Source: a virus
Reading direction: 5' to 3' (one strand)
IMG/VR virus record: IMGVR_UViG_3300019487_000050
Span: 1 to 43,192 of that record
DNA: 43,192 nucleotides
Positions within the stretch are counted from its first letter, which is position 1; each line of letters begins with the position of its first letter. The notes below the pieces were generated by a model. That model ran no database searches, was not told the origin of the DNA, and saw only the letters and a list, made by a program, of their open reading frames with translations. This document shows positions 1 through 43,192 of the stretch, in pieces. Both the position numbers and the translations under genes were made by a program.

Positions 1-884
1 AAATTAATATATGCTGTACTAGCTTCAAAATCAATAAACTCATCAGGTGAGATACCTGGTATGATAGCAAGCTCATTAACAAAGTGTTCATCTACATCTA
101 CATATTTTGATTTAATAAATAGTATTAGTCTTAACAGATTAACAGATGTAATTTCACCCAATAATTGTTTATTATTTTCATTAAACGTTTTTACAAATGA
201 ATCTAACTGAGCATGTGTTAAAATCCCATCAAATTCTAAATCATCATGATCTATTAAAGGGAGCCGTTCAATATCAAAAATACCGCTGATTATCTTATCT
301 GCATCTATACCTTCAATTTTCGCACCGGGTAATTGATTCTTTGTTTCATCTTGTAAATCTATCTTAGATGGAGTACCCCTGTGTTTGTGTATATCAATCT
401 CTTGTTTAATTATTTCTTTAAAACCAATTAATTGTCTGATATTATTGTTAATATTTGTTACAGCAGCTTGTCCTGTCGTAATTTCTGCTAACAGAATGGC
501 AAAATCGCCTAATTCGGTGCTGCTATAAGCAAAATCCACTATTCTATCTTGTGGTGTAGAACCTCTTAAAACTGCATATATCTTTACAATTGAATTTGGA
601 GGCAAACCGTCTAAAGATGCAGGAAATGTTGTTTCTGAACCGATATATCTGATTATACCTAATCCTGGACTTATAGATACAGAAATACCATTTTCAGTTG
701 TAAAACCATTATCTTCTACAATCCAACCATTTATCACACCACTACCAAATATAGAAAAAAGAGCATACAACTGCTTATCAATAACTAAAAACCTGTCAAT
801 TTCACGTTGTACATTAAGCGGAGCGTCTAGCTGATCGCCAAAATCAAATATAGCTAAATTGTAGTGCGGTGTAAAACTTGCCAT
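1..884 (-). CDS. Baseplate/fibre-like virion protein, 3' end cut by window edge
   Basis: An open frame starts at the ATG whose complement is at 882-884 and stays open to the left edge, giving about 294 residues; the C-terminus lies outside the window. The ATG overlaps the TAA of the upstream 70-residue gene by one base (TAATG), which supports this start through translational coupling. The N-terminus (MASFTPHYNLAIFDFGDQLD) leads into a beta-rich region. From about residue 170 there is a segment with HKHRGTPSKIDL and then a run with the pattern GI-D-DK--SGI-DIERLPLIDH, typical of collar or linker regions of phage fibre and baseplate proteins. It is the last gene of the distal tail series after the tape measure, so an adsorption-apparatus role fits. 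I do not recognise a specific family; the function is inferred from position and style. Confidence 0.6.
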   Translation of the reverse strand, partial: MASFTPHYNLAIFDFGDQLDAPLNVQREIDRFLVIDKQLYALFSIFGSGVINGWIVEDNGFTTENGISVSISPGLGIIRYIGSETTFPASLDGLPPNSIVKIYAVLRGSTPQDRIVDFAYSSTELGDFAILLAEITTGQAAVTNINNNIRQLIGFKEIIKQEIDIHKHRGTPSKIDLQDETKNQLPGAKIEGIDADKIISGIFDIERLPLIDHDDLEFDGILTHAQLDSFVKTFNENNKQLLGEITSVNLLRLILFIKSKYVDVDEHFVNELAIIPGISPDEFIDFEASTAYIN

Positions 885-1096
885 TATTGACCTACCGTAC
901 AATTACCAGTGCATGTTGATCCAAATGTTGCACCTCTAAAAGATCCTGCCAAGTTACGTACCTGATATCCTGCACCTTCATTACGTCTTTTTCGAACATC
1001 TGTAAAATAAGTATTCATATTATCATTCATTTCAATCATATTATTGATACGATTTCGCATTCTAGCAGCTTCTAATAATTGTCTGGATTTATTCAT
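884..1096 (-). CDS. Small unknown protein of the distal tail cluster
   Basis: This 70-residue frame has an ATG start, and its TAA shares one base with the next gene's ATG. The N-terminal half is charged and probably helical (Arg, Asn and Met rich: SRQLLEAARMRNRINNMIEM). The C-terminal tail is Gly/Thr/Cys rich and ends CTGNCTVGQ; two cysteines four residues apart could pair or bind metal. It sits 13 bases downstream of the stop of the 1075-residue tail protein. No family is recognised. Its conserved-looking coupling to the following fibre/baseplate gene suggests a real gene, perhaps a small adaptor, but that is inference. Confidence 0.6.
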   Translation of the reverse strand: MNKSRQLLEAARMRNRINNMIEMNDNMNTYFTDVRKRRNEGAGYQVRNLAGSFRGATFGSTCTGNCTVGQ

Positions 1097-1109
1097 AATT
1101 ATTTATATA

Positions 1110-4100
1110 TTAAGGGTTTGTGCCTGTTTCTATACGTGTATTGATAGCAAATAACCATTCTGCTTCAATAGTATTCCACCATTTATTTTCTTTCGCATTT
1201 ATAGTAGTATCGACCTTCATTACTCTTGCTAATTGTCCGTCGAAAGTTATCAAATCCAATGCTCTTATTGGTAAACCGAACGATTCAAAGTTAATAACTA
1301 AAGGAGGTCTTCTCATTGCAGCATAAAAGTCTACACTTGCTTTGGCTGACTCATAAGAACCCAAAATACCATCCTTAAGATAAACAGATTTCAAATAACC
1401 TACGAAACCTTCTTGAGTTGGATTTTCTACAGAGGTCCAATCTACATCATCTACCCAAATAGGAGTACCATCTGGTGTGCTGGTCAAAATCTTAACATGA
1501 TTAAAAACATCACCAACCGTTCGTTGCGCTCTTATTGCATTATAAACCATTTGTCCTTGACTTAAATTAGGATTAGTAGTATATCTCCACAAAACATCCT
1601 GTAAAATCAAGCCATTAATCGAATTCAAAACAGAAAAATCAAAATAACTCTCATGGTGAGCTACACCATGAGAATCAAAAAAGAAACATTTTCCCGCTTT
1701 CTGCGATAAAGTAAATATTGCATCATATAATGTTGTTCCATCTGAAAATTTAAAGAAAGGTTGGGAAATCTTTGAATAAGCATCTGGTAAAGCGAATGTT
1801 TGTACCGGAACCAATCTACCATCTGGCCCAACACCGAATCTCATTGTTTGATCTTGATACTGAGCAAATCGTGATAATAAAACCCCAGGATCATCGTTAT
1901 TTCTATCTCTAAAACCAGCAAATTTTAAAAGTTCATAGACAGCATTTGTGTCTCTTACACCATCATAAAACGGGCTATTAAAAATACGGGATTCTTGTAG
2001 AACTTTTGTATAATCAAAAATCTGGCATTCCATTAATCTTTGTCCCATTTCTGCCATAACAGTACCGCCATAACATACTCCGGTAAACAACTTATAATAT
2101 CCGGGTATTTTAGAATAATTACATCCATTTGATGCATCGCCCCCTGTTTCAGAAAAAGGATCTCTATATCTAACCCAGATTTCTATATAAAACGCTTTTT
2201 TTGCCAAACTTAAAATATATTGAGATTGGTCATTTTCGTAGAAAGCGCCAGGATTCAACAAAAATTTAATTGTCCCAGTATGCTCAATTTTAAAGAAATC
2301 TTGTGCAGACCAACAATCTGTATATTCCATAACATGTTCACTTACATCAACAGATTGAGATTCCCATCTAGTTGTATTGCCAGGATCTCCAACAAGTCTT
2401 ATCATAGTCAATACAGGAGTAACACAATTGTCAACTCGCCATATATCTCCATCATTGCCATCATCAAACCCGCCATTAGCATCATCAAATATATGACTGC
2501 CTGGTTTTAATTCAACCTGCATCTGGAATAAACTCATTCTTCCACTAGGATCATCTTGTAACGGAAGCGAATGAACCGAAATGCTTGATGCTAATTCATC
2601 AGACTGTTTCTCTTTATAATGCAAATTGTCGTAAAAAAATAAACCTTCCGCCCTACGATTTGCTCTAATTGCTCCTTTATTTCCAACGGATCTTTCTACC
2701 CACATCATTATTTGTGCATCTTGTGTAAAGAAGCGCCTACGACCAGTCCCTCCTAACGGAGGTAAAAATTCATCCGTTGCTGTCAAAAGAAGCTTGTGTT
2801 CAGCATTAGCAGGTAAAGATAAATATCTACTTCTTTCTTCGTTACTATATACAGCCCTCAAACCTGGACCATCTGTAGTTGAAGTTTGACAAGCATCAAA
2901 AATTCCTTCTTCCACACTTCGAGGCGGAATTGTTAAAACTGGTGCAGTAGCATCTGGAGAGGCACCTGGAAAATAATGCAAGATTCCAAAAATAAAACCG
3001 GCATTCATATTCCCACCCCAAATCGTTATTCTTGCTCTCGGAACAACCATCATTTTTGTTTGAGAGAAACTTCGTGGGTTACTTCCCGAATCATCAATAA
3101 TCGTATCTATACGGTGTATAATCCAAGGAGTAGATTTAAAATTTGGTCCTTCAAAGGTAACATGTAAATCTCCAAGATGATTTCGAACTGTTACCCTACA
3201 CCAATCTGCTGAAATCAATTGCTGTCCTGTAATGGATGAACCGAATCCTGAAGTATTTTCTTCAACATTAACTCCATTAAATTCTCCTAAACGAGTTGTT
3301 GATCCATTACCTAACCTTACGCAGATAGGAGCGCCGCGTTGTGTTATAATAATAAAATAATTATGATCTGGATCCGCCTGACCAATTTCTATAATGTAAT
3401 ATGCTTGATCTCTTATATCATAAGTAGTGTTATCTAACATCTCTCGTCCATCATCCGTATAAGTAACAACTCCACGGTTGTCTCTTAAAAACATAGAATC
3501 ACCGCATTGTGATCTTATTTCTCTTCCTGCAGTATTTAAAACATCTAATGCAGCATATTGGGAAATTTTAAATGGGGAATTTAAAAACGGATTATTAGTA
3601 TCATTAATAGTTTTTGCAACATCTGGAGCAGCAGCCCTTTTATGAAAAGTAACAAAAAAATCTTGTCCTCGCATAGTAGGAGTTTGTTTAATTACTCTCC
3701 AATGAACTCCATATCCATTACAAGTGGTCCCAGATACTTGCTTAGGCATTAAAATACTCGTACTTAATGTATCTGGGGATTTTATATCTCCACTGTTTAA
3801 TAATTCATATTGCCATATAGGAAGTGTACGACAATTAGTAGAATTTTCTCTAGCAAATGTTACATAATTACTAGGCGTTAAATATTCATCATCAAATACA
3901 GTTTTGTAAATTAAAAAACGTTGATATCGTTCATAAATTGGCAAACCACTTGAAAAAACGGCACGAGGAATAGAAAGTTTATCCAGTTCTATCCCTGCAC
4001 TTGTTGAATTAGATGTCGGAGCAGCTAAAAACGTATGACGATTCACATATTGAATACGCAAAAATACGCCTTCAGAACCTGGATTTGCACTAATATTATC

Positions 4101-4337
4101 TTGTATAGATTGAGGATAATTACGAATAGTTTGCGCATTAAAAATTAATGCGTCATTCATAAATTGCGTTTTAACAAATGGACTTTTTCTATTAATAACA
4201 CATTTTATTTCTGGAACACCAGAATTTACTGCAGGAGTTCCAGCACCATAACCAGGAAGGTTTACTGTAGGTGGAGTTTTATCTACAGGAATATCACGAA
4301 CATCTTCTAATGCTATACTAAAATCGGTTCTAGCCAT
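1110..4337 (-). CDS. Large distal-tail/baseplate-hub-like structural protein
   Basis: A 1075-residue protein with an ATG start that overlaps the stop of the 1358-residue gene upstream by 8 bases. The composition is beta-rich with no signal peptide or membrane segment. The last 300 residues carry features I associate with tail-hub (late control D/gp44-like) proteins: a segment with a FKFSDGTTLYDAIFTLSQKAGKCFFF pattern, where a soluble domain is processed with local coordinates, and near the end ESFGLPIRALDLITFDGQLARV followed by a KWWNTIEAEWL segment. It is placed after the tape measure in the slot usually held by distal tail, tail-associated and hub proteins. The hub assignment is an inference from C-terminal pattern and order; the N-terminal 700 residues are unrecognised. 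Confidence 0.55.
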   Translation of the reverse strand: MARTDFSIALEDVRDIPVDKTPPTVNLPGYGAGTPAVNSGVPEIKCVINRKSPFVKTQFMNDALIFNAQTIRNYPQSIQDNISANPGSEGVFLRIQYVNRHTFLAAPTSNSTSAGIELDKLSIPRAVFSSGLPIYERYQRFLIYKTVFDDEYLTPSNYVTFARENSTNCRTLPIWQYELLNSGDIKSPDTLSTSILMPKQVSGTTCNGYGVHWRVIKQTPTMRGQDFFVTFHKRAAAPDVAKTINDTNNPFLNSPFKISQYAALDVLNTAGREIRSQCGDSMFLRDNRGVVTYTDDGREMLDNTTYDIRDQAYYIIEIGQADPDHNYFIIITQRGAPICVRLGNGSTTRLGEFNGVNVEENTSGFGSSITGQQLISADWCRVTVRNHLGDLHVTFEGPNFKSTPWIIHRIDTIIDDSGSNPRSFSQTKMMVVPRARITIWGGNMNAGFIFGILHYFPGASPDATAPVLTIPPRSVEEGIFDACQTSTTDGPGLRAVYSNEERSRYLSLPANAEHKLLLTATDEFLPPLGGTGRRRFFTQDAQIMMWVERSVGNKGAIRANRRAEGLFFYDNLHYKEKQSDELASSISVHSLPLQDDPSGRMSLFQMQVELKPGSHIFDDANGGFDDGNDGDIWRVDNCVTPVLTMIRLVGDPGNTTRWESQSVDVSEHVMEYTDCWSAQDFFKIEHTGTIKFLLNPGAFYENDQSQYILSLAKKAFYIEIWVRYRDPFSETGGDASNGCNYSKIPGYYKLFTGVCYGGTVMAEMGQRLMECQIFDYTKVLQESRIFNSPFYDGVRDTNAVYELLKFAGFRDRNNDDPGVLLSRFAQYQDQTMRFGVGPDGRLVPVQTFALPDAYSKISQPFFKFSDGTTLYDAIFTLSQKAGKCFFFDSHGVAHHESYFDFSVLNSINGLILQDVLWRYTTNPNLSQGQMVYNAIRAQRTVGDVFNHVKILTSTPDGTPIWVDDVDWTSVENPTQEGFVGYLKSVYLKDGILGSYESAKASVDFYAAMRRPPLVINFESFGLPIRALDLITFDGQLARVMKVDTTINAKENKWWNTIEAEWLFAINTRIETGTNP

Positions 4338-7300
4338 TTACTGTACTATCTCCATATCTTTTTCTTACATCTAAAGTCGGAATCATACCATTCAATGTAA
4401 GACCAAAAATGTTACCTTCTTCTGATCGATACAATAATCTCAGTATCCCACCTTCAGTTAAATACCCAACTGGCTTTGAATTTACATCAACAGCAAAATT
4501 CTGAGTAAACAAAGTAGGATCCTCGTAATAAAACTGTATTACTAATTCTCTATTCGCGTCATTTAACGGTAAACTGGAATCTAGATTAACTCTGTCCGCA
4601 ATTTGTTGTTCAAGATTTCCAACTAAGAAAATGGGTAGATTCGATGATTCTCTTACTATCTCAATATGTTCTTTAATACCGTCATTTAAAGTATATTCCT
4701 CTTCACTTTGAGTATTTATATCATCAAAAGTAGTATCTCTAGGATAAAGAGCCTCATTATTAAATCTTCTTACAAAAAGGCATTGTTTATGAAAATAAAA
4801 TAAATATACATCGTCATTTATAGAATCATATAAAACCTGCGGATTGTCTACCGATAAATCATCGACTTCAGGATCCTCATTAAACAAATTCTTATGAATA
4901 GGAAATCTTCTCACATCATAATACCAATGAGTTAAATTACCATCATTTGTTTTCCAACTTATTCTTCCATCTGAAGTACCCAAAACAACCCTGAATTTAC
5001 TTCTGTTATCTTTATAGACAGCATAAGATCCTCCCTCAATGCTGACATCCATTTGTTCCCCTTCAAAAGCGTTTATATCACCGCCAAAAGCAAATCTTGG
5101 AGATGCAATCTCCCCCTTAAATTGCAATGCAAACACTGCTTTTGAACTTATATCTTCATCTATAAAAAATTGGTCTTTCTTTTCAGCCTGGACAAAATAA
5201 CTCGTTTGCCTTCTTAATTGTTTTCCACCTTCTGTAAAATTGTCCAAACCCACATCCATTTTACTTCTTAAATCTGAAAAGTCAGTATTATCAGTGGTTG
5301 ATATAGCATTTTGAAATTCAGTTAAAGAAGAAGCTGACATGCCAGCAATTTGACTTGCTACTTCTTCCATATTCTGCCGTATTGTACCGGATTCTGGTGG
5401 AGTGTATGATTGAAATTGATCCTCACAAACAAACCATTCCGTTGATATCCTTTTTACCATTAAAAATCTTCCATTTAGAATATAAAATAGGACAATCTCA
5501 TTAGAATTCTTATTTGGTATTACATAAGGTAATTCTGCAGTCTCCCCTGCTTCTAATCTTATAATATCCCTAAATATCCACCATGTATTTCCCAAATCAG
5601 CAGACACAGAACAAGATATATTACCACTCGCTTCATCGTTATAAAAAACATGAATTCTGTTATAACCATCTATTGCAACAGCTGTTTGTCTTCCTTTAAT
5701 AAGAAACGATTCTATTTTATCCCTTGTTGTATAAACCACATCTATAGAATTAATCTTTATTCTAGATAACATATTGCTATGTACTACTATTGGAGAACCA
5801 CCATAGAATTTACCATCAACTACAATTCTGTGATTGCCTTGCTTATAAGGTAAAAATATGTTGCTAAGGACTTGATTAGAGCTTTTAAACTCTATAGCCA
5901 TCATATTGTCTCCACCACCATTTAATTCTTGCCTACCAGTTTCTGTATCAGAAAGAATAGATGTTTGAGAAACAGTTATATCAAAAACTATATCCCTATA
6001 TAAATTTTCTTCATCCATATCTGTTATTTCAAATGAATCACCAGTAATTTGAGGAACAATCCACGATCCTCTTGTGTAAACAGAATCAAACGTCAAAGGA
6101 TTTCCATCAGAACCAGGTTGAGTACAAATAGATACTCTATCATTAGCAAACAAACCGCCTTCACTATAGTCTGGCAATTGTCCTGCAGCTAAACTATAAC
6201 CAACGTATTTAAAATTATTAAATACAAATTCTCCTTTATTATGGTTCCCTGATAAAAACGGTCTTAAGCGACTTAATAATTGTTGAGAAATACCATTTGT
6301 AAATTGATAATAAGATAATGTTTCGCTATTTAAATTTTCAAAAAACGCAAATGACTCATCTCTATGAAAAGTATAATCAAACGACAACGAGGATTCAGGG
6401 GATGGAAAAGTTAAAGCGTAAATTCTCGATGGATTCTTTCTCAAACCGTTAGGTTGGAACATTTCTACAAATATTCTGGATTCTCTATTAAATTTATCTT
6501 GATAAAACGGAGTCGATAATAACCAATCTACTGCAAAATCTCCTGGCGGTGTAGGAATTAAAAACGACCATTTATTAAACGGATCATTAGGATCATACCA
6601 TCCGCCAAAATCTTTAGGTCCAGAACAGGAAGCCGCATTCCAAGCTCTCGGATCAAAAGAATTTGCTCTTACTTCTTTAAATACTGCTGTAGATAAATCG
6701 AATCTTGTTTCGCGATTACCTGAAGCGATTAAATTATTCGTTACCAAATCAACATTTGGATACCCCACCCCAATCGCTCTATTAACTTTGCGTAAGGCTA
6801 GAGCAAAAATACGAGAATAAGGTATTTTTCTGCCATCCTGGACTAAACTATTAACATGTTCACTTAAATCAAATAAAGTACCCGTAAAATCTCGCTCTTT
6901 CATCCCATCGCTAAATATAATATCATTTAAATTGTTATCTATTAAATATTGATCAAACCATTCTTGATCTAAAATGTTGTTCCTTGCCAATATCAAAGAA
7001 GTAACAACCCTAACATCAGTTTCATTAACGCCCGATTCACCATTACGTCTAACTAAAACAATTCCGGTACTGTCTGCAGCAATCATTAATTCTGTTTCTA
7101 ATGTTATCATTCCGCTTAATCGCCAGCCTTCTATGATATCCCAATTCCTATCTTCTTCAGGCACTGCCTCCGCTGTCTCAGTAAAAACCGAAAGTGGAAC
7201 TTTTATAGAATCTAAATAAGCTTGGTCTAATGTCTTTCCTGCAGCATTTTCTTCTACATCTTTTTTTATTACACGCCATTTTACAGGATGATAATGATAG

Positions 7301-8406
7301 GATACTACATCTGACCTAATTGGTAAGATTTCGCTTCCTCCACCGCCAAATCCACCCGATGTACCTACCCCTGATCTGTCTGGCGTTTCAGCAAAAGTAG
7401 CAGTATGAACATTAAATTCTCTAAATAGCCTCTTAGTGGTTAAACAAGCAGTTACGTATATATCTCCATCTTTTCCACCATATGGAGATAAATCTACTTG
7501 AATTTTATTGGCTGTTACATCATTAAAGTTCAATACAGGCATTTGATCTGCATAAGGCTGTGGACTAATATCATCATTGTCAGCTCTAAACACATGTAAT
7601 CTGCTATCTTTTAAAACTTTCAACAATAAATTTTTACTATCAAATACATTTCTTGGAGTTTGATTACCTTCCGCATCAAATAATGGAGGAACTTCTTCAC
7701 CCTTATATATTGAACCGCCATCAATAATTAAACCGTCAAATACTCCATCTGCATCAGTATCACCAACATATCCATTTCTGGAATGTGGAGTTTCTAAAGG
7801 ATCTCCTAATCTTGCTATCTGACTTTCATCTAACTCAATAGGTTCTTGAAAAGCACCTAAGACTGATACTATATAACCTGGCAATTCTATAATTCCATTA
7901 TTTCTTCGTAGTTCTTCATTAACTCGAAAAATCATATTTATCTTAGTTTTTGAAGATAAAATTTGCCAGCATTGCCGACTTTTGACAGTCGATATTCCTC
8001 CTAAAAACGTTTGACTACCAAAACTAGCAGCAATAGATCCAGTACCTCCACCCAATCCAGAAAGACCAAATAAAGAACCGTTGTTTATATCTACCAACGT
8101 CTCATTTTGAGATTGGTTTCTAGAACGGAATAAAAATTCAATTTGAAGAGTGTTTGCTGGTAATATTATTCTGGTTTCTATCCAAACCAAAATAGGATCG
8201 CCATTTTCATCAAAAACAGGATTACCATCATCGTCTGTTAATTGAACTTGTTTGAAAGTTTGTGCAGCTTGTGGATTATTTAAATCAGCAGGAGATGGAG
8301 AATCTCTTTCTGGATATTCTAGAACTAATTTTCTATTAATAAATCCATAAGGATGTAAATCAGTTGTATTATAAGCAAGGAAACCCTTAGCTCGACAGAA
8401 AGCCAT
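4330..8406 (-). CDS. Very large tail structural protein with sialidase-type Asp box
   Basis: A 1358-residue protein with an ATG start, 18 bases downstream of the tape measure stop. No signal peptide or membrane segment is seen. Around residues 935-942 it has SADLGNTW, which fits the Asp-box pattern S-x-D-x-G-x-T-W found in BNR/sialidase beta-propellers, and the surrounding residues (IHVFYNDEASGNISCSVSAD and, later, a degenerate TNDGNLTHW) look like propeller blades. A Gly-rich stretch lies near residue 115 (GLSGLGGGTGS). Its position directly after the tape measure suggests a distal-tail or tail-associated protein, possibly with carbohydrate-binding or cleaving blades. Sialidase catalytic residues were not identified, so an enzyme activity is not claimed. 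Confidence 0.55.
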   Translation of the reverse strand: MAFCRAKGFLAYNTTDLHPYGFINRKLVLEYPERDSPSPADLNNPQAAQTFKQVQLTDDDGNPVFDENGDPILVWIETRIILPANTLQIEFLFRSRNQSQNETLVDINNGSLFGLSGLGGGTGSIAASFGSQTFLGGISTVKSRQCWQILSSKTKINMIFRVNEELRRNNGIIELPGYIVSVLGAFQEPIELDESQIARLGDPLETPHSRNGYVGDTDADGVFDGLIIDGGSIYKGEEVPPLFDAEGNQTPRNVFDSKNLLLKVLKDSRLHVFRADNDDISPQPYADQMPVLNFNDVTANKIQVDLSPYGGKDGDIYVTACLTTKRLFREFNVHTATFAETPDRSGVGTSGGFGGGGSEILPIRSDVVSYHYHPVKWRVIKKDVEENAAGKTLDQAYLDSIKVPLSVFTETAEAVPEEDRNWDIIEGWRLSGMITLETELMIAADSTGIVLVRRNGESGVNETDVRVVTSLILARNNILDQEWFDQYLIDNNLNDIIFSDGMKERDFTGTLFDLSEHVNSLVQDGRKIPYSRIFALALRKVNRAIGVGYPNVDLVTNNLIASGNRETRFDLSTAVFKEVRANSFDPRAWNAASCSGPKDFGGWYDPNDPFNKWSFLIPTPPGDFAVDWLLSTPFYQDKFNRESRIFVEMFQPNGLRKNPSRIYALTFPSPESSLSFDYTFHRDESFAFFENLNSETLSYYQFTNGISQQLLSRLRPFLSGNHNKGEFVFNNFKYVGYSLAAGQLPDYSEGGLFANDRVSICTQPGSDGNPLTFDSVYTRGSWIVPQITGDSFEITDMDEENLYRDIVFDITVSQTSILSDTETGRQELNGGGDNMMAIEFKSSNQVLSNIFLPYKQGNHRIVVDGKFYGGSPIVVHSNMLSRIKINSIDVVYTTRDKIESFLIKGRQTAVAIDGYNRIHVFYNDEASGNISCSVSADLGNTWWIFRDIIRLEAGETAELPYVIPNKNSNEIVLFYILNGRFLMVKRISTEWFVCEDQFQSYTPPESGTIRQNMEEVASQIAGMSASSLTEFQNAISTTDNTDFSDLRSKMDVGLDNFTEGGKQLRRQTSYFVQAEKKDQFFIDEDISSKAVFALQFKGEIASPRFAFGGDINAFEGEQMDVSIEGGSYAVYKDNRSKFRVVLGTSDGRISWKTNDGNLTHWYYDVRRFPIHKNLFNEDPEVDDLSVDNPQVLYDSINDDVYLFYFHKQCLFVRRFNNEALYPRDTTFDDINTQSEEEYTLNDGIKEHIEIVRESSNLPIFLVGNLEQQIADRVNLDSSLPLNDANRELVIQFYYEDPTLFTQNFAVDVNSKPVGYLTEGGILRLLYRSEEGNIFGLTLNGMIPTLDVRKRYGDSTVNG

Positions 8407-8424
8407 ATTTTATCCGCAGACTTA

Positions 8425-11400
8425 TTAAAGTTTATCAGTTCTGTCTATATAGCCAAAATTAGAAGCAATTTGTTGATTTCTAGCAAAATGTTTCTCTATC
8501 ATAGCAGCAATTAAATCTTCTAATCTGTTTAAATTATCAAACTTCACATTAACAGCCAAATTTGGAATTCTATAGTTTAAAGTTGTTTGTTCTTTTGAAC
8601 CACCTGTAACAGCTGGGGCAGAACTTGATACAGATGCTTTGTTAACCGTATCCTGTATTTTTGTTTCAATACCAGCAATCTGAGCTTCAAGCATCTTAAT
8701 ATGTTCTGATCTGTCCGTATGACTTTTAGATCTCTGGTCATTAACAAAGAAAGATCGTACATTCTCTACCCAAGAAGTTTGAGAATCAGTTTGCTTCAAC
8801 TGAGTAAGATCCGATATCATCTGATTCTTCTTCATAGTCAACACATCCAATTGACTATCAAAACCTAAGTTAGAAGAAGTTGGTCCTTTTGGAACATCTT
8901 CTAAAAATGGTCCTTGTATTTTACCTTGCACAGGTTGAGATGCTGGTTTAGTAATCTGTTCAGGTGGAACTACCGCAGGCGGCTGATTACCTCTAACCTT
9001 ACTTTGATCTATCGCAGCAGTAGGTAATGGAGGTGGTGTAGAAGATTTTATAGTTACATCTCTATCCCTTGCTTCACTTGCTGCTGCGGTTCCAGCACCT
9101 TGTGCTTCTGCTAATGCTGCCTGTCCTCCTAAGCCACCGGACTTGTAAATATTTTCTGCTTGTTGTTGAGCATAATTTCCAAGTTCTCCTGCAGCTAAAT
9201 TCCCCCTTAGCATTTGTTCTGCAAGACGAGCCTGATCATCACCTCTACCAGTGGTGTAAGCTAAAGTTTCTGGACCCTGTGGAGTTAATTGACCTTCTCC
9301 ATATGCAGAAAATTTAGTTGATTGGACTCTACCTGCCCGTTGTGTTAAATCTCCACCTGCATTTCTAACCGCACCACTTACGGAGGAAGTAATCATTTTA
9401 AAACTATTTAATCCAGCTGCAAGATTTTGTTCTTGCGTTATCATAATTTTAGTAAAACGTCCAGCCCCTGTGTTCATAGCACCAAGAGCGCTAATCCAAC
9501 CATCTTTCAAAGCTCTTGTCTGTTCAGCCTCTTGTTGTTGTTTTTGAAGAATCTGACTTCTAAAATCTAAACGTTTCTTTTCCAGTTCAAGAATACTCTG
9601 TTCAGAACGCTTTCTTTGTTCTGGATCATTTGAATCTGCCAACATTTGTTTATGTAGTGCTATTTGTCTCTCATTTCGTTGAGACATTTGGCGTATCATA
9701 GCGATTTCAGCATGTAATGTTTGAACTATCTGTTGTCGCATAGCTGCAGAAGCGCCAACACCAATAGCTAAACTATCAGCCAATTGTACGGATTGAGAAG
9801 CCAGCTGTGTTTGAGATTGTAAAATAGACAATTCACCTTTAAGGCTATCAGACATTGCAGAACGAGCTTTAACAATATCCATCTCGATCTGGACTCTAGA
9901 TTGTGCTACCTTGTTTAATTCAGTTTCAAAATTAATCTGATCTAATGTTTCAACGCCTTGCTTTTTCGCAAATTCTGCTGCAGTGGTTTGTTGTTCAGCA
10001 GATAAAGCCTCACCCTCATTTATCCTTTTACGAATTTCGGTTATATTATCTAATTGATTTTGGTATTTTTGAGATTGCGAAACTAAAGTATCCAAGAATC
10101 CTTGTAATTCTGTTTCTGGAACAGTACTAACCATTTGAGAGAATTGCAATACTGTATCAAATAGACCCTGCATAGACTGCGCTCGTTGACCTAAAGCTTC
10201 CACGGTTTGAAGCTCTTTAATCATATTCTCATTAATTGCTTGAATCAAAGACTCTTGAAGACGGTAATTTTCATTCGCATCACGAACATAATCAGCACCC
10301 TTCAAAACTGTTAAATTTTGTTCTTCCAATTTTTTAATCAGTTTTGTAGCTTCGTCGGCTTGTTGGGAAAGTTTATCTCTTTGTCCTTTGATTTCCACAC
10401 GACGGGCTTCAGAAATATCTCCATTTTGAGATTCATAATCTATTTGAGATATCTGACCAAATATTTGTTCTCTTGCATTCTTTAATTCCCGTATTCCCTT
10501 TTTACCATCTCTACCTTGCTTAACAGCAAAATAATCCTGTCCTGCAAAATTAACACGATTTGCTTCAGTTGTAAGATCAGCAAACACTCGTTTATCCGCA
10601 TCCCCCCTAGATTTTTCTGCTATCTTAAGACTATTTGTAATAGACAAAAACTCTTCTGCACTCACCGGCATTTGCCTAATACGATTTACCCCCGTCTCTA
10701 TTTGCTTATCTGTTTCAATACGTTTTTTCTCATCTAAATCAGCTAATGTTTCTCTATTTAAAGTAGATATAAAATCAAGAGCTTGTTGTTTGCCTGCATC
10801 GTATTTTCCCGCAGTACCATCTACAACTCTTTGCTTTTCTTCTTCTCCTAATCCAACTAACTTCATTACACCATTATACAAATCGCCTGCATTAACAGCT
10901 AATCCAATTACCCCGCCAACAGCTGCCCCTACTGCAGTTCCAATACCAGGAATAATACTTCCCAAAGCAGCGCCACCAAGAGCATAAGATCCTGCTTCTG
11001 CTAATGTTCCTCCTACACTCAGCACTCCAGCTGTTCTATAATTACCTTTTTCATTCTGTTGTTCCGAAAGATAATCTAGACCATAACTAGCGCCCGTTAA
11101 TGCCAAAGCAGGAAGTCCAAATCTTAATGATCCAGAACCAAGTTTAGCAAATGTTCCCATACCACCTGCACTAGCTGCTAAACCAGCACCTGCAGGCAAC
11201 GAAGATGAGGCTCCCGCTGCATCTCTGGCAACTCCAGCACCTCTACCAAACATAGAGGCAATAGCTCCACCCGCTGTTAGTGCTTGACCGCCAATTGCCC
11301 ACAATTTTCCGCCTACCCATATTGCAGACAAAATTTTCAACATGCTTATAAGTTTATCTACATGAGATACCGCCCATTTTACACCATTACCAAAAATCTC

Positions 11401-12357
11401 AAAAAACTTTTGTACTTGGGGTTGATTTTGTCTAAGCCAATTTGCAAATTCTTGTATGATTGGCATTAAAGTTTTTGCTAATATTAAGCCAATATTTTCA
11501 GTATGGCGTGAAAATTCTTGAAAAACTCTTTGTTGATCTTCTATTTCTCTTTGTCGTCTAGCATCTGCAGTGCTCATTTGCTGAGAACCATTGATATAAG
11601 TTTGTATGGTTTTGTATTCTGCAGCACTTATCTGCCCAATGGACAATAATCTTTGAGAAGCAAGGTTTATTCTTGCCTTATCACTTTTGTCTAATCTTTC
11701 TAACTCTGTTTGTAAATCAGGCATTTTTTGCAAAACGCCTTGTAATTTTCCAAACATACCTTCAATAGCATCCGATCCTGGACCAACTGCCTTTTGTATA
11801 TTAGAAACTAATTTTTCAAAGCCACCTGCAGAAAACGTGCCAAAGCCTTGTTCATATTGTTTAAATAGCTTTATAGTTTCTTGACGTGTTAAAGCAAGTT
11901 GACCGCCCAAACGCGAAAGATTTCTTTCTAATTGCGTTATACCTATGCCGTAACGAGAACTAGCCGCAGCCCCTTCCAATAAATTTTTATTATATTTTTG
12001 TAATAAATCAACAGATTTTTGAGCAGCAGCAACAAACCCGGAAAAAGAAGCAAAACCTATAAGGGTTTGCAATGCTCTCTTTGCCCCTGAATCAAGCAAT
12101 GCATAGCTTTTATATAATCCTTCAACTGCCACCTTATGAGACTGAGTACCCCTCTGCATGGTGCGGAAGGCATCAACATGAGAAGTAGCTAATTGCCCAA
12201 TTGTATTAATTAATCCGGTAAAATCACGTTGCAATGTAGGATTAGCTTGGATTAAGCGTTGTAATTCAACGTAGATTTGCTGTATAGCAGCTCGACTTGG
12301 TTCAAAACCTTTTGCTACTAATTCTAGCTCAATTTGTCTACGTATTTGCTGATCCAC
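8425..12357 (-). CDS. Tail tape measure protein
   Basis: This 1310-residue protein determines tail length and fills the tail tube before DNA ejection. Support: long Gln/Ala/Lys/Glu-rich helical stretches with coiled-coil character over much of the length, and a hydrophobic Gly/Ala-rich central segment at about residues 445-490 (ALGGAALGSIIPGIGTAVGA), the usual membrane-active region of tape measures. It lies just downstream of a tail-assembly chaperone frameshift cassette, the standard gene order. The start is GTG (complement at 12355-12357) and no strong Shine-Dalgarno is visible, so the exact start is less certain. No lysozyme or peptidase domain is recognised in it. By the usual ratio of about 1.5 angstrom per residue the tail would be roughly 200 nm long (inference). 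Confidence 0.93.
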   Translation of the reverse strand: MDQQIRRQIELELVAKGFEPSRAAIQQIYVELQRLIQANPTLQRDFTGLINTIGQLATSHVDAFRTMQRGTQSHKVAVEGLYKSYALLDSGAKRALQTLIGFASFSGFVAAAQKSVDLLQKYNKNLLEGAAASSRYGIGITQLERNLSRLGGQLALTRQETIKLFKQYEQGFGTFSAGGFEKLVSNIQKAVGPGSDAIEGMFGKLQGVLQKMPDLQTELERLDKSDKARINLASQRLLSIGQISAAEYKTIQTYINGSQQMSTADARRQREIEDQQRVFQEFSRHTENIGLILAKTLMPIIQEFANWLRQNQPQVQKFFEIFGNGVKWAVSHVDKLISMLKILSAIWVGGKLWAIGGQALTAGGAIASMFGRGAGVARDAAGASSSLPAGAGLAASAGGMGTFAKLGSGSLRFGLPALALTGASYGLDYLSEQQNEKGNYRTAGVLSVGGTLAEAGSYALGGAALGSIIPGIGTAVGAAVGGVIGLAVNAGDLYNGVMKLVGLGEEEKQRVVDGTAGKYDAGKQQALDFISTLNRETLADLDEKKRIETDKQIETGVNRIRQMPVSAEEFLSITNSLKIAEKSRGDADKRVFADLTTEANRVNFAGQDYFAVKQGRDGKKGIRELKNAREQIFGQISQIDYESQNGDISEARRVEIKGQRDKLSQQADEATKLIKKLEEQNLTVLKGADYVRDANENYRLQESLIQAINENMIKELQTVEALGQRAQSMQGLFDTVLQFSQMVSTVPETELQGFLDTLVSQSQKYQNQLDNITEIRKRINEGEALSAEQQTTAAEFAKKQGVETLDQINFETELNKVAQSRVQIEMDIVKARSAMSDSLKGELSILQSQTQLASQSVQLADSLAIGVGASAAMRQQIVQTLHAEIAMIRQMSQRNERQIALHKQMLADSNDPEQRKRSEQSILELEKKRLDFRSQILQKQQQEAEQTRALKDGWISALGAMNTGAGRFTKIMITQEQNLAAGLNSFKMITSSVSGAVRNAGGDLTQRAGRVQSTKFSAYGEGQLTPQGPETLAYTTGRGDDQARLAEQMLRGNLAAGELGNYAQQQAENIYKSGGLGGQAALAEAQGAGTAAASEARDRDVTIKSSTPPPLPTAAIDQSKVRGNQPPAVVPPEQITKPASQPVQGKIQGPFLEDVPKGPTSSNLGFDSQLDVLTMKKNQMISDLTQLKQTDSQTSWVENVRSFFVNDQRSKSHTDRSEHIKMLEAQIAGIETKIQDTVNKASVSSSAPAVTGGSKEQTTLNYRIPNLAVNVKFDNLNRLEDLIAAMIEKHFARNQQIASNFGYIDRTDKL

Positions 12358-12382
12358 AAATGATATATTCCCACAATAAATG

Positions 12383-12420
12383 AGGTTATCATTTATTTGT
12401 TAATTAATAAAAGATAACCT
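12383..12420. other. Long imperfect hairpin between chaperone and tape measure genes
   Basis: AGGTTATC at 12383-12390 is complementary to GATAACCT at 12413-12420. Inside, after one A-A mismatch, TTTATT at 12392-12397 pairs with AATAAA at 12406-12411, leaving an 8-base loop. It falls in the 74-base gap upstream of the GTG start of the tape measure gene. There is no following T-run on the minus strand, so it is not a classical terminator. It may be an RNA processing, stability or translation-control element (inference). Confidence 0.5.
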
Positions 12421-12431
12421 TTAACAATAGA

Positions 12432-12851
12432 TTAAACTGTGCCTATTAATGCATCTAGTTGCAAACCTATAATATTAGCTATAGCTGGTTCTAATTGATA
12501 AACAGATTCTTTTGTGGCAGGAATTGGAGCGTCCTCATTTGCTTGATCTGTCAAATCCCAAGATTTTAACAATTCAGACATTCTGTTTAAACGTATTTCT
12601 AAGGGCTTAATTGTAATAAAATTCTCGCCAGTTGTAGAAATGCTACCTGCTATATCAACTAAATCTCCATAGCATGGTCTTTTAAAAAAAGCTGTATGTT
12701 CTCTAATAGTAGTTATATCAAGTGCTTTTTCCCAAATATCTAACAAATTTTCTTTTGTTGTTTCAGCCACAACACTATTGCCATCTTTTGTGAATCCATA
12801 GCAAAATGTTATTTTAACTTCTTCTTCTTTTTTAACTAGTATACTTCTCAT
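12432..12851 (-). CDS. Second tail-assembly-chaperone-like protein (paralogue)
   Basis: A 139-residue protein with an ATG start preceded by a strong AGGAGA Shine-Dalgarno about 5 bases upstream, lying 9 bases after the stop of the frameshift product. Its middle (IRLNRMSELLKSWDL, then an acidic stretch, P-P and a helical C-terminus) aligns by eye with the same region of the 149-residue chaperone just upstream (MRINKLIEAWDL, acidic, VP...). This suggests duplication of the short chaperone gene. It sits directly before the tape measure, so a role in tail assembly, keeping the tape measure soluble, is likely. The family assignment rests on this local resemblance and position. Confidence 0.55.
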   Translation of the reverse strand: MRSILVKKEEEVKITFCYGFTKDGNSVVAETTKENLLDIWEKALDITTIREHTAFFKRPCYGDLVDIAGSISTTGENFITIKPLEIRLNRMSELLKSWDLTDQANEDAPIPATKESVYQLEPAIANIIGLQLDALIGTV

Positions 12852-12860
12852 TTTTGTCTC

Positions 12861-13537
12861 CTAATTTTGTTGTTTCTTAAATGCTTTTGCTAAAACATCT
12901 TTACCTTGACCACGTAATTTATACATAACACTTATTAAAGTAGTTAACATATCTACGTCTCTATATGGTAAATTTCTAATATAGTCTAATTGCCATCCAA
13001 ACTCCAGTGCTAAAAAGAACTCACTGACAAACGGCGGTATCTGTCCTGCAGGATTTTCCCCCTGCAGAATGGATGATACCGCCGATACTATTTTCCCTCT
13101 TCTAAAGGATCTATAGAAACAGTCTGTTCAAACTTATCATATATCGCAGTCATTATATCTGGTGGCATCTTTCTCAAAAATGCTTCAGAAACAGGAACTT
13201 CTTCATCATCTATTTTTAAGTCCCAAGCCTCTATGAGCTTATTAATTCTCATATTTCTGTACTTATACCAATCCATAGTTGTTTGCCCAGTCATATCGTT
13301 AATTTGAGATGACTGACTAACTATCTCGTTCTGACTTTCCCATTCTGGAACTCTAAATTTCACATTTAAAACTTCGATATTCCCCTTTTTCTCTTCGATC
13401 ATCTTCTTTGCTTTTTCATCATTAACTACACGAAATATCGTATCTCCTGACGGCAACTCTACTTCCGTGTAATATACCGTTACTGTAACAGTATGAGGTT
13501 TTTCAGACATAACATATTTACCAAGATTACCAGACAT
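12861..13537 (-). CDS. Tail-assembly chaperone, long form made by -1 frameshift
   Basis: The 149-residue short form ends gag gga aaa tag. The heptamer G GGA AAA (plus-strand 13091-13097) is a canonical X XXY YYZ slippery site. A -1 shift there enters a frame with no stops that adds 76 codons, starting I-V-S-A-V and ending at a TAG at 12861-12863, for about 225 residues in all. The extension includes FGWQLDYIRNLPYRDVDML, which resembles the T domain of lambda-type G/GT chaperones, where the short and long forms together load the tape measure. The extension has no start codon or Shine-Dalgarno of its own near its beginning. I checked the extension codon by codon and found it open. This explains the 236-base apparent gap before the next gene. 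Confidence 0.88.
13032..13097 (-). promoter_or_regulatory. Programmed -1 frameshift signal: slippery heptamer plus two-tier hairpin
   Basis: On the minus strand, GGGAAAA (complement at 13091-13097) is followed by a 6-base spacer (TAGTAT). Then comes a stem in which CGGCGGTATC (13075-13084) pairs perfectly over 10 bp with GATACCGCCG (13032-13041). Inside it a second 7-bp stem, CTGCAGG (13061-13067) with CCTGCAG (13046-13052), has an 8-base loop; the two stems are separated by short unpaired strands. Slippery site, spacer and stem have the arrangement expected of an efficient -1 frameshift stimulator. The GC-rich stem stands out from the AT-rich surroundings. Confidence 0.88.
13088..13537 (-). 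CDS. Tail-assembly chaperone, short form (G-like)
   Basis: The 0-frame product is 149 residues, starting at an ATG with GGAG about 9 bases upstream. An in-frame internal ATG at codon 10 is a weaker alternative. The protein is beta-rich at the N-terminus and acidic/helical towards the end (KFEQTVSIDPLEEGK). It terminates at a TAG that is the first codon after the slippery heptamer, so ribosomes that do not shift make this form in excess. It lies between the tail-tube-like genes and the tape measure, the usual place for gpG-type chaperones. Its C-terminal region resembles the 139-residue protein downstream. The role in loading the tape measure is by family analogy. Confidence 0.82.
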   Translation of the reverse strand: MSGNLGKYVMSEKPHTVTVTVYYTEVELPSGDTIFRVVNDEKAKKMIEEKKGNIEVLNVKFRVPEWESQNEIVSQSSQINDMTGQTTMDWYKYRNMRINKLIEAWDLKIDDEEVPVSEAFLRKMPPDIMTAIYDKFEQTVSIDPLEEGK

Positions 13538-13625
13538 CTTTTATCTCCAAGTTAATATTCTTATTAGATTATCTACTGATAATAATCGACTGATTAAATA
13601 CCAAAGATGTATTATTGACAAGCAA

Positions 13626-14612
13626 TTAAAATACAAAGCCAACACCCTGAGAAATCGTTGAAATCTCATTGTCAGCGGGAAGGGAAGTCCAATCAATAGC
13701 AGTTTCAAATATATCGTCTGCTAAAGAAATCTCTTCTATTCTAAAAACTACATTAGGGATTTTAGCTAAAAAACCATCAATATCTATAGCACATGCACTA
13801 GTAGAACATCCAACACAGTAAGATTGATAACCAAATTCTACAACTGAATATTCATAACAACGTGCTGGATTATCAAGAGAATATTGTGCTAAGTTAGGAT
13901 GTCTACCCATTAAAACTACTTTACCATCAATATCTCTATTTCTTGGAGATATATCTTTTACTTGTAAGATTCTGCGACCACTTGAAGTATAATATCTCTC
14001 TAAGCTGTTATTAACAGTAACTTCAAATTGCCTAATATATTCCCCACCAACACTAAATTGCGGAGTTCTTAAGGCTACTATAGCATTATCCCAAGTTGCA
14101 ATTTTTCCATTAGGGATACTTTTTCGTTGAAAATTATAAAACTCTCTGCTTTTTCCAAAAATATTAACATTTATCCTGATAATATCTTCAGCTTTTACAT
14201 TAAAATTAAATGTATTTACATAACAATCTAAAAATCTAAATGTACTATTTATGTTACTATGTTTAACCAGAATATTAAAAGGATCTAATCTACCATAATA
14301 ATTACGTCTAGCAGTTAAATTCCACAAGGTTTCTGTTGGGTCTTCACCACGTACTGTATCATTGATAACAACAGGATATTCAATTGAACCTTCAATTTTT
14401 TCAGGTAGATATTGTATAACATTACGATCATAAAATATGTCGTATACATTTGGCTTGTTTACTTCTTGCGATAATTTTAAATCGCAAGAAGTAACACGAG
14501 CCTGATATAAATGAGAAGTGTTTTGTCCAATTAGACCATTAGAAATATTACCAACATCAAATTGGCAATATCCTATATAGCCCATTGGTACTGGGGGAGT
14601 ACCAAATGCCAT
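13626..14612 (-). CDS. Tail tube-like protein B
   Basis: A 328-residue protein with an ATG start. It is clearly paralogous to the gene just upstream in transcription: both begin MAFGTPP, both have an EGS-EYP motif around residue 75-80, a (F/Y)R(F/Y)xDCxVNTF motif around residues 125-135, a block with (Q/R)RYYT and RDIDG-(F/V)VL-GRH, and near the end VFRIEE-SL-(N/D)D-FET with SLP. The predicted composition is beta-rich. The pair lies just before the tail chaperones and tape measure, the normal place for the major tail tube protein. A CVGCSTSAC cluster near residue 265 is specific to this copy and could be disulphide or metal related. Which copy builds the tube, and whether the other is a tube cap or minor tube protein, cannot be read from sequence. 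Confidence 0.65.
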   Translation of the reverse strand: MAFGTPPVPMGYIGYCQFDVGNISNGLIGQNTSHLYQARVTSCDLKLSQEVNKPNVYDIFYDRNVIQYLPEKIEGSIEYPVVINDTVRGEDPTETLWNLTARRNYYGRLDPFNILVKHSNINSTFRFLDCYVNTFNFNVKAEDIIRINVNIFGKSREFYNFQRKSIPNGKIATWDNAIVALRTPQFSVGGEYIRQFEVTVNNSLERYYTSSGRRILQVKDISPRNRDIDGKVVLMGRHPNLAQYSLDNPARCYEYSVVEFGYQSYCVGCSTSACAIDIDGFLAKIPNVVFRIEEISLADDIFETAIDWTSLPADNEISTISQGVGFVF

Positions 14613-14631
14613 AGTTTGTTACAACAGAATA

Positions 14632-15606
14632 TTAGGAAATAACCGTTCCACCAGTTTCCAAATAAGCTGGATCTTCTAAATCCAAATCATCTGGCAAGGA
14701 ATGGAACTGTATAGTTGTTTCAAAAACATCATTGGTTAATGACATTTCTTCTATTCTGAAAACGCAATTTGGAACTTTTACCAAGAAAGTTGAGTTACAT
14801 TGATCTCTGGTTAATTGATATCCAAATCTTACTACGCTTTCTTCGAAACAACGATCCTCATTGGTTCTTGCGTGCTCACCAAGTTCCTCATGACGACCTA
14901 ATAATACAAATCTACCATCAATATCTCTCTTGCGTACCGCAATATCTTGTGGAGAAAGTAAACGATTTAATGTGTAATATCTTTCAGCATTGTTGTTGTA
15001 AGTAATTTCAAAACTTCTTACATATTCACCTGAAACATCGGGTGCACCTCTAGCTCCAATAATTTCCACCACAGCATCATTCCATGTAACTACACGAGTA
15101 TTTGCTGGGAATCCTGGAGAGCTACGAAGCATTGGACCGATTGTATCTTTTTCACGAAAACGACCAATTAAACCGCTATTGATCATTACTCGGTCTGATT
15201 GTGCAACGCTAAATCTAAAGGTATTAACAAGACAATCGCGATAACGAAATTCTGAGAATTGGCTAGTATAACGTACAGCAAGATTAAAAACGTTAGTAGC
15301 GCGAAGTTGACCAAAACGACTGCCTGATGTTTCACGACCTACACAAGCACGATAGAGTCTAGCAGTGGGATCTACTCCCCCCTGTCTTTCCATTATTGCA
15401 GGATATTCAACACTACCCTCAACAACTTGTGGTCCAAGACGATAAGTGGAACGATCAAAACGACCGTCAATTGTATCTTCCTTTGAAACTTCTTGCATCA
15501 AACGAGGATCAGCTGACGTTGCTCTTACTACAACGCTCTGATCGGGAAATTCGTAGCGGACGAATCCGACGAATCCCATATATGCTGGAGGGGTTCCGAA
15601 TGCCAT
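14632..15606 (-). CDS. Tail tube-like protein A
   Basis: A 324-residue ATG-started protein, 19 bases upstream of its paralogue. It shares with it the MAFGTPP start, the VEGSVEYPA motif, the RYRDCLVNTFRFSV block, ERYYTLNR, RDIDGRFVLLGRH, and VFRIEEMSLTNDVFET near the end. DNA here is a little less AT-rich than in the second copy, which may reflect stronger expression or selection. The position between connector-like genes and the chaperone/tape measure set fits a major tail protein. No Ig-like decoration domain is visible at the C-terminus. The tube assignment is inference from order, length and duplication; I did not recognise a named family. Confidence 0.68.
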   Translation of the reverse strand: MAFGTPPAYMGFVGFVRYEFPDQSVVVRATSADPRLMQEVSKEDTIDGRFDRSTYRLGPQVVEGSVEYPAIMERQGGVDPTARLYRACVGRETSGSRFGQLRATNVFNLAVRYTSQFSEFRYRDCLVNTFRFSVAQSDRVMINSGLIGRFREKDTIGPMLRSSPGFPANTRVVTWNDAVVEIIGARGAPDVSGEYVRSFEITYNNNAERYYTLNRLLSPQDIAVRKRDIDGRFVLLGRHEELGEHARTNEDRCFEESVVRFGYQLTRDQCNSTFLVKVPNCVFRIEEMSLTNDVFETTIQFHSLPDDLDLEDPAYLETGGTVIS

Positions 15607-15626
15607 ATTATGCTGACTCCCTTTCG

Positions 15627-15995
15627 TTAGTCAATGTATTGTTCTGAGATTGTGTAACCGGCTTCTGCTGAGAGTCTAGCCCAATACAAAGGAACCGTTA
15701 TCTGTTTCGCCTCTAAATATTGATCAACATTTGCATAACCGCCTTCAACAAGAACGTGGTTATTCAATTCACGCACAGCACCCAACAATAAAGTGGGAGA
15801 CTGTAAAGTGTCAATGTTGATATTATATGTATCCCAGAAAGTTTTTAATAGGTCAACTTCCGGTTTGATAGATTGTAATAAAACAATCAGATAAACAGCA
15901 TCAAATAAAAACTGTTTAGATGACAAAACGGTTTCTCTAGCATTAGCAAAAGCTACCGCTAAATCTCTGTATCCTGCACCTGAAATAACTGCCAT
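15627..15995 (-). CDS. Small neck/tail-completion candidate
   Basis: A 122-residue protein whose ATG is preceded by GGGAG at suitable spacing. It is helical with a hydrophobic central stretch (FLFDAVYLIVLLQSIKPEVD) that is amphipathic rather than a clear membrane segment. It ends 20 bases before the first tail tube gene. Head-tail joining or tail-terminator proteins of this size commonly sit here, so a structural or assembly role is likely, but no family motif is recognised. The 75-base gap upstream, before the glycosyltransferase, has no convincing terminator or promoter. Confidence 0.6.
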   Translation of the reverse strand: MAVISGAGYRDLAVAFANARETVLSSKQFLFDAVYLIVLLQSIKPEVDLLKTFWDTYNINIDTLQSPTLLLGAVRELNNHVLVEGGYANVDQYLEAKQITVPLYWARLSAEAGYTISEQYID

Positions 15996-16070
15996 ATTTT
16001 TTTTCTCCCAACTTATGGGTTAATGAACCTAATCGTTTTTACCCTTGTTATAAATACAAATCCTTCTTTT

Positions 16071-17261
16071 TTATGTTAAAACGTCTACCGACAGGATACT
16101 TTTCCTATCGTCTACAACTTCTCTCAAAACACTATCTAAATTAATTACAAAAACTGAATTTGAATACCTTTGTGAGATTTCCAAGCATTTCTTAATTTTC
16201 TCTTCTTTTTTTTCTTTAGATAATAATAAATAGGATTCTACCTGATTTGCAATACTCTCTGGCGAACATATTCTATATTCATGACCATATTCGCCTATGA
16301 ATGGAACCGATGAAATTTCGCACAAATTATCCGAAATTTCATATAAAATGTCTTTTGATGCCAATGTCATACCAAACATAGGGATACAACCACATGACAT
16401 TGCCTCTAACACAGCCATCCCTACTAATGACTGACCAGCGGTGTCTACATACAAACAAGATTTGCTATAAATATCTCTTAAATAATCATCAGAAACACCA
16501 TGAATTAAAGACGAATATTTACTCGGCAGTACAACACTATTTTCTACATCAAAACGTCTTATTAACTCAGGTATGTCATGTTCTCCAGCATCATCTATGT
16601 TAGTATGTAAAATTGCCTCAAATTCTATATTTCTCTCTTTTAAAAGTCTCAAAGATTGTAAAAAACATCCAATATTAGATAATTTATTATTACGTAAAGC
16701 TGCTGCAATTCTTAATTTAGAATAGTCTTTTTTGCCATCAAAAGTAAATTTATTCAAATCTATACCTGGATGAGCATAAAGATACGAAATATTACATTTT
16801 TCTATCGCTAATGCTGTTTCTTTATTTGTACAGATTGCATAATCAATTTCACTTAGTTCTTCTTTTATCTGCGGGGTAATAAAATGAGGAAGCATAGTTA
16901 AAATAGCCACCCATTTAAAACCCTTAGCATATTTTTGTTTTATAGCATGAATAAAAAATGTTTCTTTATAATCTCCAATAGTCAAAACTATATCAGGTTG
17001 GAAATTCTTTATTACGTCATAAACCTGATTAATCATTTTTTCCTGCAGATTAGATAAAGAATGTAATCTGCAGACTTTATGCGGATTTTCATAATAATAT
17101 CTGGCATCTGATTCATCTACTAAAAAATAAGACGTGTCATGTAACCATACAGCACTTTCTACCGTATGATCCTGTGATTTTAGATGGTTAATAACAGAAG
17201 AGTTAATCTTTCCTAAACTAGTAAGCAAATACGGAGATGCTGATATAGTTAGTATTTTCAT
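16071..17261 (-). CDS. GT-B glycosyltransferase (family 4-like)
   Basis: A 396-residue enzyme expected to transfer a sugar from a nucleotide-sugar donor. The N-terminus MKILTISASPYLLTSLGKIN is the typical first Rossmann strand and glycine loop. HPGIDLNKF at 164-172 matches the hinge motif of GT4 enzymes (GvDl-kF), and GMAVLEAMSCGCIPM at 281-295 is the donor-binding motif with Glu286. The first glutamate of the usual E-x7-E is replaced by Ser278. The ATG comes 2 bases after the stop of the upstream neck gene, so it is co-transcribed within the structural operon. It could glycosylate virion proteins or alter host surface sugars; the acceptor cannot be read. A partner epimerase lies at about 28 kb. 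Confidence 0.82.
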   Translation of the reverse strand: MKILTISASPYLLTSLGKINSSVINHLKSQDHTVESAVWLHDTSYFLVDESDARYYYENPHKVCRLHSLSNLQEKMINQVYDVIKNFQPDIVLTIGDYKETFFIHAIKQKYAKGFKWVAILTMLPHFITPQIKEELSEIDYAICTNKETALAIEKCNISYLYAHPGIDLNKFTFDGKKDYSKLRIAAALRNNKLSNIGCFLQSLRLLKERNIEFEAILHTNIDDAGEHDIPELIRRFDVENSVVLPSKYSSLIHGVSDDYLRDIYSKSCLYVDTAGQSLVGMAVLEAMSCGCIPMFGMTLASKDILYEISDNLCEISSVPFIGEYGHEYRICSPESIANQVESYLLLSKEKKEEKIKKCLEISQRYSNSVFVINLDSVLREVVDDRKSILSVDVLT

Positions 17262-17263
17262 GG

Positions 17264-18202
17264 TTACTTAAGATGAGGATCGTTATTTTTAAAATCGACA
17301 GGAACCTCTTCTTTAGCAAACCATCTTATTGTAGCAGCTTGAAGCAATGTCCCTTTATTAGAAGTATTGCCCTGTACAATTTGTTTAGGCCAACTATTAA
17401 AAATAAACCTTTTAGGACGAATCGCAATTGAATTATTAACTACTGCAAAATTTTGACATGCTACAGGCGCAATTAATATTTCTGTTTCACTTAATATTCT
17501 CTGTACTCTAGTCTCTTCGCTTTTCCATCTATCTTCTATAATTAATCTTGCATCGCTTAATCGAGGATAACTCGATGCTGTATCAGTTAATTCAGTATTA
17601 AATATACTGGAATCTGCTACTCTTATTACTTCATCTCCTGTTAAAATATCTCCTGTAACAGAAGTCATATCGTAGTTGTCTACTAGCGGAAATATATTCT
17701 TTTTCAATCCTTCTTGAATAACTTTTGCTATTTTCCATACAAATCTGTATCCATCTTCTTTAGTAGCCGCCTCTACCAAAACTTGTAATTCAACATTATA
17801 TTCTTCTTCTGTACTATCTAATGTCATCCAATCTGAATCTATACTTGTTCCATTAATGGTAATAGCAGGATAATCTCTAATTACATTTCTATCACCTATA
17901 TAAATGCCTTCAACAAACATATTGTTGACTAATTTACGTAATACAATGCCCCTGTCAGTATCCCAATAATTCATGACGGGAGTGGCTAATCTAAGTGTTG
18001 TATTATCTAAAATTTCTTCAATGATTAAATTAGGTTCACCCTCTATAGGGTCTTCTATCATAACTTCATCACCGCTTTGAAATCTTTTGGTGCTATCAAC
18101 ATATAATAGAGTATCCCCTATATTCACATCAGCGTTAATTGGTGTGACTGTTTCGACCCAACGGCTAACTATTCTTCTAAGGGCATCAAGAATTTCTAAC
18201 AT
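17264..18202 (-). CDS. Tail terminator/neck candidate
   Basis: A 312-residue protein with an ATG start, 3 bases after the preceding 98-residue gene. The N-terminal helix (MLEILDALRRIVSRWVET) precedes a beta-rich segment with GDTLLYVDSTKRFQSGDEVMI, a fold-type pattern (small beta barrel) that recurs near residue 190 (GDEVIRVADSSIF). In the middle, YNVELQVLVEAATKEDGYRF followed by KIAKVIQEGLKK resembles the alpha/beta core of tail terminator proteins. It sits between the connector-like gene and the tail tube genes, which agrees. No exact family is claimed; the function is inferred from order and these patterns. Confidence 0.55.
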   Translation of the reverse strand: MLEILDALRRIVSRWVETVTPINADVNIGDTLLYVDSTKRFQSGDEVMIEDPIEGEPNLIIEEILDNTTLRLATPVMNYWDTDRGIVLRKLVNNMFVEGIYIGDRNVIRDYPAITINGTSIDSDWMTLDSTEEEYNVELQVLVEAATKEDGYRFVWKIAKVIQEGLKKNIFPLVDNYDMTSVTGDILTGDEVIRVADSSIFNTELTDTASSYPRLSDARLIIEDRWKSEETRVQRILSETEILIAPVACQNFAVVNNSIAIRPKRFIFNSWPKQIVQGNTSNKGTLLQAATIRWFAKEEVPVDFKNNDPHLK

Positions 18203-18205
18203 TAA

Positions 18206-18502
18206 TTAAACCCCTTTAAACATATCATCAACTATCTTATCTATATATCTATCTACTATTCCTTCCATTTCATCTTCTGCTGGGTCTTCATATAGTTGTT
18301 GTAACACGGATTGTTCGTATAAATCTTGTTGTCTAGCTTCGTATGAATTTTTAGATACTGTATTTCCTACTATGGTATTTTGGTCAGCACCTATACCTGG
18401 ACCAATCCTTTGACCATCCTGAACAACAATATCTCCATTTTGCGAAGATAAATGATCTAACTTATCTGATATCTTTTGTAAGAAATTAATTTTATCACTC
18501 AT
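18206..18502 (-). CDS. Small acidic unknown protein
   Basis: A 98-residue protein with an ATG start, flanked by genes within 1-3 bases on both sides, which supports it being real. It begins with a helical, possibly coiled-coil stretch (INFLQKISDKLDHLSSQ), then a Gly/Asn-rich linker around residues 28-48, and ends with an acidic helical tail (DEMEGIVDRYIDKIVDDMFKGV). It has no cysteine and no membrane segment. No family is recognised. The location between two connector/neck candidates suggests an assembly or scaffolding peptide (inference). Confidence 0.6.
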   Translation of the reverse strand: MSDKINFLQKISDKLDHLSSQNGDIVVQDGQRIGPGIGADQNTIVGNTVSKNSYEARQQDLYEQSVLQQLYEDPAEDEMEGIVDRYIDKIVDDMFKGV

Positions 18503-18503
18503 A

Positions 18504-19220
18504 TTATCCTAAATCATCAATATCGTGTTGCCCTTCTTGTCCGCGCGGCAAACCATATTGTTCAGAGATATATGGATTGTATAATCTTCTACCTACTCGT
18601 CTTGCACCTATAATATGCGTTCTACCATTTAACACGTTGTTAATCTTTTGACGAGCTTGTTTCCTTAATAATTTACCATATTCAGAAACATTTGGAGACG
18701 CTTCAGCAGAAAAATACTTATCAAACAGGTTAGCTGCAGCTAAACGAGACGCTACCCATCTAATTGGATCTGGAAATTTAATTTGAAGAAGACGAGAACC
18801 CGCAGGAAATGGATAAGATATAGCTTCGGCAGTACTAAACATTGCATTACCGAAAACTTCATCAATAGTATAACGTTCCTCTACATCTTCATACTTCAAT
18901 ATAATCTCATCGCCAGATGCTAAAGCACAAGCTCTTTTTAAAACAAGATATGAATTATAGTCTGATAAGTCCGATAGTAGCTTTGTTTCAAAAACAACTA
19001 CTTCACAAAAAGGCACTGTATAGAGTTGATTAAAAGTAGAATCTATTTCTTCACTACTATCTTGTATATAGGAACGAACAATATCATCAGAAATTGTATT
19101 CTTATCTCTTACTTTACCGATTTGTAACAAATTTCTTTTAGCTTGACTTGTAGGATTAGTGGCGCTAGTTAGCGATTGTGCTAGGATATTATCAATATCT
19201 GATACGGAGCAATAAGCCAT
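18504..19220 (-). CDS. Head-tail connector-like protein (gp36/DUF1320-like)
   Basis: A 238-residue protein with an ATG start. The N-terminus MAYCSVSDIDNILAQ, followed by DDIVRSYIQDSSEEIDSTFNQLYTVPF, resembles gp36/DUF1320-type and related head-tail adaptor proteins, where a short helix, an IxxAxxEID-type helix and a (Y)xVPF/(Y)PVPL turn are typical. The C-terminal half carries IRWVASRLAAANLFDKYFSAEA and a basic helix (LLRKQARQKINNVL), also usual for such adaptors. The middle insertion (about residues 85-150) is longer than normal. It lies upstream of the neck and tail genes, consistent with joining the portal to the tail. The portal of the same module is not in the window. Confidence 0.6.
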   Translation of the reverse strand: MAYCSVSDIDNILAQSLTSATNPTSQAKRNLLQIGKVRDKNTISDDIVRSYIQDSSEEIDSTFNQLYTVPFCEVVVFETKLLSDLSDYNSYLVLKRACALASGDEIILKYEDVEERYTIDEVFGNAMFSTAEAISYPFPAGSRLLQIKFPDPIRWVASRLAAANLFDKYFSAEASPNVSEYGKLLRKQARQKINNVLNGRTHIIGARRVGRRLYNPYISEQYGLPRGQEGQHDIDDLG

Positions 19221-19226
19221 TCGTAA

Positions 19227-20360
19227 TCATCCTATTAAATCCTCCATATCCTTTGCCTTTTTCTCTTTCTGCTTCATAAAAGTACGAGCAGCTTGTGTAT
19301 TGCAGCCTTTTACTACGGCATTTCTAGGATCGGAGGCGTGTCTTATAGATCTAATTTCTATAGGCAAAGACAGCTCTCCTACTATATTTTGTACTTTCTT
19401 GCAAAATCCTTTAGGGGATGATGTACCACCAGCTAATACAATTTCTACGGGATATTCAAAGAGATTTTCGTTCTGTTTTGAACTGGCTTTAACCGCCTTG
19501 AATCTATCAGCAAACTTACTAAATACGAATTTAATAGCCTCTCCATAGTAGATATCTAATGCATATTCAACATCATCTTCCATGTTTGGCTCTTCTAAAT
19601 TTAACTTCTTTTCTTTTATACGAGTTACATGACTAACATTAGTACTTGTTGCTTTCGCTACACTACTATCAATCCAGTCTCCAGATCTTGCAGCGGACAT
19701 TGACAAACCTGGAATTTGTAGACCACGATATGCTGCTACCAAATTAACTCTGCCTGCACCAAAAGAAATACCTATCCCGCTGTAAGGAATTTCCTTACCT
19801 TCTTCTATTGAAACAGGATTTTCAGAAAGAATAACTGCATATCCCTCTTCGATGACAGAAACTTTCCATCCCAAGCTTTGGAAGATACCAGATAATCTAC
19901 CTTTATGATAAGAAGAATCCACACTATCATCAACAGAAGGAGAAGATACGCATGTACAAACAACTGAATCTTCGGTTGGAGCTTTTCCTATACTTCTTCT
20001 TATCAAATCTGTTAATACCAAGAATTTCTTTTCTTCTCCCTGGTTAAGCACACCACCTTGTAATGGTCTGCGAAGTTCAATACCAGGAAACATATTTGCT
20101 ACTCTTATACTATCTTCGCCAACAACGAAGAAAGAATCCTTATCTTTTATATATTGCCATCCATTTCTTTTCAGATGGTCTTCCATATCTTCTGTGTTCT
20201 GTAATTCAACAAACGCATTACGAGTAATTTTGATTGAAACATCATCAGGATTATCAGGACTAGATTCAGCAACCTGAAAAAACATTGTCCCAACATCAAC
20301 GCCCAAAACTCTTGGCTTAACCATGACAACCTTCTCCTTTGACTGTTTATTTATCGACAT
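19227..20360 (-). CDS. Actin-like ATPase (ParM/MreB/Alp superfamily)
   Basis: A 377-residue protein with the signatures of the actin/Hsp70 nucleotide-binding fold: phosphate-1 loop LGVDVGT at 19-25, phosphate-2 loop ISFGAGRVNL at 198-207 followed by GDWIDSSVAKA, and the adenosine motif LAGGTSSPKGF at 309-319. The length suits bacterial actins and is too short for Hsp70, with no substrate domain. The first ATG has AAAGGA at good spacing; codon 13 (MVKPRVLG) is also preceded by AAGGAGAAGG and could be an alternative start. The gene is in the middle of the structural operon, 6 bases from the connector-like gene. Phage actins are known in some systems for positioning DNA or replication sites; filament formation here is inference. 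Confidence 0.82.
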   Translation of the reverse strand: MSINKQSKEKVVMVKPRVLGVDVGTMFFQVAESSPDNPDDVSIKITRNAFVELQNTEDMEDHLKRNGWQYIKDKDSFFVVGEDSIRVANMFPGIELRRPLQGGVLNQGEEKKFLVLTDLIRRSIGKAPTEDSVVCTCVSSPSVDDSVDSSYHKGRLSGIFQSLGWKVSVIEEGYAVILSENPVSIEEGKEIPYSGIGISFGAGRVNLVAAYRGLQIPGLSMSAARSGDWIDSSVAKATSTNVSHVTRIKEKKLNLEEPNMEDDVEYALDIYYGEAIKFVFSKFADRFKAVKASSKQNENLFEYPVEIVLAGGTSSPKGFCKKVQNIVGELSLPIEIRSIRHASDPRNAVVKGCNTQAARTFMKQKEKKAKDMEDLIG

Positions 20361-20390
20361 TTTAAATCCTTTAATATAGGCTAATCATGA

Positions 20391-20993
20391 TTAACCCAAC
20401 ATTTCATTTAGTTTCTTTAATCTCTCAGAAACAGAATCTTTAACAACCTTTTCTTCGTATTCTATATTGCCTTCTGTCTCTTTCATTTTGGCTTTAACTG
20501 TTTTAGCGTGAATCGAAGCTAATTTTTCATCATCAAGCTGGTAATCATTTTGCTCTGTTTCCTGAAAAACAGTATTATTCTGTTGTATGTACGTCGGATC
20601 ATTTTGCGGCTGTACATTCTGAGATTCAGATATCTTTTTAAGGGCATCTACTAAATCTTGAGGTATTACTGGTGCCTGCGGCTGTGATTGAGAAATTTGA
20701 CTTTGTATTTCTTGTTTTAAAACAGTTCTTATCTTTTCTATATCACTATCTGATATGCCGTTACTTGGCTGGCTAACAGGTATATTATCTTTTTTATTTT
20801 CTTCCCGTTTAGAAATATGTCTTGCCTCTATAATTCTCGCCTTAATTGCTTTTTTAAGATCTTTAGAATCTTCTATTTCACTGCGTTTACGTATTTTCTC
20901 TAAATCCAATGCTTTATTTGGACCTAAACTTATATTAAGATCTGATATGGTTATCTCTCTTGCGGGTTTTGTTATATTAATAATAAAGTACAT
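20391..20993 (-). CDS. Gln-rich/coiled-coil unknown protein
   Basis: A 200-residue protein with an ATG start, 30 bases upstream of the actin-like gene. The first 25 residues look like a beta strand pair (MYFIINITKPAREITISDLN). Next is a highly charged helical stretch with many Lys/Glu/Arg. The middle (about 85-150) is Gln/Pro/Ser rich and low in complexity, and the C-terminus is a charged helix ending SERLKKLNEMLG. There are no membrane segments or cysteines. No family is recognised. Because it is next to the actin-like gene, a filament adaptor or partner is conceivable, as for small genes beside parM, but nothing in the sequence proves it. Confidence 0.6.
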   Translation of the reverse strand: MYFIINITKPAREITISDLNISLGPNKALDLEKIRKRSEIEDSKDLKKAIKARIIEARHISKREENKKDNIPVSQPSNGISDSDIEKIRTVLKQEIQSQISQSQPQAPVIPQDLVDALKKISESQNVQPQNDPTYIQQNNTVFQETEQNDYQLDDEKLASIHAKTVKAKMKETEGNIEYEEKVVKDSVSERLKKLNEMLG

Positions 20994-21010
20994 TATATTA
21001 TAATTACATA

Positions 21011-21214
21011 TTATCTCATACGTAGCCTTGGCAATTTTGGCTTAGCAAATTTACAATCTATCCGATTCGTATTATGACAATGTGGGCATATAGAGATTAT
21101 TTCCCCAGTAAAAAAATTAATCTCTACTCCCCCTTGAAAGTTTTTATGGCATTTCTCATTCCCGCAAATTAATATTATGGGGCTTATAGATTTAGGCTCG
21201 TTTTCTTCCGCCAT
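21011..21214 (-). CDS. Small zinc-ribbon protein
   Basis: A 67-residue protein with an ATG start; its first 23 bases overlap the 3' end of the 792-residue gene. Cys17 and Cys22 (C-x4-C) plus Cys43 and Cys46 (C-x2-C in ICPHCHN) form a four-cysteine zinc ribbon, resembling small Com-like or late-transcription zinc-finger proteins of phages. The C-terminus is basic (KFAKPKLPRLRMR), suitable for nucleic acid contact. Likely a nucleic-acid or protein-binding regulator; the exact role is unknown. The long overlap with the upstream gene suggests translational coupling. Confidence 0.68.
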   Translation of the reverse strand: MAEENEPKSISPIILICGNEKCHKNFQGGVEINFFTGEIISICPHCHNTNRIDCKFAKPKLPRLRMR

Positions 21215-23570
21215 TCATAGTTTTCCCGCGACGAATACGCAATATCGTTGCTGCAGCCAAACGAATAGGTTTATGGTCTTCGTTATAACGGGCAAGACCT
21301 CCATAAAATATATCGTAATACATATGAACATTGCTTTCCCCAGTAGTTCTACAAATATTATGACCCCAAGCCTTACCAGGCTGTACATTAGCAAAGTCTT
21401 TTATCTCATTCCAATGTTTCACAACAGAATCAGGAAACACCCCAGCAGGGATTGTGCCTTTTTCAATACATGTATGAGCAGTAAGTAACGATGATAAATC
21501 ATTCAAAGCACTACGAGCTTTACTATGATATACTCTTACTAACTTTCTTCTGAGCAAAATTTTGCGTTCTAATTTGCAAACTTCAATTAGAAAATCTTCC
21601 TTTTGTCCTTTCAAATACAATTGATAAATACGAGAATATTCATCTTTCTTTTTAGATGGAACATGATGCATTTGCAATTTCTTTTGCAAAATCCTAGATT
21701 CTTCTTCTATTAAAGCAGTATTAATAGGATGAGGCAAAACAGGAGCATACAAAATCTGTAATATTCTCCCCCATCGCCATGAAAATCCATTCTTGACATT
21801 TGCTGCTGTCAAATTATCAAAAAAATCACGGTATGGCTTTCCTACAGATTTACTTTTATTTGCCGCAACTGCCGCCTGATGCTCAGCCACAGTTGAAGCC
21901 ACAATATAAGAAGGTAGACCTAATGATTTTGCTATAGCATCTATCTTCATGCCTTTTTCAAATAAATCCCAAATGGCTAAACGTTGGCAAACGCTAGACA
22001 AACGAATAACCTTTATCTGTCGAATTGTATTTTCAACAAACTGTAATTCTACTTTAAGACTTTTAGCAATAGTCTCAGGATTCATCCCTTTTTCATGCAT
22101 TTCGCAAATCGCCTTTTTATTTTGGCGATAAGGAATTAAATATGTATCCAGCACATTAACATCAATGATGCTTTTTAAATTACGTTCTCCATCAACATCA
22201 AACGCAATACTGGTACGTCCTTTTTGATAAAGAAAACTTGCTTTCTTTAAACGTGTTTGCTCGAAATCAGCTTCATTATCAGGAATAATCAACGCTTGTA
22301 TCTGATCATTAGCTGCTTTTACGTAATAAGATAATGCTTCTGGTAAAAGCAAACCCAAGATATCAGATTCATTTGTTTTTTGAGTAGAAGGTTGCTGTTG
22401 AGCAGCTGCAATTATACTGTCTGCTTCTGCTTTAGCTTCATTATTTAAAACAGAAATAATCTCTTCTACCAAAGCCTCTGTATCTTTGAATTTTTGACTA
22501 GTAATTTCACGTATTTTTTGAGCGCGTTGCATTTTTTCGAGATAAGTCTGATCTCGTTGCAAACTATGCGTGTAAGACGCAGAACGAATAATTACACCCT
22601 CTTCTGTAACTTCTTCCTCATGCCGAAGTTTATAATGGATTTCCACACCACGTTTTGTCTCTTGATAGAGAGAGATTTCATGAGACTTACGGCGCTTTTC
22701 TCGTGTTCTAGAGCTCAAAGTACATTTGCCGATATGATAAGCAACAAAATTCTGAAGTTCTTCACATCCTGAAGAAAGAATTAATTTCAATAAATAAGAC
22801 AACAAACCATCTTCTGTTCCCTGTGGAGAGTTGTTTGCTATTTCACTTAAGGCACTTATCATTCTTGGTTTTAATTCAGCAATTTTCTCGCGAGGCTGAA
22901 ATACCGACATATATCCCGCTTGGTTCTCTATTCCCGTGAATTGGGATGTATCTTTAAGAGATAATTTATGAATATCTAAAGAAGCTCTAATTCTACTTGA
23001 TAGATGCCTTGCTAAAGACACATCCTCAATATACCTACAGATATAATCAAACATTAAAACTTGAGGAAATCGAATAAAAAAGTTTAATCTTTGGTCTAGA
23101 TTTCCTTCCTTCGGCGCAGAAAGAGCATATGCTACACCAGCAAGAGTGCCGTCATGAATCCGATCTCTATCGCTTCGATAACGCTTACTCTCTCCCATTT
23201 TTCTAACAAGAGAATCAAGAAATTTTTCATGTTTTCTAAGAAAGATTTCCCCAAGTGGACCCAAATTTACGTCCCACATTTCTTTTGCAGGAATTTCAAT
23301 TGGGTCATTAAAACCTAAATACTCGCTACCAAAGAATTTAAAGACATGACTCTGTAGCCAATGGTCTGCGCGGGATTCGCCCAATAAAATTGTTGCTCTA
23401 CGAGCAAACTCTGCCCTTTCAGAATCCCCCATCCAGTCTGACGGATATGGTTCGATTTCATCTTTATTATAGTTGTCTTTGATGTATCGGTCCATTGACT
23501 CAACTACATCAATAGCAACATCTTGCAGCTCATCCACAAGGGGTGAGTTGAAGCTTTCTACTTCCGCCAT
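21192..23570 (-). CDS. Unrecognised 792-residue protein with two HTH-like repeats
   Basis: ATG start. The protein is mostly helical and strongly charged, with no signal peptide or membrane segment. Around residues 484-520 and 531-567 there are two similar helix-turn-helix-like units: ICEMHEKGMNPETIAKSLKV and IWDLFEKGMKIDAIAKSLGL, with a shared pattern of EKGM--(D/E)-IAKSL. A very basic helical region (KLERKILLRRKLVRVYHSKA) occurs near residues 675-700 and a basic tail ends the protein. These features suggest a DNA- or RNA-binding role, or an internal virion protein. It lies between the zinc ribbon and the 798-residue unknown. Short patterns (PxxW--(D/S)-E, HExFLDxL, ERKxLxRR) recur in that neighbour, hinting at distant kinship. 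Function unknown. Confidence 0.65.
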   Translation of the reverse strand: MAEVESFNSPLVDELQDVAIDVVESMDRYIKDNYNKDEIEPYPSDWMGDSERAEFARRATILLGESRADHWLQSHVFKFFGSEYLGFNDPIEIPAKEMWDVNLGPLGEIFLRKHEKFLDSLVRKMGESKRYRSDRDRIHDGTLAGVAYALSAPKEGNLDQRLNFFIRFPQVLMFDYICRYIEDVSLARHLSSRIRASLDIHKLSLKDTSQFTGIENQAGYMSVFQPREKIAELKPRMISALSEIANNSPQGTEDGLLSYLLKLILSSGCEELQNFVAYHIGKCTLSSRTREKRRKSHEISLYQETKRGVEIHYKLRHEEEVTEEGVIIRSASYTHSLQRDQTYLEKMQRAQKIREITSQKFKDTEALVEEIISVLNNEAKAEADSIIAAAQQQPSTQKTNESDILGLLLPEALSYYVKAANDQIQALIIPDNEADFEQTRLKKASFLYQKGRTSIAFDVDGERNLKSIIDVNVLDTYLIPYRQNKKAICEMHEKGMNPETIAKSLKVELQFVENTIRQIKVIRLSSVCQRLAIWDLFEKGMKIDAIAKSLGLPSYIVASTVAEHQAAVAANKSKSVGKPYRDFFDNLTAANVKNGFSWRWGRILQILYAPVLPHPINTALIEEESRILQKKLQMHHVPSKKKDEYSRIYQLYLKGQKEDFLIEVCKLERKILLRRKLVRVYHSKARSALNDLSSLLTAHTCIEKGTIPAGVFPDSVVKHWNEIKDFANVQPGKAWGHNICRTTGESNVHMYYDIFYGGLARYNEDHKPIRLAAATILRIRRGKTMNGGRKRA

Positions 23571-23590
23571 GACAACCTCTGGTTTGAGAA

Positions 23591-25987
23591 TTATATCAAC
23601 GAGCTAAGTCGTTGCAACTCTTCAAATCCCTCCAGAGTTATTCTGGAGATAAGCGAATCAATCCTACCTGTAGAAGCGAACTTAGTCAAGGAATTTTTTA
23701 TGCTTTTTAAAGATTCTATGTGATTTTCGTAGCGAGCATAAGCCTGGAGAATTCTTCTCTGGAGAATCATGGCTCTCATCTTACGTTCTTTCTTCGCAAT
23801 ATCTCGCCAACGTAAATATTTATCTATGTGAGGCGGAATTTCATTATCAAAGAACCTTTCATAAATACTTCTAATATTATTTGCGCTTGTCATTCCATCA
23901 AAACGCTTTTTCCAAGTATTCTTAGCTGCCAAATACTTTTCTGGCGTATCTATTTTTGTTGTAGCCTGTTGTTCAGGTGTAAGAAATTCAAATCCGGGCC
24001 ATGCAGCCTCTGTAATCTCATCCAAACTATGCTCATACCATTGTTTTCCTTTCCAAACTTCAGGTGGAGCGTTTTCTATTCTATTTATATCATCCTCACT
24101 AACTGGCTCTTTCATGCGCTTATGTATACCTACAACATCACGCCATAAATTACGTACTTCGCTTGGATAATCTTTGACTGTATTAAAAATAAATGGATAC
24201 ATTTTTGTCCAGTTCCAATTCATAGCATCCATCGCTTTTATCGCTACTTTATTATTTGGTTGAACAGAAGATTTTAAAATAGAAGAAGTCTGTCTAAGTT
24301 CTCTTAGAGTATTTTTAACAAATTCTGGCGATATATCTGTTTTTAATGGCAAATTTGGATCAACAGAAAATGCCCCAGGATTATTCTGATAATCAGCCGC
24401 AATTCTCTGCTGGATCTGGGGCCACTGTTGTTGTAATCTCTGAGAAATCTGTTCTGGATCAGTTATCCCTTGAGATCTCATATCGTGAATAGCTTCTTTA
24501 ATACTACCTATCTGATAAAAATAAGGAATTAAAGCGTAACTTTTTACAAGACCCTTTAAAGACACACCCATATCGCTAAGATTTTTTCCCTGCCTTAATC
24601 CTATTTTTCCCTTTTTAGATTTAAATTTAACATTGAAATCATCGCTTTGCTGATTTTTAGCAATTTGATCGTATGCTTCTTTTTTCTTATCATAATTACC
24701 AGGTTGAATAATTTTTTCAACGTTATCAGTCGCAGCAGCCATAATAGACTGGAATACGTCTGCTACGCTTAAAACACCATCTTTTACTCCAGGAACAGAC
24801 ATATACGCAGGTTTGCCTTTATCATTGTAATATTTATAAAAATCCTCAAGAATATGGTTGCTCATCTGGCGTATACCAGTTATCTTATTGCTAACAACAT
24901 TTTTTAGTACATTAAAGAAATCATTCATTTCGATTTCATTATAACTTCCTTTATCTGATATCTTACCTTGATCTTCTGATACTTGCCCACCTACCTCAGC
25001 TTTATCATCTTCTCCTACTTGACGATTAAGTAAATCAACTTCTTTTTTACGCTCATTCCACTTCTGATAAGTAGCGTTTGTACCAAAGTTCTTTGCTACA
25101 CCAGCATAAAATCTTCCCAGTCCAGGTGGAAGATTTGGAGAAGAAAACAAAGATTGCATAGCATCAAGAATACTGTCTCTCTTTCCTGGTGCTGATTCTT
25201 GAAGCAGTTCAGAAAAAGCATTAATTGCCTTTGCATCTCCCTTATAGCTCAATAAATCATCTGTAGTAAGCCCGTATTCATTCAATAAATTGTTAACACG
25301 TTGATTAAACGCAGGGACACCCATTAACTCCTTTTGAGTTTCAGGCATAGTCAATAATGCTAAACGATTATCTCTTTTGGAAGGATCTGAACGTGGTCCA
25401 AGATATTCTGTAAGAAACAGATCTTTGAATCTACCAGCAGTTTCCTGATCTTTTGTAGCATAATAGACTCTTTGCGATAATTTGTCTAAAAATGGTTCAT
25501 GCAATACAGTAAAGGTTTCTATCATTTTCTTTGCATGGCCCATCATTTCTCTTTGCAAAGCGGTTGCATCATCATTTACAACATTAGATTGAGAAAGCAA
25601 CCGTTGTAAAGATGGATTAGATGGAGGAGATTTAAATTCCCTCTCATATGATTCTACAAGCGTAAGGATACTTTGTACTTTTTCAGGATCAGACAACCAA
25701 TTATTAGGAATAGGCTGTTGAGTATTAAAATTTTGATACACCCAACTGGAAATTTGTTGACCTTCTTCTATCCCTTTACCGTAAAATTGTTCATGCTGCT
25801 GATTTACATTCTGTGCAAACTGTTCGGATTCTTCATCAGCAAAAAAATCCTTTATTTGTTCAGGAGTCTGAACAACTGGTTGTTGAGGGTTAGAAATAGG
25901 CGTAAACTGCTGTGTAGGTCCAGAAACAGGTTGAGCAGTTTTTTGTAAATTTCTGGCGATTATCTTTTTAATAAGTTGTTGTACCAT
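23591..25987 (-). CDS. Unrecognised 798-residue protein, Gln-rich N-terminus
   Basis: ATG start, 20 bases upstream of the 792-residue gene. The N-terminal 80 residues start basic and hydrophobic (MVQQLIKKIIARNLQKTAQP) and become Gln/Pro rich, the look of a disordered leader. The rest is helical with many charged residues, including KKKEAYDQIAKNQQSDDF and a lysine/glycine basic patch near residue 460 (KFKSKKGKIGLRQGKNLSDM). The C-terminus has a basic helix (KKERKMRAMILQRRILQAYARY). No enzymatic motif is visible. Its size and position upstream of the head-tail series would suit a virion or head-interior protein, but I do not recognise it and do not assign a function. Confidence 0.62.
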   Translation of the reverse strand: MVQQLIKKIIARNLQKTAQPVSGPTQQFTPISNPQQPVVQTPEQIKDFFADEESEQFAQNVNQQHEQFYGKGIEEGQQISSWVYQNFNTQQPIPNNWLSDPEKVQSILTLVESYEREFKSPPSNPSLQRLLSQSNVVNDDATALQREMMGHAKKMIETFTVLHEPFLDKLSQRVYYATKDQETAGRFKDLFLTEYLGPRSDPSKRDNRLALLTMPETQKELMGVPAFNQRVNNLLNEYGLTTDDLLSYKGDAKAINAFSELLQESAPGKRDSILDAMQSLFSSPNLPPGLGRFYAGVAKNFGTNATYQKWNERKKEVDLLNRQVGEDDKAEVGGQVSEDQGKISDKGSYNEIEMNDFFNVLKNVVSNKITGIRQMSNHILEDFYKYYNDKGKPAYMSVPGVKDGVLSVADVFQSIMAAATDNVEKIIQPGNYDKKKEAYDQIAKNQQSDDFNVKFKSKKGKIGLRQGKNLSDMGVSLKGLVKSYALIPYFYQIGSIKEAIHDMRSQGITDPEQISQRLQQQWPQIQQRIAADYQNNPGAFSVDPNLPLKTDISPEFVKNTLRELRQTSSILKSSVQPNNKVAIKAMDAMNWNWTKMYPFIFNTVKDYPSEVRNLWRDVVGIHKRMKEPVSEDDINRIENAPPEVWKGKQWYEHSLDEITEAAWPGFEFLTPEQQATTKIDTPEKYLAAKNTWKKRFDGMTSANNIRSIYERFFDNEIPPHIDKYLRWRDIAKKERKMRAMILQRRILQAYARYENHIESLKSIKNSLTKFASTGRIDSLISRITLEGFEELQRLSSLI

Positions 25988-26055
25988 ATTCAGGTTCTCT
26001 TTCGATAACCTAATATTGCTTCTAAGAACCCTTGTTTCCTTCTATTTATGATTCG

Positions 26056-26748
26056 TTAAACAGCATATTTTCTATCAATAAATTCAACTAACGGATGACG
26101 AACTACATCTTCATAATTCATATGAATTATAGATATATCTTCATGACTATTTTCTAAACGTGACATCACATCAACTAATCCATTTGTTCCATTAATATCT
26201 GTTTGGGCAGGATCACCAGTTATAACGATTTTGCAATTCTCGCCCATTCTTGTTAAAAACATTCTAACTTGTTGTGGAATAGTATTTTGGAATTCATCCC
26301 CAACTACAAAAGCATCTTGAAATGTTATGCCTCTTTGAAATGCTAACGGAATTGTTTGTATTACACCAGCAGAAAATAGCGCCTCAATTTTCTTTTTATC
26401 ATATACCCTAGTTAAAATATCAAATATAGCTATCATATAAGGGGCTATTTTATCATTAAAATCGCCTGGGAGAAAACCTAAGTTCTCTCCATAAGCTTCA
26501 ACACAAGGTCTTGTAAAAATTAATCTACTATAGTTTCCGCGTAATACTTGTTGTAAACCATAAACAACTGGTATGTGAGTTTTACCTGATCCTGGCGGAC
26601 CAGAAATAATTGTAAGCGTATTATCTTTTATAGATTTTAAAATAGACTTTTGGGATTCATTCTTAGCAGTCAATACAATATCGTGAGGTTTTTCAAATAC
26701 ACCATTATTTCCATTGGAAGCATTAACAAGACGATTTTTCTTAGACAA
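26056..26748 (-). CDS. phoH: PhoH-like P-loop ATPase
   Basis: A 230-residue protein with the single PhoH domain: Walker A GPPGSGKT at 50-57, followed by the family motif LIFTRPCVEAYGENLGFLPG at about 76-95, Walker B FVVGDEFQN at 147-155 and TGDPAQTDI at 177-185. PhoH-like ATPases are frequent in phages; their role is often linked to RNA metabolism or phosphate stress but is not settled. The start is TTG (complement at 26746-26748), supported by GGAGG 7 bases upstream, which overlaps the stop of the preceding gene; no ATG fits before Walker A except well downstream. Confidence 0.92.
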   Translation of the reverse strand: MSKKNRLVNASNGNNGVFEKPHDIVLTAKNESQKSILKSIKDNTLTIISGPPGSGKTHIPVVYGLQQVLRGNYSRLIFTRPCVEAYGENLGFLPGDFNDKIAPYMIAIFDILTRVYDKKKIEALFSAGVIQTIPLAFQRGITFQDAFVVGDEFQNTIPQQVRMFLTRMGENCKIVITGDPAQTDINGTNGLVDVMSRLENSHEDISIIHMNYEDVVRHPLVEFIDRKYAV

Positions 26749-26750
26749 AT

Positions 26751-27197
26751 TTATTCCTCCGAATTAGAATCAGAACGAACCAACAAAACTACTTCAGGAT
26801 TATCTTTGCAAATTACAGCTTTAATCCCGCCTATGACATAAATTTTATGTTGAGCTGGAAAATCCTGTAAACTATAAATTATGTAATCCCACAAAGGCTT
26901 TGGTAAATAAACACTCTTCTTTTTTAAAACTTTACAACGAGACTCAATTAAATTGATATTGTATTCTTTTTGAATATAATCAATAATCGCATTTATTTTG
27001 TCCCTCATTTCTACGTCTATCCATCCACCACAATGTAAAGATGTATTTATTTTTTTACGTTGACTTGCTGATAAACTATCAAAAAGAATGTCTTTTTGAT
27101 TTTTAGTTAAGCAACGTGTGAAGTGACGCCATTCCCCAAAACCTTTAAACAAATCTGATGAGGATTCAAAACTATTATCGAGAACTGTTTTTGTCAT
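26751..27197 (-). CDS. Unknown 148-residue protein
   Basis: I start this gene at the ATG encoding MTKTVLDNS (complement at 27195-27197) because AGGAGA lies at good spacing before it and because the longer frame, reaching 27278, would overlap the upstream gene by 41 bases. The protein has a basic helical middle with LTKNQKDILFDSLSASQRKK, a GGWIDVEMRDKI motif and a C-terminal hydrophobic beta stretch (HKIYVIGGIKAVICKD) before an acidic end. No family is recognised. Its stop codon overlaps the Shine-Dalgarno of the PhoH gene, so the two are probably coupled. Confidence 0.6.
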   Translation of the reverse strand: MTKTVLDNSFESSSDLFKGFGEWRHFTRCLTKNQKDILFDSLSASQRKKINTSLHCGGWIDVEMRDKINAIIDYIQKEYNINLIESRCKVLKKKSVYLPKPLWDYIIYSLQDFPAQHKIYVIGGIKAVICKDNPEVVLLVRSDSNSEE

Positions 27198-27237
27198 CGT
27201 AAAGTTCTCCTTCCTATATATTTTCATATTATAAATT

Positions 27238-27576
27238 TTATAATTCCCCTTCTTTATCTTTTTTACTTGTAGATTCAATGAGTTTAATATCTACGTGATA
27301 AGGGGTTGTCAATACAAGACAACGAATGTTATTTGTCATTACTAATTCTTTTAAATAACTATCTATACGATCTATTTCAGCTTGAATTTCTTCTGCCTGC
27401 ATCTTGGCATCGCCAACCTTAATATGCAAAATCTTGCCGGTAAATTCTGAAAAGTCCACATCATCTTCTATATCCTGTAGCGTAGATTTTTTAGCTACTA
27501 TTTTTTGTTTTATAGATGCTTTTTGTACAGAAGTGTTGTTTGAGGCAGAATTGGTCTTTACGTTTGTAATAGCCAT
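27238..27576 (-). CDS. Unknown 112-residue protein
   Basis: The ATG shares one base with the TAA of the epimerase gene (TAATG), a strong sign of a real coupled gene. The first 35 residues are Ser/Thr/Lys/Asn rich and probably disordered. Then comes an acidic segment (DIEDDVDFSEFTGKI), a helix (KMQAEEIQAEIDRIDSYLKE) and a beta pair (IRCLVLTTPYHVDIKLI) before a lysine-rich end. No family is recognised, and no cysteine cluster or membrane segment is seen. Confidence 0.6.
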   Translation of the reverse strand: MAITNVKTNSASNNTSVQKASIKQKIVAKKSTLQDIEDDVDFSEFTGKILHIKVGDAKMQAEEIQAEIDRIDSYLKELVMTNNIRCLVLTTPYHVDIKLIESTSKKDKEGEL

Positions 27577-28574
27577 TAAATTATCCTATTGAGCAATTCT
27601 TTATAATATTGTATTGTTTTTCCAAGACCATCTTTAAATGAAACCGAAGGAGTCCAACCTGTCATGTCTTTCATTTTATTTATATTTGCTAAAGTATGCT
27701 TGGATTCAACTACAGGATCTACATGAGTTGGTTGAATATCTGTTTTTAATTCATCGTTTATCATTTTAATGATGTCATTTACGCTAAAATTATACCCCCC
27801 CCCAATATTAAATGCTTCTCCAAAAACCTTCTCATTTTGAGTGTAAGCAGCACACAAATTCGCAGATATTACATCATCAACATATGTAAAATCTCTTGTC
27901 TGTAAACCATCTCCATAAACTAAAGGTTTCTCATTGTTTAATATTTTTGCAATAAATTTAGGAATAGCAGCTGCATAATCGCTTAACATGTTTTGCCGTG
28001 GTCCATAAACATTAAAGTATCTTAACGCGACAGTCTTTAATCCGTATAGTTTAAAAAATTGCTGTGTATATATATCGCCTGTTAATTTTTGCAATGCATA
28101 AGGAGAAAGAGGATTAGGAGACATTGTTTCAATTAACGGCAATTCTTTTTGATTACCATAAATTGATGAACTGGAAGAAAAAACAAATCTTTCTATTTGA
28201 TCTTTATAATTTCTTGCCACATCTAAAAGATTAAGTGTTCCTACTATATTTGCTTCATTCGTAAGAACTGGCATCGCCACTGAATATTGAACTTTAGGTA
28301 AAGCAGCTAAATGAAATACTAAATTAATATTGTACTTTTGGAATACTTCTTCAACTTCTGCCCTGTTTCTTAAATCCCCTTTATAAAAAACATTGGGATC
28401 TGCATAGGTAATATTATCAATATCACCTGTTGACAAATTATCAAAAGCTATAACGTAATGATTAGGAAATATTCTTAGATGTTTAACTAGCTGGTGACCA
28501 ATGAATCCAGCCGCTCCCGTAACCAATACATTAAACGTACCATCACCTTTATAATTACCGTCTTTGTAATACAT
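27576..28574 (-). CDS. NAD-dependent UDP-sugar 4-epimerase (extended SDR)
   Basis: A 332-residue protein using the ATG at complement 28572-28574, chosen because AGGAGA lies 6 bases upstream; a 20-residue longer frame lacks such a site. GAAGFIG at 20-26 is the NAD-binding loop, SSSSS at 133-137 contains the catalytic serine, and YALQK at 159-163 is the catalytic Tyr-x3-Lys. The run KTVALRYFNVYGPRQ and the YGDGLQTRDFTYVDDV segment are typical of GalE/WbpP-like UDP-glucose or UDP-N-acetylglucosamine 4-epimerases. It would make a UDP-hexose(amine) epimer in the host cytoplasm, perhaps as donor for the glycosyltransferase at 16-17 kb. The exact substrate is not determined. Confidence 0.88.
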   Translation of the reverse strand: MYYKDGNYKGDGTFNVLVTGAAGFIGHQLVKHLRIFPNHYVIAFDNLSTGDIDNITYADPNVFYKGDLRNRAEVEEVFQKYNINLVFHLAALPKVQYSVAMPVLTNEANIVGTLNLLDVARNYKDQIERFVFSSSSSIYGNQKELPLIETMSPNPLSPYALQKLTGDIYTQQFFKLYGLKTVALRYFNVYGPRQNMLSDYAAAIPKFIAKILNNEKPLVYGDGLQTRDFTYVDDVISANLCAAYTQNEKVFGEAFNIGGGYNFSVNDIIKMINDELKTDIQPTHVDPVVESKHTLANINKMKDMTGWTPSVSFKDGLGKTIQYYKELLNRII

Positions 28575-28681
28575 TGTCTCTCCTACTCTTTCATATCGTC
28601 TAATATAAAGAGTATCGAGAAAAGTATCACACAAGAATCTAAAGGGAAATGAACTAATAAAATGAATAGATAAGTATTATG

Positions 28682-29191
28682 TTAATGCTCGATATTATTG
28701 ATGACATTTTGATAACCCAAGACAAACAGAATTGTTTTTGCAAACTCTTTAGATTCTGGATGCAAGTTAATCTTGTACCAATTCGACTTTAACCATTCAG
28801 ACATATCTTTTGTTTTTGCATAAGATATTGAAGCTGCCATCCAATCCGCAATCATTTCTCTTACATATTTTCTAGGCATAAAAAGAGGAACAATTGTGCC
28901 TGGTTCTACCCCTTTTCCACTTCTTGTTAACCAATATTCCCAATGATGCTTATTGGTATTTTGATGATGCAGCCAAGCTTTTGCAAAACCGTCAGGATTT
29001 GATTTATCCCCACCAAACCATTTTGCATAATCAATCGCTTCAGAAAACATAAATTTAGACCAATCATGAATAATCAGTCTAAAATATCCTACACCTAACT
29101 CTCTTCCACATTTAAATACATACCATTTGTGTTGCAAAACAATAAAATAATGTCGTAGCAAAAGCCAAATTAACGTTTTCTTGAAATGCAT
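28682..29191 (-). CDS. DUF5662-like protein
   Basis: A 169-residue protein with an ATG start. It has the conserved histidine-rich pattern I know from DUF5662 phage/bacterial proteins: HKWYVFKCG at 21-29, IHDWSKF at 41-47, WLHHQN at 73-78 and HHWEYW at 82-87. Clustered His/Asp/Trp residues suggest a metal-binding or hydrolase-like site, but the activity of the family is not known to me. The N-terminal hydrophobic stretch (LIWLLLRHYFIVLQ) is part of the family's first helix rather than a clear membrane anchor. It is between the epimerase and a small unknown gene. Confidence 0.78.
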   Translation of the reverse strand: MHFKKTLIWLLLRHYFIVLQHKWYVFKCGRELGVGYFRLIIHDWSKFMFSEAIDYAKWFGGDKSNPDGFAKAWLHHQNTNKHHWEYWLTRSGKGVEPGTIVPLFMPRKYVREMIADWMAASISYAKTKDMSEWLKSNWYKINLHPESKEFAKTILFVLGYQNVINNIEH

Positions 29192-29209
29192 TGTGATAAT
29201 GGGAAAAGA

Positions 29210-29494
29210 TTATTGATTTCTGGAGATACGAGATGCCATTTCATCAGGGAAATTTATAATACGTTTTAAAAACGCAATATGAGACGGTATGTCACTTACA
29301 ATAACTGGGTTTCTTGAAGACCAAGGATCTCCAATAGCTATGCCATTTAAAGATTCTAAATGAATTCCTATCCATGCTTTTCCTTTTGTCCCGTCTGAAT
29401 ATATAACTTCTTGTGGTTCATCGCATAAAATTAAACCAAGATATCCCTGTGAACATTTTGCAATATCGCCACGTTGAGGAACAGTATCACTCAT
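29210..29494 (-). CDS. Small unknown phage protein
   Basis: I use the ATG of MSDTVPQRGD (complement at 29492-29494), preceded by AGAGAG. An upstream in-frame ATG at 29543-29545 has no ribosome site. The 94-residue product has RGDIAKCSQGYLGLILCDEPQ, then YSDGTKGKAWIGIHLE and WSSRNPVIV. This pattern (a small beta barrel with GxxGLIxxDEP and TGxxWxGIHLE) recurs in phage hypothetical proteins; no function is known to me. It is a short beta-rich cytosolic protein. Confidence 0.6.
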   Translation of the reverse strand: MSDTVPQRGDIAKCSQGYLGLILCDEPQEVIYSDGTKGKAWIGIHLESLNGIAIGDPWSSRNPVIVSDIPSHIAFLKRIINFPDEMASRISRNQ

Positions 29495-29554
29495 TTTTCT
29501 CTCTGTAAAAGTCCAGTTATTTAATACAGCGTTTGAAAAACACATGACAATTTA

Positions 29555-30844
29555 TTATATACCACTTCCAGAAAATAAATAACGAAACCAACGTGATCTT
29601 CCGCCAGGCAATGTATATTCAGGAGAAACAACAGCTCTATGTAACCCTCTATATGGGAAGTTTTTCTTCTGCTCTAACAATTTAAAGAGATATTCTTCAT
29701 AATTCTTTTTAAGCCCCTCTAAATTCTTGATTACTTGTTCTGCCCTTTCAGGACCACCATAAAGTTCAGCAGGCTCTCTCCAATTTAAATTAAACATCAA
29801 GGTACGAATACCATCTACTGCAGCAGAATACAACACAGCTGCAATGTGTCTATCTGGTAAGGTAGCTAAATTATATCCAGTGACAGGCGGAAAAGAATTT
29901 ACAACATGAAGACCATTACTAATAAATCTATCTAATTGATCATCAGAAAACCATCTAAAATTGTAAGTTGCCATTACAACTTCACTATCCATAAGCTCTT
30001 CATCAAATCTAACAGAACCCTTATTGAAGTCTATTGAATAACCTTCTGTAACAATATTATTGTTACGATAAATAGTTGTACCCCTCATCTGATTCCACAG
30101 AGGCTTTGTAAAATAAAATGTTCTATTATCACGAGAAGGTCTGGATGTTTCTTCATACATCGGATGGGCTTGAGCGCTATCTAATAATAACTCTAATGAT
30201 TGCTTCATCAATAACAATTTACCACTGTACAACATCGTGTCTGTTGCATCTTCTGCAACAATTATATGTTGATAAGTTGAGAATTCTTCTCCATCAATAG
30301 TGTATGTCCAATTTACATTATACTTGCCGATTTCCTGATCTACTGCGATTTCCCAATCAAATACATAAATTCCTGTTTTAACTTTTTCTGGCGCATTAGA
30401 ACTTACAACTTCTTCATTATCTGAATCTCTAACAATTGTATAAGTAATAGATTCAGGGTCTATTGCTGCTCCATCAAAATCACTAATTCTTATTATTACA
30501 GTTCCAATTGTGCCTTGTCTAAATACACCCCTAGTTTCAGTAGAGACTTGAGGTTTTGGAGAGGCTACGCCAAATGGTCCTATTTCTTGCGTAACATATT
30601 GTGGTTCATCACCAGAATTAGGAACAACTCGCCAACTAACTCTATAAACTATTCCATTAGAAGGATTGAAAGAGTATTCATATCTACCCACTGATGGATT
30701 CTCTACTGGTGTTCCAGAACTTACAATAACTGAACCACCTTCAGTCTTAATACCATATGTACCATCTTTTGAAGCCAATGTTACAGAATGGGCATTGGCG
30801 AGTACATCTTCTTCTTTGTATAATATAAATACTTTTTCGCTCAC
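29555..30844 (-). CDS. Virion structural protein with Ig-like domains
   Basis: A 429-residue protein with a GTG start (complement at 30842-30844) that overlaps the TGA of the upstream gene. The first 200 residues look like two Ig-like/beta-sandwich domains: the second has TRGVFRQGTIGTVIIRISDF and later KTGIYVFDWEIAVDQEIGKYNVNWTY, the pattern of phage Ig-like surface domains. A helical C-terminal region follows (about 330-405), with FISNGLHVVNSFPPVTGYNL and a Lys/Glu-rich coiled stretch. The neighbour encodes a related small beta domain. Likely a head or neck decoration or a whisker-type protein; the exact location in the virion is unknown. Confidence 0.58.
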   Translation of the reverse strand: MSEKVFILYKEEDVLANAHSVTLASKDGTYGIKTEGGSVIVSSGTPVENPSVGRYEYSFNPSNGIVYRVSWRVVPNSGDEPQYVTQEIGPFGVASPKPQVSTETRGVFRQGTIGTVIIRISDFDGAAIDPESITYTIVRDSDNEEVVSSNAPEKVKTGIYVFDWEIAVDQEIGKYNVNWTYTIDGEEFSTYQHIIVAEDATDTMLYSGKLLLMKQSLELLLDSAQAHPMYEETSRPSRDNRTFYFTKPLWNQMRGTTIYRNNNIVTEGYSIDFNKGSVRFDEELMDSEVVMATYNFRWFSDDQLDRFISNGLHVVNSFPPVTGYNLATLPDRHIAAVLYSAAVDGIRTLMFNLNWREPAELYGGPERAEQVIKNLEGLKKNYEEYLFKLLEQKKNFPYRGLHRAVVSPEYTLPGGRSRWFRYLFSGSGI

Positions 30845-31293
30845 GATTTACTGCTCCCAGTTGTTATAGAAATCTTGGAAGGCTTATTTGGTATATGTGT
30901 TATACGAGTTGACGAGCCTATTTCTGCCCCAGTTGTTACAGAAATATTCTGCTCGTTATTTCCTAATTGGTTTACACCAATATCATCATTTGTCGAATGT
31001 CCGACTTGAATATTAAAACTATCTTTTCCATCTCCACCTGATTCCGTTTCTTCAGGATTGATTGATGATGATATTAAAACAGTCGAAGGATCTCCGATAT
31101 CATAAAAAAATATTCCTCCCCGAAATCCTTCAGTAAAATTATCATAAGTCCATAAATATAAACCATCCCCAATTTCAACAAAACCCGTATTTATCACAGA
31201 ACCGTAAGGATTACCATCTGTATCTATTAATTGTGCGCGTAGATCAAGACCTTCATCCCCAATAGCTAAACTATAAGATAAAGTATAAGCCAT
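30841..31293 (-). CDS. Small beta-domain virion-associated protein
   Basis: A 150-residue protein with an ATG start, overlapping the next gene by 4 bases. The first 75 residues form a beta sandwich-like segment (LRAQLIDTDGNPYGSVINTG, then GDGLYLWTYDNFTEGFRGGI) similar in style to the Ig-like modules of the following gene. The C-terminal half is Ser/Thr/Gly/Asn rich with repeats of NxQxISVTTGAEIGSSTRI and SKISITTGSSKS, probably extended. Likely a structural accessory, function unknown. Confidence 0.58.
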   Translation of the reverse strand: MAYTLSYSLAIGDEGLDLRAQLIDTDGNPYGSVINTGFVEIGDGLYLWTYDNFTEGFRGGIFFYDIGDPSTVLISSSINPEETESGGDGKDSFNIQVGHSTNDDIGVNQLGNNEQNISVTTGAEIGSSTRITHIPNKPSKISITTGSSKS

Positions 31294-31320
31294 ACATGCT
31301 TATTTCAAGTCTGTATTAGC

Positions 31321-31344
31321 TTATCCTTTATCTTATCCTTTATC
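31321..31344. repeat. Tandem 12-bp duplication
   Basis: TTATCCTTTATC occurs twice in a row in the 80-base gap between two small genes. Plain replication slippage in AT-rich DNA is the simplest explanation. Confidence 0.8.
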
Positions 31345-31373
31345 TTATAAGTTAGTTATCTTCCTTATTTTTC

Positions 31374-31760
31374 TTATTCTTTTTTCTCTGTAGACGATTC
31401 TTCAAGTATTAATGGTTTTAAAGCAACCATATCAGCGGGACTAAACTCACATTTAGTTCTAACTAAATCCTCTAATTTAATTGTTCTTATTGATAAATCT
31501 TCTTCTTTTTTAAGAAATTCATCAAATTCGTCCATAAAAACTTTTATGTTTTCATTTTTAACTTGCATTAAACCACGTTCATTTATTGCACCATATTTCT
31601 CAATCAAACCTAATCTAGACTTCTCAATGGCAATAAATATCGGTTGTAATACACTAATATTTAATGACATATCATAAGCCGCCTGAGCAGAGAATTTTTC
31701 CTTTGAAGCATTCTCAACAGACAATCTCATATCTAAAATTTGACGTAACGTTAATTTCAT
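31374..31760 (-). CDS. DUF1617-like small phage protein
   Basis: A 128-residue protein with an ATG start that overlaps the TGA of the upstream 97-residue gene (ATGA). The pattern MKLTLRQILDMRLSVEN ... AAYDMSLNISVLQPIFIAIE ... LIEKYGAINERG ... DLVRTKCEFSPADMVALKPL resembles the DUF1617 group of small helical phage proteins that begin MKLxxRELLNA and contain KLIEKYG, EExELTPAEL and LEPFI-like motifs. Their role is unknown to me. The fold is expected to be an all-helical bundle, mostly acidic. Confidence 0.58.
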   Translation of the reverse strand: MKLTLRQILDMRLSVENASKEKFSAQAAYDMSLNISVLQPIFIAIEKSRLGLIEKYGAINERGLMQVKNENIKVFMDEFDEFLKKEEDLSIRTIKLEDLVRTKCEFSPADMVALKPLILEESSTEKKE

Positions 31761-32050
31761 ATTAAACCTCTTTCACGAGATATATTTTGTACGCAAGAAA
31801 AAAGAGAATTTAGCGCACTTGCTAACTCAGGATTATTGCTTGCTTCTAAAAACAAATCATCTACAGAAAATTTAATTATCTTAGGACCAATCTCAACCGC
31901 ACCATATTCATCAATTTCAATATACGGAGTTAGTGTAATATCTACTTTAACGGTTTTATTTGGTCCAGCAGATCTTGTTCTTAAATTCATCCAATATTTA
32001 TCATATACTTTCTCAGGAATAACTAACGGATTTTCACCAGTAATCGGCAT
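31757..32050 (-). CDS. Small unknown protein, first gene of the left operon
   Basis: A 97-residue protein with an ATG start preceded by AGGAGATTATT. It begins MPITGENPLVIPEKVYDKYW, has a beta-rich middle (TVKVDITLTPYIEIDEYGAVEIG) and a helical end (LASALNSLFSCVQNISRERG). The same C-terminal pattern, out of frame, occurs at 32313-32375, so the gene seems to have had a second copy. It follows the longest gap in the window and may be the first gene after a promoter. Function unknown; the coupling to the DUF1617-like gene suggests a shared role. Confidence 0.62.
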   Translation of the reverse strand: MPITGENPLVIPEKVYDKYWMNLRTRSAGPNKTVKVDITLTPYIEIDEYGAVEIGPKIIKFSVDDLFLEASNNPELASALNSLFSCVQNISRERGLI

Positions 32051-32312
32051 AATAATCTCCTATTTTTTTATTATCGACTTAATATTTATTGTTAACCTAA
32101 AACATATTTTTAAGGTAAGATTATATATAATTATCTTGATTTATTATGCAGTTTTTGTTTGTATATGCTGGAACATATAAATAAAAAATATATAATAGAA
32201 TGATATATCTCATTACGTCCCATAAAAATATCTCCCCCTAACGGAGAATACTTCGTGACATAATGTCACGAAGTATAGTATATTTAATTTACCAGTAATA
32301 CATTAAAGTCGC
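32051..32312. other. AT-rich non-coding gap upstream of the left operon
   Basis: No convincing gene is seen on either strand. It is the longest coding-free stretch. On the minus strand a TATAAT-like box (near 32121-32126) lies about 70 bases before the ATG of the 97-residue gene, but its -35 region is poor, so a promoter is only possible. A perfect inverted repeat at 32248-32276 and a small TCTCC/GGAGA stem beside it (32231-32247) followed by a short T-run on the minus strand are the only structured elements. Confidence 0.4.
32248..32276. repeat. Perfect 14-bp inverted repeat with one-base centre
   Basis: ATACTTCGTGACAT at 32248-32261 is the exact reverse complement of ATGTCACGAAGTAT at 32263-32276. 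No T-run follows on either side, which argues against a simple terminator. The symmetry and the position, about 300 bases from a genome mosaic junction, fit either a dimeric operator or a recombinase site. Both are inference. Confidence 0.65.
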
Positions 32313-32375
32313 TTAAATTAAACCTTTTTCGCGAACAATGCGTTGAACACAAGAAAAAAAGAATTCTCATCGTTT
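32313..32375 (-). pseudogene. Broken second copy of the 97-residue gene's C-terminus
   Basis: Reading the minus strand, NSFFSCVQRIVREKGLI and a TAA (32313-32315) match NSLFSCVQNISRERGLI of the 97-residue gene, and just upstream in another frame is ELAQTM, matching ELASAL. One or two bases are gained or lost between the two parts, so the frame is broken. There is no start codon or ribosome site upstream; the preceding 110 bases read as Thr/Ser/Asn-rich sequence without similarity. It looks like a decayed duplicate, not a gene. Confidence 0.6.
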
Positions 32376-32490
32376 GAGCAAGTTCGATATCTTGAGAGGT
32401 ATTTGAAGTATCTGTGCATGTTGTTTGACTGGTCTCAATAGTACTATGATTTGAGTGATCATAACCAGATTCAGTTTCAAAAAATAAAAT

Positions 32491-32620
32491 TTAAAACCGT
32501 ATCATATATTTATTTCGCCTCATACCATATAATCGACCAATTTCTGCCGGAGATAATGCATAGTTAAATACCATCGTCTCATCAATCAAACCCGCCCAAA
32601 TGCCCGCCGCTGCTAAAGAA
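32491..32620 (-). pseudogene. C-terminal fragment of a LamG-like fibre domain
   Basis: In the frame ending at TAA 32491-32493 the minus strand reads AAAGIWAGLIDETMVFNYAL followed by SPAEIGRLYGMRR. This is the typical end of LamG/concanavalin-like domains (GxIDEVxIYNRALSxAEIxxLY) found in phage tail and fibre proteins. No start codon or domain core lies upstream: the DNA runs directly into the portal gene in a different reading frame. The exact fusion point is blurred because the two frames share GGCGGGCATTTGGGCGGGTT. The fragment is not expected to be translated on its own. Confidence 0.6.
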
Positions 32621-33217
32621 TTTGTTGGCGTACTTATCTGCCGCCTTGATCGCGGAAAGAGTGTCAGACATTAATTCAACAACGGAGTATCCTTTCAGTC
32701 CGTCAAAGCCAAGACCCGGCAAATGTAAGATTTCTCTTGCTTCAACTGGCACCCACTTTGACCGTCCGTCAACTTCTATTTCAACTGCATACCACGTGCG
32801 TAGAGTGCCGCTGCTGTCTGGTGCTCGAAACGGTTGCACCCGATCCGGCATCAAGTTGTAAAGAGCTTTCGGACGGCTACCGGAATACTCAATACGTGCG
32901 TATCCGTTTCCCCAGCCTACAGCGTGACTCTCTAACGTTTCCCAAAACGTGAACGGAATAACAAGATCATTGATTTCATCATTGACGATCCACGATAACG
33001 GGTGATCTTGTTTGTCTCTTTTCTCGCCAGTTTTTTTGTAGACGTGTTTCGGCAGTGCCGCGAACGCTTCAGACAAGAAACGTAAACCGGAATAGAAAGC
33101 CGGTATCGTCAATGCTGAAGCCGAATTCATCGGTAAGCCGTACTGAGAAAGCGGATCACCAATAAGATTAGTTGTGGTGACTGTAGTTACAAATTCTTCT
33201 TTGTTATCGTTAGACAT
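32582..33217 (-). CDS. HK97-type portal protein, truncated to 211 residues
   Basis: The ATG overlaps the terminase stop by 8 bases. The sequence has the HK97-family portal pattern: PAFYSGLRFLSEAFAALPKH near residue 38, HPLSWIVNDEINDLVIPFTFWETLE at about 75-100, GNGYARIEYSGSRPKALYNL then PDRVQPF at about 105-135, and LHLPGLGFDGLKGYSVVELM at about 170-190. Members are normally about 400 residues, but here the frame stops after KFFSSGGHLGG at 32582, so the crown, clip and most of the wing are missing. It is therefore probably non-functional as a portal. The stop falls at the junction with the LamG-like fragment. Confidence 0.85.
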   Translation of the reverse strand: MSNDNKEEFVTTVTTTNLIGDPLSQYGLPMNSASALTIPAFYSGLRFLSEAFAALPKHVYKKTGEKRDKQDHPLSWIVNDEINDLVIPFTFWETLESHAVGWGNGYARIEYSGSRPKALYNLMPDRVQPFRAPDSSGTLRTWYAVEIEVDGRSKWVPVEAREILHLPGLGFDGLKGYSVVELMSDTLSAIKAADKYANKFFSSGGHLGGFD

Positions 33218-34799
33218 AAGCTATTAAACCGTCCATATTTTGTTCCACGTCGTCACTGACTCTTAGCATTGCTCGTGCTATTCCAATGATTGTGGCTACT
33301 ATTCCATCTACTTTGTATTTATTACTACCGTGATATCTGCCTTTTGCCTTTGGCTTAACTGGTCTAATATTTCCGTGGCGATCCGATTCCACTTCAACAT
33401 TACCGGCCATCCACCGCATACACGGATTATTTTGAATCACGATTTGCTTAGTCGTGAGCCGTCTTTCAAACTCTTTGCAAGCGGTACTCATTGCCAGATA
33501 TGATTGATACACCGGCACTGTTGTAATACCGGCATTATCGAGCTTGGCCGTAATCTGATTTGCGTTATACGGATCAAAGCCGAATTCAATGATTGGATTC
33601 GTGACCGCGAGATTCATCACTTCATCAACAATGAAATCGTGGTCAATGACTTCGGCTTTTGGTATCTCGATTATGTGACCGTCTTTTACCCACTGTCGGT
33701 AATCTATGCCGTCTTCTTTGCTCCTCTTATCAACTTGCATTTCCGGCATGTACAGACGTGGCACCACGTACCACTTATCGGCTTGCGGATAGATCGTAAT
33801 CAGAGCCGTGATATCGTGTATCTCTGACAAATCGAGAGCGACAATACACGGCTGTTTGTCGAATTGCTTTTCGTCAAACTTGGCTACGCACGAATCATAA
33901 AGACCCAGTGACAACCAACGTGTTTGTTGTTCCGTCCACTGATTGAGATACAGACGACGAAAGACGTTTTCGAGTGCTGGTGTTTCTTTCGCCTTGATAC
34001 ATTCTTGGTGGTAGAATTCTTCCGGCACCGTTACGCCAAGTGACGGATTGGCTTTGTACCACGTCTTCGGATCATCCCACGCATCTTTAGCACCCGCCGC
34101 AAAGATAGCCGCATAGAACGTGTCGTCTTCGCTCTCGCCTTTCAGTGTCTTTACTGCCGTGTTGTGAAGCTCGCGGCAGATTGTTTCATCGCCGCCGTAA
34201 CCGGCTGTAGTGATAACAATGTTGAGTGGTTGCCGTCTGGCACCTTGCGAGCTTGTGAGTGCGTCCCACAACTCGCGATCCGGTTGCTCGTGCATTTCGT
34301 CAAAGATCAAACCACTGACAGAGAATCCCATTTTGCCTTTTGGCTTGCCCGACAAGCAACGTAAGACACTATTTGACTTCGGGTGTTCGATATGCCAGCG
34401 GCAGATTTTCAGACGCTTAGAAAGCTCCGCACTGGCGGATATGATCTTCTTTGCGTTGTCGAATGTGATTGATGCTTGTTGTGTGTTGTTGGCCGCTGAG
34501 TAAACTTCCGCTCCTTGCTCATTATCCGCAAGCAACAAATACAAACCAATACCAGAAGCAAAGAAGCTCTTACCGGCCTTACGTGGTACTTCGATGTAGA
34601 CGGTGCGGTAACGACGTAGATCGTCGCTCTTTCGTTTCCAACCGAATATGTCGCGGAGTATCTTTCTTTGCCACGGCAACAGTTTGAAGCGTTGCCCGGC
34701 ATACTCGCCTTTCCAGTGAACTAATAGCGTTTCAAAGAATCTGCAAACTCGATCCGCCGCTTGATTGTCAAAGTAATACTTATCTTGATCGACCGTCAT
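33210..34799 (-). CDS. terL: Terminase large subunit (HK97/Terminase_1 type)
   Basis: A 529-residue ATPase-nuclease that drives genome packaging. The ATPase domain has a Walker A-like VPRKAGKS at 71-78, Walker B GLIFDEMHE at 163-171 and a coupling motif NIVITTAG at 193-200. The nuclease domain has an RNase H-like acidic triad: Asp323 in ALDLSEIHD, Asp409 in EFGFDPYNAN and Asp498 in KYKVDGIVAT. The length is usual for the family and nothing is missing. The base composition is clearly higher in GC than in the genes left of 32 kb. It is followed immediately by the truncated portal and preceded by the small subunit, the standard order. Confidence 0.95.
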   Translation of the reverse strand: MTVDQDKYYFDNQAADRVCRFFETLLVHWKGEYAGQRFKLLPWQRKILRDIFGWKRKSDDLRRYRTVYIEVPRKAGKSFFASGIGLYLLLADNEQGAEVYSAANNTQQASITFDNAKKIISASAELSKRLKICRWHIEHPKSNSVLRCLSGKPKGKMGFSVSGLIFDEMHEQPDRELWDALTSSQGARRQPLNIVITTAGYGGDETICRELHNTAVKTLKGESEDDTFYAAIFAAGAKDAWDDPKTWYKANPSLGVTVPEEFYHQECIKAKETPALENVFRRLYLNQWTEQQTRWLSLGLYDSCVAKFDEKQFDKQPCIVALDLSEIHDITALITIYPQADKWYVVPRLYMPEMQVDKRSKEDGIDYRQWVKDGHIIEIPKAEVIDHDFIVDEVMNLAVTNPIIEFGFDPYNANQITAKLDNAGITTVPVYQSYLAMSTACKEFERRLTTKQIVIQNNPCMRWMAGNVEVESDRHGNIRPVKPKAKGRYHGSNKYKVDGIVATIIGIARAMLRVSDDVEQNMDGLIAYV

Positions 34800-34835
34800 T
34801 AACTGCTATTCGCCTCATACTTATTTGCCTTTCGC

Positions 34836-35228
34836 TTAAAAGAAATCTGTGTCGTCTTTGTCGTTGTCAACGTCCAAGAGAAAGCGTGATCGTGCTGTCG
34901 GAGTTAATCCGAATTCCGATAGCAACGGTCTAATTCTTTCCCACGCTTGATTGATCAATGTATGTGCCGGATGCTTAATTAGCTCGCCTTTTTGACCGAT
35001 TAAGAAATCTCCGTCTTTGGCGATTGCATCTTCAGCACGTCGATACACGGCCCAACTCTCGCATAGAATCATCAACGAGTAGTAATCGGAGTGACTAACG
35101 ATCCGCTGTGGTCCCAATATTTCCACGAGACGTTTCCACGCTTTGGCCGCTTCGCCTTTGAAATGCTTTGGCGGTTTCATTTCTACTTGTTCATCTAATG
35201 CAAACGGGTTTGGTTTTCTGCCTTTCAT
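34836..35228 (-). CDS. terS: Terminase small subunit (P27 family)
   Basis: A 130-residue protein that recognises phage DNA for packaging. I start at the ATG giving MKGRKPNPFA because P27 proteins usually begin M(R/K)GRKP; an upstream TTG adds only six residues. The core PKHFKGEAAKAWKRLVEILG, SDYYSLMILCESWAVYRRAE, HPAHTLINQAWERIRPLLSE and LTPTARSRF matches P27, and the acidic end (DNDKDDTDFF) is common. It lies 36 bases upstream of terL and downstream of an HNH gene, the normal cos-phage arrangement. Confidence 0.9.
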   Translation of the reverse strand: MKGRKPNPFALDEQVEMKPPKHFKGEAAKAWKRLVEILGPQRIVSHSDYYSLMILCESWAVYRRAEDAIAKDGDFLIGQKGELIKHPAHTLINQAWERIRPLLSEFGLTPTARSRFLLDVDNDKDDTDFF

Positions 35229-35232
35229 TTCG

Positions 35233-35373
35233 TCAATTCCGTTCAAAACTGCTAAATAACCGTATGAAAACTGAAGAGACCACGATTCGGTCCCCGTCTT
35301 TTGAGCCTAAAAGTTTTGGACCGCCTACCCCATATTTGATCTCACTTTTTATACTGGATTCATTCGATTTCAT
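35233..35373 (-). CDS. Possible small ORF between HNH and terS
   Basis: A 46-codon frame from an ATG (complement 35371-35373) to a TGA 4 bases before the terS ATG. It encodes a small basic peptide with YGVGGPKLLGSKDGDRIVVS. It fills most of the 160-base gap between HNH and terS, and translation into terS would be coupled. No strong ribosome site is seen, and no family is recognised, so it may be only a leader or a chance frame. Confidence 0.3.
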   Translation of the reverse strand: MKSNESSIKSEIKYGVGGPKLLGSKDGDRIVVSSVFIRLFSSFERN

Positions 35374-35390
35374 TTGTTTTATTCCAATTC

Positions 35391-35762
35391 TCACGTTGTT
35401 TTACCTTTCGCTTTCCGTTCCGATGCTGATTTGATTGAATGACACCACTTGCACAACGCTTGGCAATTGGATCGTTCAAGCTCTAAGTGTGGTGCGTCTT
35501 TACGTGGTATGATGTGATCTACTTCGTATGCGTAATTATCATTGCAGATATTGCATACTGGCTGCTCACCTATCACTTGATTACGTAACGCTTGCCACGC
35601 TTTGGATCGGTAGAATTGCTTAGCTGTTGTGTCTCTTGTCGTCTTGTCCCACAACGCTTGATACTCTTGATATGTTTTCTCGCCTCTCTGCTCGTGTCTC
35701 TCACAGTAGCGATGCTCGGTATAGTTTGGACAACCGGGCCACTTACATGATCTCTTTGGCAT
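35391..35762 (-). CDS. HNH endonuclease
   Basis: A 123-residue protein with an ATG start that overlaps the stop of the preceding gene by one base. It has the HNH nuclease core with zinc cysteines: C70-x2-C73, YEVDHIIP (Asp82, His83), a later Asn99, and C104-x2-C107 with His108. A further Cys6/Cys11/Cys20/His23 group near the N-terminus could bind a second zinc. HNH nucleases next to terS/terL are typical of cos phages of the HK97 kind, where they assist terminase in cutting at cos. This context supports that role. Confidence 0.93.
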   Translation of the reverse strand: MPKRSCKWPGCPNYTEHRYCERHEQRGEKTYQEYQALWDKTTRDTTAKQFYRSKAWQALRNQVIGEQPVCNICNDNYAYEVDHIIPRKDAPHLELERSNCQALCKWCHSIKSASERKAKGKTT

Positions 35763-36151
35763 TATGTGGTAAACGTCTTAATACAATCCAATATCCATAT
35801 TGCTTTGAATTTGTTTGCTGCTCCGCTGGTCGGTGTTACAACAACTTCCGCTTGATACTTGATACCGTTTCCACCTACCGGCCAATTCGTACCGGCTGCA
35901 TACCAAACGAAGTCCCACCCGATATCATCTTCAGTCCAACCGTTATTTGTTTGGAGCGAATCCTTAACTGAGACTGTTTTATCAAGCGTACCTGTTGATA
36001 TCTGAGTTTCAGTATCAAGCCGTGTTACTCTGTAAGTAATACTCTCAACAGTTGCTTGTGTAATGTAGTCGTCTTCAATATCTGTTAGTCTGCCTAACAA
36101 TGCTGCGGCACTGCCTTGTATCACCGTGCCGTAATAAATCATTACTTTCAT
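35762..36151 (-). CDS. Unknown 129-residue structural-like protein of the GC-richer cassette
   Basis: ATG start. The beta-rich sequence (MKVMIYYGTVIQGSAAALLG, ESITYRVTRLDTET, KYQAEVVVTPTSGAANKFKA) suggests a small sandwich or barrel. No cysteine pair of note and no membrane segment. It overlaps the HNH gene by one base and follows a 106-residue gene by 14 bases. No family is recognised; a fibre accessory or head-tail role is possible. Confidence 0.55.
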   Translation of the reverse strand: MKVMIYYGTVIQGSAAALLGRLTDIEDDYITQATVESITYRVTRLDTETQISTGTLDKTVSVKDSLQTNNGWTEDDIGWDFVWYAAGTNWPVGGNGIKYQAEVVVTPTSGAANKFKAIWILDCIKTFTT

Positions 36152-36165
36152 AAACTCTTGTACCT

Positions 36166-36486
36166 CTAAATACTCACCACTTGAGCCGCTTTGGTGCCGG
36201 GTGTATATGTACTGCTCTTGCGTGATCCGACTGTAAATACCTCTTGTTTCTGCGTTCCAACAACGTGCAAATCTTGTGTCTGTGGTCCGGCAATGTGAAT
36301 ATCTTTGTCCGACGTGACGGGAAAGACGGCTAATTCATTTGCTCCACTGATATGTATATCGGATGCAACAAAATCAATCGGTAATCCGTCTGCCTTTGGA
36401 TCGAGTAGAAATCGGTGCCAATCATACAACGTGAAATTTGCCCACTCATCAAGCGTAAATGTTTTCCAATCCTTTAGCATTCTCAC
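36166..36486 (-). CDS. Unknown 106-residue protein with DW-rich start
   Basis: ATG start. The N-terminus has a repeated pattern (DWKTFTLDEWANFTLYDWHRFLLD) in which a W/F-T-L-D-x-W unit recurs, then a region with DIHISGANELAVFPVTSDKD, DIHIAG and DLHVVGTQKQEVFTVGSRKS, another repeated beta motif (D-x-H-x-(S/A/V)-G). This looks like a short beta-solenoid or peptide-binding structural protein. Family unknown. It sits 9 bases downstream of the beta-helix gene. Confidence 0.5.
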   Translation of the reverse strand: MRMLKDWKTFTLDEWANFTLYDWHRFLLDPKADGLPIDFVASDIHISGANELAVFPVTSDKDIHIAGPQTQDLHVVGTQKQEVFTVGSRKSSTYTPGTKAAQVVSI

Positions 36487-36495
36487 TGACTCCGT

Positions 36496-37932
36496 TTAGT
36501 ACGCGAATGAATGTTCTGAACCACCGCCGCCAGTACATTCGCTTTGACCGGCTCCAATGTCTGTATAAGAGACAGTTGGATTTGGTGAGCCGTAACCGCT
36601 CTGCAACTGTAAGAATGACTGTTGAATGTTCTTAGCTTCGCTTGACGTGATACTAAAATCTCCGTCGTCTGGATCTGCCCACGGTGTTGTATTGGCCGAA
36701 TATGTTATTGATCCGCGAATGAGTAAATGATTGAACGTGGATGTAGTATCATTACCGATTTCACCGTCACCATTAGCCATTGTTCCAGAACCGAAACCAC
36801 AATTGGAAATGATTCCATTTCTTAGATCACTTGCGGCGGTATTTATGTTAATTCCCCACCCACCATTAGCTACGAGATTACAACTCTCAATCACTACGCT
36901 TGTTGGTACTGTGAATTCCATAATGATTCCGTCACCACCGTTATTATAACTATCACAATTCATTAACATTGTACTGGCACAATCAATATTGAATCCGTGT
37001 GATCCATTTGAATCTGCAATACATTGAATGAACGATGAGCCGTCAGTAATGTGAAAACCCATTGCGTTAGCAGTTGCATTATCGTGGCTAATACATCTAA
37101 CGAAATGACCTTCGATTGCTGCCGTCGTAAATCCACCATGATTAGCCGTATTGCTTTGATTGCAATCGTAAGCTTCGCATTCGTAGAACGTGCAATGATC
37201 CGCCGCACTGGTGATTTGAAATCCGGTTGTTCGTACTGAGAACGCACGACAATTAATTAATATGTTGTTGGCCGCTTGTACTGAGAACCCAACGTTAGCC
37301 GTTCCAGCGTTTCCGTTTTGTGATACATCGTGACGAAGAAATGTTGAATCTTCGCCAGTTATCGCGAACATCTGAAATGATGATCCGGTAGCTGGACCTT
37401 GATAATGTACACGTCCGAGACCGTCACCCGGAGTTACTGAATACGGCTCGAAAATAGTTGGACCGTCTAACGATCTGGCAATGACTGCGGTAATCGAATA
37501 AGTACCCGCCGCGATATTCACACGTGGCGTGTCACCACTCGTATTGGTCGTGTTTAGATCAACTATGTTATACGGAACGTCGATAGCTCCGGTTGGCGGT
37601 GCCCACGCTCCACCAACACGTAAGTTTCTTGTGAGTGCTCCGGTTGATACTGCTGATCCGCCGTCTGCCGTTGTTGAGACGGTGATTGTGGTAGAAGTGA
37701 CTGCGGTAATTCTCGCAATGTAGCCGGTGAATGTTGCCGCATTCGTGTGAACCGATGCGAACATTCCAACAGTCACACCGTCACTTGATGGATTGCCGCT
37801 TGCGACAGTAAACACTTTTGTCGTGTTGTCCCATGATCCGTTTGTGTAACTGGCAAAAGCCGCGTCTGTATTTGTTGATCCGGCATTAAGTGCTGATCCA
37901 CCGGAGCGAATGTAAAATTCTGTGTATGCCAT
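36496..37932 (-). CDS. Right-handed beta-helix tail spike-like protein
   Basis: A 478-residue protein with an ATG start. Its N-terminal 135 residues (MAYTEFYIRSGGSALNAGS and later VTSTTITVSTTADGGSAVST) form a beta-rich head. From about residue 190 on, the sequence shows parallel beta-helix rungs with stacked Asn/Asp/Cys and short turns: HCTFYECEAYDCNQSNTANH, CISHDNATANAMGFHI, CIADSNGSHGFNIDCAS, CDSYNNGGDGIIM and CNLVANGGWGININT. Such spikes in phages bind or cleave surface polysaccharide. No catalytic residues are assigned. It belongs to the GC-richer cassette by composition. Confidence 0.72.
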   Translation of the reverse strand: MAYTEFYIRSGGSALNAGSTNTDAAFASYTNGSWDNTTKVFTVASGNPSSDGVTVGMFASVHTNAATFTGYIARITAVTSTTITVSTTADGGSAVSTGALTRNLRVGGAWAPPTGAIDVPYNIVDLNTTNTSGDTPRVNIAAGTYSITAVIARSLDGPTIFEPYSVTPGDGLGRVHYQGPATGSSFQMFAITGEDSTFLRHDVSQNGNAGTANVGFSVQAANNILINCRAFSVRTTGFQITSAADHCTFYECEAYDCNQSNTANHGGFTTAAIEGHFVRCISHDNATANAMGFHITDGSSFIQCIADSNGSHGFNIDCASTMLMNCDSYNNGGDGIIMEFTVPTSVVIESCNLVANGGWGININTAASDLRNGIISNCGFGSGTMANGDGEIGNDTTSTFNHLLIRGSITYSANTTPWADPDDGDFSITSSEAKNIQQSFLQLQSGYGSPNPTVSYTDIGAGQSECTGGGGSEHSFAY

Positions 37933-37955
37933 TTTTTATTTCATATTCTCCGTTC

Positions 37956-40388
37956 TTATGTTCTCACAACTTCAAGCGTGATTGATACTTTTTCCACGTC
38001 TGCCGCTGAATCAACAATGAATTCCAAAATGTCACCGGCTGTAATGCTGGTGGTCCATGTTGACAAATTGATATCACGGTTCTTTTGTACCGACGATAGA
38101 CTTGGTTTTTCTGATCCCGCGATTGATGATGTTGTTGGATAGCTCGCGTAATCAGACTTCTTAACATCGACAACAATATCTCCGGTTTGATCCGCTATGA
38201 TAGTCCAACTCGTGACTGTGCAATCAAACGGAATTGTTAGAAAGTGTTTTTGACCGGTTGTGATTGCAGAGCCGCCGCCGTCGATATCAAATACGATACG
38301 CTCTGTTAAACCTACAATTGTGTTAGTGCCAGTAAGTGTTAGACTTGATGTAATCTCTAACTCTGCTGCTTCAACGAATCCACCGAATATTGCATCATCG
38401 GACGTGTCTATTTCGCCGACAAATTGACCATTGATTGTTCCAGTAATAGACACATTACCAGTGCGACCAACAGTAAATTTTGAACTACCTCCCACCTTAG
38501 CATCGATCAAATAATGATTGCCGCTACCTATTGCAGTCTCAGTACGATTAATTAAAAGATCAGTACCGCCAGCACTACCTGATTGATTATAAGTTGGAAC
38601 GATACCAACAGTAACATTGATACCTGTACTGGTCGCGGCCATATTAACAGATTCACCTACCGTGAATAATGAATGAGTACCGCTGCTATTTGCTTTATTT
38701 GCAGTATATCTGATTCTCAGTCCAGTAGTGTTGGTGCCATTATCGGCTTGAACATCGAATGTGGTGTTAATGCTCATTCTGCGGAAACCATTCGATGCAA
38801 TACCGCCATTGGAGATAATACATTGTTGGCTACCACCACCGTAAAATGTTACACCCGATACTGACGTGCCCGGATTATTTTCATACATACCGGCAGCGTT
38901 TGTGCCGCTTTCAAATGCAATACCTAACCCAGTTGTTGAAGCAGAGCCACCCGGAACTTTTAAAGTTCCATTGAATGTAATTGCTTGATTTGTATCAATT
39001 GTTGATCCAAGAAATGCTAATTTATCTAAGCCGCCATCCGCATAGATCGCGTGAGTTTGTCCGTTCGTTTCGACACGAAAATCATAATCGTTTGACCCTT
39101 CATTTATGACCAGATCGTTTGCATTTGCTTGTAATTTATCGACGCCATTGACGGTAATTCGAACTGTCGATGCTCCATTGACGACCGTTCCAGTTCCGGC
39201 TTTTTGAATGGCTACGTTGTTGAATGTTGGTGCTGTCGTATCTGATCCAAACCAAAGACCAGCATAATAAGTTCCTGCCGAATCAATATAAGTAAATAGT
39301 GCTTGTCCACCGAAACTTCCGCCGGTTACTGTCGAATTGAAAACTGCATTACCTGCTACCGTCAGTGGCTGAAGACCTGTAGTAGTTCCGATTAAAACAC
39401 GATCATTTCCTCCGTCAACGAATAACATTTCAGCGTTGCCATTTGATTCAACCCGAAAATCCACATCGTTTGATGCTTCATTAAATACGATTGCAGTTGA
39501 TCTAAAATCTGCGATAACACCAGGAGAACTAGTACCAATTTGAACTGCATTCAATCCCGCATCCAGCAATAGCAAATTCGATGCTGTTGTTCCTGACATA
39601 ATGATATCACTATCAATTTGGCTGTCATTTATAAATATTGCTCCATCGAATCCACCAGTTCCGCTACTTCCTTTTGTACCAGCATTGATAGATATATATC
39701 CTCCGTCTCCTGCAGTAGTACCTCCTGAACCACCCGATCCAGCCATTATCACAATAGAACCAGCTTGACCACCAGCAGCAAGAGTAGAAGCTCCTCCATT
39801 TCCAGAATATATCCCTATATACCCGCCTTCTCCAGCGTTTGAACTTGTGTTTGTAGCAGATCCGCCATTACCAGATTGTAAAGATATTGAGCCAGCTCCC
39901 CCTGCTGATGCGGAAGTTCCAGTTGTGCCTCCTCCTGTTCCAGAATATATATAAACACCAGTGCCATAGCCAGCCGCTGTACTATTAGCAGTTGTACTCC
40001 CACCATAGCCTCCTATAATCTGAAAATCATCTAATGTATCACCAGGCCCAACAGTCGTATAATTGTTGGTAATCTGATACATTGCTATTGGAGTATTTAT
40101 CCCACCTATCAGCAACTCTCTTTCAGATCCAACAGCACTAAATCCATTTGGATTAAATTCTAAACCATCACCTGTGCCAGCAGGCGTCAATCCGATTGTT
40201 AAAGGGTAATTTGGATCAGGAAAATTCGCACCATTCCAGAACGTAGCATGAGAGTCGGTAGTAGATGCAGTATTATCCGAACCATTACCTATAATCCATG
40301 CTTCGTCAGGTATGGAACCAAAACCGCCTTCTAAAATTACCCTTTCTCTAAAGGTATATGTTTTTCTCTCTTTAAATGCTGCTGCCAT
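37956..40388 (-). CDS. Mosaic tail fibre protein
   Basis: An 810-residue protein with an ATG start. The N-terminal 290 residues have Gly-rich tandem units of the form GG(Y/S)I-I-(S/A)G-GG (GEGGYIGIYSGNGG, GDGGYISINAGTKG), similar to the next fibre gene. Two repeats at about 300-340 and 425-465 match each other (NEASNDVDFRVESNGN...FVDGGNDRVLIGT and NEGSNDYDFRVETNGQ...YADGGLDKLAFLG). The C-terminus has a common fibre module: FDIDGGGSAITTGQKHFLTI and ITAGDILEFIVDSAADVEKV. The DNA at the 5' end is AT-rich like the rest of the phage; from about 39.5 kb towards 38 kb it is richer in GC. The gene therefore appears to be a fusion of host-phage head and foreign tail parts. Confidence 0.75.
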   Translation of the reverse strand: MAAAFKERKTYTFRERVILEGGFGSIPDEAWIIGNGSDNTASTTDSHATFWNGANFPDPNYPLTIGLTPAGTGDGLEFNPNGFSAVGSERELLIGGINTPIAMYQITNNYTTVGPGDTLDDFQIIGGYGGSTTANSTAAGYGTGVYIYSGTGGGTTGTSASAGGAGSISLQSGNGGSATNTSSNAGEGGYIGIYSGNGGASTLAAGGQAGSIVIMAGSGGSGGTTAGDGGYISINAGTKGSSGTGGFDGAIFINDSQIDSDIIMSGTTASNLLLLDAGLNAVQIGTSSPGVIADFRSTAIVFNEASNDVDFRVESNGNAEMLFVDGGNDRVLIGTTTGLQPLTVAGNAVFNSTVTGGSFGGQALFTYIDSAGTYYAGLWFGSDTTAPTFNNVAIQKAGTGTVVNGASTVRITVNGVDKLQANANDLVINEGSNDYDFRVETNGQTHAIYADGGLDKLAFLGSTIDTNQAITFNGTLKVPGGSASTTGLGIAFESGTNAAGMYENNPGTSVSGVTFYGGGSQQCIISNGGIASNGFRRMSINTTFDVQADNGTNTTGLRIRYTANKANSSGTHSLFTVGESVNMAATSTGINVTVGIVPTYNQSGSAGGTDLLINRTETAIGSGNHYLIDAKVGGSSKFTVGRTGNVSITGTINGQFVGEIDTSDDAIFGGFVEAAELEITSSLTLTGTNTIVGLTERIVFDIDGGGSAITTGQKHFLTIPFDCTVTSWTIIADQTGDIVVDVKKSDYASYPTTSSIAGSEKPSLSSVQKNRDINLSTWTTSITAGDILEFIVDSAADVEKVSITLEVVRT

Positions 40389-40389
40389 A

Positions 40390-41847
40390 TTATAACTTTA
40401 CTAAAGGATCTCCTATTGCCTGCAATCTATCCGTATTCCTGCTATACCAAGCACACTCGATAAATGTATATCCTTTTTCCCATAACCCCCAAAACAAACC
40501 ACTTGTAACTCCACCTAAAAATGGTTCATCAGTATGAGTTACAGCACCAACTGGCGTATTTGAATAAGCAGTTCCTCCAAAAGCATTTGAAGAAAACCAA
40601 TCTATAAAATTGCCTTGAAATACTGATCGTTGTCCGTTAAAACTTTCTACTGTTCTAATTAGATACCAACTACTATTTCCAGTAAAAACTACACTTCCAT
40701 TATTCGCATAATTACCTCCCATACCTCCATTAGCTCCCCAACATAAATAGCCTCTTACGTTTGAACAGTTAGTTAAATGCGCAACTGCTGACGTGGTAAT
40801 AGATATAGTTAAGTTTTCATCTCTAATATACGCAGTATCTGGCGTCTCAAATACACTGCCATAAACTGCTTGATATTCATCTATAAAATACCCCCCTGTA
40901 GCAGTAATACCCGCATCTGTACCTGAAACAACGACATTAGAATCGTATGCATTTGCTATTTTATCAATATATGCTTCGCAATCAGCTTCAGTTCCTAATG
41001 CTAAAGAAGTTATTAAGGCAGTTGCTCCCTGATATTGCCCTAATGAAAAATTGTTTTTAACTGAAGTCATATGGTTATAAGCATCACCAGTTCTAGTTCC
41101 CAATGTGCTTAATGCACTATATAGTAGATATTGAACGCTAGGATTGCCTATCCATGTTAAATTAGGAGTGCTGGTTCGAGATGGAATATCAGGCATTAAA
41201 ATTATATATCTAATAAATTTATCATTAGTATCTATCCAATCTAAAATAGGATCTCTTATATCTGTTTCAAAATCTTCTAGTGTTATTAATTCTGAGGTCG
41301 TACACGTTATACTCATTACATTAGCAGTAGCCATACCTGGTCTATTTGCTATATAATAATCTTTTATATTCTCGCTAAATCCTGATGAAGATGTATTCCA
41401 AACAATAAGAACATGTTCCGAAACATCTAATGTATCTGGAGTCCATACTTCTGTTACACTTATGTCCGTATTGGTAGAATTGGTCAAAGAGATATTTTTA
41501 GTTCTAGATGGTTCAAAAGTTGTTGCCTGCGATACACCACGAATTGTAAAAGTACCATCATCAACATATTCAACCAAACCATCTTGTGTGACAGTTGCTT
41601 TTGTTTCGTCTAAAGATGATAAAACAACAACAGGAAGAGTTCCACTAATAACACTTCTTTGTGGAACTATATATATTTTCCATTGCGTACCATTAGTAGC
41701 ACCAGTTTCAGTAATAGTTTCTCTATTAACATCTAAAATTTGATCATTATCAGAAGACGATCCACCTGGATCTAGAACCAGAGGATCTGTTGGTTCTACA
41801 ACCAATACAAACTCATAACCAGGTACATATCCACCAATGTGAGGCAT
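40390..41847 (-). CDS. Fibre-locus protein with Big2-like and TIGR03790/gingipain-like domains
   Basis: A 485-residue protein with an ATG start. Near the N-terminus (about 75-110) a Big2-like Ig segment reads LSSLDETKATVTQDGLVEYV followed by DGTFTIRG. From about 140 on, HVLIVWNTSSSGFSENIKDY, then TDIRDPILDWIDTNDKFIRY and FIDEYQAVYG, and further on GYLCWGANGGMGGNY and AVTHTDEPFLGGVTSGLF with a YTFIECAWYSRNTDRLQAIG end, resemble the TIGR03790 family and gingipain-like (C25) folds, where a GYxSWGS segment and a late EPFL/GYTFAEA/GDPL pattern are typical. It would be a virion or receptor-binding component. Protease activity is not claimed: the usual catalytic His/Cys pair was not pinned down, though Cys at GYLCW is notable. 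Confidence 0.6.
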   Translation of the reverse strand: MPHIGGYVPGYEFVLVVEPTDPLVLDPGGSSSDNDQILDVNRETITETGATNGTQWKIYIVPQRSVISGTLPVVVLSSLDETKATVTQDGLVEYVDDGTFTIRGVSQATTFEPSRTKNISLTNSTNTDISVTEVWTPDTLDVSEHVLIVWNTSSSGFSENIKDYYIANRPGMATANVMSITCTTSELITLEDFETDIRDPILDWIDTNDKFIRYIILMPDIPSRTSTPNLTWIGNPSVQYLLYSALSTLGTRTGDAYNHMTSVKNNFSLGQYQGATALITSLALGTEADCEAYIDKIANAYDSNVVVSGTDAGITATGGYFIDEYQAVYGSVFETPDTAYIRDENLTISITTSAVAHLTNCSNVRGYLCWGANGGMGGNYANNGSVVFTGNSSWYLIRTVESFNGQRSVFQGNFIDWFSSNAFGGTAYSNTPVGAVTHTDEPFLGGVTSGLFWGLWEKGYTFIECAWYSRNTDRLQAIGDPLVKL

Positions 41848-41851
41848 AAAA

Positions 41852-43192
41852 TTACGTAGTTGGGACTAAAAATCCTGTTACAACAAAATATCCAGTATGT
41901 GCTGATGCTGTTGAAGCTGTACTTATGCTTGCGGCAATATTAGTACTAGCTGCTATATCGCCCGTTTCATCATCCGATATACTTCTTGCACCAGCGGAAT
42001 TAGAAGTACTTAATGTAGGACCAAAATATTCATCATCATCGCTTGTATTACCGAATTTAACATACGGTGCTGTACCAGGGGTTGTAATTGCGGATGTTAC
42101 AACTTCCATAGTATCAATGAAAAATACATACCCAGTTGGAACCGTAAATATAGTTGTCTGTGCTACTGTTTTAAAATTTACAATATCTGATCTAATTGCA
42201 TATTTATTTAGAACTATTGCATCGGTCCCTAACGTAATTGCCGCATTAAGGAAACTTGTTGCAATAATAGATCCAACAACATGAAGCTTAGCTTGCGGAG
42301 AAGAAGTTCCCATACCGACTCTATCATTTGCAGCATCGGTCATAATTAGATTAGGGTCGCCTACACCTTGAATATGAGTGTCTGTATCTAATCCAGAATC
42401 ATTGATGATTACCTGACCGTTGACGGCACTTCCTCCACCACTTCCTGCTTCATTAGCCTGGATTAGAACCCAACCACCTCCTCCCTTATCGCCAGATGAG
42501 CTATTACCTCCAGCTCCAGCTTGAATAGTTAACCAACCGCCATTACCAGCATTCGATCCTGTACCAGTAGCATTGGCTCCCTCTCCTGGGTATATAGATA
42601 TCCATGCTCCGTTACCAGCATTTGTAGCATTTGCAGTTGTTGCTCCACCTGATGCGGCTTGAATTACAAAATCGTCAGGCGACATACCTGTTGGAGCATT
42701 GCCTTGAATAATTGATGAATTGTAATAATCTAAATTTAAAGACACACCATGTAATGAAACTCCTAGTGTAGTGATATCAATGATTAAATTCCCGCCCACC
42801 GTAATGCCTAGATTATCAGCACCAACCAGGTATATACCAGTGTTAGAGTCACTTGAAAAACTATATGTAGGATTGGTATTTGATCCATTTGATAAAAGAA
42901 GTGGATCTGGTATTGCCCCTGAATAACCAGATCTCCCTGAATACCCTGAGTAACCACTTATACCAGAGTAAGCTGAATATCCACTATATCCTGATCTTCC
43001 AGAATATCCGCTGTAACCTGAGATACCGGAATATGCACTATATCCACTGTAACCAGAAATACCACTATAGCCAGAATATGCTGAATAACCACTATAGCCT
43101 GAAATACCGCTGTATGCACTGTAACCCGAATAACCACTTGATCCTGAGTAAGCACTATAACCACTGTATCCTGAGATACCTGAATAAGCGCT
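41852..43192 (-). CDS. Collagen-like tail fibre protein, 5' end cut by window edge
   Basis: The frame is open from the right edge down to the stop at 41852, giving at least 446 residues. A GTG at 42797-42799 is internal, since the upstream 131 codons continue without stops. The visible protein starts with 30 Gly-X-Ser triplets, then AIPDPLLLSNGSNTNPTYSF and SNTGIYLVGADNLGITVGG. Next come Gly-rich solenoid-like units (GNGGWLTIQAGAGG, GGGWVLIQANEAG), then an INDSGLDTD block and NDRVGMGTSSPQAKLHVVGS, and a C-terminal beta domain (TIFTVPTGYVFFIDTMEVVT). It shares the Gly-rich block and the INDS-to-IGTSSP block with the mosaic fibre gene, so the two are paralogues. Confidence 0.8.
   Translation of the reverse strand, partial: SAYSGISGYSGYSAYSGSSGYSGYSAYSGISGYSGYSAYSGYSGISGYSGYSAYSGISGYSGYSGRSGYSGYSAYSGISGYSGYSGRSGYSGAIPDPLLLSNGSNTNPTYSFSSDSNTGIYLVGADNLGITVGGNLIIDITTLGVSLHGVSLNLDYYNSSIIQGNAPTGMSPDDFVIQAASGGATTANATNAGNGAWISIYPGEGANATGTGSNAGNGGWLTIQAGAGGNSSSGDKGGGGWVLIQANEAGSGGGSAVNGQVIINDSGLDTDTHIQGVGDPNLIMTDAANDRVGMGTSSPQAKLHVVGSIIATSFLNAAITLGTDAIVLNKYAIRSDIVNFKTVAQTTIFTVPTGYVFFIDTMEVVTSAITTPGTAPYVKFGNTSDDDEYFGPTLSTSNSAGARSISDDETGDIAASTNIAASISTASTASAHTGYFVVTGFLVPTT
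42920..43192 (-). repeat. Thirty Gly-X-Ser triplets encoded by degenerate codons
   Basis: The minus strand encodes (G/A)-(Y/I/R/S)-S thirty times without a break, with an Ala in place of Gly at triplets 1, 5, 9, 13, 18 and 25 from the window edge, and continues off the window. The serine codons are mixed (tca, agt, tct, agc, tcg), so the repeat is kept at the protein level and is not a fresh DNA duplication. It resembles collagen-like stalks of phage fibres but lacks proline. Confidence 0.9.

Follow-up and report, generated by a model that had tools for sequence, protein, structure and literature searches.

Judging from its sequence, the tail assembly chaperone gene of an uncultured phage very probably carries a programmed -1 ribosomal frameshift like that of lambda G/GT. 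By this route a phage of bacteria would make two versions of the chaperone from a single gene. The gene, called G here, lies in a 43,192-base virus record from IMG/VR; we refer to this whole stretch as the window, and all features of the frameshift cassette are on its minus strand (Table 1). The slip signals are conserved across the relatives of this phage, which form a poorly known, uncultured and often large group, and the -1 frame extension of G, called T, is under selection.

In the window, the 3′ end of the G gene reads GAG GGA AAA TAG, placing the heptamer directly before the stop codon as the original prediction had proposed. The string GGGAAAATAG occurs only once in the window (13097-13088), with a chance expectation of 0.12. 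A 6-nt spacer and a perfect 10-bp outer stem, Watson-Crick throughout, were also correctly called, as was a second 7-bp stem inside the first (CUGCAGG/CCUGCAG), which the minimum free energy (MFE) fold lengthens to 10 bp with the inclusion of two G-U pairs. The 75 nt past the slip site fold at -32.9 kcal/mol. When the extension was randomised synonymously 300 times, no version folded this well (z -8.0), and neither did any of 771 sampled same-strand windows, among which this hairpin is the most stable; the outer stem likewise was matched in 0 of 1000 synonymous randomisations. Among the loci described below, the hairpin is one of the strongest, behind that shared by L031, L032 and L034 (-36.6; contigs of 46% GC). 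The -1 frame runs on without a stop for 76 codons (13091-12864), closing with one at 12863-12861, and ORF callers would leave a 236-base gap (12852-13087), both as anticipated. A Glu-C peptide across the slip is predicted to be GKIVSAVSSILQGE.

Table 1. Coordinates of the chaperone cassette and its neighbors in the window.
Feature	Coordinates	Strand	Basis
Tail tube protein 1 (PF18906)	14632..15606	-	Family match
Tail tube protein 2, paralog of tail tube protein 1	13626..14612	-	
GGAG, probable ribosome-binding site of G, 7 nt before ATG	13545..13548	-	Read from sequence
G gene, tail assembly chaperone, 149 aa, 0-frame product	13088..13537	-	ORF; homologs in 18 other contigs; Bacillus phage tail assembly chaperone homology via L033; predicted fold
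Slippery heptamer G_GGA_AAA	13091..13097	-	X_XXY_YYZ conserved in 17/18 loci
TAG stop of 0 frame, directly after heptamer	13088..13090	-	
Spacer UAGUAU, 6 nt, stop included	13085..13090	-	
Outer stem, 5′ arm CGGCGGUAUC	13075..13084	-	
Inner hairpin UUCUGCAGGG-GGAAAA-UCCUGCAGGA	13044..13069	-	7 bp Watson-Crick core; 10 bp in MFE fold
Outer stem, 3′ arm GAUACCGCCG	13032..13041	-	
T domain, -1 frame extension, 76 codons + stop	12861..13091	-	Relatives match phrog_9001; dN<dS
AGGAG, probable ribosome-binding site of G′, overlaps T stop codon	12858..12862	-	Read from sequence
G′ gene, 139 aa, G paralog without frameshift extension	12432..12851	-	Profile-profile match; fold
Probable tape measure protein, 1310 aa	8425..12357	-	Size and position

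The position of G is that expected of a tail assembly chaperone in the lambda order, between the tail tube (PF18906) upstream and a large gene downstream that we take to be the probable tape measure because of its size and position; no tape-measure family match was obtained for its 1310-aa product. The tail tube genes of the window match PF18906 and phrog_290. They are tandem paralogs that are 42% identical, and the ORF lists examined for the relatives show one such gene. Several other features of the module and its surroundings were recorded along the way. An actin-like gene (19227-20360, minus strand; Pfam Volactin PF25216, E 3e-56) lies in the neck/tail module, with relatives in 16 loci and distant homologs in the records of two uncultured phages (485 and 595 kb). 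A 396-aa gene (16071-17261, minus strand) looks glycosyltransferase-like by eye, has no Pfam match, and occupies the same place, between the neck and tube genes, in L002, L014, L027-L029 and L036. Around the terminase and its neighbors (32000-40000), GC content is 0.41-0.46, up from about 0.34. At L009, an HNH endonuclease gene (PF01844; 6207-7112) is inserted between the tube gene and G; similar-looking ORFs occur at L008 (1708-2430) and upstream in L009.

Relatives were reached via the tail tube and the actin-like gene. Searches of viral_contigs with the window G alone or with the window tape measure returned no relatives, nor did two scans of genome_contigs with tube and neck profiles. After the removal of repeats, the G gene was found in 18 further contigs ranging from 32.7 kb to 548 kb. 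We dropped L013 and L015-L026, which come from the same contigs as earlier loci, and L027, which breaks off within the tube gene and lacks G; L003 corresponds to the G region of the L002 contig. L035 carries both G and T and has no usable slip site; its T is in the +1 register, G and G′ contain two more frame breaks over a span of 1.2 kb, and the locus was set aside because it is indel-ridden. The 18 usable loci are thus the window, L002, L006-L012, L014, L028-L034 and L036. They represent about 16 lineages, because L031, L032 and L034 are nearly identical. L034 does not differ from L032 around the site and was left out of the protein alignments, which cover 17 of the 19 loci.

An open, homologous -1 frame of 66-88 codons follows the slip site in all 18 usable loci, where the remaining two frames of the same region contain 5-12 and 1-12 stops. 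The stop or indel in the extension that would have spoken against the original prediction was looked for and appeared in none of these loci; L035 does have an indel there, alongside its other two frame breaks. The T alignment shows a conserved pattern around GWTLEYIRNL, and conservation starts directly at the slip site. In all 8 pairs compared, dN was lower than dS in T, with dS saturated in the distant pairs; for L031 and L032, dN was 0.01 versus a dS of 0.26.

The slip site is conserved in kind and varied in sequence. An in-phase X_XXY_YYZ heptamer lies within two codons of the stop in 17 of the 18 loci, and the stop follows the site directly or one codon on in all of them. The heptamers are G_GGA_AAA (the window, L006, L031, L032, L034), G_GGA_AAC (L007-L009), A_AAA_AAC (L010, L033, L036) and A_AAA_AAA (L011, L012, L014, L028-L030). 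Loss of the heptamer, a second outcome that would have counted against the prediction, was seen only in the restricted sense that L002 has no exact X_XXY_YYZ. Its site, G_GAA_AAA (8521-8527), departs from the motif; re-pairing in the P site there would need a G-U pair at the second codon position, or else a single tRNA would have to slip on AAA before the stop. The control consisted of 247 ORFs on the sense strand, each 110 aa or longer, from 17 sources. X_XXY_YYZ occurs no more than two codons from the stop in 21 of them, comprising 15 of 16 G genes versus 6 of 231 others. Two such heptamer-and-stop combinations outside G were judged to be due to chance: one in L029 (3614-4018), which is followed by a PhoH-like gene with an ATG of its own, and one in L031 (5105-5794), where a PhoH-like gene ends ahead of a hairpin.

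A stem placed at a regular distance from the heptamer is similarly widespread. We required stems to start 3-9 nt after the heptamer and compared them with 1000 synonymous randomisations per locus. The observed stem was matched by at most 13 of 1000 randomisations (1.3% or less) at 14 of the 18 loci and by at most 43 of 1000 (4.3% or less) at 16, and in these 16 loci the spacer is 5-7 nt. L029 and L030 showed no stem beyond the null at the expected place (183 and 260 of 1000). By total folding energy, 12 of the 18 loci were matched by no more than 5 of 300 randomisations, and the other 6 were not exceptional. The stem arms vary widely in sequence between loci. When arms were swapped among the 16 lineages (L032 and L034 left out), they scored a mean of 23.0 with their own partners versus 13.2 with those of other loci, and 0 of 100,000 permutations reached the observed sum. 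The arms therefore change together by this test, which bears out the co-variation of paired stem bases raised by the original prediction. In the MFE folds, an inner helix of 4 bp or more can be read at 9 of the 18 loci (the window, L002, L010, L012, L014, L031, L032, L034 and L036), and the two-tier form is therefore common to the relatives. The suggestion that the two-tier stimulator is unusual is thus weakly supported: it holds inside the AT-rich window but not among the relatives, where comparable stems are common.

The identity of G and T as a tail assembly chaperone is supported by several of the relatives and by predicted structure. Searched against named phages, the tube and G of the window, the tube of L012 and the T of L031 all gave no match, and the window's own G and T hit no named chaperone family by sequence. 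Across 17 loci, the T domain has a match to phrog_9001, "tail assembly chaperone", in 4 (best 1.6e-9) and G has one to phrog_9046, a family of unknown function, in 12; G of L033 matches Bacillus phage 276BB001 (tblastn, 27%, E 4e-5). In that phage (MN176231.1), gp27/gp28 is annotated as tail assembly chaperone, with gp28 a two-piece joined -1 CDS. Its heptamer is A_AAA_AAG followed at once by TAA, its T-like extension has a similar sequence around YELCKEFHCL, and its chaperone lies between the major tail protein and the tape measure protein, as it does here. Unlike the loci studied here, 276BB001 has no separate G′, its annotated tape measure starting 6 nt after gp28, and its stem begins well beyond the spacing of our loci (MFE fold of -15 to +75). 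The predicted model of G (mean pLDDT 88.8) has 2 BFVD matches with E≤0.001, each of which carries the name tail assembly chaperone, and a Haloarcula virus chaperone is among its fold matches (E 2.3e-3). A PDB search with the G sequence profile gave no match, and Foldseek of the G model against PDB gave 479 matches at E≤10 and 0 at E≤0.001. In the VIA list, the top solved structure for G is the HK97 chaperone 2ob9, with a Z of only 4.3, an rmsd of 4.9 and 94 aligned residues; given such a low Z and an identity of 8-13%, here and for the G′ comparison below, a shared fold is not proven. The modeling as a whole supports a predicted fold for G that is tail assembly chaperone-like.

The homologous extension, the heptamer, the stem, the annotated relative and the predicted fold, together with the gene position and a dS that exceeds dN, argue for the lambda-type G/GT frameshift in a tail assembly chaperone that was originally put forward. 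Three other explanations of the same region deserve consideration. It is very unlikely that ribosomes reinitiate or initiate internally just past the G stop to translate T as a gene of its own, with the heptamer being incidental. An in-phase ATG can indeed be found at extension codon 2-3 in L007, L008, L009, L011 and L014, but we disfavor reinitiation because the first 20 codons of T contain neither ATG nor GTG nor TTG in five loci (the window, L002, L010, L030 and L033), and yet T is conserved from the slip site onward. Reinitiation would also leave both the in-phase heptamer and the positioned stem unexplained. Even less probable is transcriptional slippage on the A run to yield mRNAs with a shifted frame. 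Such runs reach at least seven A at the site in L011, L012, L014, L028, L029 and L030; the window, however, has only four, which is our reason for disfavoring this explanation, and L007-L009 have three A followed by C. The 3′ stem is, moreover, kept at ribosomal spacing. We give the lowest probability to T being a decaying remnant or the product of a sequencing error that split one longer gene. Although L035 illustrates that indel-ridden contigs do occur in the set, the same split recurs across 18 contigs whose heptamers differ, with dN lower than dS and co-changing stem arms, and this idea is refuted in practice by these independent loci.

For the programmed frameshift, we infer the course of ribosome slippage, its rate and the roles of the proteins as follows. 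Most ribosomes would terminate at the TAG that follows GGGAAAA, yielding G, a protein of 149 aa. Some would be held up by the hairpin starting 6 nt downstream, and the held ribosomes may shift one base backward on G_GGA_AAA (GGA to GGG, AAA to AAA). Those that slip would read 76 more codons to produce GT, a protein of about 225 aa. By analogy with lambda, G would coat the tape measure protein, and GT would recruit tail tube subunits via T.

The heptamer used by lambda is G_GGA_AAG. It is listed as highly shift-prone in E. coli in PMC5009743. For lambda G/GT, that source describes -1 shifting at a low level close to the 3′ end of G, by which T is fused to a fraction of G, as proposed here, and the same gene order of tube, chaperone and tape measure. 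Unlike lambda, with which no sequence similarity was found, the loci studied here have the extra G′ gene. For the haloarchaeal viruses HCTV-1, -2 and -5, PMC5009743 lists g-t sites with G_GGA_AAC, as in L007-L009, and A_AAA_AAC, as in L010, L033 and L036; their hosts are archaeal, unlike here. Elaborate stem-loop stimulators are also described there, as is a correlation between efficiency and stem strength among dnaX variants (PMC5009743). One possible reason for the strong stems at our loci, judging from the same source, is that their heptamers are weak on E. coli ribosomes.

G′, a paralog of G, is present in 17 of 17 aligned loci, between T and the tape measure. It matches G in profile-profile comparison (hhalign prob 98.9, P 1.7e-17, with 17-sequence profiles), and the G′ and G models have predicted helices and strands in the same order. 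The BFVD matches of G′ are named tail assembly chaperone, and 2ob9 of HK97 is its second solved structure (Z 4.9, rmsd 4.2, 91 aligned). Given the homology and fold it shares with G, G′ is predicted to be a second tail assembly chaperone. Its own -1 extension is short (4-37 codons) in 15 of 17 loci and is not conserved; in L029 and L030 it runs to 100 codons, with no X_XXY_YYZ at the G′ end there. We tentatively propose, at rather less than an even chance, a three-part set made up of G, a frameshift-made GT and a separately translated, frameshift-free G′, in which two different chaperones would coat the tape measure and strong stems may offset the heptamers A_AAA_AAA and X_XXA_AAC that are weak on E. 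coli ribosomes. A limited literature search on duplicated chaperones returned nothing on point, which does not prove their absence.

Frameshifted tail chaperones are already known in tailed phages. They are called widespread in PMC5009743, PMC10885494 gives a count of 2397 joined chaperone genes in 3679 SEA-PHAGES genomes, and 17.5/17.5* of SPP1 is a further example (PMC6316719). The present analysis extends them to a poorly known uncultured group, in whose genomes automatic annotation would lose T. For one and the same gene, the 18 loci offer naturally varied slip sites and stems, which are useful for relating heptamer, stem and ratio to one another. The conserved G′, for its part, raises the testable question of how tape measures are coated.

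Follow-up and report, generated by a model that had tools for sequence, protein, structure and literature searches.

Exchange of tail-fibre tips between phages is a known process. The locus described here resembles such an exchange, having an in-frame hybrid fibre gene with the N-terminal part of one phage and the tip of another beside a gene for a beta-helix protein, but it differs in that about 3 kb of packaging genes would have been carried along and half-genes left behind. Homology-facilitated illegitimate recombination, a mode of DNA integration described in bacteria in which one end is homologous and the other illegitimate (PMC3240628), is also alike in its join by microhomology or none at one end and its gain of a linear fragment, and perhaps in having similar sequence at the other end. 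Bacterial chromosomes were involved in that work, whereas here the event would have taken place between phages, and it is seen in one contig with the parents absent. Chimeric contigs from viral metagenomes likewise hold two genomes per contig and break in portal and fibre genes (PMC5610896, PMC3901335); the present contig differs from them by two joins to one genome, one of which has an overlap below assembly k-mers.

The packaging genes themselves compare with the HK97-type phrog_9 module. The order HNH-terS-terL-portal is also found in IMG/VR 3300048591_000801 (L026), to which the TerL of this locus is 45% identical; identity to Terrisporobacter phage TPDSL_ph1 is 38% for TerL and 38% for the portal protein. 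In L026 and the other relatives the full portal is followed by protease and capsid, whereas the portal here ends at residue 209. Upstream of the module, the examined relatives, which are distant, carry exonuclease, helicase, methyltransferase or unknown genes, in contrast to the fibre-like genes of this locus.

Composition and gene content of the block

The window, i.e., the whole stretch of DNA analysed, is the complete IMG/VR record IMGVR_UViG_3300019487_000050 (43,192 bases, free of N). The large genes are all encoded by the minus strand, and the flanks and the block share one reading direction. Read 5' to 3' on that strand, a collagen-like fibre protein gene cut by the record end is followed by genes for a 485-aa Big_2 protein, an 810-aa fibre protein, a 478-aa beta-helix protein, two proteins of 106 and 129 aa without assigned function, HNH, TerS, TerL and a portal fragment, and then by 32 kb of AT-rich virion and accessory genes (Table 1). 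The collagen-like gene starts with a GYSGYSAYSG repeat (42930 to 43192, minus strand) that runs past the record end.

Table 1. Coordinates of the flanks, block genes and junctions in the window
Feature	Position	Strand	Description
Left flank, AT-rich phage	1..32497	-	GC 0.345; tail/virion genes, volactin-type actin, PhoH, epimerase, glycosyltransferase; LamG-type remnant at end
LamG/ConA-like gene remnant of AT-rich phage, 3' end	32497..32601	-	35 codons, IWAGLIDETMVFNYALSPAEIGRLYGMRRNKYMIRF then stop; AT-type codons, LLR -2.3
Left junction	32585..32602		Portal reading stops at 32591, LamG reading starts at 32601
Portal gene, 5' half	32582..33217	-	211-aa ORF: 209 native residues, then FD and stop; phrog_12 E 1.5e-39
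TerL, full length	33210..34799	-	phrog_9 E 3.5e-156; Walker A G76 K77 and D167 E168 conserved/invariant in alignment
TerS	34836..35246	-	phrog_83 E 5.7e-31
HNH endonuclease	35391..35762	-	phrog_144 E 6.1e-31
129-aa ORF	35762..36151	-	No assigned function; donor-type codons
106-aa ORF	36166..36486	-	No assigned function; donor-type codons
478-aa right-handed beta-helix protein (tailspike/fibre-like)	36496..37932	-	PF13229 E 3.6e-6; z -12, donor-type codons
Hybrid fibre ORF, 810 aa	37956..40388	-	N-terminal ~300-350 aa of AT-rich type, remainder donor type
Second fibre-motif copy, candidate donor copy	39061..39104	-	77% identical over 44 nt to 39,439-39,482; 378 bp away, in block
Right junction interval	39240..39515		In frame; change-point likelihood nearly flat over 39,245-39,515
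Right flank, AT-rich phage fibre operon	39516..43192	-	810-aa N-part, 485-aa Big_2 protein, collagen-like 446-aa protein

The GC content was 0.455 at positions 32,590 to 37,950 versus 0.345 at 1 to 32,500, and GC3 was 0.45 to 0.50 in terS, terL and the portal gene versus approximately 0.2 in the left genes. The fibre genes of the block were intermediate (GC3 of 0.27 to 0.37) and climbed toward the terminase, the series from fibre tip to terminase end being 0.27, 0.33, 0.37, 0.41, 0.37, 0.45, 0.45, and 0.50. This rise in codon usage blurs the right edge of the block. Tetranucleotide and dinucleotide distances were rejected as proof that the two flanks match, being non-discriminating at 1 to 3 kb, where other AT-rich phages score alike. 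Synonymous codon usage was therefore adopted, with a model trained on the 32 kb of left genes so that amino-acid bias was removed.

Against this model, the left genes gave z values of -4.2 to +2.1 when left out one at a time, while every block gene fell between -5.1 and -19.0, and codon usage departed from the rest of the window from about 32,585 to 39,240/39,515. The genes of the right flank scored -0.4 (N-part of the 810-aa ORF), +2.1 (485-aa gene) and -2.0 (collagen-like gene), and the 810-aa ORF was split, with -0.4 for its N-part against -8.2 for the rest. When pooled (approximately 1,200 codons), the right flank lay at a chi2/n of 0.054 from the left model, compared with 0.033 to 0.067 for contiguous left pools, a minimum of 0.092 among control pools (n = 241), a median of 0.17 among the 50 AT-rich ones of these (22 loci), and 0.917 for the right flank against the block model. 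The right flank and the left part thus come from one genome, or from two very close ones, and because the flanks match, the window contains two junctions. The first-pass annotation had described a GC-richer block with complete terminase genes and a cut portal, lying between AT-rich sequences with fibre genes on the right; GC, GC3 and the PHROG matches bear this out, as does the left-type codon usage of the right flank. A uniform composition, which it had named as an argument against foreign origin, is not what GC and codon usage show.

A reading with a single break, at the left only, would make 32,585 to 43,192 one phage with natively AT-rich fibre genes, joined once to the AT-rich phage. It fits the gradual rise of GC3 from fibre tip to terminase, the continuity of the fibre ORF and the existence of relatives that span its N-part and motif, and tetranucleotide and dinucleotide measures alone do not link the right flank to the left part. 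However, by codon usage the right flank is as close to the left model as the left pools themselves are and is far from the block, with no control coming as close, and a single break is accordingly unlikely.

HNH, TerS and TerL are all complete, and their order is canonical. On the evidence of their sequences, these three proteins and the portal fragment are of the HK97-type phrog_9 group: the TerL family, its ATPase motifs and the gene order all agree, while a complete portal-protease-capsid run is absent. The portal ORF covers only positions 79 to 253 of the 646 in the phrog_12 profile, and in alignment with three full portals (about 420 to 460 aa) it is conserved to residue 209. The block has neither the second portal half nor a protease or capsid gene, AT-rich genes coming next after the portal. 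In its 6.7 kb it carries, besides HNH-terS-terL-half-portal, a fibre tip, two small ORFs and the gene for the beta-helix protein. Starting in a fibre gene and ending in mid-portal, it is a slice with random ends from a siphovirus-type genome and not a clean packaging cassette. The best TerL identity among everything found was 45% (L025/L026); searches found no close relatives of TerL in IMG/VR or GTDB genomes, and none of the beta-helix protein in IMG/VR. The donor genes exhibited neither decay nor compositional drift.

The complete and canonically ordered HNH, TerS and TerL could also be taken as a functional second packaging module, or as a satellite-like element packaging its own or the recipient's DNA. 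The portal is halved, however, and integrase, replication gene, capsid and protease are all missing. A family profile search of the block found no integrase or replication gene, the two block ends carried no direct repeats or target-site duplication beyond chance, and the searches found no second contig bearing this unit. Lacking integrase or replication genes and defined ends, the block does not have the make-up of a satellite, and this reading is highly improbable. The first-pass annotation had proposed a foreign packaging cassette in a fibre locus, possibly a case of packaging-module transfer. Foreign DNA inside the fibre operon of the AT-rich phage stands, but the term cassette does not, since fibre, beta-helix and small ORFs are included. 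The capture of a functional packaging module is not supported by a block that runs from a fibre gene to mid-portal without half the portal, protease and capsid.

Structure of the two junctions

At the left end, the portal gene, cut at residue 209 of ~420, runs out of frame into what remains of a LamG-type gene, its final ~35 codons. The portal remains conserved with full-length portals until KFFSSGGHLGG (residue 209, base 32,591), and the LamG reading, IWAGLIDETMVFNYALSPAEIGRLYGM..., starts at base 32,601 in a different frame. The remnant matches positions 130 to 150 of 151 in PF13385 (Laminin_G_3; E 0.0018, below Pfam's own cut-off), and searches of its peptide against phages and the PDB matched nothing. 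The two readings can share no more than ~11 nt (CATTTGGGCGG), outside which neither resembles its family. The join thus has the features of an illegitimate one. The left edge had earlier been placed sharply at 32,590 and is better given as 32,585 to 32,602; the block itself, then drawn as 32590 to 39500, is confirmed as distinct in composition. Beyond the edge, a perfect 13-bp inverted repeat or hairpin with a 3-base loop (32,248 to 32,276) lies about 220 bases past the end of the LamG remnant (32,497), and the next operon begins beyond it at 32,050.

The right edge does not lie at HNH or at a gene border but within the fibre locus, inside the 810-aa ORF. The best change point of codon usage was at codon 305 (39,473), and the join can be placed to no better than ~275 bp. 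A conserved fibre motif, VFNEASNDVDFRVES...VLIGTT at 39,384 to 39,491, falls within this interval, where it reads VFNEASNDVDFRVESNGNAEMLFVDGGNDRVLIGTT, and a similar copy is present in the block (Table 1). Motif-like sequences with roughly 42 to 76% identity were found in unrelated contigs of other samples, and in three of these (L009, L011, and L016) the alignment reaches part of the Gly-rich N-part. Since such relatives span the N-part and the motif, both are probably native to the recipient, and the right break probably lies at or after the motif, as judged from the alignments. The pattern of the motif 23-mer had no exact match in IMG/VR. At its C-terminus, the 810-aa protein has a domain that also occurs in virion proteins of cyanophages (phrog_10330, residues 689 to 806).

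The left join is thus in the 3' end of the LamG gene and the right join in the 5' part of a fibre gene, positions expected if one gene or two neighbours had been interrupted. The N-part and the LamG end may once have formed one gene, although this is weakened by the motif-bearing fibres of the relatives, in none of which a LamG end was found.

Both junctions could also be artefacts, a low-copy siphophage fragment having been linked twice to an AT-rich phage of high abundance during library preparation, amplification or assembly. The portal and LamG genes are both truncated, the ends ignore module and gene borders, the donor genes are intact and undrifted, only one contig is available, and the right join coincides with a widespread fibre motif. 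In benchmarks, the share of chimeras usually stayed under 2.5% across assembled viral contigs, and under 5% among contigs at least 10 kb long (PMC5610896), and terminase and portal genes are named among the functions in chimeric assemblies (PMC3901335); these rates of a few per cent and the genes involved favour an artefact. Conversely, one AT-rich genome would have to be joined twice, in a single orientation and each time within a fibre-type gene. The left overlap of at most ~11 nt does not suit an ordinary de Bruijn or k-mer collision, as an assembler with a k of 31 or more would not be expected to join two genomes on it alone, and the motif 23-mer without an exact IMG/VR match also speaks against an artefact. 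An artefact is a serious possibility, rather short of an even chance but nearly as likely as the explanation preferred below.

The AT-rich phage of the flanks

The first-pass annotation found neither terminase nor capsid genes of the AT-rich phage in the window, and PHROGs and Pfam detected none in the record, which the window covers completely. The AT-rich part encodes a Mu-gp36-like head-tail adaptor, PhoH, DUF5662 and a GDP-mannose-dehydratase-like epimerase. Two adjacent tail-tube homologues (13626 to 15606, minus strand) match phrog_290/PF18906. Proteins of 792 and 798 aa, encoded upstream of the head-tail adaptor (21192 to 25987, minus strand), had no confident family match; by position, they are candidates for the portal/MuF and capsid-related proteins of the AT-rich phage. 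Their single-sequence AlphaFold models reached a pLDDT of 40 (798 aa) and 35 (792 aa), too low for use. Three giant ORFs of 1075, 1358 and 1310 aa (1110 to 12357, minus strand) were also without a confident family match. IMG/VR scans gave no relatives of the 1358- and 1310-aa proteins and no close ones of PhoH. Glycosyltransferase-like and GDP-mannose-dehydratase-like genes (16071 to 17261 and 27576 to 28634, minus strand) lie amid the virion genes and suggest glycan modification of the virion or of the host surface.

A homologue of volactin-family actins (PF25216, E 3e-56) is also encoded amid virion genes (19227 to 20360, minus strand). Among its relatives are genes of two phage records, 485 and 595 kb long, and of many genomes of Planctomycetota and archaea; volactin-like genes, although named for haloarchaea, are common in Planctomycetota (genome-contig loci L105 to L184). 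The homologue is a possible phage cytoskeletal protein and a possible clue to the host. Synteny was found neither with the two volactin-bearing huge phages nor with the volactin-bearing genome contigs. The volactin relatives suggest, short of proof, that the AT-rich phage, with about 36 kb in the record, is very large, perhaps a huge phage with a genome above 200 kb, and that its host may be a planctomycete or an archaeon. If so, the lack of terminase and capsid genes from a 36-kb piece would be unsurprising.

Origin of the joined sequence and its meaning

The explanation preferred here is that one-sided homologous plus illegitimate recombination replaced the fibre tip, with HNH-terS-terL-half-portal as passengers; its probability is judged to be very nearly, but not quite, even. 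During co-infection, a linear fragment of an HK97-type siphophage genome would have entered the fibre operon of an unrelated, probably very large AT-rich phage. One fragment end may have paired with the recipient fibre gene at the tail-fibre repeat motif, which is widespread, and the product would be an in-frame hybrid fibre carrying a new tip. The other end would have been joined to the recipient's LamG gene through microhomology, halving the donor portal and removing most of the LamG gene. The fibre tip would be the selected unit. The passenger genes would be intact because the event was recent, not because the recipient uses them.

Recombination is favoured by the shared codon signature of the flanks, the single reading direction, the placement of both ends in fibre-type genes, the in-frame hybrid and the short left overlap, and further by a right join that is in frame at a motif with a second copy in the block and similar motif-bearing fibres in unrelated contigs. 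It is disfavoured by the single contig, ends that are random with respect to modules, undecayed donor genes and the imprecision of the right join. That the contig is real, and that a lectin-like fibre tip was swapped in one step for that of an unrelated siphophage, with an intact terminase as passenger in a pre-trimming snapshot of illegitimate mosaicism, is put forward tentatively, at somewhat below an even chance.

If the joins are artefacts, the record would be instructive as an A-B-A chimera deposited in a public viral collection, and the chimera would give it a wrong terminase label. If the joins exist in nature, the contig shows what illegitimate recombination between unrelated phages yields before any trimming, the half-genes being still present. 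Such products are thought to be the start of phage mosaicism and are rarely seen. It would then also show a route by which a fibre tip and a terminase move together, and the terminase of a contig may not belong to the phage that forms the contig, which calls for caution given the frequent use of TerL for placing phages.
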